Source: Zoogloea ramigera (GTDB lineage: Bacteria > Pseudomonadota > Gammaproteobacteria > Burkholderiales > Rhodocyclaceae). Taken from it: DNA of 64,000 bases. The stretch is taken from NCBI RefSeq assembly GCF_006539865.1, contig NZ_BJNV01000015.1, positions 1 to 64,000 of the forward strand, given 5' to 3'. Within the stretch, counting starts at the first letter, position 1. Each line of letters starts with the position of its first letter. Positions 1-64,000 of the stretch are shown one piece after another. The notes under the pieces are model-generated. The model did no database searches, was not told where the DNA came from, and saw nothing but the letters and a program-made list of their open reading frames with translations. Position numbers and translations under genes: made by a program.

Positions 1-31
1 CGGGCTGGGCGGAGCCCGGCCCTGGGGGCGC

Positions 32-1669
32 TCAGGCGGCGCTGGACGCAGCCCGGGAGGTCGTCGAGACGTGCTCGTAGGTGGCCTGGTCGAAGTTGGT
101 GCCACGGGCCACCAGGCTGGTCAGGCGAATCTGGCGCGGCTCGCCGTCGTGGAGCTCGACCACCCGGTCGGCATGAAACCAGCCACCAGGCAGCACGATG
201 GTGGCAGGCGCCCGCATCGCGGCGATCTCCGGTAACAGAAAGCCTTGAGCGTAGGGGTCCTGGGAGCTGACGTTGACGCCCGTGGTGCGCACCGCCACCG
301 CCGTCGGCAGGCCTGCCAGCAGGTGGATGCCAGCCATCAGGGTGCCGTCGGGCTCGTACATCAGCCAGCTGACCTGGCCCAGCAGGTACTGGCTGCCGTC
401 GCTCGGCTTGATGCCGACCATCTGGTGGTGCTCGATGCGCTGCCCCGGGTGCTTGCGTTGCACACGGAAGCCCGACACGGAGTGATCCACCGTCTGCCAT
501 TCATCGAGGGCGAAGCCGCGCTTCTGCACCTCGACCTCGGGATCGATGAAGTCCGGGATGTCGTCATCGGCGCGGGCACCGAAGGTGATCATGTTGATGT
601 CGTAGCGGCTGCCCAATGCCTGGCGGCGGTTGGGCGGCACGAAATCCCGGCCGGAGACGAGCAGGCTGATGGCCTCCCAGTCGGTGCAGATCTTGTTGCT
701 CCCCTTCTTGCTGCGCCGCGGGAAACGCCGCCCCGCCGCCGACATGCCCCAGGGGCGATACAGCGAGACCAGCAGGCGTGCGCAGGCGGGCTGGGAGCAG
801 TCGTCGCCCAGGCCCAGGGAGGCCGGAGTGGTGCCTTGCTTGAACTCGGCCAGCATGGCCTTGATCTGGGCGGCCAGGCGGTGGCCGTCGAAACGCCGCA
901 TGCCCGGGCGCGAGCCGATCAACGCTACCGGGCGCAGGCCGTGGTCTTCGGTGAGGTCGAGCCCGTAGGCGCGGGCGTCGTCCTTCTCCCAGTTGGTCTG
1001 CATGATGCAGTAGGGCGCAAAACGCTGGGCCCAGCGGCAGATCCAGTTGAGCTCGCGCTGGTTGCGGCCGTAGGGGTTGGTGAGGTCGACCAGCAGCAGG
1101 GCAATGTAGGCCTCGTCCGGGCTCTGGGCCTTCCAGGTGTTGTTGAGGGGGTCGATGACCCGGCTGTGGGTGACCCCGGCCCGCTCCGCCTCGAGGAAAG
1201 CCGCATGGACGGCCTTCCAGGCGCCCGGCGGCTCGGCCCGGTGGGCACGGAAATATTCGATGATGACCTGACCGAGGTACTGGATGCGGCGCTGGGCGAG
1301 CAGCGGCCACTGGGCGCGGAACTCGTCGCTGCCGCTGCCCCCCTCGGCAAGACGCGCGTAGGCGGTGCTGAGGGCTGTCCACAGGCGCACCACCTGGCGC
1401 AGGGTGGCGTCTTCCTGGCTGTCCGGCGGGAGCGGGTGGGCCGCGTAGCGGGACGACATCTCGTGCTGGACGAAAGTGATCGTCTGACGGGCCGACTCCA
1501 GCACTTCGAGCTGCTCCTCGGGCCCCAGGGGGCTGGCGAGGAGGCCTTCGAGCATCCGCACGAGGGTCGCATGGCTCTCGGAAGCGTTGAGCGTGTGCAG
1601 ATTGCGCAGGAGCTTGCGGTACTGCTCCACGCTGCGCAGATCGGTATAGGTTTGAGCGCTGTCCGGCAT
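32..1669 (-). CDS. Conserved hypothetical protein with PilZ-like C-terminal region
   Basis: A 545-residue cytoplasmic protein with no signal peptide or membrane segment. I do not recognise the N-terminal two thirds, which look helical. Near residue 395 the peptide DHSVSG matches the DxSxxG half of a PilZ cyclic-di-GMP site, and the following segment (VGIKP, then LGQVSWLMYEPDG and a short MAGIHLL strand) has the look of a PilZ beta-barrel. The usual upstream RxxxR motif is not convincing, so nucleotide binding is only a guess. I chose the ATG at 1669 because GAGGA lies about 8 nt upstream; a TTG at 1690 would add seven residues but overlap the HIT gene. The gene follows the HIT gene by 17 bp and probably shares its transcript. 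Confidence 0.7.
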   Translation of the reverse strand: MPDSAQTYTDLRSVEQYRKLLRNLHTLNASESHATLVRMLEGLLASPLGPEEQLEVLESARQTITFVQHEMSSRYAAHPLPPDSQEDATLRQVVRLWTALSTAYARLAEGGSGSDEFRAQWPLLAQRRIQYLGQVIIEYFRAHRAEPPGAWKAVHAAFLEAERAGVTHSRVIDPLNNTWKAQSPDEAYIALLLVDLTNPYGRNQRELNWICRWAQRFAPYCIMQTNWEKDDARAYGLDLTEDHGLRPVALIGSRPGMRRFDGHRLAAQIKAMLAEFKQGTTPASLGLGDDCSQPACARLLVSLYRPWGMSAAGRRFPRRSKKGSNKICTDWEAISLLVSGRDFVPPNRRQALGSRYDINMITFGARADDDIPDFIDPEVEVQKRGFALDEWQTVDHSVSGFRVQRKHPGQRIEHHQMVGIKPSDGSQYLLGQVSWLMYEPDGTLMAGIHLLAGLPTAVAVRTTGVNVSSQDPYAQGFLLPEIAAMRAPATIVLPGGWFHADRVVELHDGEPRQIRLTSLVARGTNFDQATYEHVSTTSRAASSAA

Positions 1670-1686
1670 CGATGAATCCTCAGGTT

Positions 1687-2130
1687 TCAACCGGCAAGAT
1701 GCTCGGCAATCGCGTTGCGGATCGCCAGCGCGAGACGTGCGTCGTCCACCTCCGGCGCCGGCGAACCACCGCCCTTGCGCTGCGCCTGGCCCCAGACCGG
1801 CTGGGGAAAGTGGCGGTCATCGAGGTAACGGGGGATGAGATGCCAGTGCAGGTGCGGGACCACGTTGCCGAAGCTGGCCAGGTTGATCTTCTCGGGGCGG
1901 TAGCATTCGCGCAGCGCAACCTCGATCGCCATCAGGATGTTGAAGCAGTGGCGTTGTTCGGTCGGCGTCAGGTCACTCATCTCGGCGACGTGCTCGTTCC
2001 AGATCAGGCGGCAGTAGCCGGGGTAATCCGCATCGTCGACACGAATCACCCGGCAGCTTGCGTCGTGCCAGAGCACCGTCTCGCCAACAGGAAAACACAG
2101 GGGGCAATCTTTGGGAGCGCTCGTCGGCAT
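1687..2130 (-). CDS. HIT family nucleotide-binding protein
   Basis: A 147-residue protein carrying the histidine-triad signature HLHWHLIP near residues 94-101, plus an N-terminal CPLC pair typical of many bacterial HIT proteins. The family hydrolyses or transfers nucleotides through a covalent histidine-NMP intermediate; the natural substrate here cannot be inferred. The length is normal for the family. It is transcribed just ahead of the 545-residue hypothetical gene. Confidence 0.9.
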   Translation of the reverse strand: MPTSAPKDCPLCFPVGETVLWHDASCRVIRVDDADYPGYCRLIWNEHVAEMSDLTPTEQRHCFNILMAIEVALRECYRPEKINLASFGNVVPHLHWHLIPRYLDDRHFPQPVWGQAQRKGGGSPAPEVDDARLALAIRNAIAEHLAG

Positions 2131-2227
2131 GGGGGTCTCGCCCTGGATCTCGGTATAACCGGGGATTCTAGCCCGGTTGGATCACAAATTCTCGTTGGTG
2201 ACTTGGTGTGACGTAATTCATAAAAAT

Positions 2228-3076
2228 TCAGCACCCGGAAGCTGCCGCCACATCGCCGCAGCGGGGTGCGTCGGCTTGCCGGATGAAGGCGCAGGTGGCG
2301 GCCGGCCCCATGTCGACGGGCGCGCCATCCACAAACATCTTCAGGCTGCCCGGCTCCATCACCGTCCAGCTCTCGTCGTCCGTCAACGGGGTGGTCGCCA
2401 CGACGGCCACCCGGTCGTCGGGTGAAGTGAGTTCGCTGAAATCCACTGAAACATCCTGATCCTTCAAATGTGCCCGCGCAAAAGGTGCCTGCCGCACGAT
2501 GTACACGAGCCGCGAAGCACAATGGGCGAACAGGAAACTGCCGTTCGAGAGCAGGAAATTGAACTCTCCGTGGGCACCGATCTCGGCCGCCAGATCGCGA
2601 ACGGCGGCGAAGAGTTCCGGCCGCCCCGGCTCACCGGCAGGGAAGCGGCGGCGCAGGGCCTCCAGGATGTAACAGAACGCGCGCTCGGAGTCGGTCTGGC
2701 CAACCGGCGTAAACTGACCGAAAAGTTCCGGGCTGAAACCATGCAAGTTCCCATTGTGGGCAAATACCCAGTAACGGCCCCACAGCTCGCGCTGGAAGGG
2801 GTGAGTATTCTCGAGGCTCACCAGGCCCTGGGTCGCTTTGCGGATATGTGAAATGACATTGAGGGAATGGATCGGGTAATGGCGGACCAGATCAGCCACC
2901 CGGGAGGTGCTGCTGGCCTGCGGATCAAGAAACACACGCACGCCCCGACCTTCGAAAAAGGCGATCCCCCAGCCATCCCCATGGATATCGGTCAACCCGC
3001 CCCGCGCCTGGAAACAGGCAAAGGAAAAGCAGATGTCGGTGGGGGTGTTGCAATTCATTCCCAAAAGCTGGCACAT
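2228..3076 (-). CDS. Class II glutamine amidotransferase (YafJ-like)
   Basis: A 282-residue N-terminal-nucleophile amidotransferase. The start MCQLLGMN places the catalytic cysteine at position 2, exposed once Met is removed, so I chose the ATG at 3076 over an upstream in-frame start at 3163. The motifs GDGWGIAFF, HIRKAT and FAHNGNL are those of the GATase type 2 fold. The protein has the size of stand-alone YafJ/YhjS-type enzymes rather than GlmS or PurF, so the acceptor substrate is unknown. It stands alone on the minus strand, back to back with the sirtuin gene. Confidence 0.88.
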   Translation of the reverse strand: MCQLLGMNCNTPTDICFSFACFQARGGLTDIHGDGWGIAFFEGRGVRVFLDPQASSTSRVADLVRHYPIHSLNVISHIRKATQGLVSLENTHPFQRELWGRYWVFAHNGNLHGFSPELFGQFTPVGQTDSERAFCYILEALRRRFPAGEPGRPELFAAVRDLAAEIGAHGEFNFLLSNGSFLFAHCASRLVYIVRQAPFARAHLKDQDVSVDFSELTSPDDRVAVVATTPLTDDESWTVMEPGSLKMFVDGAPVDMGPAATCAFIRQADAPRCGDVAAASGC

Positions 3077-3217
3077 GATCCTGATTCTCATCTTCCGTAT
3101 GGCTGCAGGCGCTTGCGGCCACGTGGCTAAAACCCTCGCATCGACGGTCGTTAGACCGCACAATCTCGGCTTGAGGTGCGTGTTCTGACCGAATGCGCCC
3201 AGCGGGGCTATCGAACG

Positions 3218-4027
3218 ATGAACACTACCCTAAACCATCCCACAGGGCCCATCGAAGCCGCGGGTCGTCTCCTATCGACCGCACGGCGCATCCTCGTCAT
3301 CACCGGTGCCGGGCTGTCGGCCGACTCGGGGCTTCCGACCTACCGGGGGGTTGGTGGATTGTACGAGGGCGCCCTCACCGATATCGGCCTGCCGATCGAG
3401 CAGGCACTCTCCGGCGCCATGTTCGAGAAACGACCCGACATCGCCTGGCACTATCTGTCCCAGATCGAAGCGAGCTGCCGCGGCGCGCACCCCAACGCCG
3501 GCCACTACGCCATCGCCCGCCTCGAGGCCATGCACGGGCAGGTCACGGTGGTCACGCAGAACGTCGACGGCTTTCATCTGCTCGCCGGGTCCCGGGACGT
3601 CATCGAGATGCATGGCACCCTGCGACGCCTGCTGTGCGTCGACTGCGGCCGCGTGCGACGGGTGGAAAGTTACGCCGGCTTGTCGATCCCGCCCGCCTGC
3701 CCGCACTGCGGAGGCATCCTGCGGCCCGACGTGGTGCTGTTCGGCGAGCATCTGCCCAGCCAGGCCCTGCATCGCTTCGAGGCTGTTCTCGCCAGCGAGC
3801 CCGATCTCGTCCTCTCGGTCGGCACCGGCAGCGCTTTCCCTTATATTGCCGGGCCGGTGTTTGCCGCCGCCGCGCGGGGTGCCGGGACGATCGAGATCAA
3901 CCCGGGTGGAACCCATCTGAGCGACATCGTGACCGTCCGTCTGCGCATGCGCGCTGCCGAAGCCCTGCCGGCCATCCTCGACGCTGCCGGCTATTCCCTG
4001 GACAGCGGACGGGACGCCCGGGGCTGA
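3218..4027 (+). CDS. Sir2-family NAD-dependent protein deacylase
   Basis: A 269-residue sirtuin. The NAD-binding GAGLSADSG (residues 30-38), the TQNVDGFH motif and the catalytic His in MHG are present, with a zinc site formed by CVDC and CPHC. NAD-dependent removal of acyl groups from lysines is the family reaction; targets cannot be told from sequence. The ATG at 3218 gives the expected short N-terminus, and an in-frame ATG at 3176 would add 14 unlikely residues. It is monocistronic and convergent with the atp operon. Confidence 0.9.
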   Translation: MNTTLNHPTGPIEAAGRLLSTARRILVITGAGLSADSGLPTYRGVGGLYEGALTDIGLPIEQALSGAMFEKRPDIAWHYLSQIEASCRGAHPNAGHYAIARLEAMHGQVTVVTQNVDGFHLLAGSRDVIEMHGTLRRLLCVDCGRVRRVESYAGLSIPPACPHCGGILRPDVVLFGEHLPSQALHRFEAVLASEPDLVLSVGTGSAFPYIAGPVFAAAARGAGTIEINPGGTHLSDIVTVRLRMRAAEALPAILDAAGYSLDSGRDARG

Positions 4028-4144
4028 GCGGGAAGAGTGCATGATTTGCCCCGCCTGCAGCGGTTCGCCGTCTCGGACGCTGTCACCGTGCCAAGCCACA
4101 ACCAGAATCCTACCCGCAGCGGTTCGCCCATGCTGGCCGTACTC

Positions 4145-4180
4145 AAAACAAAAAGGGCAGCCCTTTCGGACCGCCCTTTT
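4145..4180 (-). terminator. Intrinsic terminator of the atp operon
   Basis: Read on the minus strand, AAAAGGGC and GCCCTTTT form a stem around a 14-nt loop, followed by a T-rich tract (TTTTTGTTTT). It lies about 25 bp past the atpC stop codon. Confidence 0.85.
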
Positions 4181-4203
4181 CGCTTTACGACGACTTGTCG
4201 AAC

Positions 4204-4629
4204 TCAGTGGCCGCGCTTCTTCAGCTTGCTGATCGCAGCGATCTGCGCCAGAGCAGACGCCAGCTCGGACTGAGCCTTGGCGTACTCCAGGGCAGAGCCT
4301 TGGTTCTGCAGCGCTTCTTCGGCACGACGCTTGGCTTCGAGGGCCTTCGCTTCGTCCAGATCATGACCGCGGATCGCGGTGTCGGCGAGAACCGTGACGA
4401 GGCTCGGCTGAACTTCCAGCAAGCCACCCGCCACGAAGACCAGCTCTTCCTCGGCCTGGTTCTGAACCTTGACGCGCACGGCACCCGGCTTGATACGGGT
4501 CATCAGCGGCATGTGGCCGGGCAGAATCCCCAGCTCGCCGGACTCACCGGGCAGCGCCACGAACTCGGCCAGACCCGAGAAGATCTTTTCTTCCGCGCTG
4601 ACGATATCGACGTGAATGGTCATTGCCAT
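4204..4629 (-). CDS. atpC: F1 ATP synthase epsilon subunit
   Basis: 141 residues starting [14 protein letters not shown], the usual start of the epsilon subunit. It has an N-terminal beta-sandwich (residues 1-85) and a C-terminal helical hairpin rich in Ala, Glu and Lys. Epsilon joins the central stalk to the c-ring and inhibits ATP hydrolysis. It is the last gene of the operon, 60 bp after atpD and just before the terminator. Confidence 0.97.
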
Positions 4630-4689
4630 AGCTAATTCCTCCTCAAACCGGCGGGCTCATGGAGCACCGCCGGGCGATGGTCGGATTGA

Positions 4690-6093
<1,404 letters not shown>

Positions 6094-6963
6094 TTACACC
6101 GCGGCTGCGCCGCCGACAATTTCGGACAGTTCTTTCGTGATCGCTGCCTGACGGGTCTTGTTGTAGACCAGTTGCAGTTCGCCAATCACGTTCCCTGCGT
6201 TGTCGGAGGCTGCCTTCATCGCCACCATCCGGGCACTCTGTTCGGACGCCATGTTCTCGGCGACACCCTGATACACCAGCGCTTCGACATAGCGCACCAG
6301 GAGTTCGTCGATCACCACCTGCGCGTCCGGCTCGTAGAGGTAGTCCCAGTTCCCTTCCGGGGTTCCGAGACGCTCGCCGGTCAGCGGGAGAAGCTGCTCA
6401 AGCTGGGGTTCCTGCTTCATCGTGTTGATGAAGCGGGAATAGACAAGATACACCTCGTCCAGCTCACCATTCTGGAACGCATCGATCATGACCTTGACAG
6501 GCCCGATGAGCTTCTCCAGATGGGGGGTATCCCCGAGCTGGGTGACGTGCGAAACGACCTTGGCACCAAGGCGCTGCATGAAACCCAGCCCCTTGTTGCC
6601 GATCGCGGTCACACGAATTTCGGTGACGCCCTTGCTTTCCCAATCCTTGAGCGAGTTCAACGCGACACGCAAGGTGTTGGTGTTGAGGCCGCCGCAAAGA
6701 CCCTTGTCGGTCGTTACGACGATCAGCCCCACACGCTTGACATCGTCCTTCTTGATGAGGAACGGATGCTTGTAGTCGGTGATGTTGGCAGCAGACAGAT
6801 TCGCGGCGAGACGGCGGATCTTCTCGGCATAGGGACGGGCAGCGCGCATGCGTTCCTGAGCCTTACGCATCTTGGACGCTGCGACCATCTCCATGGCCTT
6901 GGTGATCTTTTTAGTGTTCTGGACACTCTTGATCTTGGTACGGATCTCTTTGCCGCTAGCCAT
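6094..6963 (-). CDS. atpG: F1 ATP synthase gamma subunit
   Basis: 289 residues. The N-terminal helix [24 protein letters not shown] and the C-terminal helix ending in [15 protein letters not shown] form the rotating coiled coil inside the F1 head. The central Rossmann-like domain carries [10 protein letters not shown]. It lies 21 bp after atpA. Confidence 0.97.
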
Positions 6964-6984
6964 ATTGCTCTCCGTATGCCCGCG

Positions 6985-8523
6985 TTAAGCCCAGCTCTTC
7001 TTGAACTCTTCGATGACGGCGGCGAGCTGCTTGTTGCCTTCGGCGTCGAGGTCCTTGGAGGATTCGATCTTGGCGACAAGATCGGCCGCCTTGGTCTTCA
7101 CGAACTGGTGCAGCGCGGTTTCGCAGGCCAGGGCACGCTTGACTTCGACATCGTCGAAAGCGCCCTTTTCGACCGCGAAGAGAGTGATCGCCATTTCCGA
7201 AACCGACAGCGGAGCGTACTGCTGCTGCTTCATCAGTTCGGTAACAAGACGACCGCGCTCGAGCTGCTTGCGGGTGGCTTCGTCCAGGTCGGAAGCGAAC
7301 TGCGCGAAGGCAGCCAGCTCACGGTACTGGGCGAGTGCCAGACGGACACCGCCGCCGAGCTTCTTGATGACTTTGGTCTGGGCTGCGCCACCGACGCGGG
7401 ACACCGAGATACCCGCGTTGATGGCGGGACGGATACCAGCGTTGAAGAGGTCGGTTTCCAGGAAGATCTGGCCGTCGGTAATCGAGATCACGTTGGTCGG
7501 AACGAACGCGGAAACGTCGCCGGCCTGGGTTTCGATCACGGGGAGAGCGGTCAGCGAACCGGTCTTGCCCTTGACTTCGCCCTTCGTGTATTGCTCGACG
7601 TAGTCTTCGGAGACGCGGGCTGCACGCTCAAGCAGACGGGAGTGCAGGTAGAACACGTCGCCCGGGTAGGCTTCACGGCCGGGGGGACGACGCAGCAGCA
7701 GGGAAACCTGACGGTAGGCCCAGGCTTGCTTGGTCAGATCGTCATAGACGATCAGGGCGTCTTGACCACGATCGCGGAAGTACTCGCCCATCGTGCAACC
7801 GGAGTACGGCGCGATGTACTGCATCGCGGCGGATTCGGAAGCGGTGGCTGCGACGACGATGGTGTATTCCATCGCGCCGTGCTCTTCGAGTTTGCGCACC
7901 ACGTTGGCAATGGTCGAAGCCTTCTGACCAACCGCAACGTAGATGCAGAACATGTTCTGACCCTTTTGGTTGATGATCGCATCAACCGCAACGGCAGTCT
8001 TACCGGTCTGGCGGTCGCCGATGATCAGCTCACGCTGGCCACGACCGACAGGAACCATCGCATCAACCGACTTCAGGCCGGTCTGCACCGGCTGGGAAAC
8101 CGACTTACGCCAGATGACGCCCGGAGCGACCTTTTCGATCGGCTCGGACAGCTTGGCGTTGATCGGACCCTTGCCGTCGATCGGCTGGCCCAGCGAATTG
8201 ACGACGCGACCGATCAGCTCGGGGCCGACCGGAACTTCCAGAATGCGACCGGTGCACTTGACGGTGTCGCCTTCGGAAATGCCTTCGTACTCACCCAGCA
8301 CCACGGCGCCGACGGAGTCGCGCTCGAGGTTCATGGCGAGGCCGAACACGTTGCCGGGGAATTCCAGCATTTCGCCCTGCATGGCATCGGAGAGGCCGTG
8401 AATACGGCAGATACCGTCGGTCACTGACACCACGGTACCCTCGGTGCGGGCATTCGCGGACAGCTGCAGGTTCTGAATCCGACTCTTGATCAGGTCACTG
8501 ATTTCAGAGGGGTTAAGTTGCAT
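6985..8523 (-). CDS. atpA: F1 ATP synthase alpha subunit
   Basis: 512 residues, one of the most conserved bacterial proteins. It begins [13 protein letters not shown] and has the non-catalytic P-loop GDRQTGKT near residue 170. The arginine finger region is in the segment [13 protein letters not shown]. It lies 11 bp after atpH. Confidence 0.98.
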
Positions 8524-8534
8524 TGCTTATGCTC

Positions 8535-9071
8535 CTAGTTCTTTAGCGCGGCGGCCATGTTCGCGAGCTTGCCGCGGACCGAGGCATCGATGACTTCATC
8601 CCCGACGGCGATCTTGACCCCACCGATCAATTCGGGGTCGACGCTGACGGTCACGTTGAGCTTGGCCTTGAAACGGGTTTCCAAGTCAGCGACCAGGGCT
8701 TTCAGCGTGACATCGTCCATGGGGAAGGCGGAGGTGATGTTCGCCTCCTTGACACCTTCGTGTTCGTTCTTAAGGGCAACGAACAGGTCACGGATCTCGG
8801 GAAGCACCTGCAGACGCTCGTTGTCGACCAGGACGCGGACGTAGTTCTGCTGTTCGGCAGACAGTCCAGCCCCGGCTACATCGAAGAAAAGCCCAGCCAG
8901 CTGTTGCGGCTGGAGCTTGGGATCGGCGATGCAATCCCGCATTTGCGGATCGGCGGCGACGACCGCCAGCCGATCAAGTGCTTCCGACCAAGGCCCCAGC
9001 GCATTGCCCGCAGAAGCGAGCTGAAAGGCTGCTTCAGCATAGGGGCGAGCGATGGTGACGTTCTCGGCCAT
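8535..9071 (-). CDS. atpH: ATP synthase delta subunit
   Basis: 178 residues starting [16 protein letters not shown], typical of the delta (OSCP) subunit that ties the F1 head to the peripheral b stalk. The helical N-terminal domain is followed by the smaller C-terminal domain with the segment [20 protein letters not shown]. Its start is 3 bp after the atpF stop codon, which suggests translational coupling. Confidence 0.96.
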
Positions 9072-9074
9072 GGC

Positions 9075-9548
9075 TTAACGAAGTTCCTGTTTCAGGTTGG
9101 CCAGCAGATCGGCGTGGGCCTGAGCGTTGATTTCCTTGCGGAGAATCTTCTCGGCACCGGCGACTGCCAGGTGGGCGACCTGATCGCGCAGGGCTTCCTT
9201 GGCGCGTTGAGCAGCGACGCCAGCTTCGGCTTCAGCGGCTTCACGGGCCTGGGCAATGATTCGGGCGGCTTCGGCGCGCGCTTCATCGAGGAAAACGGCA
9301 GACTGCTTTTCAGCAGCGGCACGCACGTCCGTAGCGGACTCACGTGCTTTGCGCAGTTCTTCGACGACCTTTTTCTCGGCATGCGCGAGATCACTCTTCG
9401 CCTTGTCCGCAGCCGCCAGCCCGTCGGCGATCTTCTTCGCACGCTCGTCGAGTGCCTTCACAATGGGGGGCCACACGAACTTCATCGTGACCCACGCCAG
9501 AATGAAGAACACAACGAGCTGGGCTACCAGGGTTGCGTTCAGATTCAC
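9075..9548 (-). CDS. atpF: F0 ATP synthase subunit b
   Basis: 157 residues. One N-terminal transmembrane helix (about residues 5-25) is followed by a long charged amphipathic helix rich in Ala, Lys and Glu, which dimerises to form the peripheral stalk. It has the usual length for the E. coli-type b subunit. Confidence 0.96.
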
Positions 9549-9583
9549 GGTTGTCTTCCTTTAGTCAGGTTGGACCGCGAAAC

Positions 9584-9853
<270 letters not shown>

Positions 9854-9891
9854 TTAAATTAAAACCGAAACGACTGCTAAAACTTTGAAAC

Positions 9892-10725
9892 TTAGTGGCT
9901 TTCGTGAGCCTGACCGATATACACCAGGGTCAGCATCATGAAGATGAAGGCCTGCAGTGCGACGATCAGGATGTGGAAGACAGCCCAGATGGAACCGGCG
10001 ACCACATGACCCAGGAAACCGAAGACGGTGGCGGTACCGCCCATCAGCGCGATCAGCATGAACACCAGCTCACCAGCGTACATGTTGCCGAAAAGTCGCA
10101 TGCCGTGGGACACGGTCTTGGCCAGGAACTCGATCATCTGCATCAGGAAGTTGATCGGGTACAGAAGCGGGTGGGAACCGAAGGGGGCGGTGAAGAGCTC
10201 ATGCACCCAGCCGCCGAAGCCCTTGATCTTGATGTTGTAGTAGAGGCAGATCAGCAGGACGCCAATGGACATGCCCAGAGTGCCGTTGAGGTCGGCGGTC
10301 GGGACGACGCGCATGTAATGCAGGCCGAACATTTCACCGATGCGGGGCAGCAGATCGACAGGCAGGAAGTCCATGGAGTTCATCAGGAAGATCCAGAAGA
10401 ACACCGTGAGGGCGACAGGAGCAACGAACTTGCGGGATTCGGCGCTATGGACGATGCCCTTGGCCTGATCGGCGACCATCTCGACGAGAATTTCGACGGC
10501 GGCCTGAAAGCGTCCCGGGACGCCCGAGGTGGCCTTGCTGGCGGCCTTCATCAGCAACAGCAGCGTGACGACGCCAAGGCCGATCGAGAAGAAGAGGGTG
10601 TCCAGGTTCCACACACTCCAGTCGATGATCGCGGTTTGCGCGTGACCGGTGGAGTTAAGGTGCGTCAAGTGGTGGACGATGTATTCACCCGCTGTCGGGG
10701 CGTGTGCTTCGGTACCAGTGCTCAT
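9892..10725 (-). CDS. atpB: F0 ATP synthase subunit a
   Basis: 277 residues with five or six hydrophobic segments. The essential arginine of the proton half-channels lies in the conserved [15 protein letters not shown] chose the ATG at 10725 ([10 protein letters not shown]); an in-frame start at 10800 would run through atpI. It starts 2 bp after the atpI stop codon. Confidence 0.96.
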
Positions 10726-10727
10726 GG

Positions 10728-11069
10728 TCAGGTCTTCACCAAAAATGCAAACAAATTCGCCTTCAGCGCCACGACAAACCCGAGAAACAACGCCAGCCAA
10801 TGGACGTCCGGATACACGAGTCTGACGGTCGCCAACAATCCTACGGTTGACGCGATCTTTAAGAACTCGCCAACAAAAAAAGCAAGCGGGTACGACGCCG
10901 CCGGACGCTTGGATACCGCGTGCAGGCGCAGGGCGAACAACAAATTGGGAAGAACACAGGCTGCGCCTCCCAACGCCGCCGACAACGCACCGCGCACCCC
11001 TGTGATCGCCCCCGCGATCAATGTCGCCAGGATCGTCGCACCTATCTGCAGGAATACCGCTTTAAACAT
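10728..11069 (-). CDS. atpI: ATP synthase assembly protein AtpI
   Basis: 113 residues with four predicted membrane helices, at the usual first position of the atp operon. AtpI-type proteins help assemble the c-ring and may affect Mg2+ handling; the sequence is poorly conserved, so the call rests mainly on position and topology. The gene upstream is a divergent ArsR-type regulator, not the parAB/gidAB set found beside atpI in some relatives. Confidence 0.85.
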
Positions 11070-11125
11070 GGTTCTCTGCGTGGCACGCCGGGTGTTGCGC
11101 CGTTCGCCGTACGAAAAACATGCGG

Positions 11126-11154
11126 ATGGTAGGGGTTAACCGTGACAAAGTCAA
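11126..11154 (-). promoter_or_regulatory. Candidate sigma-70 promoter of the atp operon
   Basis: Read on the minus strand there is TTGACT, a 17-nt spacer and TACCAT, predicting a start site near 11119 and a leader of about 50 nt before atpI. It is a good match in the right place, but inferred from consensus only. Confidence 0.5.
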
Positions 11155-11217
11155 TTGTTGCTGCGCAGCAGCGATCGTATCGAAGCATTCTGCTTGACAC
11201 TCTCTTCCGACATATCG

Positions 11218-11541
11218 ATGATGATCGACATGAATAAGGATTACTCCCGCGCTATCCCGGAAGCGTGGCAAGACATTTCACTGATCTTTGCAGCCCTAGG
11301 TGACGAACACCGGCAGCGTATCCTCCTCACCTTCGAGCCGGGCGAACGGCTCAATGTGGGGCAGATCGCCGAGGTTTCCACGCTCGCCCGCTCCACGGTC
11401 TCCCACCACCTCAAGGTTCTGCGGGAAGCCGGTGTGCTGGTGGCGGAGCGCGAGGGCAAGGAGATCTATTTCCATGTCGACAAGGCCTCCCTGCAGCAGG
11501 CCTTCGGCAAAGTCAGCAACTACCTGGACACCTGGCTCTAG
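11218..11541 (+). CDS. ArsR/SmtB-type winged-helix transcription regulator
   Basis: About 107 residues with the ArsR fold: LGDEHRQRILLTFEPGERLNVGQIAE, then a recognition helix in LARSTVSHHLKVLREAGVL and a wing with REGKEIYFHVD. The metal-binding ELCVCDL motif of arsenic and cadmium sensors is missing and there is no cysteine in this span, so it probably does not sense metals. The start is uncertain between ATGs at 11218, 11221 and 11230; TTGACA at 11194 lies close upstream. Aas begins 19 bp after its stop codon, so co-transcription is likely. Confidence 0.82.
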   Translation: MMIDMNKDYSRAIPEAWQDISLIFAALGDEHRQRILLTFEPGERLNVGQIAEVSTLARSTVSHHLKVLREAGVLVAEREGKEIYFHVDKASLQQAFGKVSNYLDTWL

Positions 11542-11560
11542 GCCTGGTGCGACTTCAATC

Positions 11561-13702
11561 GTGAGAAACCTGCTGAAAACCATACTCAGGGCCTTGGCCG
11601 CGCTGATGTTTCGTGTCCGGGTCAAAGGCGGCCTGCCTGCCGAGACGCCGCGGCTCCTGGTGGTCGCGAATCATGAATCTTTCCTGGACGGCCTGCTGCT
11701 CGGCTTGTTCCTGCCCCTCGACCCCGTGTTTGTGGTGCATACGGGGGTTGTCCGCAATCCGGTGTTCCGGCTGCTGCTCGGGCTGGTGGATTACCTGGCG
11801 GTGGACCCGACCAGCCCGATGGCGATGAAGAAGGTGATCCGACTGATTGAGGGCGGGCGCCCGGTAGTGATCTTTCCCGAGGGCCGCATCACACTCACCG
11901 GCAGCCTCATGAAGACCTATGACGGCCCGGCCTTCGTAGCCGCCAAGACCGGCGCCACGATCCTGCCGGTGCGCATCGACGGCGCGGCGCGCACCTATTT
12001 CTCCCGGCTCGCGGCCCACGTGCCACGCAAGCTGTTCCCGCAGATCGGCCTGTTCCTGCGGCCGACCACCCGCATCGCGATGCCGGAGACCGGCTCGGCG
12101 CGGGAGCGCCGCCGCAAGGCCGGCGAATCGATGCGGCGGCTGATGCAGGAGATGATCTTCGCCAGCCGCCCCACGCAGACCCTCTTCGCGGCCCTCCTCG
12201 ACGCCGCCGCCATCCAGGGCCCCGGCCGCGCGCTGGTCGAGGACATGAAGCAGATCGAATACAGCTACCGCGACCTCATCAAGATGTCCCTTGTGCTGGG
12301 GCGGGTGGCGGCCCGCCACGACAGCCGGCGCGACAGGCCCATCGGGCTGCTGCTGCCCAACGTGGCGCCCACGCTGGCGCTCATCTTCGGGCTCACCGCG
12401 CACCGCCGCACGGTGGCGATGCTCAACTACACCGCCGGCGTCGACGGCATGCAGGCGGCCTGCACGGCGGCGCAGATCGGCACCGTCATCAGTTCCCGCG
12501 CCTTCGTCGAACAGGCCAAGCTGGGCGACAAGCTGGCCGCCCTCGACGGGGTGCGCATTCTGTGGCTCGAGGACCTGCGCGACGAGATCGACCTCCTCGA
12601 CAAGTTGTGGCTGATGGCCTGGGCGCTGCCCTTCCCCCGCGCCGCGCTGCCGCCCGGCTCGCCGGAAGACCCCGCGGTGGTGCTGTTCACCTCCGGCTCC
12701 GAGGGCAAACCGAAGGGGGTCGTGCTGTCGCACCGGGCGCTGTTGTCCAACGTGGCGCAGATCCGCGCGGTGGTCGATTTTTCGATCGACGACAAGATCC
12801 TCAACGCGCTGCCGTTGTTCCACTCCTTCGGCCTCACGGCCGGTGGGCTGCTGCCGGTGCTCACCGGCGCCAAGGTCTTCCTGTATCCATCGCCGCTGCA
12901 TTACCGGGTGATTCCGGAGCTGGCCTACGACCGCAACTGCACGGTGCTGCTGGGCACCAGCACCTTCCTCGGCAATTACGCCAAGTTTGCTCACCCCTAC
13001 GATTTCTACCGCCTGCGCTACGTGATCGCCGGCGCCGAGAAGCTGGCAGCCCCGGTGCGCGAGCTGTGGTTCGAGAAGTTCGGGATCCGCATCTTCGAAG
13101 GTTACGGTGCCACCGAAACGGCGCCGGTGCTGGCGGTGAACACCCCGATGGCCTTCCGCAGCGGCACGGTGGGGCAGTTTCTTCCGGGCCTGCAGCACCA
13201 GTTGCTGCCGGTGCCGGGCATCGCAACGGGCGGCATGCTCCACGTGAAGGGCCCGAACCTGATGTCCGGCTACCTGCGCTTCGAGAACCCCGGTGTGCTG
13301 CAGGCCCCCGCGTCGGCAGCCGGCGAGGGTTGGTACGAAACCGGCGACGTGGTCGACGTGGACGCCGACGGCTTCGTGAAGATCGTCGGCCGGGTGAAGC
13401 GCTTTGCCAAGGTGGCCGGCGAGATGGTGTCGCTCGAGGCCGTCGAGAAGCTCGCCGCCGCCGCCTCGCCCGGCGCAGCCCACGCAGCGTCGACCCAGCC
13501 CGACGCCAGCCGCGGCGAAACCATCCTGCTGTTCTCGACCGACCCGCAGCTCACCCGCGACCGCCTGCAAACCGCCGCCCGCGACGGCGGCTGGCCCGAG
13601 ATCGCGGTGCCGCGGCGGATCATCCAGGTCGACGCCCTGCCCCTGCTCGGCACCGGCAAGATCGACTACGTCACCCTCAAACAGATGGCCGAGAAGGCCT
13701 GA
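11561..13702 (+). CDS. aas: Bifunctional 2-acylglycerophosphoethanolamine acyltransferase / acyl-ACP synthetase
   Basis: 713 residues, close to the 719 of E. coli Aas and similar along its whole length. The N-terminal PlsC domain has NHESFLD (catalytic His38, Asp43) and FPEGRIT. The C-terminal AMP-binding domain has FTSGSEGKPKG, PLFHSFGLT, EGYGATETAP and the GKIDY lysine segment. Aas activates fatty acids on ACP and re-acylates lysophosphatidylethanolamine at the inner membrane. The start is a GTG at 11561; longer in-frame readings run into the regulator gene. A gene with an LplT-like domain lies downstream, which fits lysophospholipid recycling. Confidence 0.92.
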   Translation: MRNLLKTILRALAALMFRVRVKGGLPAETPRLLVVANHESFLDGLLLGLFLPLDPVFVVHTGVVRNPVFRLLLGLVDYLAVDPTSPMAMKKVIRLIEGGRPVVIFPEGRITLTGSLMKTYDGPAFVAAKTGATILPVRIDGAARTYFSRLAAHVPRKLFPQIGLFLRPTTRIAMPETGSARERRRKAGESMRRLMQEMIFASRPTQTLFAALLDAAAIQGPGRALVEDMKQIEYSYRDLIKMSLVLGRVAARHDSRRDRPIGLLLPNVAPTLALIFGLTAHRRTVAMLNYTAGVDGMQAACTAAQIGTVISSRAFVEQAKLGDKLAALDGVRILWLEDLRDEIDLLDKLWLMAWALPFPRAALPPGSPEDPAVVLFTSGSEGKPKGVVLSHRALLSNVAQIRAVVDFSIDDKILNALPLFHSFGLTAGGLLPVLTGAKVFLYPSPLHYRVIPELAYDRNCTVLLGTSTFLGNYAKFAHPYDFYRLRYVIAGAEKLAAPVRELWFEKFGIRIFEGYGATETAPVLAVNTPMAFRSGTVGQFLPGLQHQLLPVPGIATGGMLHVKGPNLMSGYLRFENPGVLQAPASAAGEGWYETGDVVDVDADGFVKIVGRVKRFAKVAGEMVSLEAVEKLAAAASPGAAHAASTQPDASRGETILLFSTDPQLTRDRLQTAARDGGWPEIAVPRRIIQVDALPLLGTGKIDYVTLKQMAEKA

Positions 13703-13717
13703 GCCCGGAAGCACGCC

Positions 13718-14545
13718 ATGAACCGAAAAATCCTCGCCGCGCTGCTGCTCGCAACGCTCGCCACCACCGGCTGCGCCACCTGGTTCGACCAGGGCCGGCA
13801 GGCCCAGCGCGCCACCGTCGTCGACTACCTTTATCCAAAGGGCGAGCAGCCAGCCCTCACTCCGAGCATCCCCGAGCTGCAGTTGCCGCTGCGGGTCGGC
13901 ATCGCCTTCGTGCCCGGCGAGCGCTACGCCGGCCTGCCCGAAGCCGAACGCGAGCGCCTGCTGCGCAAGGTGAAGGACGCCTTCGCCAGCCGGCCCTACA
14001 TCGCCGCCATCGAGGTGATCCCCACCACCTACCTGCGCGCCGGCGGCGGCTTCGACAACCTCCAGCAGGCGGCGCGGATGCACAACGTGGATGTGGTGAC
14101 GCTGCTGTCCTACGATCAGGTGCAGTTCAGCGACAGCAACCGGTTGTCCATCTTCTACTGGACCGTCGTCGGCGGCTACTTCGTGAATGGCAGCCAGTAC
14201 GACGTGAACACCCTCGTCGACGCCTCGGTGTTCGACGTGAAGAGCCGCCAGCTGCTGTTCCGTGCCCCCGGCACCAGCCAGATCAAGGGCAGCTCACCGC
14301 TGGTAAAGTTCGGCGAAGCCTCCCGCGAAGCGCGCGGCGAGGGCTACCGGCAGGCCATCGACACGCTGATCCCGCAGCTCGACGCCCAGCTCGAGAGCTT
14401 CAAGCTGCGGGTGAAGGAGGAAAAGGTCGCCCGCGTGGTGAGCAAGCCTGGCTACAGCGGCGGCGGCGCGGCGGATCTCGCCGGCCTCGGCCTGTTCGGC
14501 GCACTGGCGGCGCTGGCCGCCGTGCGCAGGCGCCGTGTCGGCTGA
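13718..14545 (+). CDS. Rhombotarget lipoprotein (rhombosortase substrate)
   Basis: 275 residues. The signal peptide ends in a lipobox (TTGCA, lipid Cys near residue 19). The C-terminus has a Gly-rich stretch (SGGGAAD), a hydrophobic helix and the basic tail RRRRVG, which is the GlyGly-CTERM type of sorting signal. The middle is an uncharacterised domain. It overlaps the rhombosortase gene by 11 bp, the usual arrangement of this dedicated pair. Inference: a lipoprotein whose C-terminal anchor is cut by its neighbour; its final role is unknown. Confidence 0.85.
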   Translation: MNRKILAALLLATLATTGCATWFDQGRQAQRATVVDYLYPKGEQPALTPSIPELQLPLRVGIAFVPGERYAGLPEAERERLLRKVKDAFASRPYIAAIEVIPTTYLRAGGGFDNLQQAARMHNVDVVTLLSYDQVQFSDSNRLSIFYWTVVGGYFVNGSQYDVNTLVDASVFDVKSRQLLFRAPGTSQIKGSSPLVKFGEASREARGEGYRQAIDTLIPQLDAQLESFKLRVKEEKVARVVSKPGYSGGGAADLAGLGLFGALAALAAVRRRRVG

Positions 14546-15074
14546 ACGTTTGCTGCTGGGCGTGCTCGCCATGCTCGTCACCGCAGCCAACCTGCTGCCC
14601 GGCGAAGCCGTCGAATGGCGCCGTGAGGCCATCGCCCACTTTGAACTCTGGCGGCTATGGACAGGCCAGTTTTGCCACTGGTCGCTGCCACATCTCGCCG
14701 GCAACCTGGCGGCCGTGGTGGCCATCGGTGTGATCGCCGGCAGGCCGATCCGCCGCTGGCTGGCCGCACTGCCGATGGCGGCCCCGCTGCTGTCGGTCTT
14801 TCTGCTGGTCGCGGTGCCCGGGCTGGACAGCTACCGCGGGCTGTCGGGGCTGGTCGGCGTGCTGGTGGCCGGCGCGGTGCTCGAAGGTGGCACGCCGGGC
14901 CGGCTGCTCGGTGTCGCCTATCTCGGCAAGCTGGTTTTCGACGCTGCCACCGGCAGCACGTCGGCGCTGTTGCCGGCGGGCATCGAGGTCACCTGGGCGG
15001 CCCACCTCGGCGGCCTGCTGATCGGCATCGCGCTGGCCGTTGCCTTCAGGCTGCAGAGGCGATCAACACAATGA
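14535..15074 (+). CDS. rrtA: Rhombosortase (intramembrane rhomboid-like protease)
   Basis: 179 residues with about six membrane helices. The rhomboid hallmarks are WRLWTGQFCHWSLPHLAGNL in the first part, the catalytic serine in RGLSGLVG, and the partner histidine in WAAHLGGLLIG. The family cleaves GlyGly-CTERM tails. It begins with GTG inside the end of the lipoprotein gene that encodes its likely substrate, so the two are translationally coupled. Confidence 0.88.
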   Translation: MSAERLLLGVLAMLVTAANLLPGEAVEWRREAIAHFELWRLWTGQFCHWSLPHLAGNLAAVVAIGVIAGRPIRRWLAALPMAAPLLSVFLLVAVPGLDSYRGLSGLVGVLVAGAVLEGGTPGRLLGVAYLGKLVFDAATGSTSALLPAGIEVTWAAHLGGLLIGIALAVAFRLQRRSTQ

Positions 15075-15400
15075 AGCGCCGTCGTCTCGCCTTCGGCGGC
15101 AGCATGTGCGCCTGCCAGCCGCTCGGGAATCCGCGCAGCCCAGCCCTGTTCGGCCAGCGGATGGGCAAGGCACGCGACGAGGGCCGCCTGTTCGGCACCG
15201 ATCGCCCGCTCCCCGGCAGCCTGCCCCGGGTTTCGCTCCGCCGGCTGGCCACCAGAAAAATGCTCCCCGAGGCCGCAGTACCGGTGCTCGAAACATTGCG
15301 CGAACACAATCCCCAGCTCTCAGAGCGCGTGCGCAGGCGCCAGCTCCACGCCTCGAGCCTCTTCGAGACCCGCCGCTTCTCCGATCGGAAACCCGCATGA
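15071..15400 (+). CDS. Possible small coupled gene, unknown
   Basis: A 109-residue open frame, Arg-rich, with no family I recognise. Its only support is layout: its ATG overlaps the rhombosortase stop (ATGA) and its stop overlaps the next gene's ATG (ATGA), and third-position GC is high. An antisense frame over the same DNA looks equally plausible by composition, so this may be non-coding spacer. Confidence 0.25.
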   Translation: MKRRRLAFGGSMCACQPLGNPRSPALFGQRMGKARDEGRLFGTDRPLPGSLPRVSLRRLATRKMLPEAAVPVLETLREHNPQLSERVRRRQLHASSLFETRRFSDRKPA

Positions 15401-17274
15401 GCCAATTCCGCCTCCTCCGCGAACAACGCTTCCGGCCCTTCTTCCTGACCCAGTTCCTCGGCGCCTTCAACGACAACCTGTTCAAGAACGCGCTGGTCGT
15501 GCTGCTCACCTTCCAGGCGGCGAGCTGGACGACGATCGCGCCGGCGCTGCTGGCCAACCTGGCGGCGGGCATCTTCATCCTGCCCTTCTTTCTGTTCTCG
15601 GCCACCGCGGGCCAGCTCGCAGACAAATACGACAAGGCGCGCCTGACCCGCCTAGTGAAGGTGCTGGAGGTGGCCATCATGCTGGTCGCGCTGGCGGGCT
15701 TCGTGCTCCACAGCCTGGCGGTGCTGCTGGGGGCGCTGTTCCTGCTGGGCTGCCACTCGACCCTGTTCGGGCCGGTCAAGTACGCGCTGCTGCCCCAGCA
15801 TCTCCACGAGGACGAACTGGTGGGCGGCAACGCGCTGGTGGAAGCCGGCACCTTCGTGGCGATCCTGCTCGGCACGCTGGCCGGCGGAATGCTCGCAGCC
15901 GTCGAACACGGCGAGCGGTGGATCGCCGCCGCCGGCCTGGTGGTGGCCATCGCCGGCTATCTCACGAGCCGCGGCGTGCCGTCGGCCCCCGCGCCGGAGC
16001 CCGGCCTCGCGGTCAATCCCAACCCGCTCACCGAAACCTGGCGCAACATCGGCTTCGCCCGGGAGAACCAGCCAGTGTTTCTGGCGATCCTCGGCATCTC
16101 GTGGTTCTGGCTCTACGGCGCGCTGTTCCTGGCCCAGTTTCCGGCCTATGCCAAGAGCGTTCTCGGAGGCAACGAAGGCACGGTGACACTGCTGCTCGCC
16201 ACTTTCACGGTGGGCATCGGCATCGGCTCGCTGTTGTGCGAGAAGCTCTCGGGCGGGCACATCGAGATCGGCCTCGTGCCGTTCGGCTCCATCGGCCTGA
16301 CCATTTTCGGGCTGGACCTGGCCCTTGCGTCGCCGGCCGGCCTGCCGGTGGGCGCACCTCTGGCCGTCGCCGAGGTGCTGGGCCAGCCGGGCACCCTCCG
16401 CGTGCTGTTTGCGCTGCTGATGCTGGGGGTGTTCGGCGGCCTCTTCATCGTGCCGCTCTACGCAATGATGCAGAGCCGCTCGGCGGCGGCCCACCGGGCC
16501 CGGGTGATCGCTGCCAACAACATCATGAACGCCCTGTTCATGGTGGCCGGCGCCCTGGCTGCGGGCAGTCTGCTCGGCGCCGGGCTGTCGATCCCGGCCC
16601 TGTTCGGTGTGGCGGCGGTGATGAACGCGGCAGTGGCGGTGTATATCTACCGGCTGGTGCCGGAGTTCCTGCTGCGCTTCATCGTCTGGATGCTGATCCA
16701 CACGGTGTATCGCCTGCGCGCCCGCGGCCTCGAGCACATCCCCGAGGACGGCCCGGCGGTGCTGGTCTGCAACCACGTGAGTTTCGTCGACGCCCTGGTG
16801 ATCTCGGCCGCGTGCCGGCGGCCGATCCGCTTCGTGATGGACCACCGGATCTTCCGCTGGCCGGTGCTGTCCTTCGTGTTCCGCCACAGCGGCGCCATCC
16901 CCATCGCCCCCGCCAGGGAGGACGCGGCGATGATGGAGGCGGCCTTCGCCGAAGTCTCCAGGGCGCTGGCTGCCGGTGAGCTGGTCGGCCTGTTCCCGGA
17001 AGGGCGGATCACCTTCGACGGCGAGATTTCGCCGTTCCGGCCGGGCATCACGCGCATCCTGGAAGCCAACCCGGTCCCTGTCATACCCATGGCGCTGCGC
17101 GGGATGTGGGGCAGCATGTTCTCGCGCAAGGACGGCCCGGCGCTGAGCCGCCCGCTGCGACGCGGACTGTTCAGCCGCATCGAGCTGGTCGCCGGCCCAG
17201 CCCTGCCGCCGGAACGCGTCTGCCTGCCCGGCCTGCAGCTGCAGGTGGCCCAGCTGCGGGGCGACTGGAAGTAA
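15397..17274 (+). CDS. LplT-like MFS transporter fused to PlsC acyltransferase
   Basis: 625 residues in two parts. Residues 1 to about 425 form a 12-helix major facilitator domain (FLGAFNDNLFKNALVV, GQLADKYDKARL) resembling the lysophospholipid flippase LplT. Residues from about 440 on form a PlsC glycerolipid acyltransferase with NHVSFVD (His near 460) and FPEGRIT (near 532). The fusion would flip a lysophospholipid inward and re-acylate it. With Aas two genes upstream, the cluster looks like a phospholipid repair unit; substrate specificity is inference. Confidence 0.85.
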   Translation: MSQFRLLREQRFRPFFLTQFLGAFNDNLFKNALVVLLTFQAASWTTIAPALLANLAAGIFILPFFLFSATAGQLADKYDKARLTRLVKVLEVAIMLVALAGFVLHSLAVLLGALFLLGCHSTLFGPVKYALLPQHLHEDELVGGNALVEAGTFVAILLGTLAGGMLAAVEHGERWIAAAGLVVAIAGYLTSRGVPSAPAPEPGLAVNPNPLTETWRNIGFARENQPVFLAILGISWFWLYGALFLAQFPAYAKSVLGGNEGTVTLLLATFTVGIGIGSLLCEKLSGGHIEIGLVPFGSIGLTIFGLDLALASPAGLPVGAPLAVAEVLGQPGTLRVLFALLMLGVFGGLFIVPLYAMMQSRSAAAHRARVIAANNIMNALFMVAGALAAGSLLGAGLSIPALFGVAAVMNAAVAVYIYRLVPEFLLRFIVWMLIHTVYRLRARGLEHIPEDGPAVLVCNHVSFVDALVISAACRRPIRFVMDHRIFRWPVLSFVFRHSGAIPIAPAREDAAMMEAAFAEVSRALAAGELVGLFPEGRITFDGEISPFRPGITRILEANPVPVIPMALRGMWGSMFSRKDGPALSRPLRRGLFSRIELVAGPALPPERVCLPGLQLQVAQLRGDWK

Positions 17275-17281
17275 GCCCTGT

Positions 17282-17875
17282 TCAGCCCGGGCTGAAGGCC
17301 CCCAGCGATGCGTCGGCCCGCTCGAGCCGTGCGGCGAGCCGGGGGCGGACCGTCAGCATCGCAAAGCCTATACCGGCCAGCGTCAGCCCGGCGAACAAAC
17401 CCATGTAGCCCGTGTAGCCCAACATCGCGGCAACCGGCTTGGAAACACCGACGAACGCGGCGTAGAGCCACGAGGTGGCGCTGATCGCACCGAAGACAAC
17501 CGGCAGCATGGCCGCCTGCCGGGGATCGGCCTGGGGCACCGCCATGCGCGGAAAGGCAAGCATATGGAGCGCCAGGCTATTGACCGTCAGGACGGCCACC
17601 ACGCTCAGCTTGGCCAGCAGCTTGGGCTTGGTGGCCAGCAGTTCGGTATCGAAACCCGTGTCCATGGCAATCACCCCCAGTCCGGTGATCCACAGCACAA
17701 CCAGGGCCAGGGTGGCCACCGAGGCGGCCTTGCCCAGCATTTTCATGTCGATGCGATCCCGCGCAAAGATGGCGAAGTCACCAAAGGCCACCGCCACAGC
17801 CGCAATGGCCAGGGCCAGCACATGCAGATAGATGGCCAGCATCCTGGCAATGGTGAGAAAGTCGGGGTTTTCCAT
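17282..17875 (-). CDS. Multi-pass membrane protein, unknown
   Basis: 197 residues with about five or six hydrophobic helices and few charged residues outside short loops. No catalytic or metal motif stands out, though His18 (IYLHVLAL) and His103 lie within helices and could hold a cofactor. The gene ends a minus-strand group of three whose upstream members look like a heme-type sensor and a receiver-like protein, with 8 bp between it and the sensor gene. Confidence 0.7.
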   Translation of the reverse strand: MENPDFLTIARMLAIYLHVLALAIAAVAVAFGDFAIFARDRIDMKMLGKAASVATLALVVLWITGLGVIAMDTGFDTELLATKPKLLAKLSVVAVLTVNSLALHMLAFPRMAVPQADPRQAAMLPVVFGAISATSWLYAAFVGVSKPVAAMLGYTGYMGLFAGLTLAGIGFAMLTVRPRLAARLERADASLGAFSPG

Positions 17876-17883
17876 GATGGTCC

Positions 17884-18852
17884 TCAGCGTTTGTTCAGAC
17901 GGCGGTAGAGATAGTCGATGGAGGTATGCATCGCCTTCACGGCGGTGTTGAGCTCATGGATTTCGTTGCGCGAGGCATGCTCGCCCTCGATGAAATCCAC
18001 TTGATCGACGCGCGCACCCGGTTCGGCGTTTGCCGCGGCCAGCGCAAACTCGCGCACCCGACGTACCGGAACGATCACCTGCTGGCGGATGAACACCAGC
18101 AGGCCGGCGACACCCACGCCCATCGCCGCGAGGGCCAGCCACACCTGGTTGTCGAAGCGCTGCACGAAATCGGCCAGGCTGAACTCCAGCGGGATCGCCA
18201 CGCTGATCACGCCGGCCAGCTTGCCTTCCTCGTAGCCATAGCCCTGGGGCCCGGGATACAGCGCGGTGACGGCCGCCGGGGCCGCTGCGGGGGTACCGTG
18301 GCAGCGCATGCAGCCCTTGTCGGCAACCAGCCGGCGGGCATACAGCAGCTGACCGCCGCGCACTTCGCTGTATTCGGAGGCGCCCGATTCCCGGATCGCG
18401 TTCATCGCCACCTTGTCGAAATCACTCGGCGCGTTGTTGGGGTTCATGTAGCGGTCGGAGGTCATGCGGAACTTCGCCCTCGCCGGCGAGGCGATGGTGA
18501 TGTCCGACAGCTCCCGCTGCACCAGCGCCGGATTCTTGCGGTGGAAAGCCGCCGCGTTCGGCGCAGTGGTGGAGTCGTTTGCCCCCGAGGCCGTCGAGAG
18601 CTCCCGCTCGAGGAAGCTGCCGACCTCGAGTTTCGGATCGCGGGGGTCGTCCTTCACCCACACGCCCCGGTAGCGGGTCGCCCACTGCCCGAAGTTATCC
18701 ACCATGTCGGCCACGGTGCGCGCCTGATTACGGGTCTCGCTCACATAGACGGACGATCCGACCAAATAGCTGGCGACGGCTGCAATACAAGCCAGGCCGA
18801 TAAGAAGAACGATGAACTGAAATGACAGGGAAAGCTTCTTGAAGGCGGTCAT
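17884..18852 (-). CDS. Membrane sensor with Tll0287-like (DUF3365) heme-binding domain
   Basis: 322 residues. An N-terminal membrane helix (about 10-32) is followed by a periplasmic DUF3365/Tll0287-like domain with a c-type heme motif CMRCH, a second helix near 240-260, and a short HAMP-like and helical C-terminus. No kinase, cyclase or methyl-accepting output domain follows, so the signal must pass through a partner. The ATG at 18852 is preferred; a TTG at 18867 would overlap the upstream stop. It is co-transcribed with the degenerate receiver protein and the membrane protein. Confidence 0.75.
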   Translation of the reverse strand: MTAFKKLSLSFQFIVLLIGLACIAAVASYLVGSSVYVSETRNQARTVADMVDNFGQWATRYRGVWVKDDPRDPKLEVGSFLERELSTASGANDSTTAPNAAAFHRKNPALVQRELSDITIASPARAKFRMTSDRYMNPNNAPSDFDKVAMNAIRESGASEYSEVRGGQLLYARRLVADKGCMRCHGTPAAAPAAVTALYPGPQGYGYEEGKLAGVISVAIPLEFSLADFVQRFDNQVWLALAAMGVGVAGLLVFIRQQVIVPVRRVREFALAAANAEPGARVDQVDFIEGEHASRNEIHELNTAVKAMHTSIDYLYRRLNKR

Positions 18853-18863
18853 ATGAATAGGAA

Positions 18864-19457
18864 TCAAACCAGCAGTTCGGAAAGGAAATCGTCGCGGGCC
18901 TTGTCGCCACTCACGTGGGCGGCAACGGCGTGGGCAAATACCTCCACTTCAATTCCAGAAGGGTATTGAGGATAGAGATCGTCCAGCACGTCATCGACCA
19001 TCATGCTGGCCACCGGCCCGGCGTATTTCTTCAGGATCACCCGGGCCCGCTCTATGACGATGTCTATTTCGGGAAGAGGCCGATCCAGCGACCCCGCCGG
19101 CCCTGAACTCGTCACCGCATTGCCGACCGATTTGAGCGCATCCAGAATGGCCGTCGCCGTGCGGCTGATCGATGCCGTTGCGCCGGAGGCCGTCGCCACC
19201 CCCTCCATGCCCGACATGATCGAGCTGGTCATCAGGAACAAGGGAGTGGAGATCCCGTGCCGGCGCATCTGGCGCCCCAGCCGGAACCCGCTGCCACCGT
19301 TGGCCAGCGGCGCCGCGTCGCAAAACACCGCGCCGTACCTGAACGCGGCACACAGGCTCAGGGCCTCGTCCGCCGAATTGGTCACCTTGGCCACCTTGGC
19401 CAGACCTGGCGGAACGATGGCGGCATCATTGGTAACGAACAGAATTGCTGTCGTCAT
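18864..19457 (-). CDS. Degenerate receiver-like protein
   Basis: 197 residues. The first about 115 look like a response-regulator fold (MTTAILFVTNDAAIV, then FCDAAPLANGGSGFRLGRQMRRHG, then PLFLMTSS), but the acidic pocket is incomplete. The rest is helical. No DNA-binding or enzymatic domain is seen. The ATG at 19457 matches the fold start. It is the first gene of the three-gene unit, downstream of a strong inverted repeat. Confidence 0.6.
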   Translation of the reverse strand: MTTAILFVTNDAAIVPPGLAKVAKVTNSADEALSLCAAFRYGAVFCDAAPLANGGSGFRLGRQMRRHGISTPLFLMTSSIMSGMEGVATASGATASISRTATAILDALKSVGNAVTSSGPAGSLDRPLPEIDIVIERARVILKKYAGPVASMMVDDVLDDLYPQYPSGIEVEVFAHAVAAHVSGDKARDDFLSELLV

Positions 19458-19546
19458 CTTAAATCCCGGTGCACATTTCAATCGGTCGACATAGGCGCGT
19501 GAATACACAAACCGCGCATACCCGTTTTGGGTCAGACCTTAGAAAT

Positions 19547-19575
19547 ATAATCTGACAAATAGATTGTCAGATTAT
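19547..19575. promoter_or_regulatory. Perfect 12-bp inverted repeat, operator-like
   Basis: ATAATCTGACAA and TTGTCAGATTAT are separated by 5 nt. The site is AT-rich against a GC-rich background and lies 90-118 bp upstream of the receiver-like gene start, a usual place for a dimeric repressor or activator site. Confidence 0.5.
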
Positions 19576-19660
19576 GCTAAATACCCGGGGAAAAGCCGCT
19601 ATTCAAAGCGGCTCCTCTTGTGACGCACTTCACAATATGAGAGTGATGAATTTCCAACCG

Positions 19661-19714
19661 CCCGGAATGGGCAATTGAGTACCCGGAGTGGGCATCAAAG
19701 CGCCCGGAATGGGC
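19661..19714. repeat. Three direct repeats with a 21-bp period
   Basis: CCCGGAATGGGC, CCCGGAGTGGGC and CCCGGAATGGGC start at 19661, 19682 and 19703, exactly 21 bp apart. Each copy is itself a small dyad (GCCC/GGGC around it). They lie in the spacer just past the yaeQ stop. They could be protein-binding iterons, or the end of a decayed transposon whose termini carry spaced repeats (as IS21-family ends do). No transposase is next to them. Confidence 0.6.
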
Positions 19715-19736
19715 GTTGAATGAAGCTAAAAGTCCG

Positions 19737-20279
19737 TCAGACGGGAAAGACGGAGCGCAGCATGATACTGAGAGTAGTGTCGCCAGACGAAAACCAGATC
19801 TGCCCATCCTGGACCGTGCAGCTGAGTTCCATGTTGCGTTCAGCCAGCCCGGCGAGGGCGCGGGAATCTTCCTGGGCCAGGGCGAGCACGCGGAGTTTCG
19901 GCAGGCGCGACAGGGTCGCCGCGTCCTTCTGCCACCACACATCAACGGCGCGGCCACCGTAGGCCAGCACGATCACTTCGTCGGCCTTGCCGCAGGCACG
20001 GCGAAGCAGGCGCTCATCGGGCAGACCCACCTCGATCCAGCGGACGATCTGACCGGCGTCGTCCTTGAGCCACAGGGCCGGTTCGTCGTCGGTGGAGATG
20101 CCCCGCCCGAACTGCAGGCGTTCATCACCGTGGAGGGCAAAGGCAAGGATGCGGACCATCATCCGCTCGTCGGTCTCGGACGGATGCCGGGCCAGGGTCA
20201 GGGCATGTTCGGCAAAGTAACCACGATCCAAGTCGGAGACGTTGAGGGTGGCTCGGAAGATTGTGGATTTGAGGGCCAT
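19737..20279 (-). CDS. yaeQ: YaeQ family protein
   Basis: 180 residues, the normal YaeQ length, starting MALKSTIFRATLNVSDLDRGYF and matching throughout (HPSETDERMMVRILAFALH, DEPALWLKDDAGQIVRWIEVG). The family is a PD-(D/E)XK nuclease-like fold; its cellular role is not settled. The ATG at 20279 is the only sensible start. It is separated from the lipoprotein gene upstream by a terminator. Confidence 0.92.
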   Translation of the reverse strand: MALKSTIFRATLNVSDLDRGYFAEHALTLARHPSETDERMMVRILAFALHGDERLQFGRGISTDDEPALWLKDDAGQIVRWIEVGLPDERLLRRACGKADEVIVLAYGGRAVDVWWQKDAATLSRLPKLRVLALAQEDSRALAGLAERNMELSCTVQDGQIWFSSGDTTLSIMLRSVFPV

Positions 20280-20295
20280 GGCAGCAACGGAACGC

Positions 20296-20329
20296 AAAAA
20301 GAAAAACCGGGCCACACAGGGCCCGGTTT
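20296..20329 (-). terminator. Intrinsic terminator after the Ala/Lys-rich lipoprotein gene
   Basis: On the minus strand AAACCGGGCC pairs with GGCCCGGTTT around a 6-nt loop, followed by TTTTTCTTTTTG. It overlaps the ribosome-binding region of yaeQ, so yaeQ expression may depend on read-through or on a promoter within. Confidence 0.8.
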
Positions 20330-20349
20330 GCAGCAAATACCGGAAGGGC

Positions 20350-20745
20350 TTACTTGCCGACCGCAGCCTTGGCCTTGTCGGCGGCTTCCTTGGTGGCATC
20401 GGCGGTTGCCGCAACAGCCTCCTTGCCCGCCTCCTTGGCGGCGCCAGCAGCCTCCTTGGCGGCAGCCACGGCATCCTTGGCAGCGTCCTTGGTTGCATCG
20501 ACAGCCTCTTTACCGGCTTCCTTGGTGGCGTCGACAGCTTCCTTGCCCGCTTCCTTGGCGGCACCCGCTGCATCCTTGGCGGCATCGGCGGCCTGCTTGG
20601 CAGCCTCTTCAGCCTTCTGGGCGGCTTCCTTGGCAGCATCGACGACCGGCGCGGGCGCAGGAGCGGGCGCCGGCTCTTCCTTCTTGGAACAGGCGGCGAG
20701 ACCAACGGCAATCAGGGTGGCGAGAAGCAGGGAACGGGTATTCAT
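20350..20745 (-). CDS. Ala/Lys/Glu-rich repeat lipoprotein
   Basis: 131 residues. The signal peptide ends in the lipobox LAAC. A Pro/Ala linker follows, then about 95 residues of near-repeats of AGKEAVDATKE, an amphipathic helix pattern like that of LEA-type or apolipoprotein-like bacterial proteins. It probably forms an extended helix at the outer membrane; function unknown. A GGAGA sequence lies about 8 nt ahead of the ATG at 20745, and it has its own terminator. Confidence 0.75.
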   Translation of the reverse strand: MNTRSLLLATLIAVGLAACSKKEEPAPAPAPAPVVDAAKEAAQKAEEAAKQAADAAKDAAGAAKEAGKEAVDATKEAGKEAVDATKDAAKDAVAAAKEAAGAAKEAGKEAVAATADATKEAADKAKAAVGK

Positions 20746-20895
20746 CGGAAGATCTCCAGCAGGAAAGTGAAAACGGGTTTTCTGGCGGACCGGAAGCGTC
20801 CGTGAAGCATGTGCGTACCATCCTAACGCAGCAGGACGGCCGCAAGATGACTCGGCGATCAAAAAAAGCCACACCCATGTTCTGAGATCCCCCTT

Positions 20896-20938
20896 TAAAA
20901 GAAAAATCCCCACCCGGCAAAGCAGCCTGGGCGGGGAT
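20896..20938 (-). terminator. Intrinsic terminator of the earP-efp unit
   Basis: On the minus strand ATCCCCGCCC pairs with GGGTGGGGAT (one wobble pair), followed by TTTTTCTTTT. It sits 27 bp past the efp stop. Confidence 0.75.
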
Positions 20939-20964
20939 CTTCCGGGGTTTTGTGCAGCGCGGGC

Positions 20965-21525
20965 TTACTTGACCCGGTTGCGGTACTCGTCGCTGCGGGT
21001 GTCGATTTCGATCTTGTCGCCGATTTCCACGAAGGCCGGGACGGACAGCTCGAAGCCGCTCGGTGCGATGCGGGCAGGCTTCAGCACCTTGCCGGAGGTA
21101 TCGCCCTTGACAGCGGGTTCGGTGTATTCGACTTCACGGACGACGGTGGTGGGGAGCTCCACGGAGATCGCCTTGCCGTTGTAGAAAACCACTTCGCAGG
21201 GCATGCCGTCGACCAGATACTTGAGGGCGTCGGTCATGTTCTCGGCTTCGACTTCGTACTGCTCGTAGTCGGCATCCATGAACACGTACATCGGGTCGGC
21301 AAAGTAGGAGTAGGTCACTTCCTTGCGATCGAGGACGACGATCTCGAACTTGTCGTCAGCCTTGTAAACCGACTCCGACGGGGCGCCCGTCAGCAGGTTC
21401 TTGAGCTTCATCTTGACGACGGCGGCATTGCGACCAGACTTGTTGTACTCGGCCTTCTGCACCACGAGGGCGTCGCTGCCCACCATGATCACGTTGCCAG
21501 AGCGAAGTTCCATTGCGGTTTTCAT
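20965..21525 (-). CDS. efp: Elongation factor P (Arg32 type)
   Basis: 186 residues, full length, with three beta-barrel domains. The tip of domain I reads [10 protein letters not shown] with arginine at position 32, the residue rhamnosylated by EarP in bacteria of this class. EF-P helps the ribosome through polyproline stretches. It lies 58 bp after earP, so enzyme and substrate appear to share a transcript. Confidence 0.96.
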
Positions 21526-21583
21526 GCTGTTTCCTGCTGAGCTGAAGTTTGCGCGGCACGTGCCACGGAGAATACGTAACCTA

Positions 21584-22795
21584 TTATTCTATCTTAAGTT
21601 TGCAGAATTGCACCAGCTTTGAGGCAAGCTCCCCGGCCGCCTCCAACTGCGCTGCCCAGCGTTCAGCGTGTTCCGACAATGCCGGCAGCGCGGCCTCGAA
21701 CGCCGGCCACGCTTCAGCCACCCCTTGCTCCCGGTTCCAGGCGTGCCAGAAATCGGCGAGGGCAGAGCCCGATCCAGCGTCCAGACCCGCGCCGAAGCGC
21801 TCCAGAAAGGCATCCAGCTTCACCAGATGGGCATCCTCGTCCTGGGGGTAAATGTGCCAGACGAAGGGCCGCTCGGCCCACTGGGCCCGCACGAAGGAAT
21901 CCTCCCCCCGCACGAAGTTCAGGTCGCAAGCCCACAACAGCGCGTCGTAACGGCGCTGTTCGACGAAGGGCAGCACCTGCACCGACAGCGCACCACGGCG
22001 CAGCCGCCCGCCCGCCTCCAGGTGCCCGACACCGAAAGCCTTGCCCAGGCTGGCCAGCACCCTACCTTCCGGAACCAGGCAGGTGACGGGATGCTCTGCA
22101 CGGCTCCAGCAGTCGAGCAAGTCGGCAAGCCCGGCGTTTTCATAGGAAAACAGCGAAACGCACAACTCACCCGGTGTACGCGCCGGGAGCCCGACGGAGG
22201 CCCGGAAGCCCTCCTCTGAAAAGGCCGCCCGACGCACCGCGTAATCGGCCTCGCGCAGGACACCACCGGTCCGTCCATCGAAACCCGGGAAGAAAAAGTG
22301 TTCCACAAGGGGCAGCCGCGGGTGGGGAGATGGCAGTGCGTGGCAGTCCGCCACCCAGCCCTCGGCGCTGAGGTACTCGAGATTTATCCACACCGGCCTC
22401 GGCTGGCGGCGTGCCATGGCCTCGACAAAGACCTCGGGAAGCCGGCAGGCAAAGGCTGCCACCACGACCTGCCCCGGCTCCAGCGCCAAAAATGGCGCTT
22501 CCCAGCGACGGATCTCCACGCCATCGACCCGCTGGGAAGCCTGTCCGGCATCCAGCGCGGGCACCAGACGCTCGGCGCTGCGCAGATCGTCCACCCACAG
22601 ACGCACGGAGATCGCGTGCTCGGCTGCCAGTTGGCGCGCCAACCGCCAGCACACGCCGATGTCACCGAAGTTGTCCACCACGGAGCAGAACAGGTCCCAG
22701 TGCGCCGGCGGGGGCAGGGCAGGGCTCGGGCGATGCGAACTCGACGTCAAGTTTGGGGACAAATACGGAAGAAAACCTGCACAGATTGTGCACAA
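21584..22795 (-). CDS. earP: EF-P arginine rhamnosyltransferase EarP
   Basis: Up to 403 residues. Family motifs are [16 protein letters not shown] near the N-terminus (with the catalytic Asp), the TDP-rhamnose pocket [18 protein letters not shown] and the following IYPQDEDAH. It transfers rhamnose from TDP-rhamnose to Arg32 of EF-P. The start is uncertain: there is no ATG, a TTG at 22795 has a weak AAAGAG upstream, and a TTG at 22750 would give a start nearer to known EarP proteins. Confidence 0.92.
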
Positions 22796-23487
22796 AGCGC
22801 TCTTTCAAGGCGAGGCGGAATTTCATCAACAATCGCCACACACGCCCTCCCGTCGCTTGTCGACAGCTTTTTGAATCAATCAAGCCAATGATAAATATGA
22901 GTTTTTATGTGTTATCCACAGAAACTTCGAGAGCGTAAACGTAAACATTATTTATATAAATAAAAAAACCAGTAACAAACCTCTGCAAACCTGAAACCGG
23001 TTCGCCCACTCTCACCTGCCCACCTGAGCCCGAGGAAACAGCGATGCTATCGATCACCGACCTGCTGGATTTCATCGACCTGGACAGGGAAACCGTCCAG
23101 ATCGTCAACGACGCGACTCAGCTGCCAGAGGCTGAAGCCACAGCGATGGCCTCGGAGCTTCTGCGAACTCACCGCGGCATCTACCTGCTCCATGAAATGT
23201 TCAAGGATCAGATCGCCGAGGCCGCCGCCGCGTACGAAATCTCCCGTGAACGCAGTCTCCGCAAGACCTATGCCTACTTTTCGCGGAAATACCCGATACC
23301 CCACATGCAGTGATCGAGCTGTGCACAAACTGTCAGGTTGACCGGGCACAAAATGTGGACAAGCGGCCGATACCGCCAAACTGAAAATTTCGTCCCCAAT
23401 TTGTCCCGGTCTTCCAGAGCCATCTTTCCAGAGCTTTCTACATATCTCATCTTTTTGATTTAAAAGACGTTTACATTGTTATCCACA
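22384..23487 (+). other. Cluster of three perfect DnaA boxes, candidate origin or titration region
   Basis: TTATCCACA occurs at 22384-22392 (inside earP), 22912-22920 and 23479-23487, all in the same orientation; the last two share GTTATCCACAGAAA. A near-match TTGTCCACA lies on the other strand at 23354-23362. AT-rich stretches follow the second and third boxes (22945-22967 and 23515-23535). The spacer 22796-23043 otherwise shows no gene. Genes point away from the region on both sides. Confidence 0.5.
23044..23313 (+). CDS. Small unknown protein between DnaA boxes
   Basis: 89 residues, mostly helical, acidic in the first half (MLSITDLLDFIDLDRETVQIV) and basic near the end (ERSLRKTYAYFSRKYPI). 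No family recognised, and no signal peptide or membrane segment. GAGGAAAC lies a few bases ahead of the ATG at 23044. It is flanked by two perfect DnaA boxes and AT-rich DNA, so a link with replication or cell-cycle control is possible but unproven. Confidence 0.7.
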   Translation: MLSITDLLDFIDLDRETVQIVNDATQLPEAEATAMASELLRTHRGIYLLHEMFKDQIAEAAAAYEISRERSLRKTYAYFSRKYPIPHMQ

Positions 23488-23690
23488 GAAAAGTGGGGAA
23501 CATAGTTAACGTTGTCTTATATATTTAAAGAAAAACAAGAACAACAAACCGTAGTGCAGCTCTTTGGTTTCCCCGGCCAGGGCCGGTCGGCAGACTTGTT
23601 TTCAAGTGCTCCCGTGACATCCGACGAAGCAAGGGCTGACGGCGGGCAGCAAGAACCGATACACTGCGCTGCTTACTTCCGGAGCAAGCC
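23314..23690. other. Non-coding, AT-rich spacer with a DnaA box
   Basis: No credible gene. It holds the TTATCCACA at 23479 and the near-match at 23354, then AT-rich DNA at 23515-23535. GGAG at 23681 serves the TTG start at 23691. Confidence 0.5.
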
Positions 23691-24164
23691 TTGTATTTCG
23701 AACATCTCGTCGAGATCAACGACCCCGCCGATCCCCTTGCCGAGACCCTGGGCCTCGAACAAGTCTGGACAGGCCTGATGTACCGGGTGCACGAACCGAC
23801 GGTGTTCCTGCCCGGTCTTGACCGCTGCGTGGTGAGGGAAGAATCGCCGAACCGGGTGAGCCGTGAACTTCACTTCGGCAACGCGCGCATCCTCGACAAC
23901 GTGACCTTCAGGCACAAGGAGTGGGTGTGCTTCGAATCCGCGGCGACGCCCGAGCATGCAGGAGGGCGCCTGAAGATCAGCCTCGAACAGCCCGACGGTG
24001 AACGGCTGTTCCTGCGTTTCACCTACGAAACTACGCTGTCCGAAGGCATGGCGGAGGAAGAAGGCGTCCAGGTGTCCGAGTTCGTCAAATCGGCCTACCG
24101 TGCCTCGGACCTGGATACCGTGCGCGTCATCCGCATGATCGCCACCACTGGCCGGCCGCAATAG
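23691..24164 (+). CDS. SRPBCC-fold protein (DUF1857/AtaL-like)
   Basis: 157 residues starting with TTG, seven bases after GGAG. The sequence (FEHLVEINDPADPLAETLGLEQVWTGLMYRVHEP, then a beta-rich middle and a C-terminal helix) fits the helix-grip SRPBCC family of the AtaL-like type, which bind small hydrophobic ligands. Function unknown. It is followed after 39 bp by the aminotransferase gene and may be co-transcribed. Confidence 0.75.
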   Translation: MYFEHLVEINDPADPLAETLGLEQVWTGLMYRVHEPTVFLPGLDRCVVREESPNRVSRELHFGNARILDNVTFRHKEWVCFESAATPEHAGGRLKISLEQPDGERLFLRFTYETTLSEGMAEEEGVQVSEFVKSAYRASDLDTVRVIRMIATTGRPQ

Positions 24165-24203
24165 CGCCCGTCGCAGGGGCAAAACAGATAATCAGGAGAA
24201 TTC

Positions 24204-25337
24204 ATGAGCATCGACAGACCCGAGATCCGATCCTTTCAGCCGCCTGTGCGAACCCTGATGGGGCCCGGGCCTTCCGATGTGCCGCCGCGGGTGCTGTCGG
24301 CGCTGGCCCGGCCCACCGTCGGCCACCTGGATCCGGCTTTCGTCGGGATGATGGATGAGCTCAAGACCCTTCTCCGCTACGCTTTCCAGACCCGCAACGA
24401 GCTGACTTTTCCGGTTTCGGGCCCTGGCTCCCTGGGCATGGAGACCTGCTTCGTCAATCTGGTGAGCCCGGGCGACAAGGTCATCGTCTGCGTGAACGGC
24501 GTCTTCGGCGGACGGATGGCCGAAAACGTCCGCCGCCTCGGTGGCGTGGCGGTCGTCGTGGAAGACCCGTGGGGGGCGCCGGTTGATCCGGCCAAGGTCG
24601 AAGAGGCGTTTGCAGCGAACCCCGACGCGGCACTGCTGGCCTTCGTGCACGCAGAAACCTCCACCGGCGCGCTGTCCGACGCCGCGGCGCTGGCGGCGAT
24701 CGCCCGGCGCCACGGTGCCCTGACCATCATGGACTGCGTGACGTCCCTCGGCGGTGTGCCGGTTCTGCTGGACGAGTGGGGGATCGATGCGGCCTACTCG
24801 GGCAGCCAGAAATGTCTGTCGTGTACCCCTGGCCTGTCCCCGGTGAGTTTTTCGGAGGCTGCAGTGGCGCGCATCAAGGGCCGTCAGGGTGCCTGCCCGA
24901 GCTGGTTCCAGGATCTCGGCCTGGTGCTGGGCTACTGGAGCGGCGCGAAGCGCACATACCACCACACGGCGCCGGTGAATCCGCTGTATGGCCTCCACGA
25001 ATCCCTGGTGATTCTTGCGGAGGAGGGCCTGGAGGCCGCCTGGGCGCGCCACCGGGACAACCATCTGCGCCTGCGCGCCGGCCTGGAAGCGCTGGGGATG
25101 CGTTTTGTGGTGAGCGAGGAAGCCCGCCTGCCGCAGCTGAATTCGGTGTGGGTGCCTGAAGGTGTCGATGAAGCGGCGGCGCGGACGCGTCTGCTGCAGG
25201 AATTCGGCCTGGAGATCGGTGCCGGCCTCGGGGCCTTGGCTGGCAAGGTGTGGCGGATCGGCCTGATGGGGCATTCGAGCCGCCCGGCCAACGTCGCGCT
25301 GTGCCTGTCGGCCCTCGAGACGGTGATCAAGGGCTGA
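24204..25337 (+). CDS. Class V aminotransferase (alanine/serine-glyoxylate type)
   Basis: 377 residues of fold-type I PLP enzyme. [13 protein letters not shown] at the N-terminus, [15 protein letters not shown], the Asp in [11 protein letters not shown] and the PLP lysine in [14 protein letters not shown] mark it as an alanine-glyoxylate or serine-glyoxylate aminotransferase, used in photorespiratory-type or one-carbon metabolism. AGGAGAATTC precedes the ATG. Exact amino donor not decided by sequence. Confidence 0.88.
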
Positions 25338-25636
25338 AACCGCCGTATCGGTTTTGCGGGTCGCAGGGCTGGCGTTGCTGCCCTGCGTCAGTCTCCGCCC
25401 GGAGGAACCATCGGTGCGCGGGCACCGGACGTTTCCAGCTTGAAGGAATTTCTGCCAGCCCTTGGTCTTCCGCATTGACGCAGAAGATCGAGTGCCTTGC
25501 TGCCAGAAAAACCGCTTTTTTTGGCAAGCCTTTGTTTTTTATGGTTAAAAAAGGCTGATGAAGCCGGGACGTCGATCCGCCTGCATCGTTGCGGGGGCCC
25601 TGCAGGCAAGGCGAGCCGGCCCGGCTTGAGCTGCTT
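25338..25636. other. Non-coding spacer between convergent genes
   Basis: About 300 bp without a credible gene. T-rich runs around 25515-25550 with imperfect flanking arms (CTTGC/GGCAAG) may terminate transcription from either side, but no clean hairpin is present. Confidence 0.35.
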
Positions 25637-25876
25637 TCAGCGGGTGGCGGCCTCGATTTCCTTCTGGCGCTGGGCGGCCTGTTCCTGGCTGTCGGCCAGC
25701 TGTCGTTCCAGTTGTTCCTTCGTCGCCCGGGCGCCCTCGGCCTCGTGGGCCTTGAGCTTGGCGGCGGTGACAGCTGCGCCGCCGCTGTCGCCGAGGCCGC
25801 AGGCCGACAGGGACAAGAGCAGGGCGAGCAGCAAGGCCGTGGGCAGTACGGAAATGCGATGGTGATGGCGCGTCAT
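25637..25876 (-). CDS. Small lipoprotein
   Basis: 79 residues. A basic start (MTRHHHR), a hydrophobic core and lipobox LSAC place the lipid cysteine near residue 26. The rest is a short linker and a charged Gln/Glu/Lys-rich helix (TKEQLERQLADSQEQAAQRQ) that could form a coiled coil. Role unknown. Confidence 0.7.
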   Translation of the reverse strand: MTRHHHRISVLPTALLLALLLSLSACGLGDSGGAAVTAAKLKAHEAEGARATKEQLERQLADSQEQAAQRQKEIEAATR

Positions 25877-26046
25877 GGTCTACTCCGTCAGGCTGGTTAA
25901 CGGGATGGGGCCCGCCAGAGCCTGAGTGAGAGGCTCGGAGGCGGGCCTGCTGGCAATGCAACCTTAGCGCCGTTTGCGTTTCTCGTCAGGTGCCCCCGCG
26001 TGGCCGTGCGCTGTGGGGGGATGGGCGAGACGCTTGATCCGGCGGC

Positions 26047-26319
26047 TTACTTCTTGACGCTTTCCCCGCCACTGACGGTCAGTTCGCCCTTCAGCTTGGC
26101 GATGCTCTTTTCGCCGAAACCCTTGACGTTCTTGAGGTCTTCGACGCTCTTGAAGGAGCCGTTCTTGCTGCGGTAATCGATGATCGCCTTGGCCTTGGAC
26201 GGGCCGATGCCCTTGATGCCGTCCAGGTCACTGGCGGTGGCGGTGTTGAGGTTGACGGCGGCAAAAGCCATGTTGATGCCGAAGAGGCCGAGGGCGAGGA
26301 AGGACAGGATGGTCTTCAT
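26047..26319 (-). CDS. ComEA-like helix-hairpin-helix protein
   Basis: 90 residues with a signal peptide (cut after AFA) and one ComEA-type (HhH)2 domain: VNLNTATASDLDGIKGIGPSKAKAIIDYR and LKNVKGFGEKSIAKL. Such small secreted proteins bind double-stranded DNA in the periplasm; in competent bacteria ComEA pulls DNA through the outer membrane. It is orphaned here, away from comEC, so a competence role is inference. Confidence 0.88.
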   Translation of the reverse strand: MKTILSFLALGLFGINMAFAAVNLNTATASDLDGIKGIGPSKAKAIIDYRSKNGSFKSVEDLKNVKGFGEKSIAKLKGELTVSGGESVKK

Positions 26320-26351
26320 GGTGTGGGCTCCGCTGGTTGAGTGACGATGTC

Positions 26352-26382
26352 ATTATAGTGTATGTCCATACATGAATGCCAA
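26352..26382 (-). promoter_or_regulatory. Candidate promoter of the ComEA-like gene
   Basis: On the minus strand TTGGCA and a perfect TATAAT are separated by 19 nt, slightly long. The spacer contains the dyad GTATGgaCATAC. It lies about 40 bp upstream of the ATG. Confidence 0.4.
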
Positions 26383-26469
26383 GGGGGTCGGCAACATTTC
26401 GAGAGATTTTTTTTGCGACCAAACGAAGTGTCCGGCGTTAAATGGGCAACGTCTGCCCCGGAGTGCGTC

Positions 26470-27051
26470 ATGAAACGCCTGTTTGCCGTCCTGCTCGCCG
26501 CCACCTCCCTCTCAGGTTGCGTGCTTGCGCCCGTCGACCCGGGCCCTTACCCGATGCCGGATGGCCGTTATCCGAATTCCTACCCCGCACCATATCCGGC
26601 CCCATATCCCACGCCCTATCCGGGCTACGGCTATCCGGGCTCGGGGACGGTGATCATCCAGCGCGGCTATACGCCGCCGCCGGTCATCATCCAGCGCTCG
26701 CCGCCCCCGGTGATCATCCAGCGTCCTCCACCGCCGCGCCACGGTTTCGAACCCGGCCACGAGCAGTGGCGCGAACGCCAGCCCGAGCGCCGGCCGGAGC
26801 GGGGCTTCGAGCGTGGGCCGTCCTTCGGCCCGGGGCAGGGCAGTGGCCCGCAGGTGGCGCCGGGCGTTGCGCCGCCGCCGCGCACCCTGGCTCCGCTGGG
26901 GCCGGGGGGCGGGATGCCCCCGAACCGTGGCCCGGAGGTCCGTCCCGACAATCGTGGTCCGGAGCGGGGGCCGGGCCGGGAGCTCCAGCGGGGCCCGGAC
27001 AAGTGGCATGGTTTTGGCACCAACCGCAACCAGTCGGGCGAAACGCGGTAG
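26470..27051 (+). CDS. Pro/Arg-rich repeat lipoprotein
   Basis: 193 residues. Signal peptide with lipobox LSGC. The mature part is low-complexity: PYPAPYPTPYPG repeats, then three copies of the VIIQR motif (VIIQRGYTPPP, VIIQRSPPP, VIIQRPPPP), then Arg/Glu/Gly/Pro-rich sequence. It is likely an unstructured cell-envelope protein and would be a heavy EF-P client because of its proline runs. The ATG at 26470 is set by the signal peptide. Confidence 0.75.
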   Translation: MKRLFAVLLAATSLSGCVLAPVDPGPYPMPDGRYPNSYPAPYPAPYPTPYPGYGYPGSGTVIIQRGYTPPPVIIQRSPPPVIIQRPPPPRHGFEPGHEQWRERQPERRPERGFERGPSFGPGQGSGPQVAPGVAPPPRTLAPLGPGGGMPPNRGPEVRPDNRGPERGPGRELQRGPDKWHGFGTNRNQSGETR

Positions 27052-27161
27052 TAAGCGCGCTCCGGCGTCGTCAAAGCCGGGATAAAACCCGGTGGACTGG
27101 GTAGTATTCGGGCGGGCGGCGCCTTTCCGGCCTTGCCCGTCTTGCCCAGCCGGTGCTCTCC

Positions 27162-28961
<1,800 letters not shown>

Positions 28962-29052
28962 CGCCAGGGTCAGGGCTAATGCGGACAGCGCCCGGGCGGT
29001 GCTTCGGCTATCCTGCAGCCTCCTGCTGATCGCAAGCCCCTGATTTCCTTCG

Positions 29053-29988
29053 ATGTCCGCATTTCTCCACCAGCTTTCCCTGGCTGCACCGCTGTTCGCG
29101 CTGGTTTTTGTCGGCTACGGGCTGATGCGTTTTTCCGGTTGGCCAACGGCGATGTCGGACAACCTGTCGCGCTTCGTCTTCTCGGTGGCGATGCCGGCGA
29201 TGCTGTTCCGCATGATGAGCGACCTGTCGCGCCTGCCGCCGGTGGATGCGCGCCTGTTGGCGGCTTTTTTCGGCAGCTGCCTGATCGTCTTCGTCCTCGG
29301 CCGCCTGCTGGCCTGGAAGTTTTTTGGGCTGGACGGAGCGGGGCAGTCGCTGTTCGGGCTGGGCGGGGTGTTTTCCAACAACGTGCTGCTGGGCATCCCG
29401 CTGGCCAAAGTGGCGCTGGGCGAGGCGGCGCTGCCGTCGGTGGCGCTGGTGCTGGTGTTCAACTCGCTCACCCTGTGGACGCTGGTCACCGTGTCGGTGG
29501 AATGGGCGCGGCACGGCAGCTTCACCGCCCATGGTTTCGTCAAGACGCTCAAGGCGGTGCTGACGACGCCCATCGTCGCGAGCATCCTGTCGGGTACCCT
29601 GTTCGGCCTGTCCGGGCTGCCGGTGCCCGAGCTTATCGACCAGCCGCTGGCGATGGTGGCCACCGCCGCGGCGCCGCTGGCGATGATCGTGCTCGGCATG
29701 GGCCTGGCCGAATATGGCATCCGCGAGGGCTGGCAGATCAGCACCGCGATCACCGCGGTCAAGCTGCTGGTGCAGCCGCTGGTGGTGTGGCTGCTGGCCC
29801 GGCTGCTCGGGCTGCCACCCCTCGAGACCCAGGTGGTGGTGTTGCTGGCCTCGCTGGCGGTGGGAGCCAACGTGTATCTGATGGCGCGCCACTTCAAGGT
29901 GCTCGAAGGCCCGGTGGCGGGCAGCCTGATTTTGTCCACCATGCTGTCGGCGCTCACCACGCCGCTGATCGTCAGCCTGCTGGGCTGA
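29053..29988 (+). CDS. AEC family transporter
   Basis: 311 residues with about ten membrane helices in two inverted halves, typical of the auxin efflux carrier family (MRFSGWPTAMSDNLSRFVFSVAMPAMLF, and VFSNNVLLGIPLA in the fourth helix). Bacterial members export or exchange organic acids such as malate. Substrate unknown. Confidence 0.85.
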   Translation: MSAFLHQLSLAAPLFALVFVGYGLMRFSGWPTAMSDNLSRFVFSVAMPAMLFRMMSDLSRLPPVDARLLAAFFGSCLIVFVLGRLLAWKFFGLDGAGQSLFGLGGVFSNNVLLGIPLAKVALGEAALPSVALVLVFNSLTLWTLVTVSVEWARHGSFTAHGFVKTLKAVLTTPIVASILSGTLFGLSGLPVPELIDQPLAMVATAAAPLAMIVLGMGLAEYGIREGWQISTAITAVKLLVQPLVVWLLARLLGLPPLETQVVVLLASLAVGANVYLMARHFKVLEGPVAGSLILSTMLSALTTPLIVSLLG

Positions 29989-30006
29989 CTCCTGAGCGAA
30001 TCAGCG

Positions 30007-32658
30007 ATGCGCCAGCGCCTCCTGCCCGCTTGCCTTGCCGGATTGCTGCTGCTGGCACCGCTTGAATCCGCCTTTGCCGCGGCGCCGGCCCTGACGATCG
30101 AGGATCGCTCCCTGGCCACCCGCGCGGCGCTGGACGCCTTGTTCTCGATGGACGCCCTGGTGCCCGAAGGCGCAGCCCCCACGCCGCCGCCGGGTTTCAC
30201 GGACGACGCGGACGAGGCGGCGCTGATCGCCTTCCTGGCCCGCCAGAAGCGCCGCGGCGCCAGCCTCGACGCCTATCGCCAGCTGGGCACGCCGCTGCAC
30301 CACTCGATCCGGGCCGGTATGCACGTCACCGCCCGCTGGCTGCTTGCCAACGGCGCCGATCCCCGCCTGCGGGTGCGCGACGCCGCGGAGGCGCCCACGG
30401 GCTTTCCGCCTCCCGATGCGCTGGGGGTGGCCGTGGCCGCGGGTGCCTGGAAGCTGGTCGACACCCTTCTGCACCTGCCCGCCTACGCTGCGCTGTCGCC
30501 GCAGGAAAAGGCCCGCGCGATCTGGCCCTACGCCCTCGCTTCCGCCAGCCGGACGGCCGGGCTGTTCGGCCGGCGGGTCGCCTTGCCGTCCTTCGGCAAC
30601 GATCCCGACTTGGCCGGTGCCCTGTTGCAGCATGCCCTGTGCTCCGGGCAGGCAGCGCTGGCCGGGGCCTTGCTGGCCGGCGACGAAGGCCGGCTGGCGG
30701 CGGGTACGTTTGGCCCGTCCGCGGCCGGCTGCCTGCGGATCGAAGGCAGTGTTTCGCCGGACAAGCTCCCGGCACGCCACTGGCAGGACATCGAGCAGCG
30801 CCTCGGCCAGCCGGTGCTGCCGTGGCTGGCGATCCAGGCCACCACGCCGGGCCGGGCGGCAGGCCTGCTGGCGGCCGGGCTGCGCAGCCCGTGGGGCGAG
30901 CCGGCGGCCCTCCGCCTGTACCTGCGCCATGCGCTGCGGGCGCCGGCGGGCGTTGCGCTGCTGCGGGCGGTGCCGCCCGGCGCCTTGCGGTCTGCGCTCC
31001 ACGATGACGCGATCCTCGTCGAATGGCTGACGGCCAGCGCCGACTGGCCGCAGGCCGACCTCGACTGGGCCCTCGCCCAGATGGCGCCAGCGCAGCTGGC
31101 GGGGAAACTGGAGAGCGTGTTCGAGCGCTGGGGATATTCCCGCCTCGCCGGCCGGGACGCCAGGGATCGCGCCGGTCGTCTGGCCCGCTGGACGGCCCTC
31201 ACCGACCGTCTCGTCGCGCCCTTGCCGCCGGCCGGCGACGTGGCCTTCCTGTATGTGGTGCCGTCCGAACTCTGGCCGCGTTGGTTCGCGCTGGGCTACC
31301 GCCCGGCCGACCGCCATTGGGCCGACTGGCTGAACGGCCTGGAGCCGGCCAACCTGGAACGGGTCTGGCCGCTGATCGCCCGCCACCAGCCCGAGATCGC
31401 CCGACGTGCGCCGACATGGTTGGTGGCGCCCCTGTCGGTGGGCCCGATCGAAGATCCCGAGGCCCGGCGCCTGAGTTATCGCGGCCTGTATCACCACGAC
31501 CCGGATTTTCTCGCCAAGGCGCGCCTCCTCGCCGCCCACGCGGGCCGGGTCGGGCAGCCCCGCTGGCTGGCCGCCGAGTTTGCGCTGGAAAACCCCGCGC
31601 CCGGCGTCGCGCTGGCCCTCGCCCAGGGCTGGGTCAAGCCGGCGCCTGCGGCACTGCGCCGCCAGGTGGAGCCGGCCCCGCTGGCCTGCAGCGCCCGGCC
31701 TGGCCCCGGGCTGCGCCGGGCGCTGGCCGTGTCCGGGCAGCTGAAGGACGCGGAGGGAGGTGAGTTCGCCATCGACGCCATCCAGCCCGTCGCCCGGCCG
31801 GGGGCCGCAGCCTGTGAATGGCTGGCGAGCGGTGGCAGCGGCGGTGGGCGGCAGTACATCGACGACGAGAGCTTCAGCCAGGGCGTGAACCGGCTGACCC
31901 CCTGCGCCGACGCCCAGCGTGTTGCCGCGCTGGGGCAGGAGGGCGGCGGCTGGCGGCTGGTCGCTGGCGAGGTGCCGGTCGGCCCGCTGCAGCTCATTCG
32001 CCTCGCCGGCGCCGGGCTGGCGGGCTTTGCCGCGCTGGAGGTCGATTACGGCACCTGCGGCCAGCGGGCCATCGAGGTCTTCATCCCCCAATTCAACGCG
32101 GACGGCGGCCTGGCGTTCAAGCCCGCCGGCCCCGGCGATGCGCTGTTCGATGCGCTGGCGCTGCAGTGCAGCTTCAGGAACCTGGCGGAGTGCCCGGCGC
32201 TGGCTGGGGGCCAGCCGAGCCCGTCCGGCGCGCTGGAGGTGGCCGTCTTTGCCGATCGCCACTGGGCGGCCGGCAAGGCTGCATTTTTCGATGCGCTGGC
32301 CCGCCTCGACCGTGAGGCGCTGGCCGAAGCCGAACGCCTGGGGCTGTTTCCCCACTGGCTCGACGAGGCGGTCCGCGGTCTTGCCGCTGCGCCGGGGCTG
32401 AGCCTGCCGGAACGCCGCCGCCGGATGGCCTGGTTGCAGGCTCGGCGCAGCCCTCGCCCGGCCTATTCGGCCGACACGGTGGCGAGCCTGGTGCCCTGGC
32501 TGCCGGCCGAAGACTGGGGGCCGTTGGTCGAGGCCCTGCGCTGCAGCCGGCCGGATGCCCTCGATGCGGCCCTGGCCCGGGCCCACGAGCTGCAGCGTGC
32601 TGATCTGGAGCGCCGCCTGCAGCGTGCCCGGGCGCCGGGCTGCGAGGCCCCGCAGTGA
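30007..32658 (+). CDS. Large exported protein with ankyrin-like repeats, unknown
   Basis: 883 residues. A cleavable signal peptide (about residues 1-25, ending AFA) precedes an Ala/Arg/Leu-rich helical protein. One clear ankyrin-type repeat is visible at about residues 95-120 (LGTPLHHSIRAGMHVTARWLL, then NGADPRL). The rest is weakly repetitive and holds a beta-rich segment near residues 600-720. I know no function. It lies 18 bp after the AEC transporter and is likely co-transcribed with it. Confidence 0.75.
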   Translation: MRQRLLPACLAGLLLLAPLESAFAAAPALTIEDRSLATRAALDALFSMDALVPEGAAPTPPPGFTDDADEAALIAFLARQKRRGASLDAYRQLGTPLHHSIRAGMHVTARWLLANGADPRLRVRDAAEAPTGFPPPDALGVAVAAGAWKLVDTLLHLPAYAALSPQEKARAIWPYALASASRTAGLFGRRVALPSFGNDPDLAGALLQHALCSGQAALAGALLAGDEGRLAAGTFGPSAAGCLRIEGSVSPDKLPARHWQDIEQRLGQPVLPWLAIQATTPGRAAGLLAAGLRSPWGEPAALRLYLRHALRAPAGVALLRAVPPGALRSALHDDAILVEWLTASADWPQADLDWALAQMAPAQLAGKLESVFERWGYSRLAGRDARDRAGRLARWTALTDRLVAPLPPAGDVAFLYVVPSELWPRWFALGYRPADRHWADWLNGLEPANLERVWPLIARHQPEIARRAPTWLVAPLSVGPIEDPEARRLSYRGLYHHDPDFLAKARLLAAHAGRVGQPRWLAAEFALENPAPGVALALAQGWVKPAPAALRRQVEPAPLACSARPGPGLRRALAVSGQLKDAEGGEFAIDAIQPVARPGAAACEWLASGGSGGGRQYIDDESFSQGVNRLTPCADAQRVAALGQEGGGWRLVAGEVPVGPLQLIRLAGAGLAGFAALEVDYGTCGQRAIEVFIPQFNADGGLAFKPAGPGDALFDALALQCSFRNLAECPALAGGQPSPSGALEVAVFADRHWAAGKAAFFDALARLDREALAEAERLGLFPHWLDEAVRGLAAAPGLSLPERRRRMAWLQARRSPRPAYSADTVASLVPWLPAEDWGPLVEALRCSRPDALDAALARAHELQRADLERRLQRARAPGCEAPQ

Positions 32659-32694
32659 GCGCCCCTTCACCACTCCACCCGTGAGACCCCACCC

Positions 32695-33603
32695 ATGAGC
32701 AATCTCCCAGGCCTGAAGCGCTGGCTGCCCGCGTTGGCCCTCGTCGTGCTGTCGTGCACCTGGGGTTACACCTGGGTGATGGTCAAGCAGGCGCTGGAGT
32801 ACGCCTCGCCGTTTTCGCTGGCGGCCCAGCGGGCGGTGGGCGGCGCGCTGGCGCTGGTGCTGGCGGTGCGCCTTACGGGGCGGTCGATGGCCCTGGTGGC
32901 GCCGCGGATGACGCTGCTGCTGGGCTTGATCCAGGTGTCCGGCTTCACGATCCTGCAGACCTCGGCGCTGGTCGAGGGCGGGCCGGGCAAGACCTCGGTG
33001 CTGATCTTCACGATGCCGATCTGGACCCTGCTGATGTCGTGGCCGCTGCTCGGTGAGCGCGTCCAGGGCCGCCAGTGGCTGGCGGCGGTCAGCACCCTCG
33101 GCGGGCTGCTGCTGATCATCGAGCCGTGGAACATGCAGACCAGCCTGGCCAGCAAGCTGCTCGGCCTGTCGGCGGCGCTGTGCTGGGCGGTCGGGACGAT
33201 CCTCACCAAGCGCCTGCGCCAGGCCCACCGGGTCGACCTGCTGGTGCTCACCATGTGGCAGATGATCTTCGGCGCGCTGCCGCTCTTGCTGATGATGGAG
33301 CTGGCGCCGGGCCGGGCCACCAACTGGACGCCCGATTACCTGCTGATGCTCACCTTTCTGTCGGTCGCCAGCATCGCCCTGTGCTGGTGGCTGTGGGGCT
33401 GGATCCTCAACCGCGTGCCGGCCTGGGAGGCCAGCCTGTCGGTGCTCGGCACGCCGGTGGTGGCGATCCTGTCGTCGCGCCTCACGCTGGGCGAGGCCTT
33501 CAAGCCGAGCGAGGTGGCCGGCATCGTGCTGATCGGCGGCGGGCTGGCGCTGTTGTCGCTGTTCGGCTGGCTGGCGAGCCGCCGCAGCGGGGCCGGGGGC
33601 TGA
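32695..33603 (+). CDS. EamA/DMT family transporter
   Basis: 302 residues with ten membrane helices in two EamA repeats (SCTWGYTWVMVKQAL in the first; the second starts near residue 155 with LLGLSAALCWAVGTI). These carriers usually export amino acids or other metabolites. It follows the ankyrin-like gene by 36 bp. Confidence 0.87.
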   Translation: MSNLPGLKRWLPALALVVLSCTWGYTWVMVKQALEYASPFSLAAQRAVGGALALVLAVRLTGRSMALVAPRMTLLLGLIQVSGFTILQTSALVEGGPGKTSVLIFTMPIWTLLMSWPLLGERVQGRQWLAAVSTLGGLLLIIEPWNMQTSLASKLLGLSAALCWAVGTILTKRLRQAHRVDLLVLTMWQMIFGALPLLLMMELAPGRATNWTPDYLLMLTFLSVASIALCWWLWGWILNRVPAWEASLSVLGTPVVAILSSRLTLGEAFKPSEVAGIVLIGGGLALLSLFGWLASRRSGAGG

Positions 33604-33687
33604 ACTTTCTACCGGCAAAATTATGTCCCCACGCCGCTTGTGGGTTATCGTCGCGCCCGTAACCGAATCATCGCCAAAGGAACCCCC

Positions 33688-34026
33688 ATGAGCAGCCTGC
33701 CCAAGTGCCCCCAGTGTTCGTCCGAATTCACCTACGAGGACGGCGACAACTACGTCTGCCCCGAGTGCGCCCACGAGTGGCCCAAGGTGGCGGCGGCTGC
33801 GGCCGAGGACGTCAAGGTGATCCGCGATGCGGTCGGCAACGTGCTGCAGGACGGCGACACCGTCACCGTGGTCAAGGACCTGAAGGTGAAGGGTTCGTCG
33901 TCGGTGGTGAAGGTCGGCACCAAGGTCAAGAACATCCGCCTCGTCGATGGCGACCACGACATCGACTGCAAGATCGACGGTTTCGGCTCGATGGGGCTGA
34001 AGTCCGAGTTCGTCAAGAAGGTCTGA
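33688..34026 (+). CDS. yjdM: YjdM/PhnA family zinc-ribbon protein
   Basis: 112 residues with the family's N-terminal zinc ribbon (CPQC and CPECAHEW) and C-terminal SH3-like barrel ([37 protein letters not shown]). It was once called alkylphosphonate protein PhnA, but the family has no shown phosphonate role. The ATG at 33688 fits the family start and has AAAGGAA upstream. Confidence 0.93.
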
Positions 34027-34068
34027 GCCGGCGTAAACTCAAGTCCTCGTCCCCAACCGGAGAAGCCC

Positions 34069-35397
34069 ATGGCCTCTAGCCCCGACAGCATCAGCATGGC
34101 CCTGTTCTGCGACTTCGAGAACGTCGCCCTCGGCGTGCGCGACGCCAAGTACGAAAAATTCGACATCAAGCTGGTGCTCGAACGCCTGCTGCTGAAGGGC
34201 AGCATCGTGGTCAAGAAAGCCTACTGCGACTGGGATCGCTACAAGGGCTTCAAGGCGGCGATGCACGAGGCCAACTTCGAGCTGATCGAAATCCCCCACG
34301 TGCGCCAGTCCGGCAAGAACTCGGCCGACATCCGGCTGGTCGTCGACGCGCTCGACCTCTGCTACACCAAGAGCCACGTGGACACCTTCGTGATCATCAG
34401 CGGCGACTCCGACTTTTCGCCGCTGGTCTCCAAGCTGCGCGAAAACGCCAAGCAGGTGATCGGCGTCGGGGTGAAGCAATCCACCTCCGACCTGCTCATC
34501 GCCAACTGCGACGAGTTCATCTTCTACGACGACCTGGTGCGCGAGACCCGCCACTCGTCGGCCCGCCCCGAGCCCCGTGAGGCCCAGGCCCCGGCGCCGC
34601 GCCGCAGCCCCGAAGAAGAACGCCGCCGCCGCGAGGAGCTCGACAGCCGCCGCACCCGCGCCGTCACGATGGCCGTCGAGACCTGCGACGCGCTGATCGC
34701 CGAGCGGGGCGACACCGGCAAGATCTGGGCCTCGATGCTGAAGGACGCCATCAAGCGCCGTCAGCCGGGCTTCAACGAGTCGTACTTCGGCTTCAAGGCC
34801 TTCGGCAACCTGCTCGACGAAGCCCAGGCCCGCGGGCTGCTGGAGGTGGGGCGAGACGAGAAGTCCGGCACCTTCGTGACCCGCGCAGGCGGCCAGCTGA
34901 AGGCCGAGCCGGTGGCCATCGAGCCGGTTGCCACCGAAGAGCCGTCTGTCGAGGCACTGCCGGCGGAGGGCCGTCGCCCGTCGCGGCGGAACGGTCGCGG
35001 TGGGCGCAAGGCCGCCCCGGCCCCCGAACTTGTTGCCGAGGTCCCCACCGAGCCGGTCGTCGAAGCTGCCCCGGCGCCCGAGCCTGAGCCCGAAGCTGAA
35101 GCCAAGGCTGAGCCCACCAAGCAGGACAGGCGCCGCAAGGGGCGGCGCTCCGCCAAGGTCGAGGAGACGCCGGCTGCCGACATCGCCGCGCCCGCTGCCG
35201 AGCCGGTGTTTGAAGCGCCGCCCGCCGAAGCCCCCGCTGCCGCACCCAAGAAGGCCCGCAGCAGCCGGAAGAAGGCCGACAAGAAGCCGGAAGCGGCCGA
35301 GGCTCCCGTTGTGGCGGCCGAGGCGCCTGCCGACGCTGCGCCCAAAAAGCCCCGCAGCCGGCGCACGAAGAAGACCGAAGAGAAGACCGAAGGCTGA
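34069..35397 (+). CDS. NYN-domain RNase-like protein with LOTUS/OST-HTH domain
   Basis: 442 residues. Residues 10-160 form a NYN (PIN-like) domain with the acidic residues of the metal site in FCDFENVALG, SADIRLVVDALDL and IISGDSDFSPLV. Residues 200-275 match an OST-HTH/LOTUS RNA-binding module. The last about 160 residues are an Ala/Pro/Glu/Lys-rich disordered tail ending in lysine-rich motifs (KKARSSRKKADKK). This suggests an RNA-processing enzyme. A terminator follows. Confidence 0.87.
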   Translation: MASSPDSISMALFCDFENVALGVRDAKYEKFDIKLVLERLLLKGSIVVKKAYCDWDRYKGFKAAMHEANFELIEIPHVRQSGKNSADIRLVVDALDLCYTKSHVDTFVIISGDSDFSPLVSKLRENAKQVIGVGVKQSTSDLLIANCDEFIFYDDLVRETRHSSARPEPREAQAPAPRRSPEEERRRREELDSRRTRAVTMAVETCDALIAERGDTGKIWASMLKDAIKRRQPGFNESYFGFKAFGNLLDEAQARGLLEVGRDEKSGTFVTRAGGQLKAEPVAIEPVATEEPSVEALPAEGRRPSRRNGRGGRKAAPAPELVAEVPTEPVVEAAPAPEPEPEAEAKAEPTKQDRRRKGRRSAKVEETPAADIAAPAAEPVFEAPPAEAPAAAPKKARSSRKKADKKPEAAEAPVVAAEAPADAAPKKPRSRRTKKTEEKTEG

Positions 35398-35401
35398 ACC
35401 C

Positions 35402-35436
35402 GGACGCGCCATCGGGCGCGTCCAACGGACTTTTTT
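35402..35436 (+). terminator. Intrinsic terminator after the NYN gene
   Basis: A perfect 9-bp stem GGACGCGCC/GGCGCGTCC with an ATCG loop, then a TTTTTT run seven bases later. Confidence 0.7.
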
Positions 35437-35458
35437 CAGCTTGATCCGGTGGGCGGGT

Positions 35459-35860
35459 CTAGAAGCTGAGGGTCCGCCAGGCCGGGTCGAGGGTTCGCCC
35501 GATGAAGGCCGCAGCGCCCGCGTGGCCGGCCAGGCCGGGGATCAATTCATCCTCGCCCACGCCGTGGCTCGCCAGGGCCGTCGGGCAGACAAACAGCTTT
35601 GCGCCAAAGCCGACGGCCTCGCGGCGGAAGTCGGCCACCGACTTGCCGCTGCCCGCAGCGGCCTGCAGGGTTTCGGCGACGCCCCGGCGGAGCAGCTCGA
35701 CCGAGCGGGCGGTGAAATACATCTCCACCTCCACGTCCATCGCCGCTGCCGCCGCGGCGAAGTAGAAGGGCGTCGCGCAGAGCTCCGGCCGGCCCGGGTC
35801 GGCAGCCCACACCAGAATGGCCAGCTTGTCGGCAGGGGGTGCCGGCGCCTCAGAAATCAC
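35459..35860 (-). CDS. DsrE-family protein
   Basis: 133 residues with the DsrE/F-like alpha/beta fold: AILVWAADPGRPELCATPFYFAAAAAAMDVEVEMYFT and the C-terminal LFVCPTALASHGV, where a conserved Cys (FVCPT) sits at the usual persulfide-carrying position. DsrE-type proteins carry sulfur, and some related ones are linked to selenium metabolism. Its start overlaps the GcvH-like gene by 11 bp, at the end of the selenium module. Confidence 0.78.
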   Translation of the reverse strand: MISEAPAPPADKLAILVWAADPGRPELCATPFYFAAAAAAMDVEVEMYFTARSVELLRRGVAETLQAAAGSGKSVADFRREAVGFGAKLFVCPTALASHGVGEDELIPGLAGHAGAAAFIGRTLDPAWRTLSF

Positions 35861-36326
35861 GGTTGTCCTCGTGGAACAGCGGCGCCGAGAAGTCGGCCAG
35901 ATCCCGGAAGGCGTAGCGGTCCATGATCTTTTCGATCTCCGGCCGGGCTTCGGGCCACGGCAGCAGCACGCCCGGGGGGATCTCGCCGCTGGGTTGCAGC
36001 ACCACCAGCCAGGCGCCGAAGGGTTCGCGGTTCATGCGGCGGGCGGAGGGGTCGAGGGCCGGGTTGGCCTCGATCAGCCGCGCCGCGAAGGGCGTCTTGA
36101 CCGGAAACACCGTCTTGCCGGCCTCCAGCAGGCCGAAGCTACGGCCGGCGTCGCAGTGGGCGCCGACGGGCTTGGGCGTGAACAGCAGGATCTCGCCCGA
36201 CAGCGCGATACCGAGCTGCGTCACGCCGACGCGGTAGAGGCTATCGCCCGCGGGCACGAACCACAGGTGGCTGTCGGGGTGGTAGAGCAGGGCGTCGGGA
36301 AAGTCACAGCCGCGCAGCAGGGCCAT
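35850..36326 (-). CDS. GcvH-like (lipoyl-carrier) protein
   Basis: 158 residues resembling glycine cleavage H protein: HPDSHLWFVPAGDSLYRVGVTQLGIALSGEILLF at the front, then the lipoyl-lysine hairpin, where GLLEAGKTVFPVKTP aligns with the ESVKA lipoylation site and keeps the Lys, and IEANPAL. No gcvT or gcvP is nearby. Partner here is a DsrE-like gene, as seen with lipoate-binding proteins of sulfur metabolism. The ATG at 36326 is preferred; an upstream start at 36404 would run into tRNA-Sec. Confidence 0.78.
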   Translation of the reverse strand: MALLRGCDFPDALLYHPDSHLWFVPAGDSLYRVGVTQLGIALSGEILLFTPKPVGAHCDAGRSFGLLEAGKTVFPVKTPFAARLIEANPALDPSARRMNREPFGAWLVVLQPSGEIPPGVLLPWPEARPEIEKIMDRYAFRDLADFSAPLFHEDNRDF

Positions 36327-36375
36327 CGTGGAGTTGCCGGGATGTGTGTGCCGGAAGCTGGGGTTCCGGAAAGCG

Positions 36376-36472
36376 TGGCGGAAGAGAATGGGAGTCGAAC
36401 CCACCAGGGACCGCTTGACGGCCCCTCCTGGTTTTGAAGACCAGTCGCCCCACCGGGGGACGCATCCCTTCC
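36376..36472 (-). tRNA. selC: Selenocysteine tRNA, anticodon UCA
   Basis: 97 nt including encoded CCA. On the minus strand it begins GGAAGGGA, and the 3' part ends TCTCTTCC-G-CCA, giving the 8-bp acceptor stem peculiar to tRNA-Sec. The anticodon loop is CTTCAAA (TCA at 36435-36437), the long variable arm is GAGGGGCCGTCAAGCGGTCCC, and the T loop is GGTTCGACTCC. It lies 12 bp after the selB stop. Confidence 0.96.
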
Positions 36473-36484
36473 TTTGAAATCAAT

Positions 36485-38419
36485 TCAATTCACCGCCAGA
36501 TCGCCGCGGATGCGGTGCTGTTCGTCGTGGCCGCGGCCGAGCTTGCGAGTGTAGCCGACCCGGTCGAAGTATTCGAGCACCTGGATCGCCCGTTTACGGC
36601 CGAGGCCGGTCTGGTCGCGGAAGGCGGCGGCACGGATGCAGCCGTCGGCCTCCATCAGCTCGGCGGCGATCGCCCCGAGCTGGCGCACTGCGGCGGGGGC
36701 GTAGAACAGGTCGCGCACCACCTGGCAGGCTTCGCCGCTGGCGGCGAGCCGCTTGAGGAGTTCGCGGGTGGCGGCTTCGGGCTCGCCGAGGCGCAGCGCA
36801 ATGTCGCGCACCCAGGGCGGGTCGAAGGGTTTGTCGAGGAGCCACGGCAGCAGCGTGTCGGCGCGGCGGCGGTCGCGGGGGTCGAGCTCGAGGCGGTGGC
36901 CGGGCAGGTGCCAGGCGGCGCCGCTGCGGGCCAGGCGGCCTTCGGCGAGCCAGTGCTCCAGCCATTCGGCGAAGGCCGGCGCGGGCAGCAGCGGGGCGAT
37001 CATGCGGCGCAGGCGGTCGCGCTCGAGGCCGAGCTCGTCGGGGTGTTCGGCGTGGTGGCGGGCGAGGCGCTCTTCGACGCGACGGCCGAGGGCGTCGAGG
37101 GCGGCGAGGCCGATCAGCCAGCAGGCCTTGTCGTTGAAACGGGCCGCAGCTTCGGGCAGCAGCGCGAGGAGGGCATCTGGCCGGCGGTTTTCGGCGGCGG
37201 CGAGCTGGGCGAGGTCGACGCCCAGGGGCGAGCAGGTGAGCAGGGCCTGCAGGCGCTCCGTCGGGTCGGCGACGGCCAGGGCGGCGAGCACGGCGAGCCG
37301 GTCCGGGTGGCGGCGGTGCCGCGGCGGGCCGAAGGGGTCGAGGATGCGGCCGCCGCCGAGGGTATTGCGGCCGTGGGCGTCCCGCAGCACGACGAGGTCG
37401 CCGCGGCAGGCGTGCAGCGGTGCGTCGGCGACGAGCTGGGCGAGGCCGTGGCTGCCGGGGGCGAGGCCGGATTTTTCGAGTGCGGCGTCGAGCAGCGCAA
37501 CGCGGCCGCCGAGCTGGCGGGTGCCGTGGTGGATCTGCACGACGGCGCCATGGGCGAGGGCGCGGGGCGCGTCGGCGGCGAGGGTGAGCGCGATGTCGAG
37601 GCGCTGGGCGGGCAGCGGCGTGGATTGGCCGGTGAGCCAGTCGCCGCGGCGGATGTCATCCACCGCCAGCCCGGCGAGGTTGAGGGCGCAGCGCTGGCCG
37701 GCCTGGCCGCGGTCGGCCTTGCGGTTCTGCACGTGCAGGCTGCGCACGCGGGCGGCGGGGCCGCTTGGGGCGAGGCGCAGGCTGTCGCCCACCGCGACCT
37801 GGCCTGCGTGGACGGTGCCGGCGACGATGGTGCCGGCGCCGGCGAGGGTGAACACGCGGTCGACGGCGAGGCGGAAATCGCCCTCCGCGGCGCGGGCGGG
37901 CAGGCTGCGGGCGGCCTCGACGAGGTGGCTGCGCAGGGCGTCGACGCCTGCACCGGTGAGGGCGGACACCGGGAAGATCGGCGCGCCGGCGAGGCAGCCG
38001 CCAGCCAGCAGGGCGTGGATCTGTGCGCTCACGTCGGCGAGGCGCTCCGGGCTGGCGCGGTCGGCCTTGGTGAGGGCGACGGCGCCGCGGCGGATGCCGA
38101 GCAGATTGAGGATCTGCAGGTGTTCGCGGGTTTGCGGCATCGGGCCGTCGTCGGCGGCGACGATGAGCAGCGCGAAGTCGATGCCGCTGGCGCCGGCGAG
38201 CATGGTGGGGACGAATTTCTCGTGGCCGGGCACATCGACGAAGCCGATCACCCGGGCCGGCGAGGCGTCGCCGCCGGGCAGCGGCAGGTAGGCGTAGCCG
38301 AGCTCGATGGTGATGCCGCGGCGTTTTTCTTCGGGCAGGCGGTCGGTGTCGATGCCGGTGAGGGCGTGCACCAGGGTCGTCTTGCCGTGGTCGATGTGGC
38401 CGGCGGTGCCGATCAGCAT
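36485..38419 (-). CDS. selB: Selenocysteine-specific elongation factor SelB
   Basis: 644 residues. The GTPase part starts [22 protein letters not shown] (P-loop residues 7-15), with DVPGHEKF and TKAD motifs. Domains II and III are followed by four winged helices, which bind the SECIS hairpin. It brings Sec-tRNA to the ribosome at programmed UGA codons. It overlaps the end of selA by 7 bp. Confidence 0.97.
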
Positions 38420-39855
38420 GGGGCGAACTCCGCGAGCTGGGCCAGGAAGCGCGCCTCGTCGGCGGGCGGCAGGCAGCGCAGGTCGAGGTGCAGGGCCTTG
38501 TCGGCGATGCGCCCGATGACCGGCACCGGTAGGCCGCGCAGGGCGGCTTCGAGCTTGCCGAGCACGCCGCTGCCGCGCCCGACCGGGCGGAACACCAGCC
38601 CGGCCGAGGGCAGGCGATCGACGGGCAGGCTGCCGGAGCCGATCTGCGACAGCATGGGTTCTATCGTGACCGTGAGGGGCCAGCCGGCCAGGGCCTGGGC
38701 GATGGGGGTGCGCAGGCGCTCGGCCTGGGCGAGCATGGCGTCGCGGGGGCGGGTGAGGAGCTGCAGCGTGGCGAGGCGTTCGGGCAGACGGTCGGGGTCG
38801 CGGTAGAGGCGTAGCACGGCCTCGAGGGCGGCGAGGGTGATCTTGCCGACCCGCAGGGCGCGCTTGAGGGGGTTCTTCTTGATCTTGCCGATGAGGTCGG
38901 CGCGGCCGACCAGGATGCCGGCCTGGGGGCCGCCGAGCAGCTTGTCGCCGGAGAAGGTGACGAGGTCGGCGCCGTTGGCGATGGCTTCGGCCGGCGTGGG
39001 TTCGTGGGGCAGCCCCCAGCGGGCGAGGTCGGTGAGGGTGCCGCTGCCGAGGTCTTCGACAAAGGGCAGGCCGTGGGCGTGGGCGATGCGGGCGAGTTCG
39101 GCCTGGTCGACGCTGGCGGTGAAGCCTTCGATGGCGTAGTTGCTGGTGTGTACCTTCATCAACAGGCCGGTGCGCGGGCCGATGGCGGCTTCGAAATCCC
39201 GTGCGTGGCTGCGGTTGGTGCAGCCCACTTCGACGAGCCGGGCGCCCGCGCGCTGCATGATGTCGGGCACCCGGAAGGCGCCGCCGATCTCGACCAGCTC
39301 GCCCCGCGAGACGATGACCTCCTTGCGCTGGGCGAGGGTGTTGAGGAGCAAAAAGACCGCCGCGGCGTTGTTGTTGACGACGGTGGCGGCTTCGGCGCCG
39401 GTGAGCTCCTGCAGCAGTTCATTGACCACGTCGTCCCGATCGCCGCGGCCGCCGCTCTCCACGTCGTATTCGAGGGCGCAGGGCGCGCGGGCGGCTTCGA
39501 CCATCGCGGCGATGGCTTCTTCGGGCAGCACGGCGCGGCCGAGGTTGGTGTGTAGCACGGTGCCGCTGAGGTTGAAAACGGGCTTGAGCCGCGGCGCGGC
39601 GCGGGCGGCGAGGCGGGCTTCGGCGCTGGCGAGCAGGGCGGCGGAGCTGGGCGCCGGCTGGCCGAGGCCTATCGCCTGGCGGGCGTCGGCCAGGGTTTCG
39701 CGGAGCACCTGGGTGACCTCGACGCGCCCGTGGCGGTCGACGAGGGCGGGGGCGGCGCCGAGCAGGCGGTCGAGGCTCGGCAGGGCGCGGTAGGCGGGGC
39801 TTGCGGGGGCCGGCGAGCTGCTGTCGGACGTGGTGCCATGGACCATGGACGCCAT
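38413..39855 (-). CDS. selA: L-seryl-tRNA(Sec) selenium transferase SelA
   Basis: 480 residues. The PLP enzyme converts seryl-tRNA-Sec to selenocysteyl-tRNA-Sec using selenophosphate. Motifs are [40 protein letters not shown] and the PLP lysine in [13 protein letters not shown] (near residue 304). It sits between fdhE and selB, 51 bp after fdhE's stop. Confidence 0.97.
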
Positions 39856-39906
39856 CGTGGGGGATCTCCTGGGTTTTTCGTGGTGGGTGTCGGGCTGGGG
39901 CCAGAC

Positions 39907-40836
39907 TTACGGGAGGAACAGGAAGAGGTTGCGGCCGGCGCGGTGGAAGCCGGCCTCGTCGACGAGCATGTCGAGGGCGAGGGTGGCGAGGTCGTCGGCG
40001 AAGGCGTCGACGGCGGGGTCGGTTTCCATCGAGACGATCTTGAGGCTGGCCTGGCACTCGGGGCAGGTTTCGGCCTTGACGCCGGGGTGGGCCGGGCCGG
40101 CGGCGCCTTCGAGGCCCTGGTAGGCGATGCCGCGGGTGTTCTGGCAGGGCACGCACTTGATGCGGGTGACGTGCCATTCGCAGGCGCACAGGCTGCAGGT
40201 GGCGTAGCGCACGCCATGGCCGGCGTCGCCGATGCGCACGATGCTGGCCACCGGCGGTGCGCCACAGGCGGGGCACTGGCCGCCTTCGAAGCCGGCCGGG
40301 ATGTCGCTGGTGGCGAGCCCGAGGGCGCGGGAGGCCCACAAGACCTGCAGGCTGGCGCCGATGAGCGGGGCGAGGGCGAGTTCGATGGGGTTGGAGAGGT
40401 CTTCGTCGCCGCGCAGGATGGCGCGGGCGAGGGCGGCGAGGCGCTCTTGAGGGAAGTCGGGGAGGGCCGCGATGGCGTTCTGGAGACCGGCCGGGGCGTG
40501 GGGCACGACGGCGGTGGCGAGGTCGTGGAGCACGCTCGTCCAGTCGGCCGGGAGCTGTGCGCCGTGGGCGTCGAGGGGCGGCATGCCGTGCTGGCGGCAG
40601 CGGCGGAGCTGGGCTTCATCCGGCGGGGCGGTGGGGCCGAGGCGGTCGAGCAGGGTTTGCTGGGCGTCGGCGAGGCGGGCCGCGAAGGCGAGGAAGTCGG
40701 CCATCGCGTGGCCTTCCGCAAGTTTGCGCAGGCGCTCGGCCCGCCCGGCGAAGACGTGGGGCGAGGGCAGCCGGTTGGGGCTGGCGTCGGGGGCACCCTG
40801 GGTGGCGATCTCTTCGGGGCTGAGGAGGGTGGGCAT
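39907..40836 (-). CDS. fdhE: Formate dehydrogenase accessory protein FdhE
   Basis: 309 residues. Four CxxC pairs in the C-terminal half (CPAC, CSLC, CVPC, CPEC) form the two rubredoxin-like iron sites of FdhE, which is needed for maturation of exported respiratory formate dehydrogenases. It follows fdnI by 63 bp, where it is normally found. Confidence 0.95.
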   Translation of the reverse strand: MPTLLSPEEIATQGAPDASPNRLPSPHVFAGRAERLRKLAEGHAMADFLAFAARLADAQQTLLDRLGPTAPPDEAQLRRCRQHGMPPLDAHGAQLPADWTSVLHDLATAVVPHAPAGLQNAIAALPDFPQERLAALARAILRGDEDLSNPIELALAPLIGASLQVLWASRALGLATSDIPAGFEGGQCPACGAPPVASIVRIGDAGHGVRYATCSLCACEWHVTRIKCVPCQNTRGIAYQGLEGAAGPAHPGVKAETCPECQASLKIVSMETDPAVDAFADDLATLALDMLVDEAGFHRAGRNLFLFLP

Positions 40837-40899
40837 GTTTGCTGGGTTTCCTGTGGGGGCGGGGTTTCGAGGGGCGGACGAATCCGCCCCTCGTGGTGC

Positions 40900-41526
40900 T
40901 TACTTACCGGTCATCTGCTTGTACCAGGCTCGGTGGTGCTGCTTGGCCCAGGCGCGGGTGACGGTGCCGTAGAGCATCGCCCGGATGGTGCCGCGCACCC
41001 AGATGGCGGCGTACACATGGACGATGATCGCGGCGATCATCAGCGCGGCGAACACCGCGTGGAGCAGGGCGCCCAGGCGGACCACGCCGATCGGGAAGCT
41101 GGCCGAGAAGTAAGCCCGCCAGATCACGATGCCCGACACGAACAACACCAGCATGGCGACGCCGAGGAACCAGAACAGCAGCTTCTGCCCCCCGTTGTAC
41201 TTGCCCATCTCCGGCATGTTGTGGTCGTCGCCGTTGACCATCTCCTTGGCCCGCTTCACCCATTCCCAGTCGGCCTCGCGCATGCGGTTGAGGCCCTGGA
41301 AGCGGAAGAACATCACCACGAAGAACAGCATCATCACGACCCCGATGAAGGGGTGCAGGATGCGCGTCCAGGTGCCGCCGCCGAAGAGCATGGTGAGTGG
41401 GAACAGCGCCGGGTGGAACAGGGACAGCCCCGAGAGCGCGAGCAGGATGAAGCAGATGCCCGTGACCCAGTGGTTGGCCCGCTCCGAGGCGGTGTAGCGT
41501 TGCAGATCATGCGGATCGCGGATCAT
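40900..41526 (-). CDS. fdnI: Formate dehydrogenase gamma subunit (cytochrome b556)
   Basis: 208 residues with four membrane helices. Heme-ligand histidines are in [23 protein letters not shown] and [21 protein letters not shown]. It passes electrons from the Fe-S subunit to quinone. Its start overlaps the fdnH stop (ATGA), so translation is coupled. Whether it is Fdn- or Fdo-like cannot be told. Confidence 0.95.
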
Positions 41527-42419
41527 TTTTCGCCCTCCAGTTCGCGCTCGACTTCGGCCTCGATCTCCTTGGACACTTCGTTCGGGCCCTTCATCACGTA
41601 GTGGAACAGGCCGCCCAGCGCCGCGGCGGCCATGCCGGCCATCGCGAGGGGTTTGGCGACGCTCTTCCAGAGGGTGACGGTGGGCGCGATCGTCGGGTCG
41701 GCCGGAAGGCCGCTGTACAGCGCGGGCTTGTCGGCGTGGTTGAGCACGTACATGACGTGGGTGCCACCCACGCCGGCCGGGTCGTAGAGGCCGGCGTTCT
41801 TGAAGCCGCGCTCCTTGAGCTCGGTGACGCGCTCCGCGGCGAGCTCCTGCATGTCGACCTTGGAGCCGAAGCTGATGCTGCCGGTCGGGCAGACCTTGAC
41901 GCACGCCGGCTCGAGCCCGACCGCGACGCGATCGGAGCACAGCGTGCATTTGTAGGCCTTGCTGTCCTTCTGCGAGATGCGCGGGACGTTGAACGGGCAG
42001 CCGCTCACGCAGTAGCCGCAGCCGATGCAGTTTTCCTGGTGGAAATCCACGATCCCGTTGGCGTACTTGATGATGGCGCCCGGTGCCGGGCAGGCCTTGA
42101 GGCAGCCCGGGTCCTCGCAGTGCATGCAGCCGTCCTTGCGGATCAGCCACTCGAGGCCGCGCTCTTCGGTCTCGACCTCCGCGTAGCGCATCACCGTCCA
42201 GCTCTGGTCGGTCATGTCCCGCGGGTTGTCGTAGGTGCCGGCGCAGGTGCCGACCTCGTCACGCAGGTCGTTCCACTGCATGCACGCCACCTGGCAGGCC
42301 TTGCAGCCGATGCACTTGGAGACGTCGATGAGTTTGGCGACCTCGAGGGTCTTGCGCGCCTGGGGCGATTCGGTGGTGGTGGCCGAGCGCTTGGCGATGT
42401 CCAGTGATTGCAATGCCAT
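41523..42419 (-). CDS. fdnH: Formate dehydrogenase beta subunit (four 4Fe-4S)
   Basis: 298 residues. Four ferredoxin-type cysteine clusters are seen: [35 protein letters not shown], and CTLC followed by CVKVC. A single C-terminal membrane helix (near 250-272) anchors it facing the periplasm. It moves electrons from FdnG to FdnI. It lies 10 bp after fdnG. Confidence 0.97.
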
Positions 42420-42429
42420 GGCGGTCTCC

Positions 42430-45400
42430 TCAGGCTTTCTCGACGTTGACGAGGAAGGACTTGAACTCCGGCGTCTGGGTGTTCGCGTCTCCGACGAAGG
42501 GTGTCAGGGTGTTGGTGATGAAGCCGTTCTTGGCCACACCCTTGAAGCCCCAGTGGAGCGGAATCCCGACGTGGTGCACCGTTTTCCCGTCCACCTGCAG
42601 CGGCTTGATGCGCTTGGTGACCACCGCCACCGCCTTGATGTAGCCGCGGTTGGAGCTCACCTTGACCTTGTCGCCGGCCTTGATGCCCTTCTCGGCCGCC
42701 AGCGCCTCGCCGATCTCGACGAACTGCTCGGGCTGGGTGATGGCGTTGGACTCGACGTGCTTGGTCCAGTAGTGGAAGTGCTCGGTGAGCCGGTAGGTGG
42801 TGGCCGCGTAGGGGAAATCCTTGGCGGTGCCGAAGGCTTCCATGTCGCCCTTGAAGACCCGCGCGGCCGGGTTGGAGATGGCCTTGGGGTTGTTGGGGTG
42901 CATGGGGTTGGTGCCGATCGGCGTCTCGAAGGGCTCGTAGTGCTCGGGGAAGGGGCCTTCGTTCATCATGCCGCGGGCAAAGAAACGCGCGACGCCCTCG
43001 GGGTTCATGATGAAGGGGCCCATGCCGTCTTCGGGGGCGGAGTCCGCCTTGAAGTCGGGCACGTCGGAGCCCACCCACTTGCTCTGGGCGGCGTCCCACC
43101 AGACCTGCTTGCGCTTGGCGTCCCAGGGCTTGCCGGACGGGTCGGCGGCGGCGCGGTTGTAGAGGATGCGCCGGTTGGCCGGCCAGGCGAAGGCCCAGCC
43201 GAGGGTCTGGCCGTTGTGCCAGGGGTCGGCGGTGTCGCGCCGCGCCATCATGTTGCCCTTTTCGGTCCAGGCGCCGGAGAAGATCCAGCAACCGCAGGCG
43301 GTGCTGCCGTCGTCCTTGAGCTGGGCGAAACCGTCGAGCAGCTCGCCGGCCTTCTTGACGAGCTTGGTCGGGTCCTTGGCGTCGAACTGGTCGGCCAGGG
43401 CCTTGCCGTTGTACTCCTTGGCGAGCTCCTCGGGCGAGGGTTCGTGGGGGAGCTTGTAGGCCCAGGCGAGGTTGAGGATGGGGTCGGGGAAGGCACCGCC
43501 GTCCTTCTTGTACATCTCGCGCAGGCGCAGGAACAGGCCGGCCATGATCTCGGGGTCGGTCTTGGCCTCGCCCGGCGCGTCGGCGCCCTTCCAGTGCCAC
43601 TGCAGCCAGCGGCCGGAGTTGACGATCGCGCCGTCTTCTTCGGCGAAGCAGGTGGTCGGCAGGCGGAACACCGTGGTCTGGATCTTGGCCGGGTCCACGT
43701 CGTTGAACTCGCCGTGGTTCTGCCAGAACTCGGAGGTTTCGGTGGCCAGCGGGTCCATGATGACGAGGAACTTCAGTTTGGACAGCGCCGCGCTCACCTT
43801 GGCCTTGTTGGGGAAGGAGTTGAGCGGGTTGAAGCCCTGGGCGAAATAGCCGGTCATCTTGCCCTGGTGCATCAGCTCGAAAACCTGCAGCACGTCGTAG
43901 GTTTTATCGAGCTTTGGCAGGTAGTCGAAGGCCCAGTTGTTGTCCTTGGTGGCGGCGGCGCCGTACCAGGCCTTCATCAGGCTGACGTGGAACTTGCCGT
44001 AGTTCTGCCAGTACGACAGCTGCCCCGGCCGCATGGGCTTGGGCGCGCGCTTGGCGATGTAGGCGTCGTAGTCGGTCTCCTTCTCGCCGGGCAGCGTCAT
44101 GTAGCCGGGCAGCAGGTTGGACAGCAGCCCGAGGTCGGTGAGGCCCTGGATGTTGGAGTGGCCGCGCAGGGCATTCACGCCGCCGCCGGCGCGCCCGATG
44201 TTGCCGAGCAGCAGCTGCACCATCGCCGCGGTGCGGATGATCTGCGAGCCGGTGCTGTGCTGGGTCCAGCCGAGGGCGTAGAGGATGGTCATCACCCGGT
44301 CGGGGGTGTGCGTCGAGGCGAGCATCTCGGCTACCTGCAGGAACTTGTCCCTGGGCGTGCCGCAGATCTTCTCGACCATCTCGGGCGTATAGCGGGCGAA
44401 GTGGGCCTTCAGCAGGTTCCAGACGCAGCGGGGGTTTTCGAGGGTCGGGTCGGTTTTAACGTAACCGTCCTCACCCGTCTGGTATTCCCAGCCGGCCTTG
44501 TCGTACTTGCGCTTTTCGGCGTCGTAGCCCGAGAAGAAGCCATCGGCGAAGGCGAATTCATCCTTCACGAGGTAGCTCATGTCGGTGTAGGACTTGATGT
44601 AGTCCATGTGCACCTTGTTGCCGGCGATCAGGTAGTTGATCACCCCGCCCAGGAAGGCGATGTCGGTGCCGGTGCGGATGGGCGCGTAGAGGTCGGCCAG
44701 CGCGGCAGAGCGCGTGAAGCGCGGGTCGACGACAATCAGCCGGGCCTTGTTTTTCGCCTTTGCTTCGGTCACCCATTTGAAGCCACAGGGATGGGCTTCG
44801 GCAGCGTTGCCGCCCATGATCAGCACCACGTCCGCATTCTTGATGTCGGACCAGTGGTTGGTCATGGCGCCGCGGCCGTACGTCGGGGCAAGACTTGCCA
44901 CCGTCGGGCCGTGTCAGACACGCGCTTGGTTGTCGAAAGCGAGCATTCCCAGGCTGCGCACCACCTTGTGGGTGATGTAGCCTGCTTCGTTGCTGGAGGC
45001 GGAGGCGGCGAGGAAGCCGGTGGTGAGCCAGCGGTTCACCGTCACGCCGTCGGCGTTCTTGGCGATGAAGTTGGCGTCGCGGTCTTCCTTGACCAGCTTG
45101 GCGATGCGGGTGAAGGCCTCGTCCCAGCTGATGCGCTTCCATTCCTTGGTGCCGGGTTCGCGCACTTCCGGGTACTTGAGCCGGTTCTTGCTATGCACGA
45201 AGTCGAGCAGACCGGCGCCCTTCGGGCACAGGCTGCCGCGGTTGACCGGGTGGTCCGGGTCGCCCTCGATGTGGAAGATCTCGGCGTGGGCGTTCTTGGC
45301 CTTGTCGCCCAGGCTATACATGATGATGCCGCACCCGACCGAACAATACGGGCAGGTGTTGCGGGTTTCGGTGCTGCGGGCGAGCTTGAAAGTGCGGACC

Positions 45401-45501
45401 TCGGCCAGCGCGGCGGTGGGCGAGAAGCCCATCGCGACGAGACTCGATCCGGTCAAGCCCCCGGCGGCCACCTTGAAGAACTGGCGCCGTGAGAGTTGCA
45501 T
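42430..45501 (-). CDS. fdnG: Selenocysteine-containing formate dehydrogenase alpha subunit
   Basis: 1023 residues read through an in-frame UGA at 44914-44916, codon 196, the same position as Sec196 of E. coli FdnG; the context V-U-H-G-P-T-V is conserved. The Tat signal is [12 protein letters not shown], and the 4Fe-4S site is CPYCSVGCG with a later Cys in SLCPKG. The rest is the molybdopterin-guanine-dinucleotide oxidoreductase fold. It oxidises formate in the periplasm. Read naively the UGA splits the gene in two. A GGAGGAGG sequence precedes the ATG. First gene of the minus-strand selenium module. Confidence 0.97.
44872..44916 (-). promoter_or_regulatory. SECIS-like hairpin with the Sec UGA codon
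   Basis: Immediately after the UGA the minus strand can fold: CGGCC pairs with GGCCG at the base, and GGCA/TGCC closes an apical AGTCT loop, resembling the AGGTCT loop bound by SelB in E. coli fdhF/fdnG. Confidence 0.75.
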
Positions 45502-45551
45502 GTTTCGTCTTCCTCCTCCGGTTGTTGTGACAAACGTGCGTAGGTGAGCCT

Positions 45552-45567
45552 TGCAAGCCTCGCGCCA
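45552..45567 (-). promoter_or_regulatory. Sigma-54 promoter of fdnG
   Basis: The minus strand reads TGGCGCGAGGCTTGCA, matching the -24/-12 consensus TGGCACG-N4-TTGCA except for one base, with GG and GC at the required spacing. It predicts a start near 45541 and a 40-nt leader. Confidence 0.75.
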
Positions 45568-45621
45568 GCCTTGCGCGCCTTCCAAAACAGTGGTTTGGCG
45601 GCGCTGCCGGGTGTTTTTTCG

Positions 45622-45654
45622 GGACATTTTGTCCATCTCGACGACAGAATGTCC
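45622..45654. promoter_or_regulatory. Two dyads 20 bp apart, candidate enhancer for fdnG
   Basis: GGACATTTTGTCC (45622-45634, perfect) and CGACAGAATGTCC (45642-45654, imperfect at the outer base) have centres exactly 20 bp apart, about 87 and 107 bp upstream of the predicted start site. This is where sigma-54 activators usually bind. Confidence 0.6.
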
Positions 45655-45843
45655 ATCTGCGGTGCAGCAAGCTCCCTCGCCAGGCGGGGAGGCCCTGCCG
45701 CGCCTGTTCACTCCGACCCCTTCCGTCGTTATAGTCCGCTTCGCGGTCTGTGCACCGCTTGAGTCTTTTCCATTAAGCCGGGGCCGCTCTCCCTCGTCCC
45801 GGCGGCTGGTGTCGCGCTGCGACGCCGTTTTGAGGAGTAGTCG

Positions 45844-46737
45844 ATGACTTCCGTGCCCACTTCGAGGCGCGCGCTGCTGCGTGCCTGCGCCCGCCTTTCC
45901 GCCGTCTCCGCCCTTGCCGCCATCGGTGCCCTGCCCCTCGCCGCCCAGGCCGAGGAGGTGCTGCGGGTGTCGGCGATCCCCGACGAGGCGCCCACCGAGC
46001 TGCAGCGCAAGTTCGCCCCGCTCGGCGCCTACCTGGAAGCCGAGACCGGGATGAAGGTCAGCTTTGTGCCGGTCACCGACTACGCGGCGGTGGTCGAGGC
46101 GCTGGCGACGCGCAAGATCGACATGGCCTGGCTGGGCGGCTTCACCTTCGTGCAGGCCAGCCTCCGCACCAAGGGCACCGCGGTGCCGCTGGTGCAGCGG
46201 GCCGAGGACGCGAAGTTCACCTCGAAGTTCATCACCGCCAGCGAGGGCATCAAGGGCTTTGCCGACCTGAAGGGCAAGACCTTCGCCTTCGGCGCGCCGT
46301 CGTCGACGTCGGGCCACCTGATGCCGCGCTACTTCCTCGGCCAGGAAGGCATCAACCCCGACAAGGATTTCAAGAACACCGCCTTCTCGGGCGCCCACGA
46401 CGCCACCGTGGCCTTCGTGCAGGCCGGCAAGGTGGACGCCGGGGTGCTCAACGCCTCGGTGTGGGACAAGCTGGTCGAGCAGAAGAAGGTGGATACCGCC
46501 AAGGTTCGCGTCCTTGCCACCACGCCGCCCTACTTCGACTACAACTGGACGGTGCGCGGCGACCTCGACCCGAAGATCCAGGCCAGGCTGCGCGACGCCT
46601 TCCTGAAGCTCGACGCGGCCAACCCGGCCCACAAGGAGATCATGGCGCTGCAGCGGGCCAGCAAGTTCATCCCGACCAAGGCCGAGAACTACAAGGGCAT
46701 CGAGTCGGCGGCCCACGCGGCGGGCTTGCTGAGGTAA
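45844..46737 (+). CDS. Putative selenate ABC transporter substrate-binding protein (PhnD-like)
   Basis: 297 residues. Twin-arginine-like or Sec signal peptide (cut after AQA), then a PhnD-type periplasmic binding fold starting VLRVSAIPDEAPTELQRKFAPLGAYLEAETGMKV. The sequence resembles the group annotated as putative selenate binders, usually beside selenium genes. The location, divergent from a Sec-dependent enzyme and its decoding genes, supports selenium oxyanion uptake. Phosphonate or phosphite remain possible. Confidence 0.85.
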   Translation: MTSVPTSRRALLRACARLSAVSALAAIGALPLAAQAEEVLRVSAIPDEAPTELQRKFAPLGAYLEAETGMKVSFVPVTDYAAVVEALATRKIDMAWLGGFTFVQASLRTKGTAVPLVQRAEDAKFTSKFITASEGIKGFADLKGKTFAFGAPSSTSGHLMPRYFLGQEGINPDKDFKNTAFSGAHDATVAFVQAGKVDAGVLNASVWDKLVEQKKVDTAKVRVLATTPPYFDYNWTVRGDLDPKIQARLRDAFLKLDAANPAHKEIMALQRASKFIPTKAENYKGIESAAHAAGLLR

Positions 46738-46813
46738 GGGGGGCGGCGGCCGGGGCGGAGTGTTCCGCGCCGGCTGCGTTCCCTTCCCGGCCTTGCGGTA
46801 AGGAATTCATACA

Positions 46814-47644
46814 ATGAGCTTCACGCTCGAAGGCGTTGGCTTCACCCACGCCAATGGCCACCGTGCGCTCGCCGGCGTCGACCTGCGGGTGGCGGCGGGC
46901 GAGCGGGTGGCCCTGATCGGTGCCTCGGGGGCCGGCAAGACCACCCTGCTGCGCGTGCTGGCGGCCAGCCTGCGGCCGGGCAGCGGGCGGGTCGAGCTGC
47001 TCGGCAGCGCGCCGTGGGATGCTGCTCCGCGGGATCTGCGCCGGCTGCGGGCGCGCATCGGAGTGGTCCACCAGGCGCCGCCGATCCCGCCGCGGCAGCG
47101 GGTCGTCACCGCGGTGCTGGCCGGGCGGCTGGGCCAGTGGCCGCTGTGGAAATCCCTCGCCTCGCTGGTGCTGCCCGTCGACCCCGAAGGCGCCCGCCGC
47201 GAGCTGGCCCGGCTCGACCTGGCCGAGCGCCTGTATGACCGCTGCGACTGCCTCTCCGGTGGCCAGCTGCAGCGGGTCGCGCTGGCCCGGGTGCTTTACC
47301 AGCAGCCCGATCTGCTGCTCGCCGACGAGCCTGTCTCGGCGATGGACCCGGCCCTCTCCGAACTCACCGTGGCGCTGCTCAACGACGAAGCCCGCCGCCG
47401 CGGCGTGACCCTGGTGGCGAGCCTGCACGCAGTGGATCTGGCGCTGCGCCATTTCCCGCGGGTGGTGGGCGTGAAGGACGGGGCCATTCTCTTCGACCTG
47501 CCGGCGGGCCAGGTGAGCGAAGCTCTGCTGCGCGAGCTTTACGCCGCCGAGGGCGGGCTGCCGCTGGCCGGCTCGCCGCTGCCTTCTCCCTCGCCCGAAG
47601 CCGGCCCGGCGGCCGGCACCCTGCCGCCGCTGCGCTGCGCATGA
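46814..47644 (+). CDS. ABC importer ATP-binding protein (PhnC-like)
   Basis: 276 residues: Walker [10 protein letters not shown] (36-44), signature [13 protein letters not shown], Walker [14 protein letters not shown] and the His switch [11 protein letters not shown]. It powers the importer encoded around it and overlaps the first permease gene by 4 bp. The substrate is inferred from the binding protein. Confidence 0.9.
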
Positions 47645-48462
47645 GCGCCACCCTCCGCGATCCCGCCGCGCTGCCGCGCCTGGGCTGGACGCTCACGGCG
47701 CTGATGCTGCTGTGGCCGCTGCTGCAGCTCGCCGATTTCCGCCCGGCAGCGCTGTTCGAGCCGGGTAACCTGGCGGCGATGGGCCACTTTCTGGCCGGCT
47801 TCCTGCCCCTCGAGACCTCGCCGGACTTCCTCGCGCTGCTCGGCCGCGCCACCGTGGATACGCTGGCGATGGCCACCGCCGGCATCGCGCTGGCGGTGCT
47901 GCTGGCGGTGCCACTGGGCGTGGTGCTCACCCGCAGCCTGTCGGTCTCGGCCATCGGGCCGGGGCGCGGAGGCTGGGTCGGCCAAGCCGTGCGTGGTGCG
48001 GCGCGGATGCTGCTGGCGGTGCTGCGGGGCGTACCGGAGCTGGTGTGGGCGCTGCTCTTCGTGCGGGTCTTCGGCCTTGGCCCGGCGGCCGGGGTGCTGG
48101 CGCTGGGCATCACCTACGGCGGGATGCTCGGCAAGGTGTATGGCGAGATCCTCGAATCCACCGACGCGCGGCCCGCCCGCAGCCTGCTCGAGGCCGGCAG
48201 CGGGCGGCTGGCGGCGCTGGCCTACGGGCTGCTGCCCAACGCGGGCCAGGAGCTGCTCTCCTACACCGTGTATCGCTGGGAATGCGCGGTGCGGGCCTCG
48301 GTGGTGATGGGCTTCGTCGGTGCCGGCGGCCTCGGGCAGCTCATGGACCAGTCGATGAAGATGCTCAACGGCGGCGAGGCGGCGACCATCCTGGCCACCT
48401 TCCTGGTGCTGGTGCTGGCCGCCGACGGCGCGAGCGAAGCCCTGCGGCGGAGGATGGCATGA
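47641..48462 (+). CDS. ABC importer permease 1 (PhnE-like)
   Basis: 273 residues with about six membrane helices. The EAA coupling loop appears around [24 protein letters not shown], and [21 protein letters not shown] is the C-terminal permease motif of the PhnE type. ATGA overlaps on both sides tie it to the ATPase and the second permease. Confidence 0.88.
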
Positions 48463-49238
48463 GCCGCCGGGCCGGGGTTTCGGGCGGCGCGGTGCTTGCC
48501 GTGGGCCTGCTGCTGGCGGCGGTGGCGGGCAGCTTCGCGTGGCTGGACATGCCCCTCGCGGCCCTGTTCACCGCGACGGCGGTGGAGGAGGCGGGCGGCT
48601 TCGTGGCGCGCTTCTTCCCGCCCGATCTGTCGGCCGGTTTTCTGGCCAAGGTGGCCTGGGCGGGCCTGGAGACGCTGGCGATCTCGCTGCTCAGCACTCT
48701 TCTGGCGGCCCTCGGTGGCGCCGTGCTGGCGTTGCCGGCGGCGGGGCGCCACGGGCTCGCCGGACGCCACGCGGCGCGCTTCGTGCTCAATTTGTTGCGT
48801 TCGGTGCCCGAGCTGGTGTGGGCGACCCTGATGGTGCTGGCCGCCGGCCTCGGCCCCTTCGCCGGCACCCTGGCGCTGGCGCTGCACACCACCGGGGTGC
48901 TCGGCCGCCTGTTTGCCGAGGCGCTGGAGAACAGCCCGCCCACGCCGGCCGAGGCGCTGGCGGGCGGTGGTGCGCCGGCCCTCGTCACCTTCTTGTATGG
49001 CACGCTGCCGCTGGTGGCGCCCCAGTGGCTGGCCTACGCCCTGTATCGCTGGGAGATGAACATCCGCATGGCGGCGATCCTGGGTTTCGTCGGCGCCGGA
49101 GGGCTCGGGGCGCTGCTTTACTACAGCCTGTCGCTGTTCCAGGAAGCCCAGGCGAGCACCGTGATCATCGCGATGCTGGCGATGGCCGTGGCGGTGGATG
49201 GGGCCAGCGCCTGGCTGAGGCGCCGCGCCGGGGCTTGA
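48459..49238 (+). CDS. ABC importer permease 2 (PhnE-like)
   Basis: 259 residues. It repeats the pattern of permease 1 ([44 protein letters not shown]), so the channel is probably a heterodimer of two related permeases that arose by duplication. The ATG at 48459 overlaps the previous stop. Confidence 0.88.
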   Translation: MSRRAGVSGGAVLAVGLLLAAVAGSFAWLDMPLAALFTATAVEEAGGFVARFFPPDLSAGFLAKVAWAGLETLAISLLSTLLAALGGAVLALPAAGRHGLAGRHAARFVLNLLRSVPELVWATLMVLAAGLGPFAGTLALALHTTGVLGRLFAEALENSPPTPAEALAGGGAPALVTFLYGTLPLVAPQWLAYALYRWEMNIRMAAILGFVGAGGLGALLYYSLSLFQEAQASTVIIAMLAMAVAVDGASAWLRRRAGA

Positions 49239-49356
49239 GCCAGGCACTGGCGCCGGGCGACTGCTGCGGTGCACGGCGACCGTGACGGAGTTCCTCATGA
49301 GCGGCCCGGGCGGCCTTCAGTTTGCCGATGGCGGTCCGTAAAAATCCCATCATCGA

Positions 49357-49450
49357 TCAATGTAAAAAGGCAAACCGCTCGGAAACGGCGGGACGCAAAG
49401 CCATCGGACCTCACTCCCGGCAAGGGACAGGTGGCCGGGTTGCACGTTGG
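49357..49450 (+). ncRNA. Class I cyclic-di-GMP riboswitch (GEMM-I)
   Basis: The conserved core is plain: GGCAAACC, a P2 stem with a GAAA tetraloop, GGGACGCAAAGCC, and ACAGGTGGCCGGG at the 3' side. The P1 stem pairs CAATGT (49358-49363) with ACGTTG (49444-49449). It lies 130 bp upstream of a secreted-protein gene on the same strand. The expression platform is not obvious; no poly-T terminator follows, so control may be of translation. Confidence 0.92.
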
Positions 49451-49580
49451 GGCGCGTTGCGCTTGTGCTCCCCTGGCATCCGGCGGCGGTGTCACCCCGA
49501 TGGACGCCGCCCTGTGCAAGGAGTCTGCTGCACCCGTGGCGGCGTGGGTTTGCCTTCCGAAAGCCAGAAGGAGCAAGACC

Positions 49581-50009
49581 ATGTTCAACCATTCCGCCAG
49601 ACGCGCCGTGCTTCTCGGCGGCCTGCTGTGCGCCGCCACCTTGGCGCGGGCCGGCTGCAGCGTGTCAGAGCACGCCTCGCCCGACATCCGCGAGGTGGTC
49701 GTGCAGCATGGCGGCTATGAGATCTCCACGGCCAAGTGCGAGTTGCTCAACCGGCACAACCTGCGCCTGGCGGTGACCGGCGAGGCCGCGGTGCTGTCGG
49801 ATGTGTCGATCGGCTGGGCGACGGTCCGCCTGATCAGCAGCGGCAACGTGGTGTCGTCCCAGGTGCAGACTTCGACCTATGTGAACAGGTTTGCCGGCAG
49901 CAGCGAAGTGGCCGGCGAGCTGCTGGTCCGGGCCATAAACGATGCGGTGGCGGGGCTGGATTTCGAGCTGGCGGCGCAGGAGGTCAAGCGCAAGATGGCC
50001 AGCCGCTAG
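49581..50009 (+). CDS. Small secreted protein under riboswitch control, unknown
   Basis: 142 residues. A signal peptide ends near residue 24 (LARAGCS), followed by an uncharacterised domain of mixed strands and helices. AAGGAG lies nine bases ahead of the ATG. The cyclic-di-GMP riboswitch upstream suggests a role in surface or biofilm life. It may instead be a lipoprotein (Cys26), but the lipobox is poor. Confidence 0.75.
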   Translation: MFNHSARRAVLLGGLLCAATLARAGCSVSEHASPDIREVVVQHGGYEISTAKCELLNRHNLRLAVTGEAAVLSDVSIGWATVRLISSGNVVSSQVQTSTYVNRFAGSSEVAGELLVRAINDAVAGLDFELAAQEVKRKMASR

Positions 50010-50080
50010 CCGGTGCGGTGCCCGTGCCGATTTGCTGCACCCGGAAGCGGTGATGCAGATGAAGAAGTAAAATCCGGAAA

Positions 50081-50128
50081 GTCACAAAAAACCCCGCCGT
50101 AGAGCGCTACGGCGGGTTTTTTTTGTGA
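50081..50128. terminator. Bidirectional intrinsic terminator
   Basis: A 10-bp stem CCCGCCGTAG/CTACGGCGGG with an AGCG loop, flanked by A-run and T-run and by outer arms GTCACAA/TTGTGAC. It serves the converging secreted-protein and PEP-CTERM genes. Confidence 0.9.
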
Positions 50129-50139
50129 CTGCAGCGTGC

Positions 50140-50721
50140 TTAGGCGCGCTTGCGGCGGGCGATGCCGAGGCCGGCGAGGCCCAGCGCGGCGAGGGCCAGC
50201 GAGGTGGGCTCGGGCACTGCGGTGCCAGGGGTTGCGTTGCTGATGGTCAGCGTATAGCTGGCGTTGGCGGCGTACGGGGTCTGGGCGTCCAGGTAAGCTT
50301 CCATGCCGGCGAGGGTGCCACTGCCGCCGGTCACGTAGCTGCCGGAGTTGTAGCCGTCGGTGTTGACGAACGCGCCGCCGTTGGCTTGGGCGTAGCCATA
50401 GATGGACTGGCAGCAATAGCTCACCAGCAGCGAGTAGTTGCCCGCCGACAGGAACTGGGTGAGGTGCGGGTTCAGGCTGTTGCTGTCGTCGTTCGACATC
50501 AGGTGGGCGCCCGCAGCGTTGAACAGCGAGAAGGTCGCGTCGCCGTAGCCGCCGGTGAACTGCATGTCGACCACGCCGCCGACGGTGTTGAAGCCGAGGA
50601 CCGCATAGCCGGCCGCGTTGAAGTTGCCAGCGGCGGAGATGTCGGCGTGGGCGGCGCCGAAGCCCGCGGAAAGGGCCAGCGCCAGGGCGGTGCCGGACAG
50701 GAGCTTGTTGATCTTTTTCAT
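50140..50721 (-). CDS. PEP-CTERM sorting domain protein
   Basis: 193 residues. Signal peptide (cut after AHA), a beta-rich middle with FNAAGAHL and SAGNYSLLV like other PEP-CTERM proteins, then VPEPTSLALAALGLAGLG and a basic end (RRKRA). It is cut and probably delivered to the surface by an exosortase encoded elsewhere, often as part of an exopolysaccharide matrix. The ATG at 50721 is set by the signal peptide. A sigma-54 promoter lies upstream. Confidence 0.88.
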   Translation of the reverse strand: MKKINKLLSGTALALALSAGFGAAHADISAAGNFNAAGYAVLGFNTVGGVVDMQFTGGYGDATFSLFNAAGAHLMSNDDSNSLNPHLTQFLSAGNYSLLVSYCCQSIYGYAQANGGAFVNTDGYNSGSYVTGGSGTLAGMEAYLDAQTPYAANASYTLTISNATPGTAVPEPTSLALAALGLAGLGIARRKRA

Positions 50722-50780
50722 GATGATTCTCTCTTTTCCGTTGTCGTTACTTGCGTGCAAGTGCTGCTCTCAGCAGACAA

Positions 50781-50796
50781 AGCAAAATAAGTGCCA
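50781..50796 (-). promoter_or_regulatory. Sigma-54 promoter of the PEP-CTERM gene
   Basis: The minus strand reads TGGCACTTATTTTGCT, an excellent match to TGGCACG-N4-TTGCW with only the seventh base off. The predicted start is near 50770, giving a leader of about 50 nt. Confidence 0.8.
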
Positions 50797-50912
50797 AAAA
50801 CACATAAAATCGACTTATTTGTTAAAATTTCATAAATAATCAGCTGCTTGGCCGAAATTGCCATGACGGTGGGTACTGTGAAAAATTTAACAAAGCTCAA
50901 GTGTCTGTAAAA

Positions 50913-50924
50913 TTTGTCGACAAA
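50913..50924. promoter_or_regulatory. Palindrome TTTGTCGACAAA, candidate activator site
   Basis: A perfect 12-bp palindrome about 150 bp upstream of the predicted sigma-54 start site, flanked by CTGT and ACAG. A related TTTGTCGAC lies upstream of the second PEP-CTERM gene (59808). Confidence 0.5.
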
Positions 50925-51178
50925 ACAGTCACTTACATTAATTTGTGAGGCACGTTTCCGGTTTTTGGGCTGTGTGGTTTTGCACGCAGGCGCTTTTTTC
51001 AAGTCGTGGTGGTAGTGCCGTTAGCACCGGCGAGCTTTTTCCATCGCGGGCGCGCTTTCCGTCCGGGCGTGTCCGGGTTACCCTCATCGGGGACTGGAAT
51101 GACACCTGACATGGCCACCCTCGAACTCGCCGTTCTCCACCCCGACATGCCCCGCGAGCCCTCCGGGAGGCCTTGCTG

Positions 51179-52843
51179 ATGCTATGGGAAGCCCTCGGTG
51201 CCGCCCGTGATCTGGGGCGTGTGCAGCAGATTGCCGCGGTGCTGGTGCGCTACGGCTTCGGCGGCCTGGTGCGGCGGGTCGGGATGGCGGGCGCGCTGGA
51301 GCGGGCCGGCAAGGCCTTGCACTGGCGTGAGCCCGAAGATCTGGCCCGGCTCGAGCCGGCCGCCCGGGTGCGCCGGGCGCTCGAGGAGCTGGGGCCGACC
51401 TTCGTCAAGCTGGGGCAGATCCTGGCGACCCGGGGTGATCTCTTTCCGCCCGAGTGGATCGTCGAGTTCGGCAAGCTGCAGGACGCCGCCCCGGCGCTAC
51501 CCTTCGAAGACCTGCGCGGGCAGCTGATCGAAGACTTGGGCGAGGCACCCGAGGCGGTGTTCGCCGAGCTCGACCCGGTGCCGCTGGCGGCAGCCAGCCT
51601 GGCCCAGGTGCACCGGGCGCGGCTGGCCGACGGTACGGCGGTGGTGCTCAAGGTGCGGCGGCCAGGCATCCGGCCGGTGATCGAGGCCGACCTGCGCCTG
51701 CTCGACCGGCTCGCCGAGATCATCGAGAAGGAGGCGCCGGAGCTCGTCCGCTACCGCCCGCGGGAGGTGATCCGCCAGTTCGCCCATTCCCTGCGCCGCG
51801 AGCTGGATTTCTCGGCCGAGGGGCGCCACGCCGAGCGCATCGCCGCGTTGTTCGTGGGCAGCCCCGAGATCGTGGTGCCGCGCATCCACTGGCAATGGAC
51901 CGGCGAGCGGCTCAACGTGCAGGACTTCATCGAGGGCATCCCGGGCCGTCAGGCGGCCGCGCTGCCCGAAGGTTTCGACCGCCGCCTGCTGGCCCGGCGC
52001 GGCGCCGACGCGGTGCTGCGGATGATGCTGGAGGCCGGGTTCTTCCACGCCGACCCGCACCAGGGCAATGTGTTCTACCTGCCCGGCAACCGTATCGCCT
52101 TCATCGATTTCGGCATGGTCGGGCGGCTCTCCGAGGCGCGCCGCTTCGAGGTGGCGACGCTGATGCACGGCCTGGTGGGCCGTGACGCCGGCAAGGTGGC
52201 CGACGTGCTGCTCGACTGGAGCGCCGACTCCAACGGCGACGCGGACGCCCTGCGCAGCGAGATCGAGGCCTTCGTCGACGACTACCACGGGGTGCCGCTC
52301 AAGAAGCTCGACCTGGGCGCGCTGCTGGCCGACGTGGTGGCGATCCTGCGGGAGCACGGCCTGGCGCTGCCGCCTGATCTGGCGCTGATGATCAAGGCCT
52401 TCATCACCCTCGAGGGCATGGGCCGCCAGCTCGACCCGGATTTCGACATCGCCGGCGAGGCGGCGCCCTTCCTGCGCGAGGTGCTGCTGGCCCACCTGGC
52501 GCCGCGGGCGATCGCCCGGCGGGGCTGGGAGGCGCTGCTCGGCGGCGTGCAGATGCTCGCCGGCCTGCCCCAGGACCTCGGCCGCCTGCTCCGCGCGGCC
52601 CGTCGCGGCAAGCTGCAGCTCGAGGTGGACGTGCCGGCCCTCAAGTCCTTCGGCGATCAGCTCGACCGGGCCGCCAGCCGGCTGACGATGGCCATCGTCA
52701 CCGCGGCGCTGATCGTCGGCTCGTCGATCGTGATGACCGTCGACCGGGGCGGCGGCGTGGCCACGCTGGGCCTGCTCGGTTTCATCGCGGCGATGCTCGG
52801 CGGGCTGTGGGTGTTGATCTCGGTGTGGCGCGGGGGGCGCTGA
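51179..52843 (+). CDS. UbiB/AarF (ABC1) family atypical kinase
   Basis: 554 residues. UbiB-family markers are KLGQ in FVKLGQILATRGDLF, the Ala-rich loop AAASLAQVHRA, the Lys in VVLKVRRPG, HADPHQGN near residue 290 and FIDFGMVG. Two C-terminal membrane helices are present. These kinase-like ATPases support ubiquinone synthesis. The ATG at 51179 has GGAGG eight bases upstream. It is not beside other ubi genes, so it may be a paralogue of ubiB. Confidence 0.87.
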   Translation: MLWEALGAARDLGRVQQIAAVLVRYGFGGLVRRVGMAGALERAGKALHWREPEDLARLEPAARVRRALEELGPTFVKLGQILATRGDLFPPEWIVEFGKLQDAAPALPFEDLRGQLIEDLGEAPEAVFAELDPVPLAAASLAQVHRARLADGTAVVLKVRRPGIRPVIEADLRLLDRLAEIIEKEAPELVRYRPREVIRQFAHSLRRELDFSAEGRHAERIAALFVGSPEIVVPRIHWQWTGERLNVQDFIEGIPGRQAAALPEGFDRRLLARRGADAVLRMMLEAGFFHADPHQGNVFYLPGNRIAFIDFGMVGRLSEARRFEVATLMHGLVGRDAGKVADVLLDWSADSNGDADALRSEIEAFVDDYHGVPLKKLDLGALLADVVAILREHGLALPPDLALMIKAFITLEGMGRQLDPDFDIAGEAAPFLREVLLAHLAPRAIARRGWEALLGGVQMLAGLPQDLGRLLRAARRGKLQLEVDVPALKSFGDQLDRAASRLTMAIVTAALIVGSSIVMTVDRGGGVATLGLLGFIAAMLGGLWVLISVWRGGR

Positions 52844-52861
52844 GGTAGCGCCTGCCCGGTG

Positions 52862-54969
52862 TCACGCCTGTGCCGGCGGGGTGCTCCAGCGCGCCGCAAA
52901 CCCCGGCGCGGTGGGGGCGTCCGCGTAGCGGGCTTCGCTGCGCAGGTGCACCGTGAAGCAGGCGCCCTGGCCGGGCTGGCTGGTGACGCTGATGTGGCCG
53001 CCGTAGCGCTCGACGATGGCGTAGCTGATCGACAGGCCGAGGCCGGTGCCGGAGCCCTTTTTGGTGGTGAAGAAGGGATCGAAGATGCGCGACAGGTCTT
53101 CGGCGGCGATGCCCTGCCCGGTGTCGCAGACGGCGATCTCGGCGCCGATGCGGCGGCCTTCCTCCAGCCAGTCGCGGCTCGTCAGGGTGAGCCGGCCGCC
53201 GTCGGGCATGGCCTGGAGGGCATTCACGATGAGGTTGATGAGCACCTGCTGGAGCTCGCTGAGGTTCACCTCGACGCGGCAGCCGGCGCTGTTGTCGACG
53301 CGCACCTCGATCTGGCGGCGCTCGAGGTTGTGGCGCGTCAGCACCAGGCAGTCGGCGAGGGCCTGGGCGGGGTCGACGCCCTCGGTGTAGCCGGCGAACT
53401 CGCCCGGCCGCGCAAACTGCAGCAGCTTGGTGACGATCAGCCAGATGCGGTGGGTCTGCTCGTGGATCAGGCGAATCTCCTCGCGTACCGGGGCGGCGGC
53501 GGGGCCGAGGATTTCCTGCAGCACGTCGAGGTTGCCCTGGATGACGGCCACCGGGTTGTTGATCTCGTGGGCGACGCCGGCGGTGAGCTCGCCGATGGCG
53601 GCGAGTTTTTCGGTCATCGCCAGGTGGCGGCGGGCCTGGTCGAGGGTGGCGTTGGCTTCTTCGAGCTCGTGGGTGCGCTCGGCCACCTTGCGGTCGAGCT
53701 CGTCGCCCCAGCGCTGGAGCTCCATGCGGCGGGCGGCCAGGTTGTCGAGGAGCTCGTCGAAGGCGGCGGCGAGCTGGCCGATCTCGTCGCGGCTGGCGAC
53801 CTGCCCGACCCGCGCGTCGTGATCGCCGGTGCCGACCCGGCGGATCGTCGCGCTGAGCTTCTCGAGCGGCTTGAAGACGCTGCGCGCCCACGCCAGCGAC
53901 AGCACGCAGCCGGCCACGCTGACGGTGACGAAGATGGCGAAGAGGGTCAGCAGCGCGCCCTGCATGGCGTCGCTGAAGGGCGCCTCGAGAAAGCCGACGT
54001 AGAGCATCCCGACCCGTTCGCCGTGGCTGTCCAGCACCGGCTCGTAGCCGGACACGTAGTAGTCGTTCACCACGAAGGCGGTGTCGAGCCACACCTTGCC
54101 TTCGTCCAGCACGTGCTCGCGCACCACCTGGGAGGCGCGGGTGCCGAGGGCGCGCTCGCCGGCGAACAGGCGCACGTTGGTGGCGATGCGGGTGTCGCCG
54201 AGGAACAGGGTGGCGGTGCCCTTGCTGCCCAGCGGCAGGGTGCCGTCGCGGTAGATGATGGCGTTGAGGCGGTCCACCAGCTCGCTGTTGCCGTTGAGCA
54301 GCACGCCGCCTTCGAGCACCGCCAGCGGGCGCCGGGCGTCGTTGTGCACCGGCGTGGCGGAGTGGATCAGGAGGCCGCGGGTTTCCTCGTTGCGCGGGTC
54401 GGGCGTGGCGTTGGGGGTGGGCACCAGGGCCAGCCGGGCGCGCTCGGCCAGGCGCGGGTCGATGGCGGCCAGATGGTCGGCGTCGAACACGTCGATGGCG
54501 GTGCTGCCTTCGCCCGCCAGCGCGGCGTCGACCACCGGCCAGCGGCTGCGCGCCGCGTGGGGGCCAGCAGCCGGCAGCGCGTGGCTGGGCGGGCTGGCGA
54601 GGATGCGGCCGTCGGGGCCGAGGAGGAACAGGAAATCCAGCCCGGCCTGCCGGCGGGCGTCTTCGACGTAGGCGGCGAGGTGCTCCGGCCTGCCGTCGGC
54701 CATGGCCTTGGCGAGGCGCTGGCTGCCGGCGAGGGCGGCGAGGTCGACGGCGACGGTCTGGCGCATCCGGCCGAAGTATTCGTGGGCGGTGACCAGGTCG
54801 GAGCCGACCTTGTAGTTCACCAGCCGGTGGTAGCCCTCGTTGCCCCACAGCCACACCAGCCCGAGCAGGATCGGCACGCCGAGGAAGAGCGGCGCCAGCA
54901 CCATCGCCAGCAGCTTGGCGCGCACCGAGCGGCGCAGGCGCCCGGCGAGGGTGCCCAGGCTTTGGCGGA

Positions 54970-54985
<16 letters not shown>
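52862..54985 (-). CDS. Sensor histidine kinase with periplasmic Cache-type domain
   Basis: 707 residues. Membrane helix at about 26-48, a large periplasmic region (50-340) resembling double Cache sensors, second helix near 345-367, HAMP, coiled coil, and kinase core with the phospho-His in GVAHEINNPV, N box and the G boxes DTGQGI and GTGLGLSIS. The periplasmic sensor suits small organic ligands. It overlaps its response regulator by 16 bp. It is not PrsK, which lacks this periplasmic domain. Confidence 0.9.
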
Positions 54986-56334
<1,349 letters not shown>

Positions 56335-56576
56335 GGGGTGGATTTAACCACGAGGCCGGGCGGTGAGGCTGTACGTGGAAATCAGCACGGCCATCAGCGC
56401 CGCCCGCCGCCGGAAGACACAAACCGGCCGCGCCGCTGGAAACCCCATGTCATCGGAAATGATGAGGGGCCCGCGTGTGCAATGCCACACTCCGGGCTCT
56501 TGAGTCGGCGGCGGCACCCGGTGCGGCGGCAGGCCCGTGCGACAATCTCCGCCAGCGCCGCCCCGACGGGGTGTGC

Positions 56577-57734
56577 ATGAAAGGCTTTTCGATGAACCTG
56601 CTCCTGGACATTGCACGTGGTGCGGCCGCGCTGCTGGTCTTCCTGTTCCACATCCGCGACGCCCTCGTCGAGCCGCTGCCCGTGCTTGCTGCGATGGTGA
56701 GCTTCGGGAGCCTGGGGGTGCCGATGTTCTTCGTGATCTCGGGCTACGTGATCTCGGCCTCGGCGGAGGCCACGCTGCGCCGGTCGGAAACCGCGGGTTC
56801 CTTCCTGAAGCGGCGTTTCATGCGGATTTTCCCGCCCTTCTGGCTGTCCATCGTCGTCGTCGTCGCGGTGCCTTACCTGGTCGCGGCCGTGTCGTCCCTG
56901 AAGAGCGGCGTGTTCGAGATGCCCGACCCGCGCTTTCTCGCCCTGACCGGCGGCGACTGGCTGGGCCTGGTGACCCTGGCGAAGGTGTTCGGGACGCCCG
57001 ACGGTGACCTGCAGGCGGCCTTCAGCCCGGTGAATTCTGTGTACTGGACGCTGGCGATCGAGTTCCAGTTCTACCTGTGCATGTATTTGGCGCTGCTGGC
57101 GCGGCGGTATTTTCACCTGCTGATCGGGCTGGTCACCGGGGCCAGCCTGCTGCTGATCGCCCGGCCGCTGCCGCTGGATGCGGGCTGGTTCATCCACTAC
57201 TGGCCGATGTTCGCGGTGGGTATCGCGCTGCAGTACCTGCTCGCGGCGGGCTGGGGGGTCGAGCGCTGGGTGCCCTGGCGGGCGCGGGGGCTTGCGGCGG
57301 CGGTGGCCGGTGGGGTGTTCCTGGGGGTGCTGGTGCTGGCTTACCGGGGCACGCTGGGGCAGGTGCTGCGGGGGGTGTTCCCGTCGATCGAGCTGGGTTT
57401 TGCGGTGGTCTGCGCGCTGCTGCTGTGGCTCGCGGCGCCGTCGGGAAGCGCGCTGGAAGCCCATCGTGACCGGGGCCATCCGGTGCTGCGCTGGCTGCTC
57501 AAGCCGGCGGCCTACCTGGGCGTGATCTCGTATTCGGTGTATCTGCTGCACGGCAAGCTGGTGCAGCTGCCGGCGATGGTGGTGCGCCAGGTGTTCGCGC
57601 CGTCGAACCCGCTCAACCCGCTGACCTGCGTGCTGCTGACCCTGGCCCTGTGCGGGCTTTTCCACCTCTGGGCGGAGAAGCCCTTCATGAGCAAGCGCCA
57701 GCGGGCCATCAACGAGAAGGTGCTGGAAAGCTGA
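56577..57734 (+). CDS. Acyltransferase 3 (OafA-like) membrane protein
   Basis: 385 residues with about ten membrane helices. The family motifs are LLDIARGAAALLVFLFHI (His in the first helix) and FFVISGYVIS followed by RRFMRIFPPFWLS (R-x10-H type arrangement), plus a later YWTLAIEFQFY. Such proteins O-acylate polysaccharides or peptidoglycan. The ATG at 56577 fits the family start; an earlier start at 56475 would add an unlikely leader. Confidence 0.85.
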   Translation: MKGFSMNLLLDIARGAAALLVFLFHIRDALVEPLPVLAAMVSFGSLGVPMFFVISGYVISASAEATLRRSETAGSFLKRRFMRIFPPFWLSIVVVVAVPYLVAAVSSLKSGVFEMPDPRFLALTGGDWLGLVTLAKVFGTPDGDLQAAFSPVNSVYWTLAIEFQFYLCMYLALLARRYFHLLIGLVTGASLLLIARPLPLDAGWFIHYWPMFAVGIALQYLLAAGWGVERWVPWRARGLAAAVAGGVFLGVLVLAYRGTLGQVLRGVFPSIELGFAVVCALLLWLAAPSGSALEAHRDRGHPVLRWLLKPAAYLGVISYSVYLLHGKLVQLPAMVVRQVFAPSNPLNPLTCVLLTLALCGLFHLWAEKPFMSKRQRAINEKVLES

Positions 57735-57736
57735 GG

Positions 57737-57762
57737 CCGCGCCGCCGGGGCTGGCGGCGCGG
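57737..57762. terminator. GC-rich hairpin between converging genes
   Basis: A perfect 10-bp stem CCGCGCCGCC/GGCGGCGCGG with a six-base loop, right between the acyltransferase and ilvA stops. There is no T-tract, so its role as terminator is uncertain. Confidence 0.4.
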
Positions 57763-57766
57763 GGCT

Positions 57767-59287
<1,521 letters not shown>

Positions 59288-59381
59288 GGCTTGACCTGTG
59301 TGTCGGCTGGGGAAGCGCATGAGGGTAGCAGCCGGAGCGGCCGCACTGCAACATAGGGGCTTTTGATCCGGGGAGGCCTCC

Positions 59382-59738
59382 ATGAGCGACATCCAGCGGG
59401 CCGGCACCACACCGCGCTATTCCGATTTCACCGTGCATCAGGGCGTCGTGTATTGCGTCGAGGTGCCGCCCGACGAGACCGCCGACATCGCCACCCAGAC
59501 GGCGCAGATGCTGGCCAGCCTGGCCGTGCTGCTCGAGCGCGCCGGCAGCGGCAAGGGCCGCCTGCTGCTGGCCACCTTGTATCTGGTGGACATGGCCGAC
59601 TACGACACGGTGAACGCGGTGTGGGACGCCTGGGTGCCGGCGGGCTCCGCGCCGGCCCGGGCCTGCGTGCAGGTGGGGCGCCTGGCCAGCCCCGGCTGGC
59701 GGGTCGAGATCGCCGTGCAGGCCGCGGTGGAGCCGTGA
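59382..59738 (+). CDS. RidA-family reactive-enamine deaminase
   Basis: 118 residues, a YjgF/RidA fold. The conserved active-site Arg is in PARACVQV, and the Tyr/Asp motif is in LYLVDMADYDTVNAVWDAW. RidA proteins hydrolyse the 2-aminoacrylate and 2-iminobutyrate released by PLP enzymes such as IlvA, whose gene lies 94 bp away in the opposite direction. It may be a divergent subgroup (it lacks the C-terminal EIEAIA consensus exactly). Confidence 0.88.
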   Translation: MSDIQRAGTTPRYSDFTVHQGVVYCVEVPPDETADIATQTAQMLASLAVLLERAGSGKGRLLLATLYLVDMADYDTVNAVWDAWVPAGSAPARACVQVGRLASPGWRVEIAVQAAVEP

Positions 59739-59851
59739 GGGGCTCGGGCACAAGCAAATTGTTCCGGCTGACGTCGAAAATTTTTACAAATTTTTTGCCT
59801 GTGTGACTTTGTCGACGCCTAACTGCTTGATGCGATGGGCTTGGCCATAAT

Positions 59852-59867
59852 GGGCATTCTTTTTGCA
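59852..59867 (+). promoter_or_regulatory. Candidate sigma-54 promoter of the GDSL gene
   Basis: GGGCATTCTTTTTGCA keeps the GG-N10-GC spacing, the GGCA core and a perfect TTGCA, but is weak between. It would give a 150-nt leader. TTTGTCGAC lies at 59808-59816, just upstream. The 59739-60027 spacer shows no gene. Confidence 0.5.
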
Positions 59868-60027
59868 TGGGCCGTCCCGAAGCGTTTCCGGCGAACAATC
59901 ATGCGTTCAGCAAGGCGTTCCCGGGCCGCATTCTTCGAATGGAACGCAGTCGGTGCGCCGGCATCCTCCCGGGGCTTGCGGCGATCGCTTCCGCCAGATC
60001 ATCAAGACACGCCCTTAGGAGAGACCC

Positions 60028-61176
60028 ATGTCCTGGACCACCCGTTTGAGCCGCGGCGCCGCCGCCCTGGCTTTGAGTTTCACCGCCCTTGGCGCCTACG
60101 CCGGGCCATATTCGAACATGTACGTGTTCGGCGACAGCCTTTCCGATTCGGGCAACGACCTTCAGCTCTTTGCCGCGCCCGACCCCGCGAAGTCCCTCCA
60201 GGCTGCGGATCTGCCGGCCTCCAGCTACTACACCGACGGCACCAACACCGGACGCTTCACCAATGGCCTCAACTACGCCGACCGTCTGGCCGACAGCTTC
60301 GGGCTGACGCTGACGCCGTCGACGCCGCCGATCGGCGGTAACAACTACGCCCACGGCGGTGCCCGCAGCCAATACGTCCGGGGCGATGTGGCTCTCTATG
60401 GCGCGCTCAGCTTCAACCAGCAGATCGACAGCTACCTGACCAGGTCTGGCGGCGTGGCGGACCCCAACGCCCTGTACGTGTTGTGGATCGGCGCCAACGA
60501 CATGGCCGATGCCCTTGGTTTATGGCTCCTGAATGGCGGGACGGCTGCCAGCCTGAATATCATCTCCGACGAGGCTGAGCAGACCGTGCGTGACATCGTC
60601 ACCGCCTTCGTCACGCTCCAGACCCTCGGCGCGAAGAACTTCCTGATCGGTAATTCCCCCGACCTCAGCCTGACGCCGCTGGCCCGTGAGACGGCCGCCA
60701 TGGTCGCAGCCAACGTCATCGCGGCCACCGCTGGCGACCCGGCGAACGAACCGTTTATCGCGCAGTCGATCCTGAATGTGTTCCAGGGTGCCAGCGTCGG
60801 CTTCAACACGGCCCTCGCCGCGACGTTGCCGGGCTACGCTGCCCCCACCACCTCCGTAACCTACTTCGACGCCTTTGCACTGCAGACGGCCATGACCGCC
60901 AACCCGGCGGCCTACGGTCTCACCAATGTCACGAGCGCCTGTTACGACGGCCAGGTGGATGGCTCGCCGACCCCCGGCACTTCCGCTGTGAGCGAGTGTC
61001 CCAACGAGAGCGAATATCTCTACTACGACCTGGAGCACCCCAGCGCCGTGCTGCACGACTGGGCTGCCCGCACCATGTACGCTCAGCTGGTGGTGCCGGA
61101 GCCGGGCGAGCTGGCCCTGAGCCTCACCGCCCTTGGCCTGATGGGCTTCTTCGGCCGCCGTCGCAGCCGCGCCTGA
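60028..61176 (+). CDS. GDSL/SGNH esterase with PEP-CTERM sorting tail
   Basis: 382 residues. Signal peptide (cut near AYA, residue 25), then the SGNH hydrolase: catalytic Ser37 in FGDSLSDSGN, Gly in block II, Asn in WIGANDM, and the Asp/His pair in DLEHPSAVLHDW. The end is VPEPGELALSLTALG and a basic RRRSRA, the PEP-CTERM signal. A surface-exposed ester hydrolase is likely; substrate unknown. Confidence 0.9.
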   Translation: MSWTTRLSRGAAALALSFTALGAYAGPYSNMYVFGDSLSDSGNDLQLFAAPDPAKSLQAADLPASSYYTDGTNTGRFTNGLNYADRLADSFGLTLTPSTPPIGGNNYAHGGARSQYVRGDVALYGALSFNQQIDSYLTRSGGVADPNALYVLWIGANDMADALGLWLLNGGTAASLNIISDEAEQTVRDIVTAFVTLQTLGAKNFLIGNSPDLSLTPLARETAAMVAANVIAATAGDPANEPFIAQSILNVFQGASVGFNTALAATLPGYAAPTTSVTYFDAFALQTAMTANPAAYGLTNVTSACYDGQVDGSPTPGTSAVSECPNESEYLYYDLEHPSAVLHDWAARTMYAQLVVPEPGELALSLTALGLMGFFGRRRSRA

Positions 61177-61196
61177 GTCGTCCTGCCGCCTCTGCG

Positions 61197-61223
61197 AAAC
61201 CCGCCCTTCCCGGCGGGTTTTTT
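61197..61223 (+). terminator. Intrinsic terminator after the GDSL gene
   Basis: A 9-bp stem AAACCCGCC/GGCGGGTTT with a six-base loop, ending in a run of six T. Confidence 0.9.
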
Positions 61224-61398
61224 CATTTTCGGACTTCACTGGCGACGGGGCACAACTTTCCTGGGGCCGGCTTGTCTGAGCGGAGTAACTTGGTTCTTTC
61301 CCAAGCCCGTGTCGTCAGTAAGGGCTTGTATTTCTGGACAGCTTTGCACCCTCGGCTAAAATGGCAGGTTCTTCGCCGCTAAAGACACACGTACCGCA

Positions 61399-64000
61399 AT
61401 GACCCAACGCCTGCGCGAAATCCCATACAACTACACCTCGTTCTCCGACCGCGAGATCGTCATCCGCCTGCTCGGCGCCGAAGCCTGGCAAACCCTCGAC
61501 GCCCTGCGCAGCGAGCGGGTGACCGGTCGGTCTGCGCGGATGCTCTACGAGGTGCTGGGGGACGTGTGGGTCGTCCAGCGCAACCCCTACCTGCAGGACG
61601 ACCTGCTGGCCAACCGCGACCGCCGCGGGGCGCTGGTCGAGGCCCTGCGCCACCGCCTCGACGAGGTCGAGAAGCGCCGTAACGAGGCCAGCGCCGAAGA
61701 CCCGGAGCGCAGCGCCAAGGTGGCCAGCCTGGTGGCGGCGGCCAAGGGAGCGGTAGATCGTTTCAAGGCCTTCTTCGAAGACACCTACGACCTGCGCAAG
61801 CGTGTGCAGCACGAGCTGGCCCGCCACACCCGCAAGGACAACATCTGCTTCGACGGCCACGCCCGCGTCGCGCACGTCACCGACGCCACCGACTGGCGCG
61901 TCGAATACCCCTTCGTGGTGCTCTACCCGGACACCGAGGACGAGATGGCGCCGCTCGTGAAGAGCTGCATCGAGCTCGGCCTGACCATCATCCCGCGCGG
62001 GGGCGGCACCGGCTACACCGGCGGCGCGGTCCCGCTGGACGCCCGCTCGGTGGTGATCAACACCGAGAAGCTGATCACCCTCGGCCCGGTCGAGGAGGTC
62101 GTGCTGCCCGGCCACGACAAGCCCTACGCCACCATCCGCACCGGCGCCGGCGTGGTCACCGACCGTGTCTCCGAAGCCGCCTCGGCGGCCGGCCGCGTGT
62201 TTGCGGTCGACCCGACCTCGGCCAGCGCCTCGTGCATCGGCGGCAACATCGCGATGAACGCCGGCGGCAAGAAGGCCGTGCTGTGGGGCACCGCGCTCGA
62301 CAACCTGGCCTGGTGGAAAATGGTCACGCCGGATGGCAACTGGCTGGAGGTCGAGCGCCTCGACCACAACTTCGGCAAGATCCACGAGCAGGAAACCGTG
62401 CGTTTCCGCCTCAAGCGCTTCGACGCCAAGAGCTATAAGCCGCTGGGCGAGGAGATCCTCACCATGCCGGGCGCGGCCTGCCGTAAGGACGGCCTGGGCA
62501 AGGACGTCACCGACAAGTTTCTCGGCGGCGTGCCGGGCGTGCAGAAGGAAGGCACCGACGGCCTGATCGTGGCCGCCCGCTGGGTGCTCCACAAAATGCC
62601 GCCGGTCACCCGCACGGTGTGCCTTGAATTTTTCGGCCAGGTCCGCGAGGCGGTGCCGGCGATCGTCGAGATCACCGATTACTTCAAGCCGGGCGGCGCC
62701 GGCAATGCCGCCGGCGTGCTGCTGGCCGGCCTCGAGCACCTCGACGAGCGCTACGTGAAAGCGGTGGGCTACACCACCAAGGCCAAGCGCCACGGTCGGC
62801 CCAAGATGGTGCTGATCGGCGACGTGGTCGGCTACGACGAGACCGCCGTGATGGGCGCCGTGTCGGATGTGGTGCGCATGACCAACACCCGCGGCGCCGA
62901 GGGCTTCATCGCGGTCAGCCCCGAGCAGCGCAAGAAGTTCTGGCTCGACCGCTCGCGCACCGCCGCCATCTCGCGCCACACCAACGCCTTCAAGGTGAAC
63001 GAAGACGTGGTGATTCCGCTGCCGCGGATGGGCGACTACTGCGACGGCATCGAGCGCATCAACATCGAGCTGTCCACCCACAACAAGCTGGCCCTGTGCG
63101 ACGCCCTGGCCGAGTTCCTGCAGGGCGAGTTGCCGCTGGATACCGGCGACGCCACCATCTCCCGCGACGAGCTGATCGGCGAGAAGCGCAAGGACGCCCT
63201 CGACTACGTCGCCTCGGTGCGCCGCCGCTGGCAGTGGCTGCTCGACAACCTCGACCTGCCGCTGGCCGAGGCCGAGCCGCAGTTTGCCGAATACGGCGTG
63301 CAGGCCGGCGAGCTGTCCAACCGCGCGGCCAACCCGCGGCTGTTCCACCGCCTGCAAGACTACTCCGTCCGCACCTCCTGGAAGACCGAACTCAAGGCCC
63401 GCCTCGACAAGATCTTCGACGGCCAGCTGTTCGGCCCGGTGCGCGACGAGCTTAAAAAGCTGCACAAGCAGGTGCTGCGCGGCCGCGTCTTCGTGGCCCT
63501 GCACATGCACGCCGGCGACGGCAACGTGCACACCAACATCCCGGTCAACTCCGACAACTACGAGATGCTGCAGACCGCCAACCACGCGGTCGATCGCATC
63601 ATGGCGCTGGCGCGCTCGCTAGACGGCGTGATCTCCGGCGAGCACGGCATCGGCATCACCAAGCTCGACTATCTCACCGACGCCGAGATGGCCAACTACT
63701 GGGCCTACAAGCAAAAGGTAGACCCGGAAGGCCGCTTCAACCGCGGCAAGCTGATGAAGGGCGGCAACCTCGACAACGCCTACACCCCCAGCTTCAACCT
63801 GATGGGCCACGAGTCGCTGATCATGGAGCAGACCGCCATCGGCGAGATCTCCCACGACATCAAGGACTGCCTGCGCTGCGGCAAGTGCAAGCCGGTGTGC
63901 TCGACCCACGTGCCGCGCGCCAACCTGCTGTACAGCCCGCGCAACAAGATCCTCAGCACCTCGCTGCTGATCGAGGCCTTCCTTTATGAGGAGCAGACCC
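61399..64000 (+). CDS. FAD-binding and Fe-S oxidoreductase, DUF3683 type (truncated by window end)
   Basis: At least 867 residues with no stop before the window end. After a DUF3683-like N-terminus ([25 protein letters not shown]) it has a vanillyl-alcohol-oxidase-type FAD domain ([30 protein letters not shown]), the lactate/glycolate-oxidase C-terminal domain ([19 protein letters not shown]) and the first of the Fe-S motifs ([11 protein letters not shown] near residue 832). It is probably a D-lactate or glycolate-like dehydrogenase. The 61224-61398 spacer shows nothing definite. Confidence 0.92.

Follow-up and report, generated by a model that had tools for sequence, protein, structure and literature searches.

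A probable selenium importer with a conserved leader RNA beside the selenocysteine formate dehydrogenase operon of Zoogloea ramigera

The window, i.e. the whole stretch of 64,000 nucleotides that was analysed (Zoogloea ramigera, contig NZ_BJNV01000015.1), contains a four-gene importer that adjoins a formate dehydrogenase (fdn)/selenocysteine (Sec) operon and that is probably, at roughly 70%, a dedicated selenium importer for general selenium use with control by an RNA leader. This reading draws on the gene content, on co-occurrence and linkage with selD, on the pocket residues of the binding protein, on covariation in the leader RNA, and on the occurrence of the same RNA in front of a second gene in Sec operons. 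Across genomes, selD accompanies the importer more regularly than selA does, with a mixed picture for linkage.

The features of the minus strand are:
35459..35860, minus strand: DsrE-like protein, Cys92 invariant
35850..36326, minus strand: GcvH-like (lipoate-binding type) protein, 3' of tRNA-Sec, retaining the lysine of the lipoyl motif
36376..36472, minus strand: tRNA-Sec (Rfam, 72.2 bits)
36485..38419, minus strand: selB (TIGR00475, 436 bits)
38413..39855, minus strand: selA (TIGR00474, 571 bits)
39907..40836, minus strand: fdhE (TIGR01562, 266 bits)
40900..41526, minus strand: fdnI, the cytochrome b subunit (start deduced from the frame)
41523..42419, minus strand: fdnH
42430..45501, minus strand: fdnG, selenocysteine formate dehydrogenase (single in-frame TGA at codon 196, 44914-44916)
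44861..44919, minus strand: SECIS_3 element inside fdnG, spanning the UGA (81.2 bits)
45552..45567, minus strand: sigma-54-like promoter site, with its 5' end some 66 bases before fdnG
52892..54958, minus strand: Cache-domain sensor histidine kinase
54976..56322, minus strand: NtrC-type (sigma-54 activator) response regulator

The original prediction of an fdnG gene with an in-frame UGA at codon 196 was confirmed, this being the only such TGA and lying under the SECIS_3 element, and family and Rfam matches likewise confirmed fdnHI, fdhE, selA, selB and tRNA-Sec on the minus strand. All genes that had been named for positions 35459-49238 are present; the GcvH-like and DsrE-like genes in this span had been left unnamed. 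GcvH-like matches numbered at least 9 of 56 among the matches listed. The description of the region as a self-contained selenium module is wrong, since selD and mnmH of this genome are located on another contig (G000:C7:6722-8654). The pattern for the sigma-54-like site was chosen after the window's own site had been seen, and such sites occur across the whole window at chance frequency (2 found, 2.35 expected). Of 80 close-kin loci, 18 carry the histidine kinase together with the NtrC-type regulator close to the importer, and one other (L083) has only the regulator there. No island border was found when base composition was examined.

The importer and its leader are on the plus strand:
45740..45846, plus strand: structured 5' leader RNA of the importer mRNA
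45743-45758, plus strand: leader hairpin P1
45777-45803, plus strand: leader hairpin P3, loop 45785-45795
45832-45837, plus strand: Shine-Dalgarno sequence, with the start codon at 45844
45844..46737, plus strand: substrate-binding protein (TIGR04553, 387.1 bits, cut-off 250)
46814..47644, plus strand: PhnC-like ATPase
47641..48462, plus strand: PhnE-like permease 1
48459..49238, plus strand: PhnE-like permease 2 (start codon taken from the translation)
The divergence from fdnG and the gene content are as predicted for a PhnD/E/E/C-type importer, but the gene order is D-C-E-E and not D-E-E-C.

Co-occurrence of the importer with selD is above expectation. All 41 importer genomes tested (40 close-kin genomes and the window's own) contain selD, and so do all 13 importer genomes of the class sample, versus 59/308 genomes without importer (Fisher 1.5e-9). 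The excess is modest in the order sample (40/45 importer genomes versus 103/155 others), where five of the 45 importer genomes gave no selD match; selD, selA and mnmH are all missing from G517, G528 and G553 (85-95% complete, 370-680 contigs). Part of the selD signal may be unspecific, because a weak excess of selD is also seen among relatives that score below the TIGR04553 cut-off (32/120 versus 27/188, p 0.011); the link is much stronger above this cut-off (13/13) than below it.

Linkage counts for the 54 importer loci sampled by order and class were limited to the ordinary 8-kb flank, because four fetches had been widened towards known matches (G147 and G287 towards selD; G423 and G542 towards selA). 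Within 8 kb, selD was found in 13/54 loci, in several gene orders and in 11 families by assigned labels, where chance would give about 0.2 of 54 (at one selD per 4 Mb); two further selD genes, at 9.4 and 12.9 kb, both come from fetches widened towards selD. A Sphaerotilus plasmid carries the uninterrupted run mnmH-ATPase-permease-SBP-selD, and fdn, sel, tRNA-Sec, selD, importer and mnmH are all together in one Variovorax locus (L218). Rhodobacterales plasmids encode proteins that are 37-41% identical and bear the same database name; in the three of these loci that were opened, no selenium genes were found within 6 kb.

The binding protein belongs to TIGR04553 over its full length, far above the cut-off, and its predicted structure (pLDDT 91.9) has 7s6g/5lq5 as nearest solved structures. 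The pocket residues Y80, S154, T155, S156 and H185 and the capping Y233 are present in 41/41 members, as is the STS-H motif with capping tyrosine of the PhnD1/PtxB fold group; these six residues are the counterparts of the phosphite contacts of PhnD1/PtxB (PMC5700983). E121 and F176 are found in 40/41 and 39/41 members, respectively, and at both positions the three solved chains in the alignment have other residues. Because the phosphite contacts of PhnD1 are kept, the sequence of the window pocket suggests a preference for selenite or another pyramidal oxyanion over selenate, and three oxygens beneath the capping tyrosine would fit this pocket better than a tetrahedral XO4. Binding of phosphite or phosphate in vitro is also likely, because the pocket residues equal those of such binders. 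The term selenate for TIGR04553 is a database name only, i.e. a prediction.

The leader of the importer is immediately preceded by a -10-like box (TATAGT), and lacks the variable middle hairpin of its relatives. In the alignment, which was fitted to the structure, 9/13 pairs change on both sides, and the covariation score was reached by 0/500 shuffles; the case for the leader rests on this covariation, because single-sequence folding energies (z -0.4 to -3.5) are not decisive. The leader model (R1) was trained on 49 rows that included the window sequence, so that the window's own match to R1 is by construction. Complementarity of the P3 loop to the Shine-Dalgarno sequence was analysed with pattern-selected leaders from the window and 134 loci (67 found, 63 unique, one of these too short and 10 without a parsed P3); for the 52/62 leaders that could be parsed, its mean was 4.25 nt, versus 4.00 nt with reassigned tails (3/1000 equal or higher). 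The leader is upstream of the importer in 71/80 close-kin loci and missing from nine, is present in just 3/54 of the loci sampled by order and class, and is retained in 21/24 selA-less genomes. Separately, in a search that covered 39/40 Sec loci (all but L208), six had the same RNA ahead of a flavoprotein gene that is placed between selA and selB.

No Rfam 15 family matched the leader, the nearest riboswitch being PreQ1-III noise (13.2 bits, cut-off 63). R1 gave only chance-level matches at the genome's own selD/mnmH locus and at the ten selD loci from L087 to L096, the best being that of L087 with 16.5 bits (E 0.37), and nothing was found by distant blastn of two leaders against plasmids. A literature search that covered few subscription journals found no description of a selenium riboswitch or of this importer; the phrase "selenate ABC transporter" occurs in PMC3781023 and PMC13077682. 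The leader is a candidate selenium riboswitch, with a conserved structure that matches no known RNA family. More specifically, and as a tentative proposal somewhat short of even odds, it would be a selenium-responsive riboswitch (about 95-140 nt) of a class that we did not find described, which binds selenophosphate, selenide or selenite, and whose loop pairs with the Shine-Dalgarno sequence to shut off translation of the selenite importer and of the sulfide-dehydrogenase-like flavoprotein in Sec operons.

For the substrate, the direction of the regulation and the ligand we infer the following scheme. The binding protein would capture an oxyanion of selenium, hydrogen selenite being the likeliest, in its PhnD1/PtxB-type pocket, and the ATPase and two permeases would carry it inward. 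After reduction, SelD would generate selenophosphate, which would be used by SelA for selenocysteine in FdnG and by MnmH for selenouridine in tRNA; since the product of SelD serves both, the importer is probably for selenium use in general and not for Sec alone. With ample selenium, or an ample supply of a selenium metabolite, the fold of the leader RNA would probably turn off translation of the importer, because the P3 loop could pair with the Shine-Dalgarno sequence.

That the importer supplies selenium to the Sec pathway, as in the original prediction, is supported insofar as it concerns a selenium importer, but hardly for its being part of one Sec module. A Sec-dedicated selenate importer that is one mobile or co-regulated module with fdn/sel is quite unlikely. 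It would account for Sec/fdn genes exceeding selD in the close-kin flanks (16/80 versus 5/80) and for the importer-selA association in the order sample, with selA in 23/45 importer genomes (22/45 without it) versus 33/155 others; there, the selA odds are no lower than the selD odds, also within selD-positive genomes (selA in 22/40 with importer versus 33/103 without, p 0.010). The selA survey, however, took in 40 close-kin loci out of 80, namely 37 from the 64 that lack Sec/fdn neighbours and three adjacent ones (the selD survey used the same 40 and the own genome). selA was missing in 24 of the 37 genomes with a non-adjacent importer, so that the importer is selA-enriched in the order sample yet not confined to selA genomes; on the original prediction's own question, whether the importer occurs equally often without selA, the outcome is mixed. 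The notion of a block that moves as one unit is not supported either: importer and leader stay in six Zoogloea loci that are without the Sec block at this position, in genomes that have no selA. Further, the own selD is located elsewhere, Sec/fdn genes are within 8 kb in 2/54 loci sampled by order and class, as against 13/54 for selD, and the pocket would suit three oxygens under the capping tyrosine better than a tetrahedral XO4.

An importer for phosphite, phosphate or phosphonate that is near selenium genes by chance is unlikely. Fold and pocket agree with the phosphite/phosphate-binding PhnD1 and PtxB, picocyanobacterial PhnD1 is interpreted as a phosphate transporter in PMC10284923, and the weak selD excess below the TIGR04553 cut-off points the same way; against this are the linkage of selD across many gene orders and its far stronger link above the cut-off. 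A phosphonate (C-P lyase PhnCDE) function is weak as a reading, with PhnJ in 5/41 importer genomes and none in the own genome. The same applies to phosphite utilisation (ptx): PtxD with at least 48% identity was found in 7/41 importer genomes and not in the own genome (E up to 1e-30), and the 134 importer loci gave just two dehydrogenase matches, at 27 and 35% identity and none closer. For the leader, there is a real chance, slightly under one half, that it is a binding site for a regulatory protein or a passive fold for translation control, and not a metabolite-sensing riboswitch; at 94-140 nt it is short, and it has two or three hairpins. SelB as the binder and regulator is unlikely, because selA-less genomes retain the leader, and the conserved unpaired nucleotides that surround P1 and P3 are aptamer-like, as is the reuse of the RNA ahead of a second, unrelated gene in sel operons.

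According to a 2026 review (PMC13188914), a specific high-affinity system for selenium transport has yet to be identified in prokaryotes, and in a 2024 study (PMC11097638) selenium sensing by Methanococcus maripaludis is described as unknown, with selenophosphate named as a possible signal. The locus offers a concrete putative selenium importer, with grounds for trying selenite first, the selA-less relatives allow testing of a Sec-independent role, and the conserved leader RNA may be the selenium sensor.

Riboswitches of the preQ1-II and SAM-II types control translation through a Shine-Dalgarno pseudoknot. The leader would resemble these in its loop/Shine-Dalgarno complementarity, which may track sequence changes, but is without any Rfam 15 family match. 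In the sHdr pathway of sulfur oxidation, lipoate-binding proteins are paired with a DsrE-type partner. The GcvH-like protein belongs to the same family as the LbpA lipoate-binding proteins of that pathway (PMC6067878) and keeps the lipoyl-motif lysine, and a DsrE-type partner gene is present in both systems, but the GcvH-like gene here directly follows tRNA-Sec. YedE/YedF were likewise proposed by comparative genomics as candidates for selenium transport or redox (PMC5322559); YedE/YedF is an unrelated membrane protein, and the terms "ABC" and "phosphonate" are absent from the main text of that source. Picocyanobacterial PhnD1 (7s6g, 5lq5) and PtxB share the fold, an identity of up to 41%, the oxyanion contacts and the capping tyrosine with the binding protein, whereas the genomic partners here are selD/mnmH and not ptxD or phosphonate genes, and E121 and F176 of the importer family are not shared by the three solved chains in the alignment. 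NCBIfam TIGR04553 (putative selenate ABC transporter substrate-binding protein, hypothetical equivalog), for which name and substrate are predicted, includes the binding protein at full length; here, the tie to selD is steadier than that to selA, and selenite is argued as the substrate.

On the minus strand, in the order of transcription, the block encodes fdnG, fdnH, fdnI, fdhE, selA, selB, tRNA-Sec, a GcvH-like gene and a DsrE-like gene; divergent from these, on the plus strand, lie the importer genes for a substrate-binding protein (TIGR04553, 387 bits against a cut-off of 250), a PhnC-like ATPase and two PhnE-like permeases. Re-analysis upheld the coordinates and gene calls of the original prediction; the importer order is D-C-E-E rather than D-E-E-C. 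The module had been called self-contained, but the block lacks selD, which is located together with mnmH elsewhere in the assembly (G000:C7:6722-8654). The genome is Zoogloea-like, the binding protein being 86-98% identical to that of named Zoogloea loci. A c-di-GMP-I riboswitch (49359-49447, plus strand; 59.2 bits) is predicted shortly 3' of the importer. The features discussed are:

35459-36326, minus strand: GcvH-like and DsrE-like genes, directly 3' of tRNA-Sec
42430-45501, minus strand: fdnG, with one in-frame TGA (codon 196) and a SECIS_3 match over the TGA
45552-45567, minus strand: sigma-54-like site, starting about 66 bases upstream of fdnG
45740-45846, plus strand: structured leader RNA with hairpins P1 (45743-45758) and P3 (45777-45803)
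45844-46737, plus strand: binding-protein gene of the importer
52892-56322, minus strand: Cache-domain kinase and NtrC-type regulator

The block had also been proposed to move as one unit; however, six Zoogloea loci (L012, L013, L014, L018, L020, L022) keep importer and leader RNA without the Sec block (fdn, sel and tRNA-Sec genes) at that place. An EamA transporter gene, a homologue of window 32695-33603, precedes the importer there, and selA is absent from all six genomes. These loci represent no clean empty site, because the surrounding gene order differs as well (an NYN gene precedes the EamA gene in L012-L014); they fit a history in which the Sec block came or went and the importer and leader remained.

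Co-occurrence was analyzed in a close-kin set of 80 importer loci, all in named genomes and the best of 212 matches; every locus has the genes for the binding protein, the ATPase and the first permease, and 73 have the second permease. For 37 of the 64 close-kin loci without neighbouring Sec/fdn genes, and for three with such genes adjoining, the genomes were searched for selA, which was present in 13 and absent from 24 of the former and present in all three of the latter. The importer is thus not confined to Sec users. selD was above cut-off in all 41 importer genomes tested, own genome counted. In an evenly drawn class sample (321 genomes, 13 with the importer above cut-off), selD was found in 13/13 importer genomes versus 59/308 others (Fisher 1.5e-9), with a weak excess in genomes having below-cut-off relatives only (32/120, versus 27/188 without any match; p 0.011). 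In an order sample of 200 genomes, where selD is common (143/200), the excess was smaller (40/45 versus 103/155; p 0.002); selA was found there in 23/45 importer genomes versus 33/155 others (p 0.00015), and, within the 143 selD-positive genomes, in 22/40 versus 33/103 (p 0.010). Any of selD, selA and mnmH was present in 42/45 versus 104/155. Two importer genomes without a selD match carry selA and mnmH (G362) or mnmH (G556); none of the three genes was found in G517, G528 and G553, whose assemblies are 85-95% complete and in 370-680 contigs. selD is therefore the importer's more constant companion, with Sec users over-represented.

The physical linkage is mixed. Within an ordinary 8-kb flank, 13 of 54 importer loci from the order and class samples contain selD (about 0.2 expected by chance) and two contain Sec/fdn genes; widened flanks revealed two more instances of selD, 9.4 and 12.9 kb away, which are outside this count. 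The arrangements vary (same strand upstream, divergent, and a fused FAD-SelD form). In the close-kin set, selD was found in the flank of 5/80 loci (L060 in part, L082, L084, L085, L086), versus 16/80 with fdnG and/or selA/selB in the fetched flank (≤10 kb). A Sphaerotilus plasmid carries the single run mnmH-ATPase-permease-SBP-selD, and in Variovorax (L218) fdn, sel, tRNA-Sec, selD, importer and mnmH are all together. A related protein is encoded in 13 plasmid records, ten of them from Rhodobacterales (37-41% identity, same database name); three of these ten, inspected within 6 kb, list no selenium gene in an incomplete gene table. In Variovorax paradoxus, a second PhnD-like binding protein (L085:4591-5451, plus strand) is encoded between selA and selB.

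When the Zoogloea loci were compared, the stretch 5' of the importer proved strongly conserved. It starts with a TATAAT-like box and leads via P1 (GCGGU..ACCGC) to P3 and then a Shine-Dalgarno sequence; P3 mostly has UAAG before it and GGYU after it, and between P1 and P3 most relatives, though not the window, have a variable hairpin. In 71 sequences (69 distinct), aligned to the model and hence fitted to the tested structure, 98.7% of cells pair, 9/13 pairs change on both sides (105 such cells versus 25 in shuffles), and covariation is 0.438 versus 0.241 in shuffles; the best slid structure reached 75.7% pairing and 0.188. A model (R1), built from 49 importer leaders including the window's own, matched 71/80 close-kin loci (E ≤0.1), once each and before the binding-protein gene, 70 with at least 48 bits and L058 weakly (24 bits); 24 of the 71 are outside the training rows, several being close kin of these. 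No match was obtained in L059, L060, L061, L072, L077, L082, L084, L085 and L086. As R1 matched only three of the 54 sampled loci (L137, a training row, and L131 and L182, which match training rows L050 and L046), the leader is a feature of a single group among the betaproteobacterial importers. An Rfam search with the leader matched no family, and no selenium riboswitch was found by title or abstract start among the matches listed from literature whose coverage excludes most subscription journals.

R1 also matched, at importer-free positions, 6 of the 39 Sec loci searched (L204, L205, L209, L211 and L212, 41-48 bits, E 3e-7 or better; L196, 29.5 bits, E 2e-4). In every one of these loci the match reaches as far as the start codon of a flavoprotein gene between selA and selB; the proteins are similar, with a twin-arginine-like N-terminus, and the one examined by Pfam (L212) is of the flavocytochrome-c sulfide dehydrogenase type (FCSD_central, TAT signal). 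The source genome of L196 (G545) contains selA, selD and mnmH and no importer above cut-off. Weaker matches were at the end of L206 (20.5 bits; probably an importer leader truncated by the locus end) and in L192 (14.4 bits). Control of translation is favoured, because the RNA of L204 is inside the operon, starting 12 bases past the selA stop. Other genes between selA and selB in relatives are cation-efflux-transporter-like (L187, sequence reading only) and transglutaminase-like (L222, Pfam).

As the switch, the P3 loop would pair with the Shine-Dalgarno region. The two are complementary and the partner tracks sequence changes (UCCG with CGGA; CCCG with CGGG in L030, L049 and L062; ACUCCC with GGGAGU in L068); in 52 parsed leaders the mean longest complementarity is 4.25 nt, versus 4.00 with reassigned tails (3/1000 as high) and 3.43 with shuffled loop letters (0/1000). 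This complementarity lends the switch model moderate support, because ten leaders, including five with a AAGGAAUCC tail, lacked a parsed P3. Binding by SelB with Sec-tRNA is unlikely, since 21/24 selA-less genomes retain the leader; a selenium metabolite would be the simplest ligand.

tRNA-Sec is followed by the GcvH-like gene in 8/40 and by the DsrE-like gene in 9/40 related Sec loci, and at least 9/56 selA genomes of the order sample have a GcvH-like gene, by position, ≤8 kb downstream of selA. Cys92 of DsrE is invariant in the 8 rows aligned, and so is the lipoyl-motif lysine of the GcvH-like protein in 7; the two proteins might serve Sec synthesis as a pair of persulfide/perselenide carriers. 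The sigma-54-like site, by a pattern defined after the window's own site was known, is found in 19/42 fdnG upstream rows (several of duplicate DNA) versus 54/4000 random stretches, and in 8/9 distinct Zoogloea rows. The Cache-domain kinase and NtrC-type regulator are near the importer in 18/80 close-kin loci, at two different positions, and the regulator alone in L083; site, kinase and regulator may form a circuit that controls the formate dehydrogenase/Sec operon. The pattern is also matched exactly at 50781-50796 (minus strand), some 20 bases 5' of the gene for a PEP-CTERM protein (50140-50760).

A 2026 review describes prokaryotes as without a known specific high-affinity selenium transport system (PMC13188914); the database name of the importer family occurs in one paper of the literature searched. 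Phosphite in Prochlorococcus PhnD is contacted by Y46, S126, T127, S128, H158, D205 and the capping Y206, which points at the phosphite hydrogen (PMC5700983). The window counterparts are Y80, S154, T155, S156, H185, D232 and Y233, all invariant in 41 members except D232 (D in 34, N in 7); of the second-line residues, N203 is shared by 32 members and D47 by 33, and the predicted structure is confident (pLDDT 91.9). At the position of the phosphite hydrogen, hydrogen selenite, with its three oxygens, carries a lone pair, and selenate a fourth oxygen. Selenite therefore appears, from chemistry and pocket residues, a better guess than selenate. The same residues may also bind phosphite and phosphate; neither PhnJ nor PtxD was matched in the own genome, PhnJ was found in 5 and a PtxD-like protein (≥48% identity) in 7 of 41 importer genomes, and none of the latter within 134 importer loci.

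The closest solved structures are PtxB and picocyanobacterial PhnD1 (7s6g, 41% identical; 5lq5, 35%). The main text of PMC10284923 contains no word starting with 'selen', and selenite binding by PhnD1 seems not yet addressed there. PhnD1, whose role is termed paradoxical in that paper (PMC10284923), is the nearest solved relative of the importer's binding protein.
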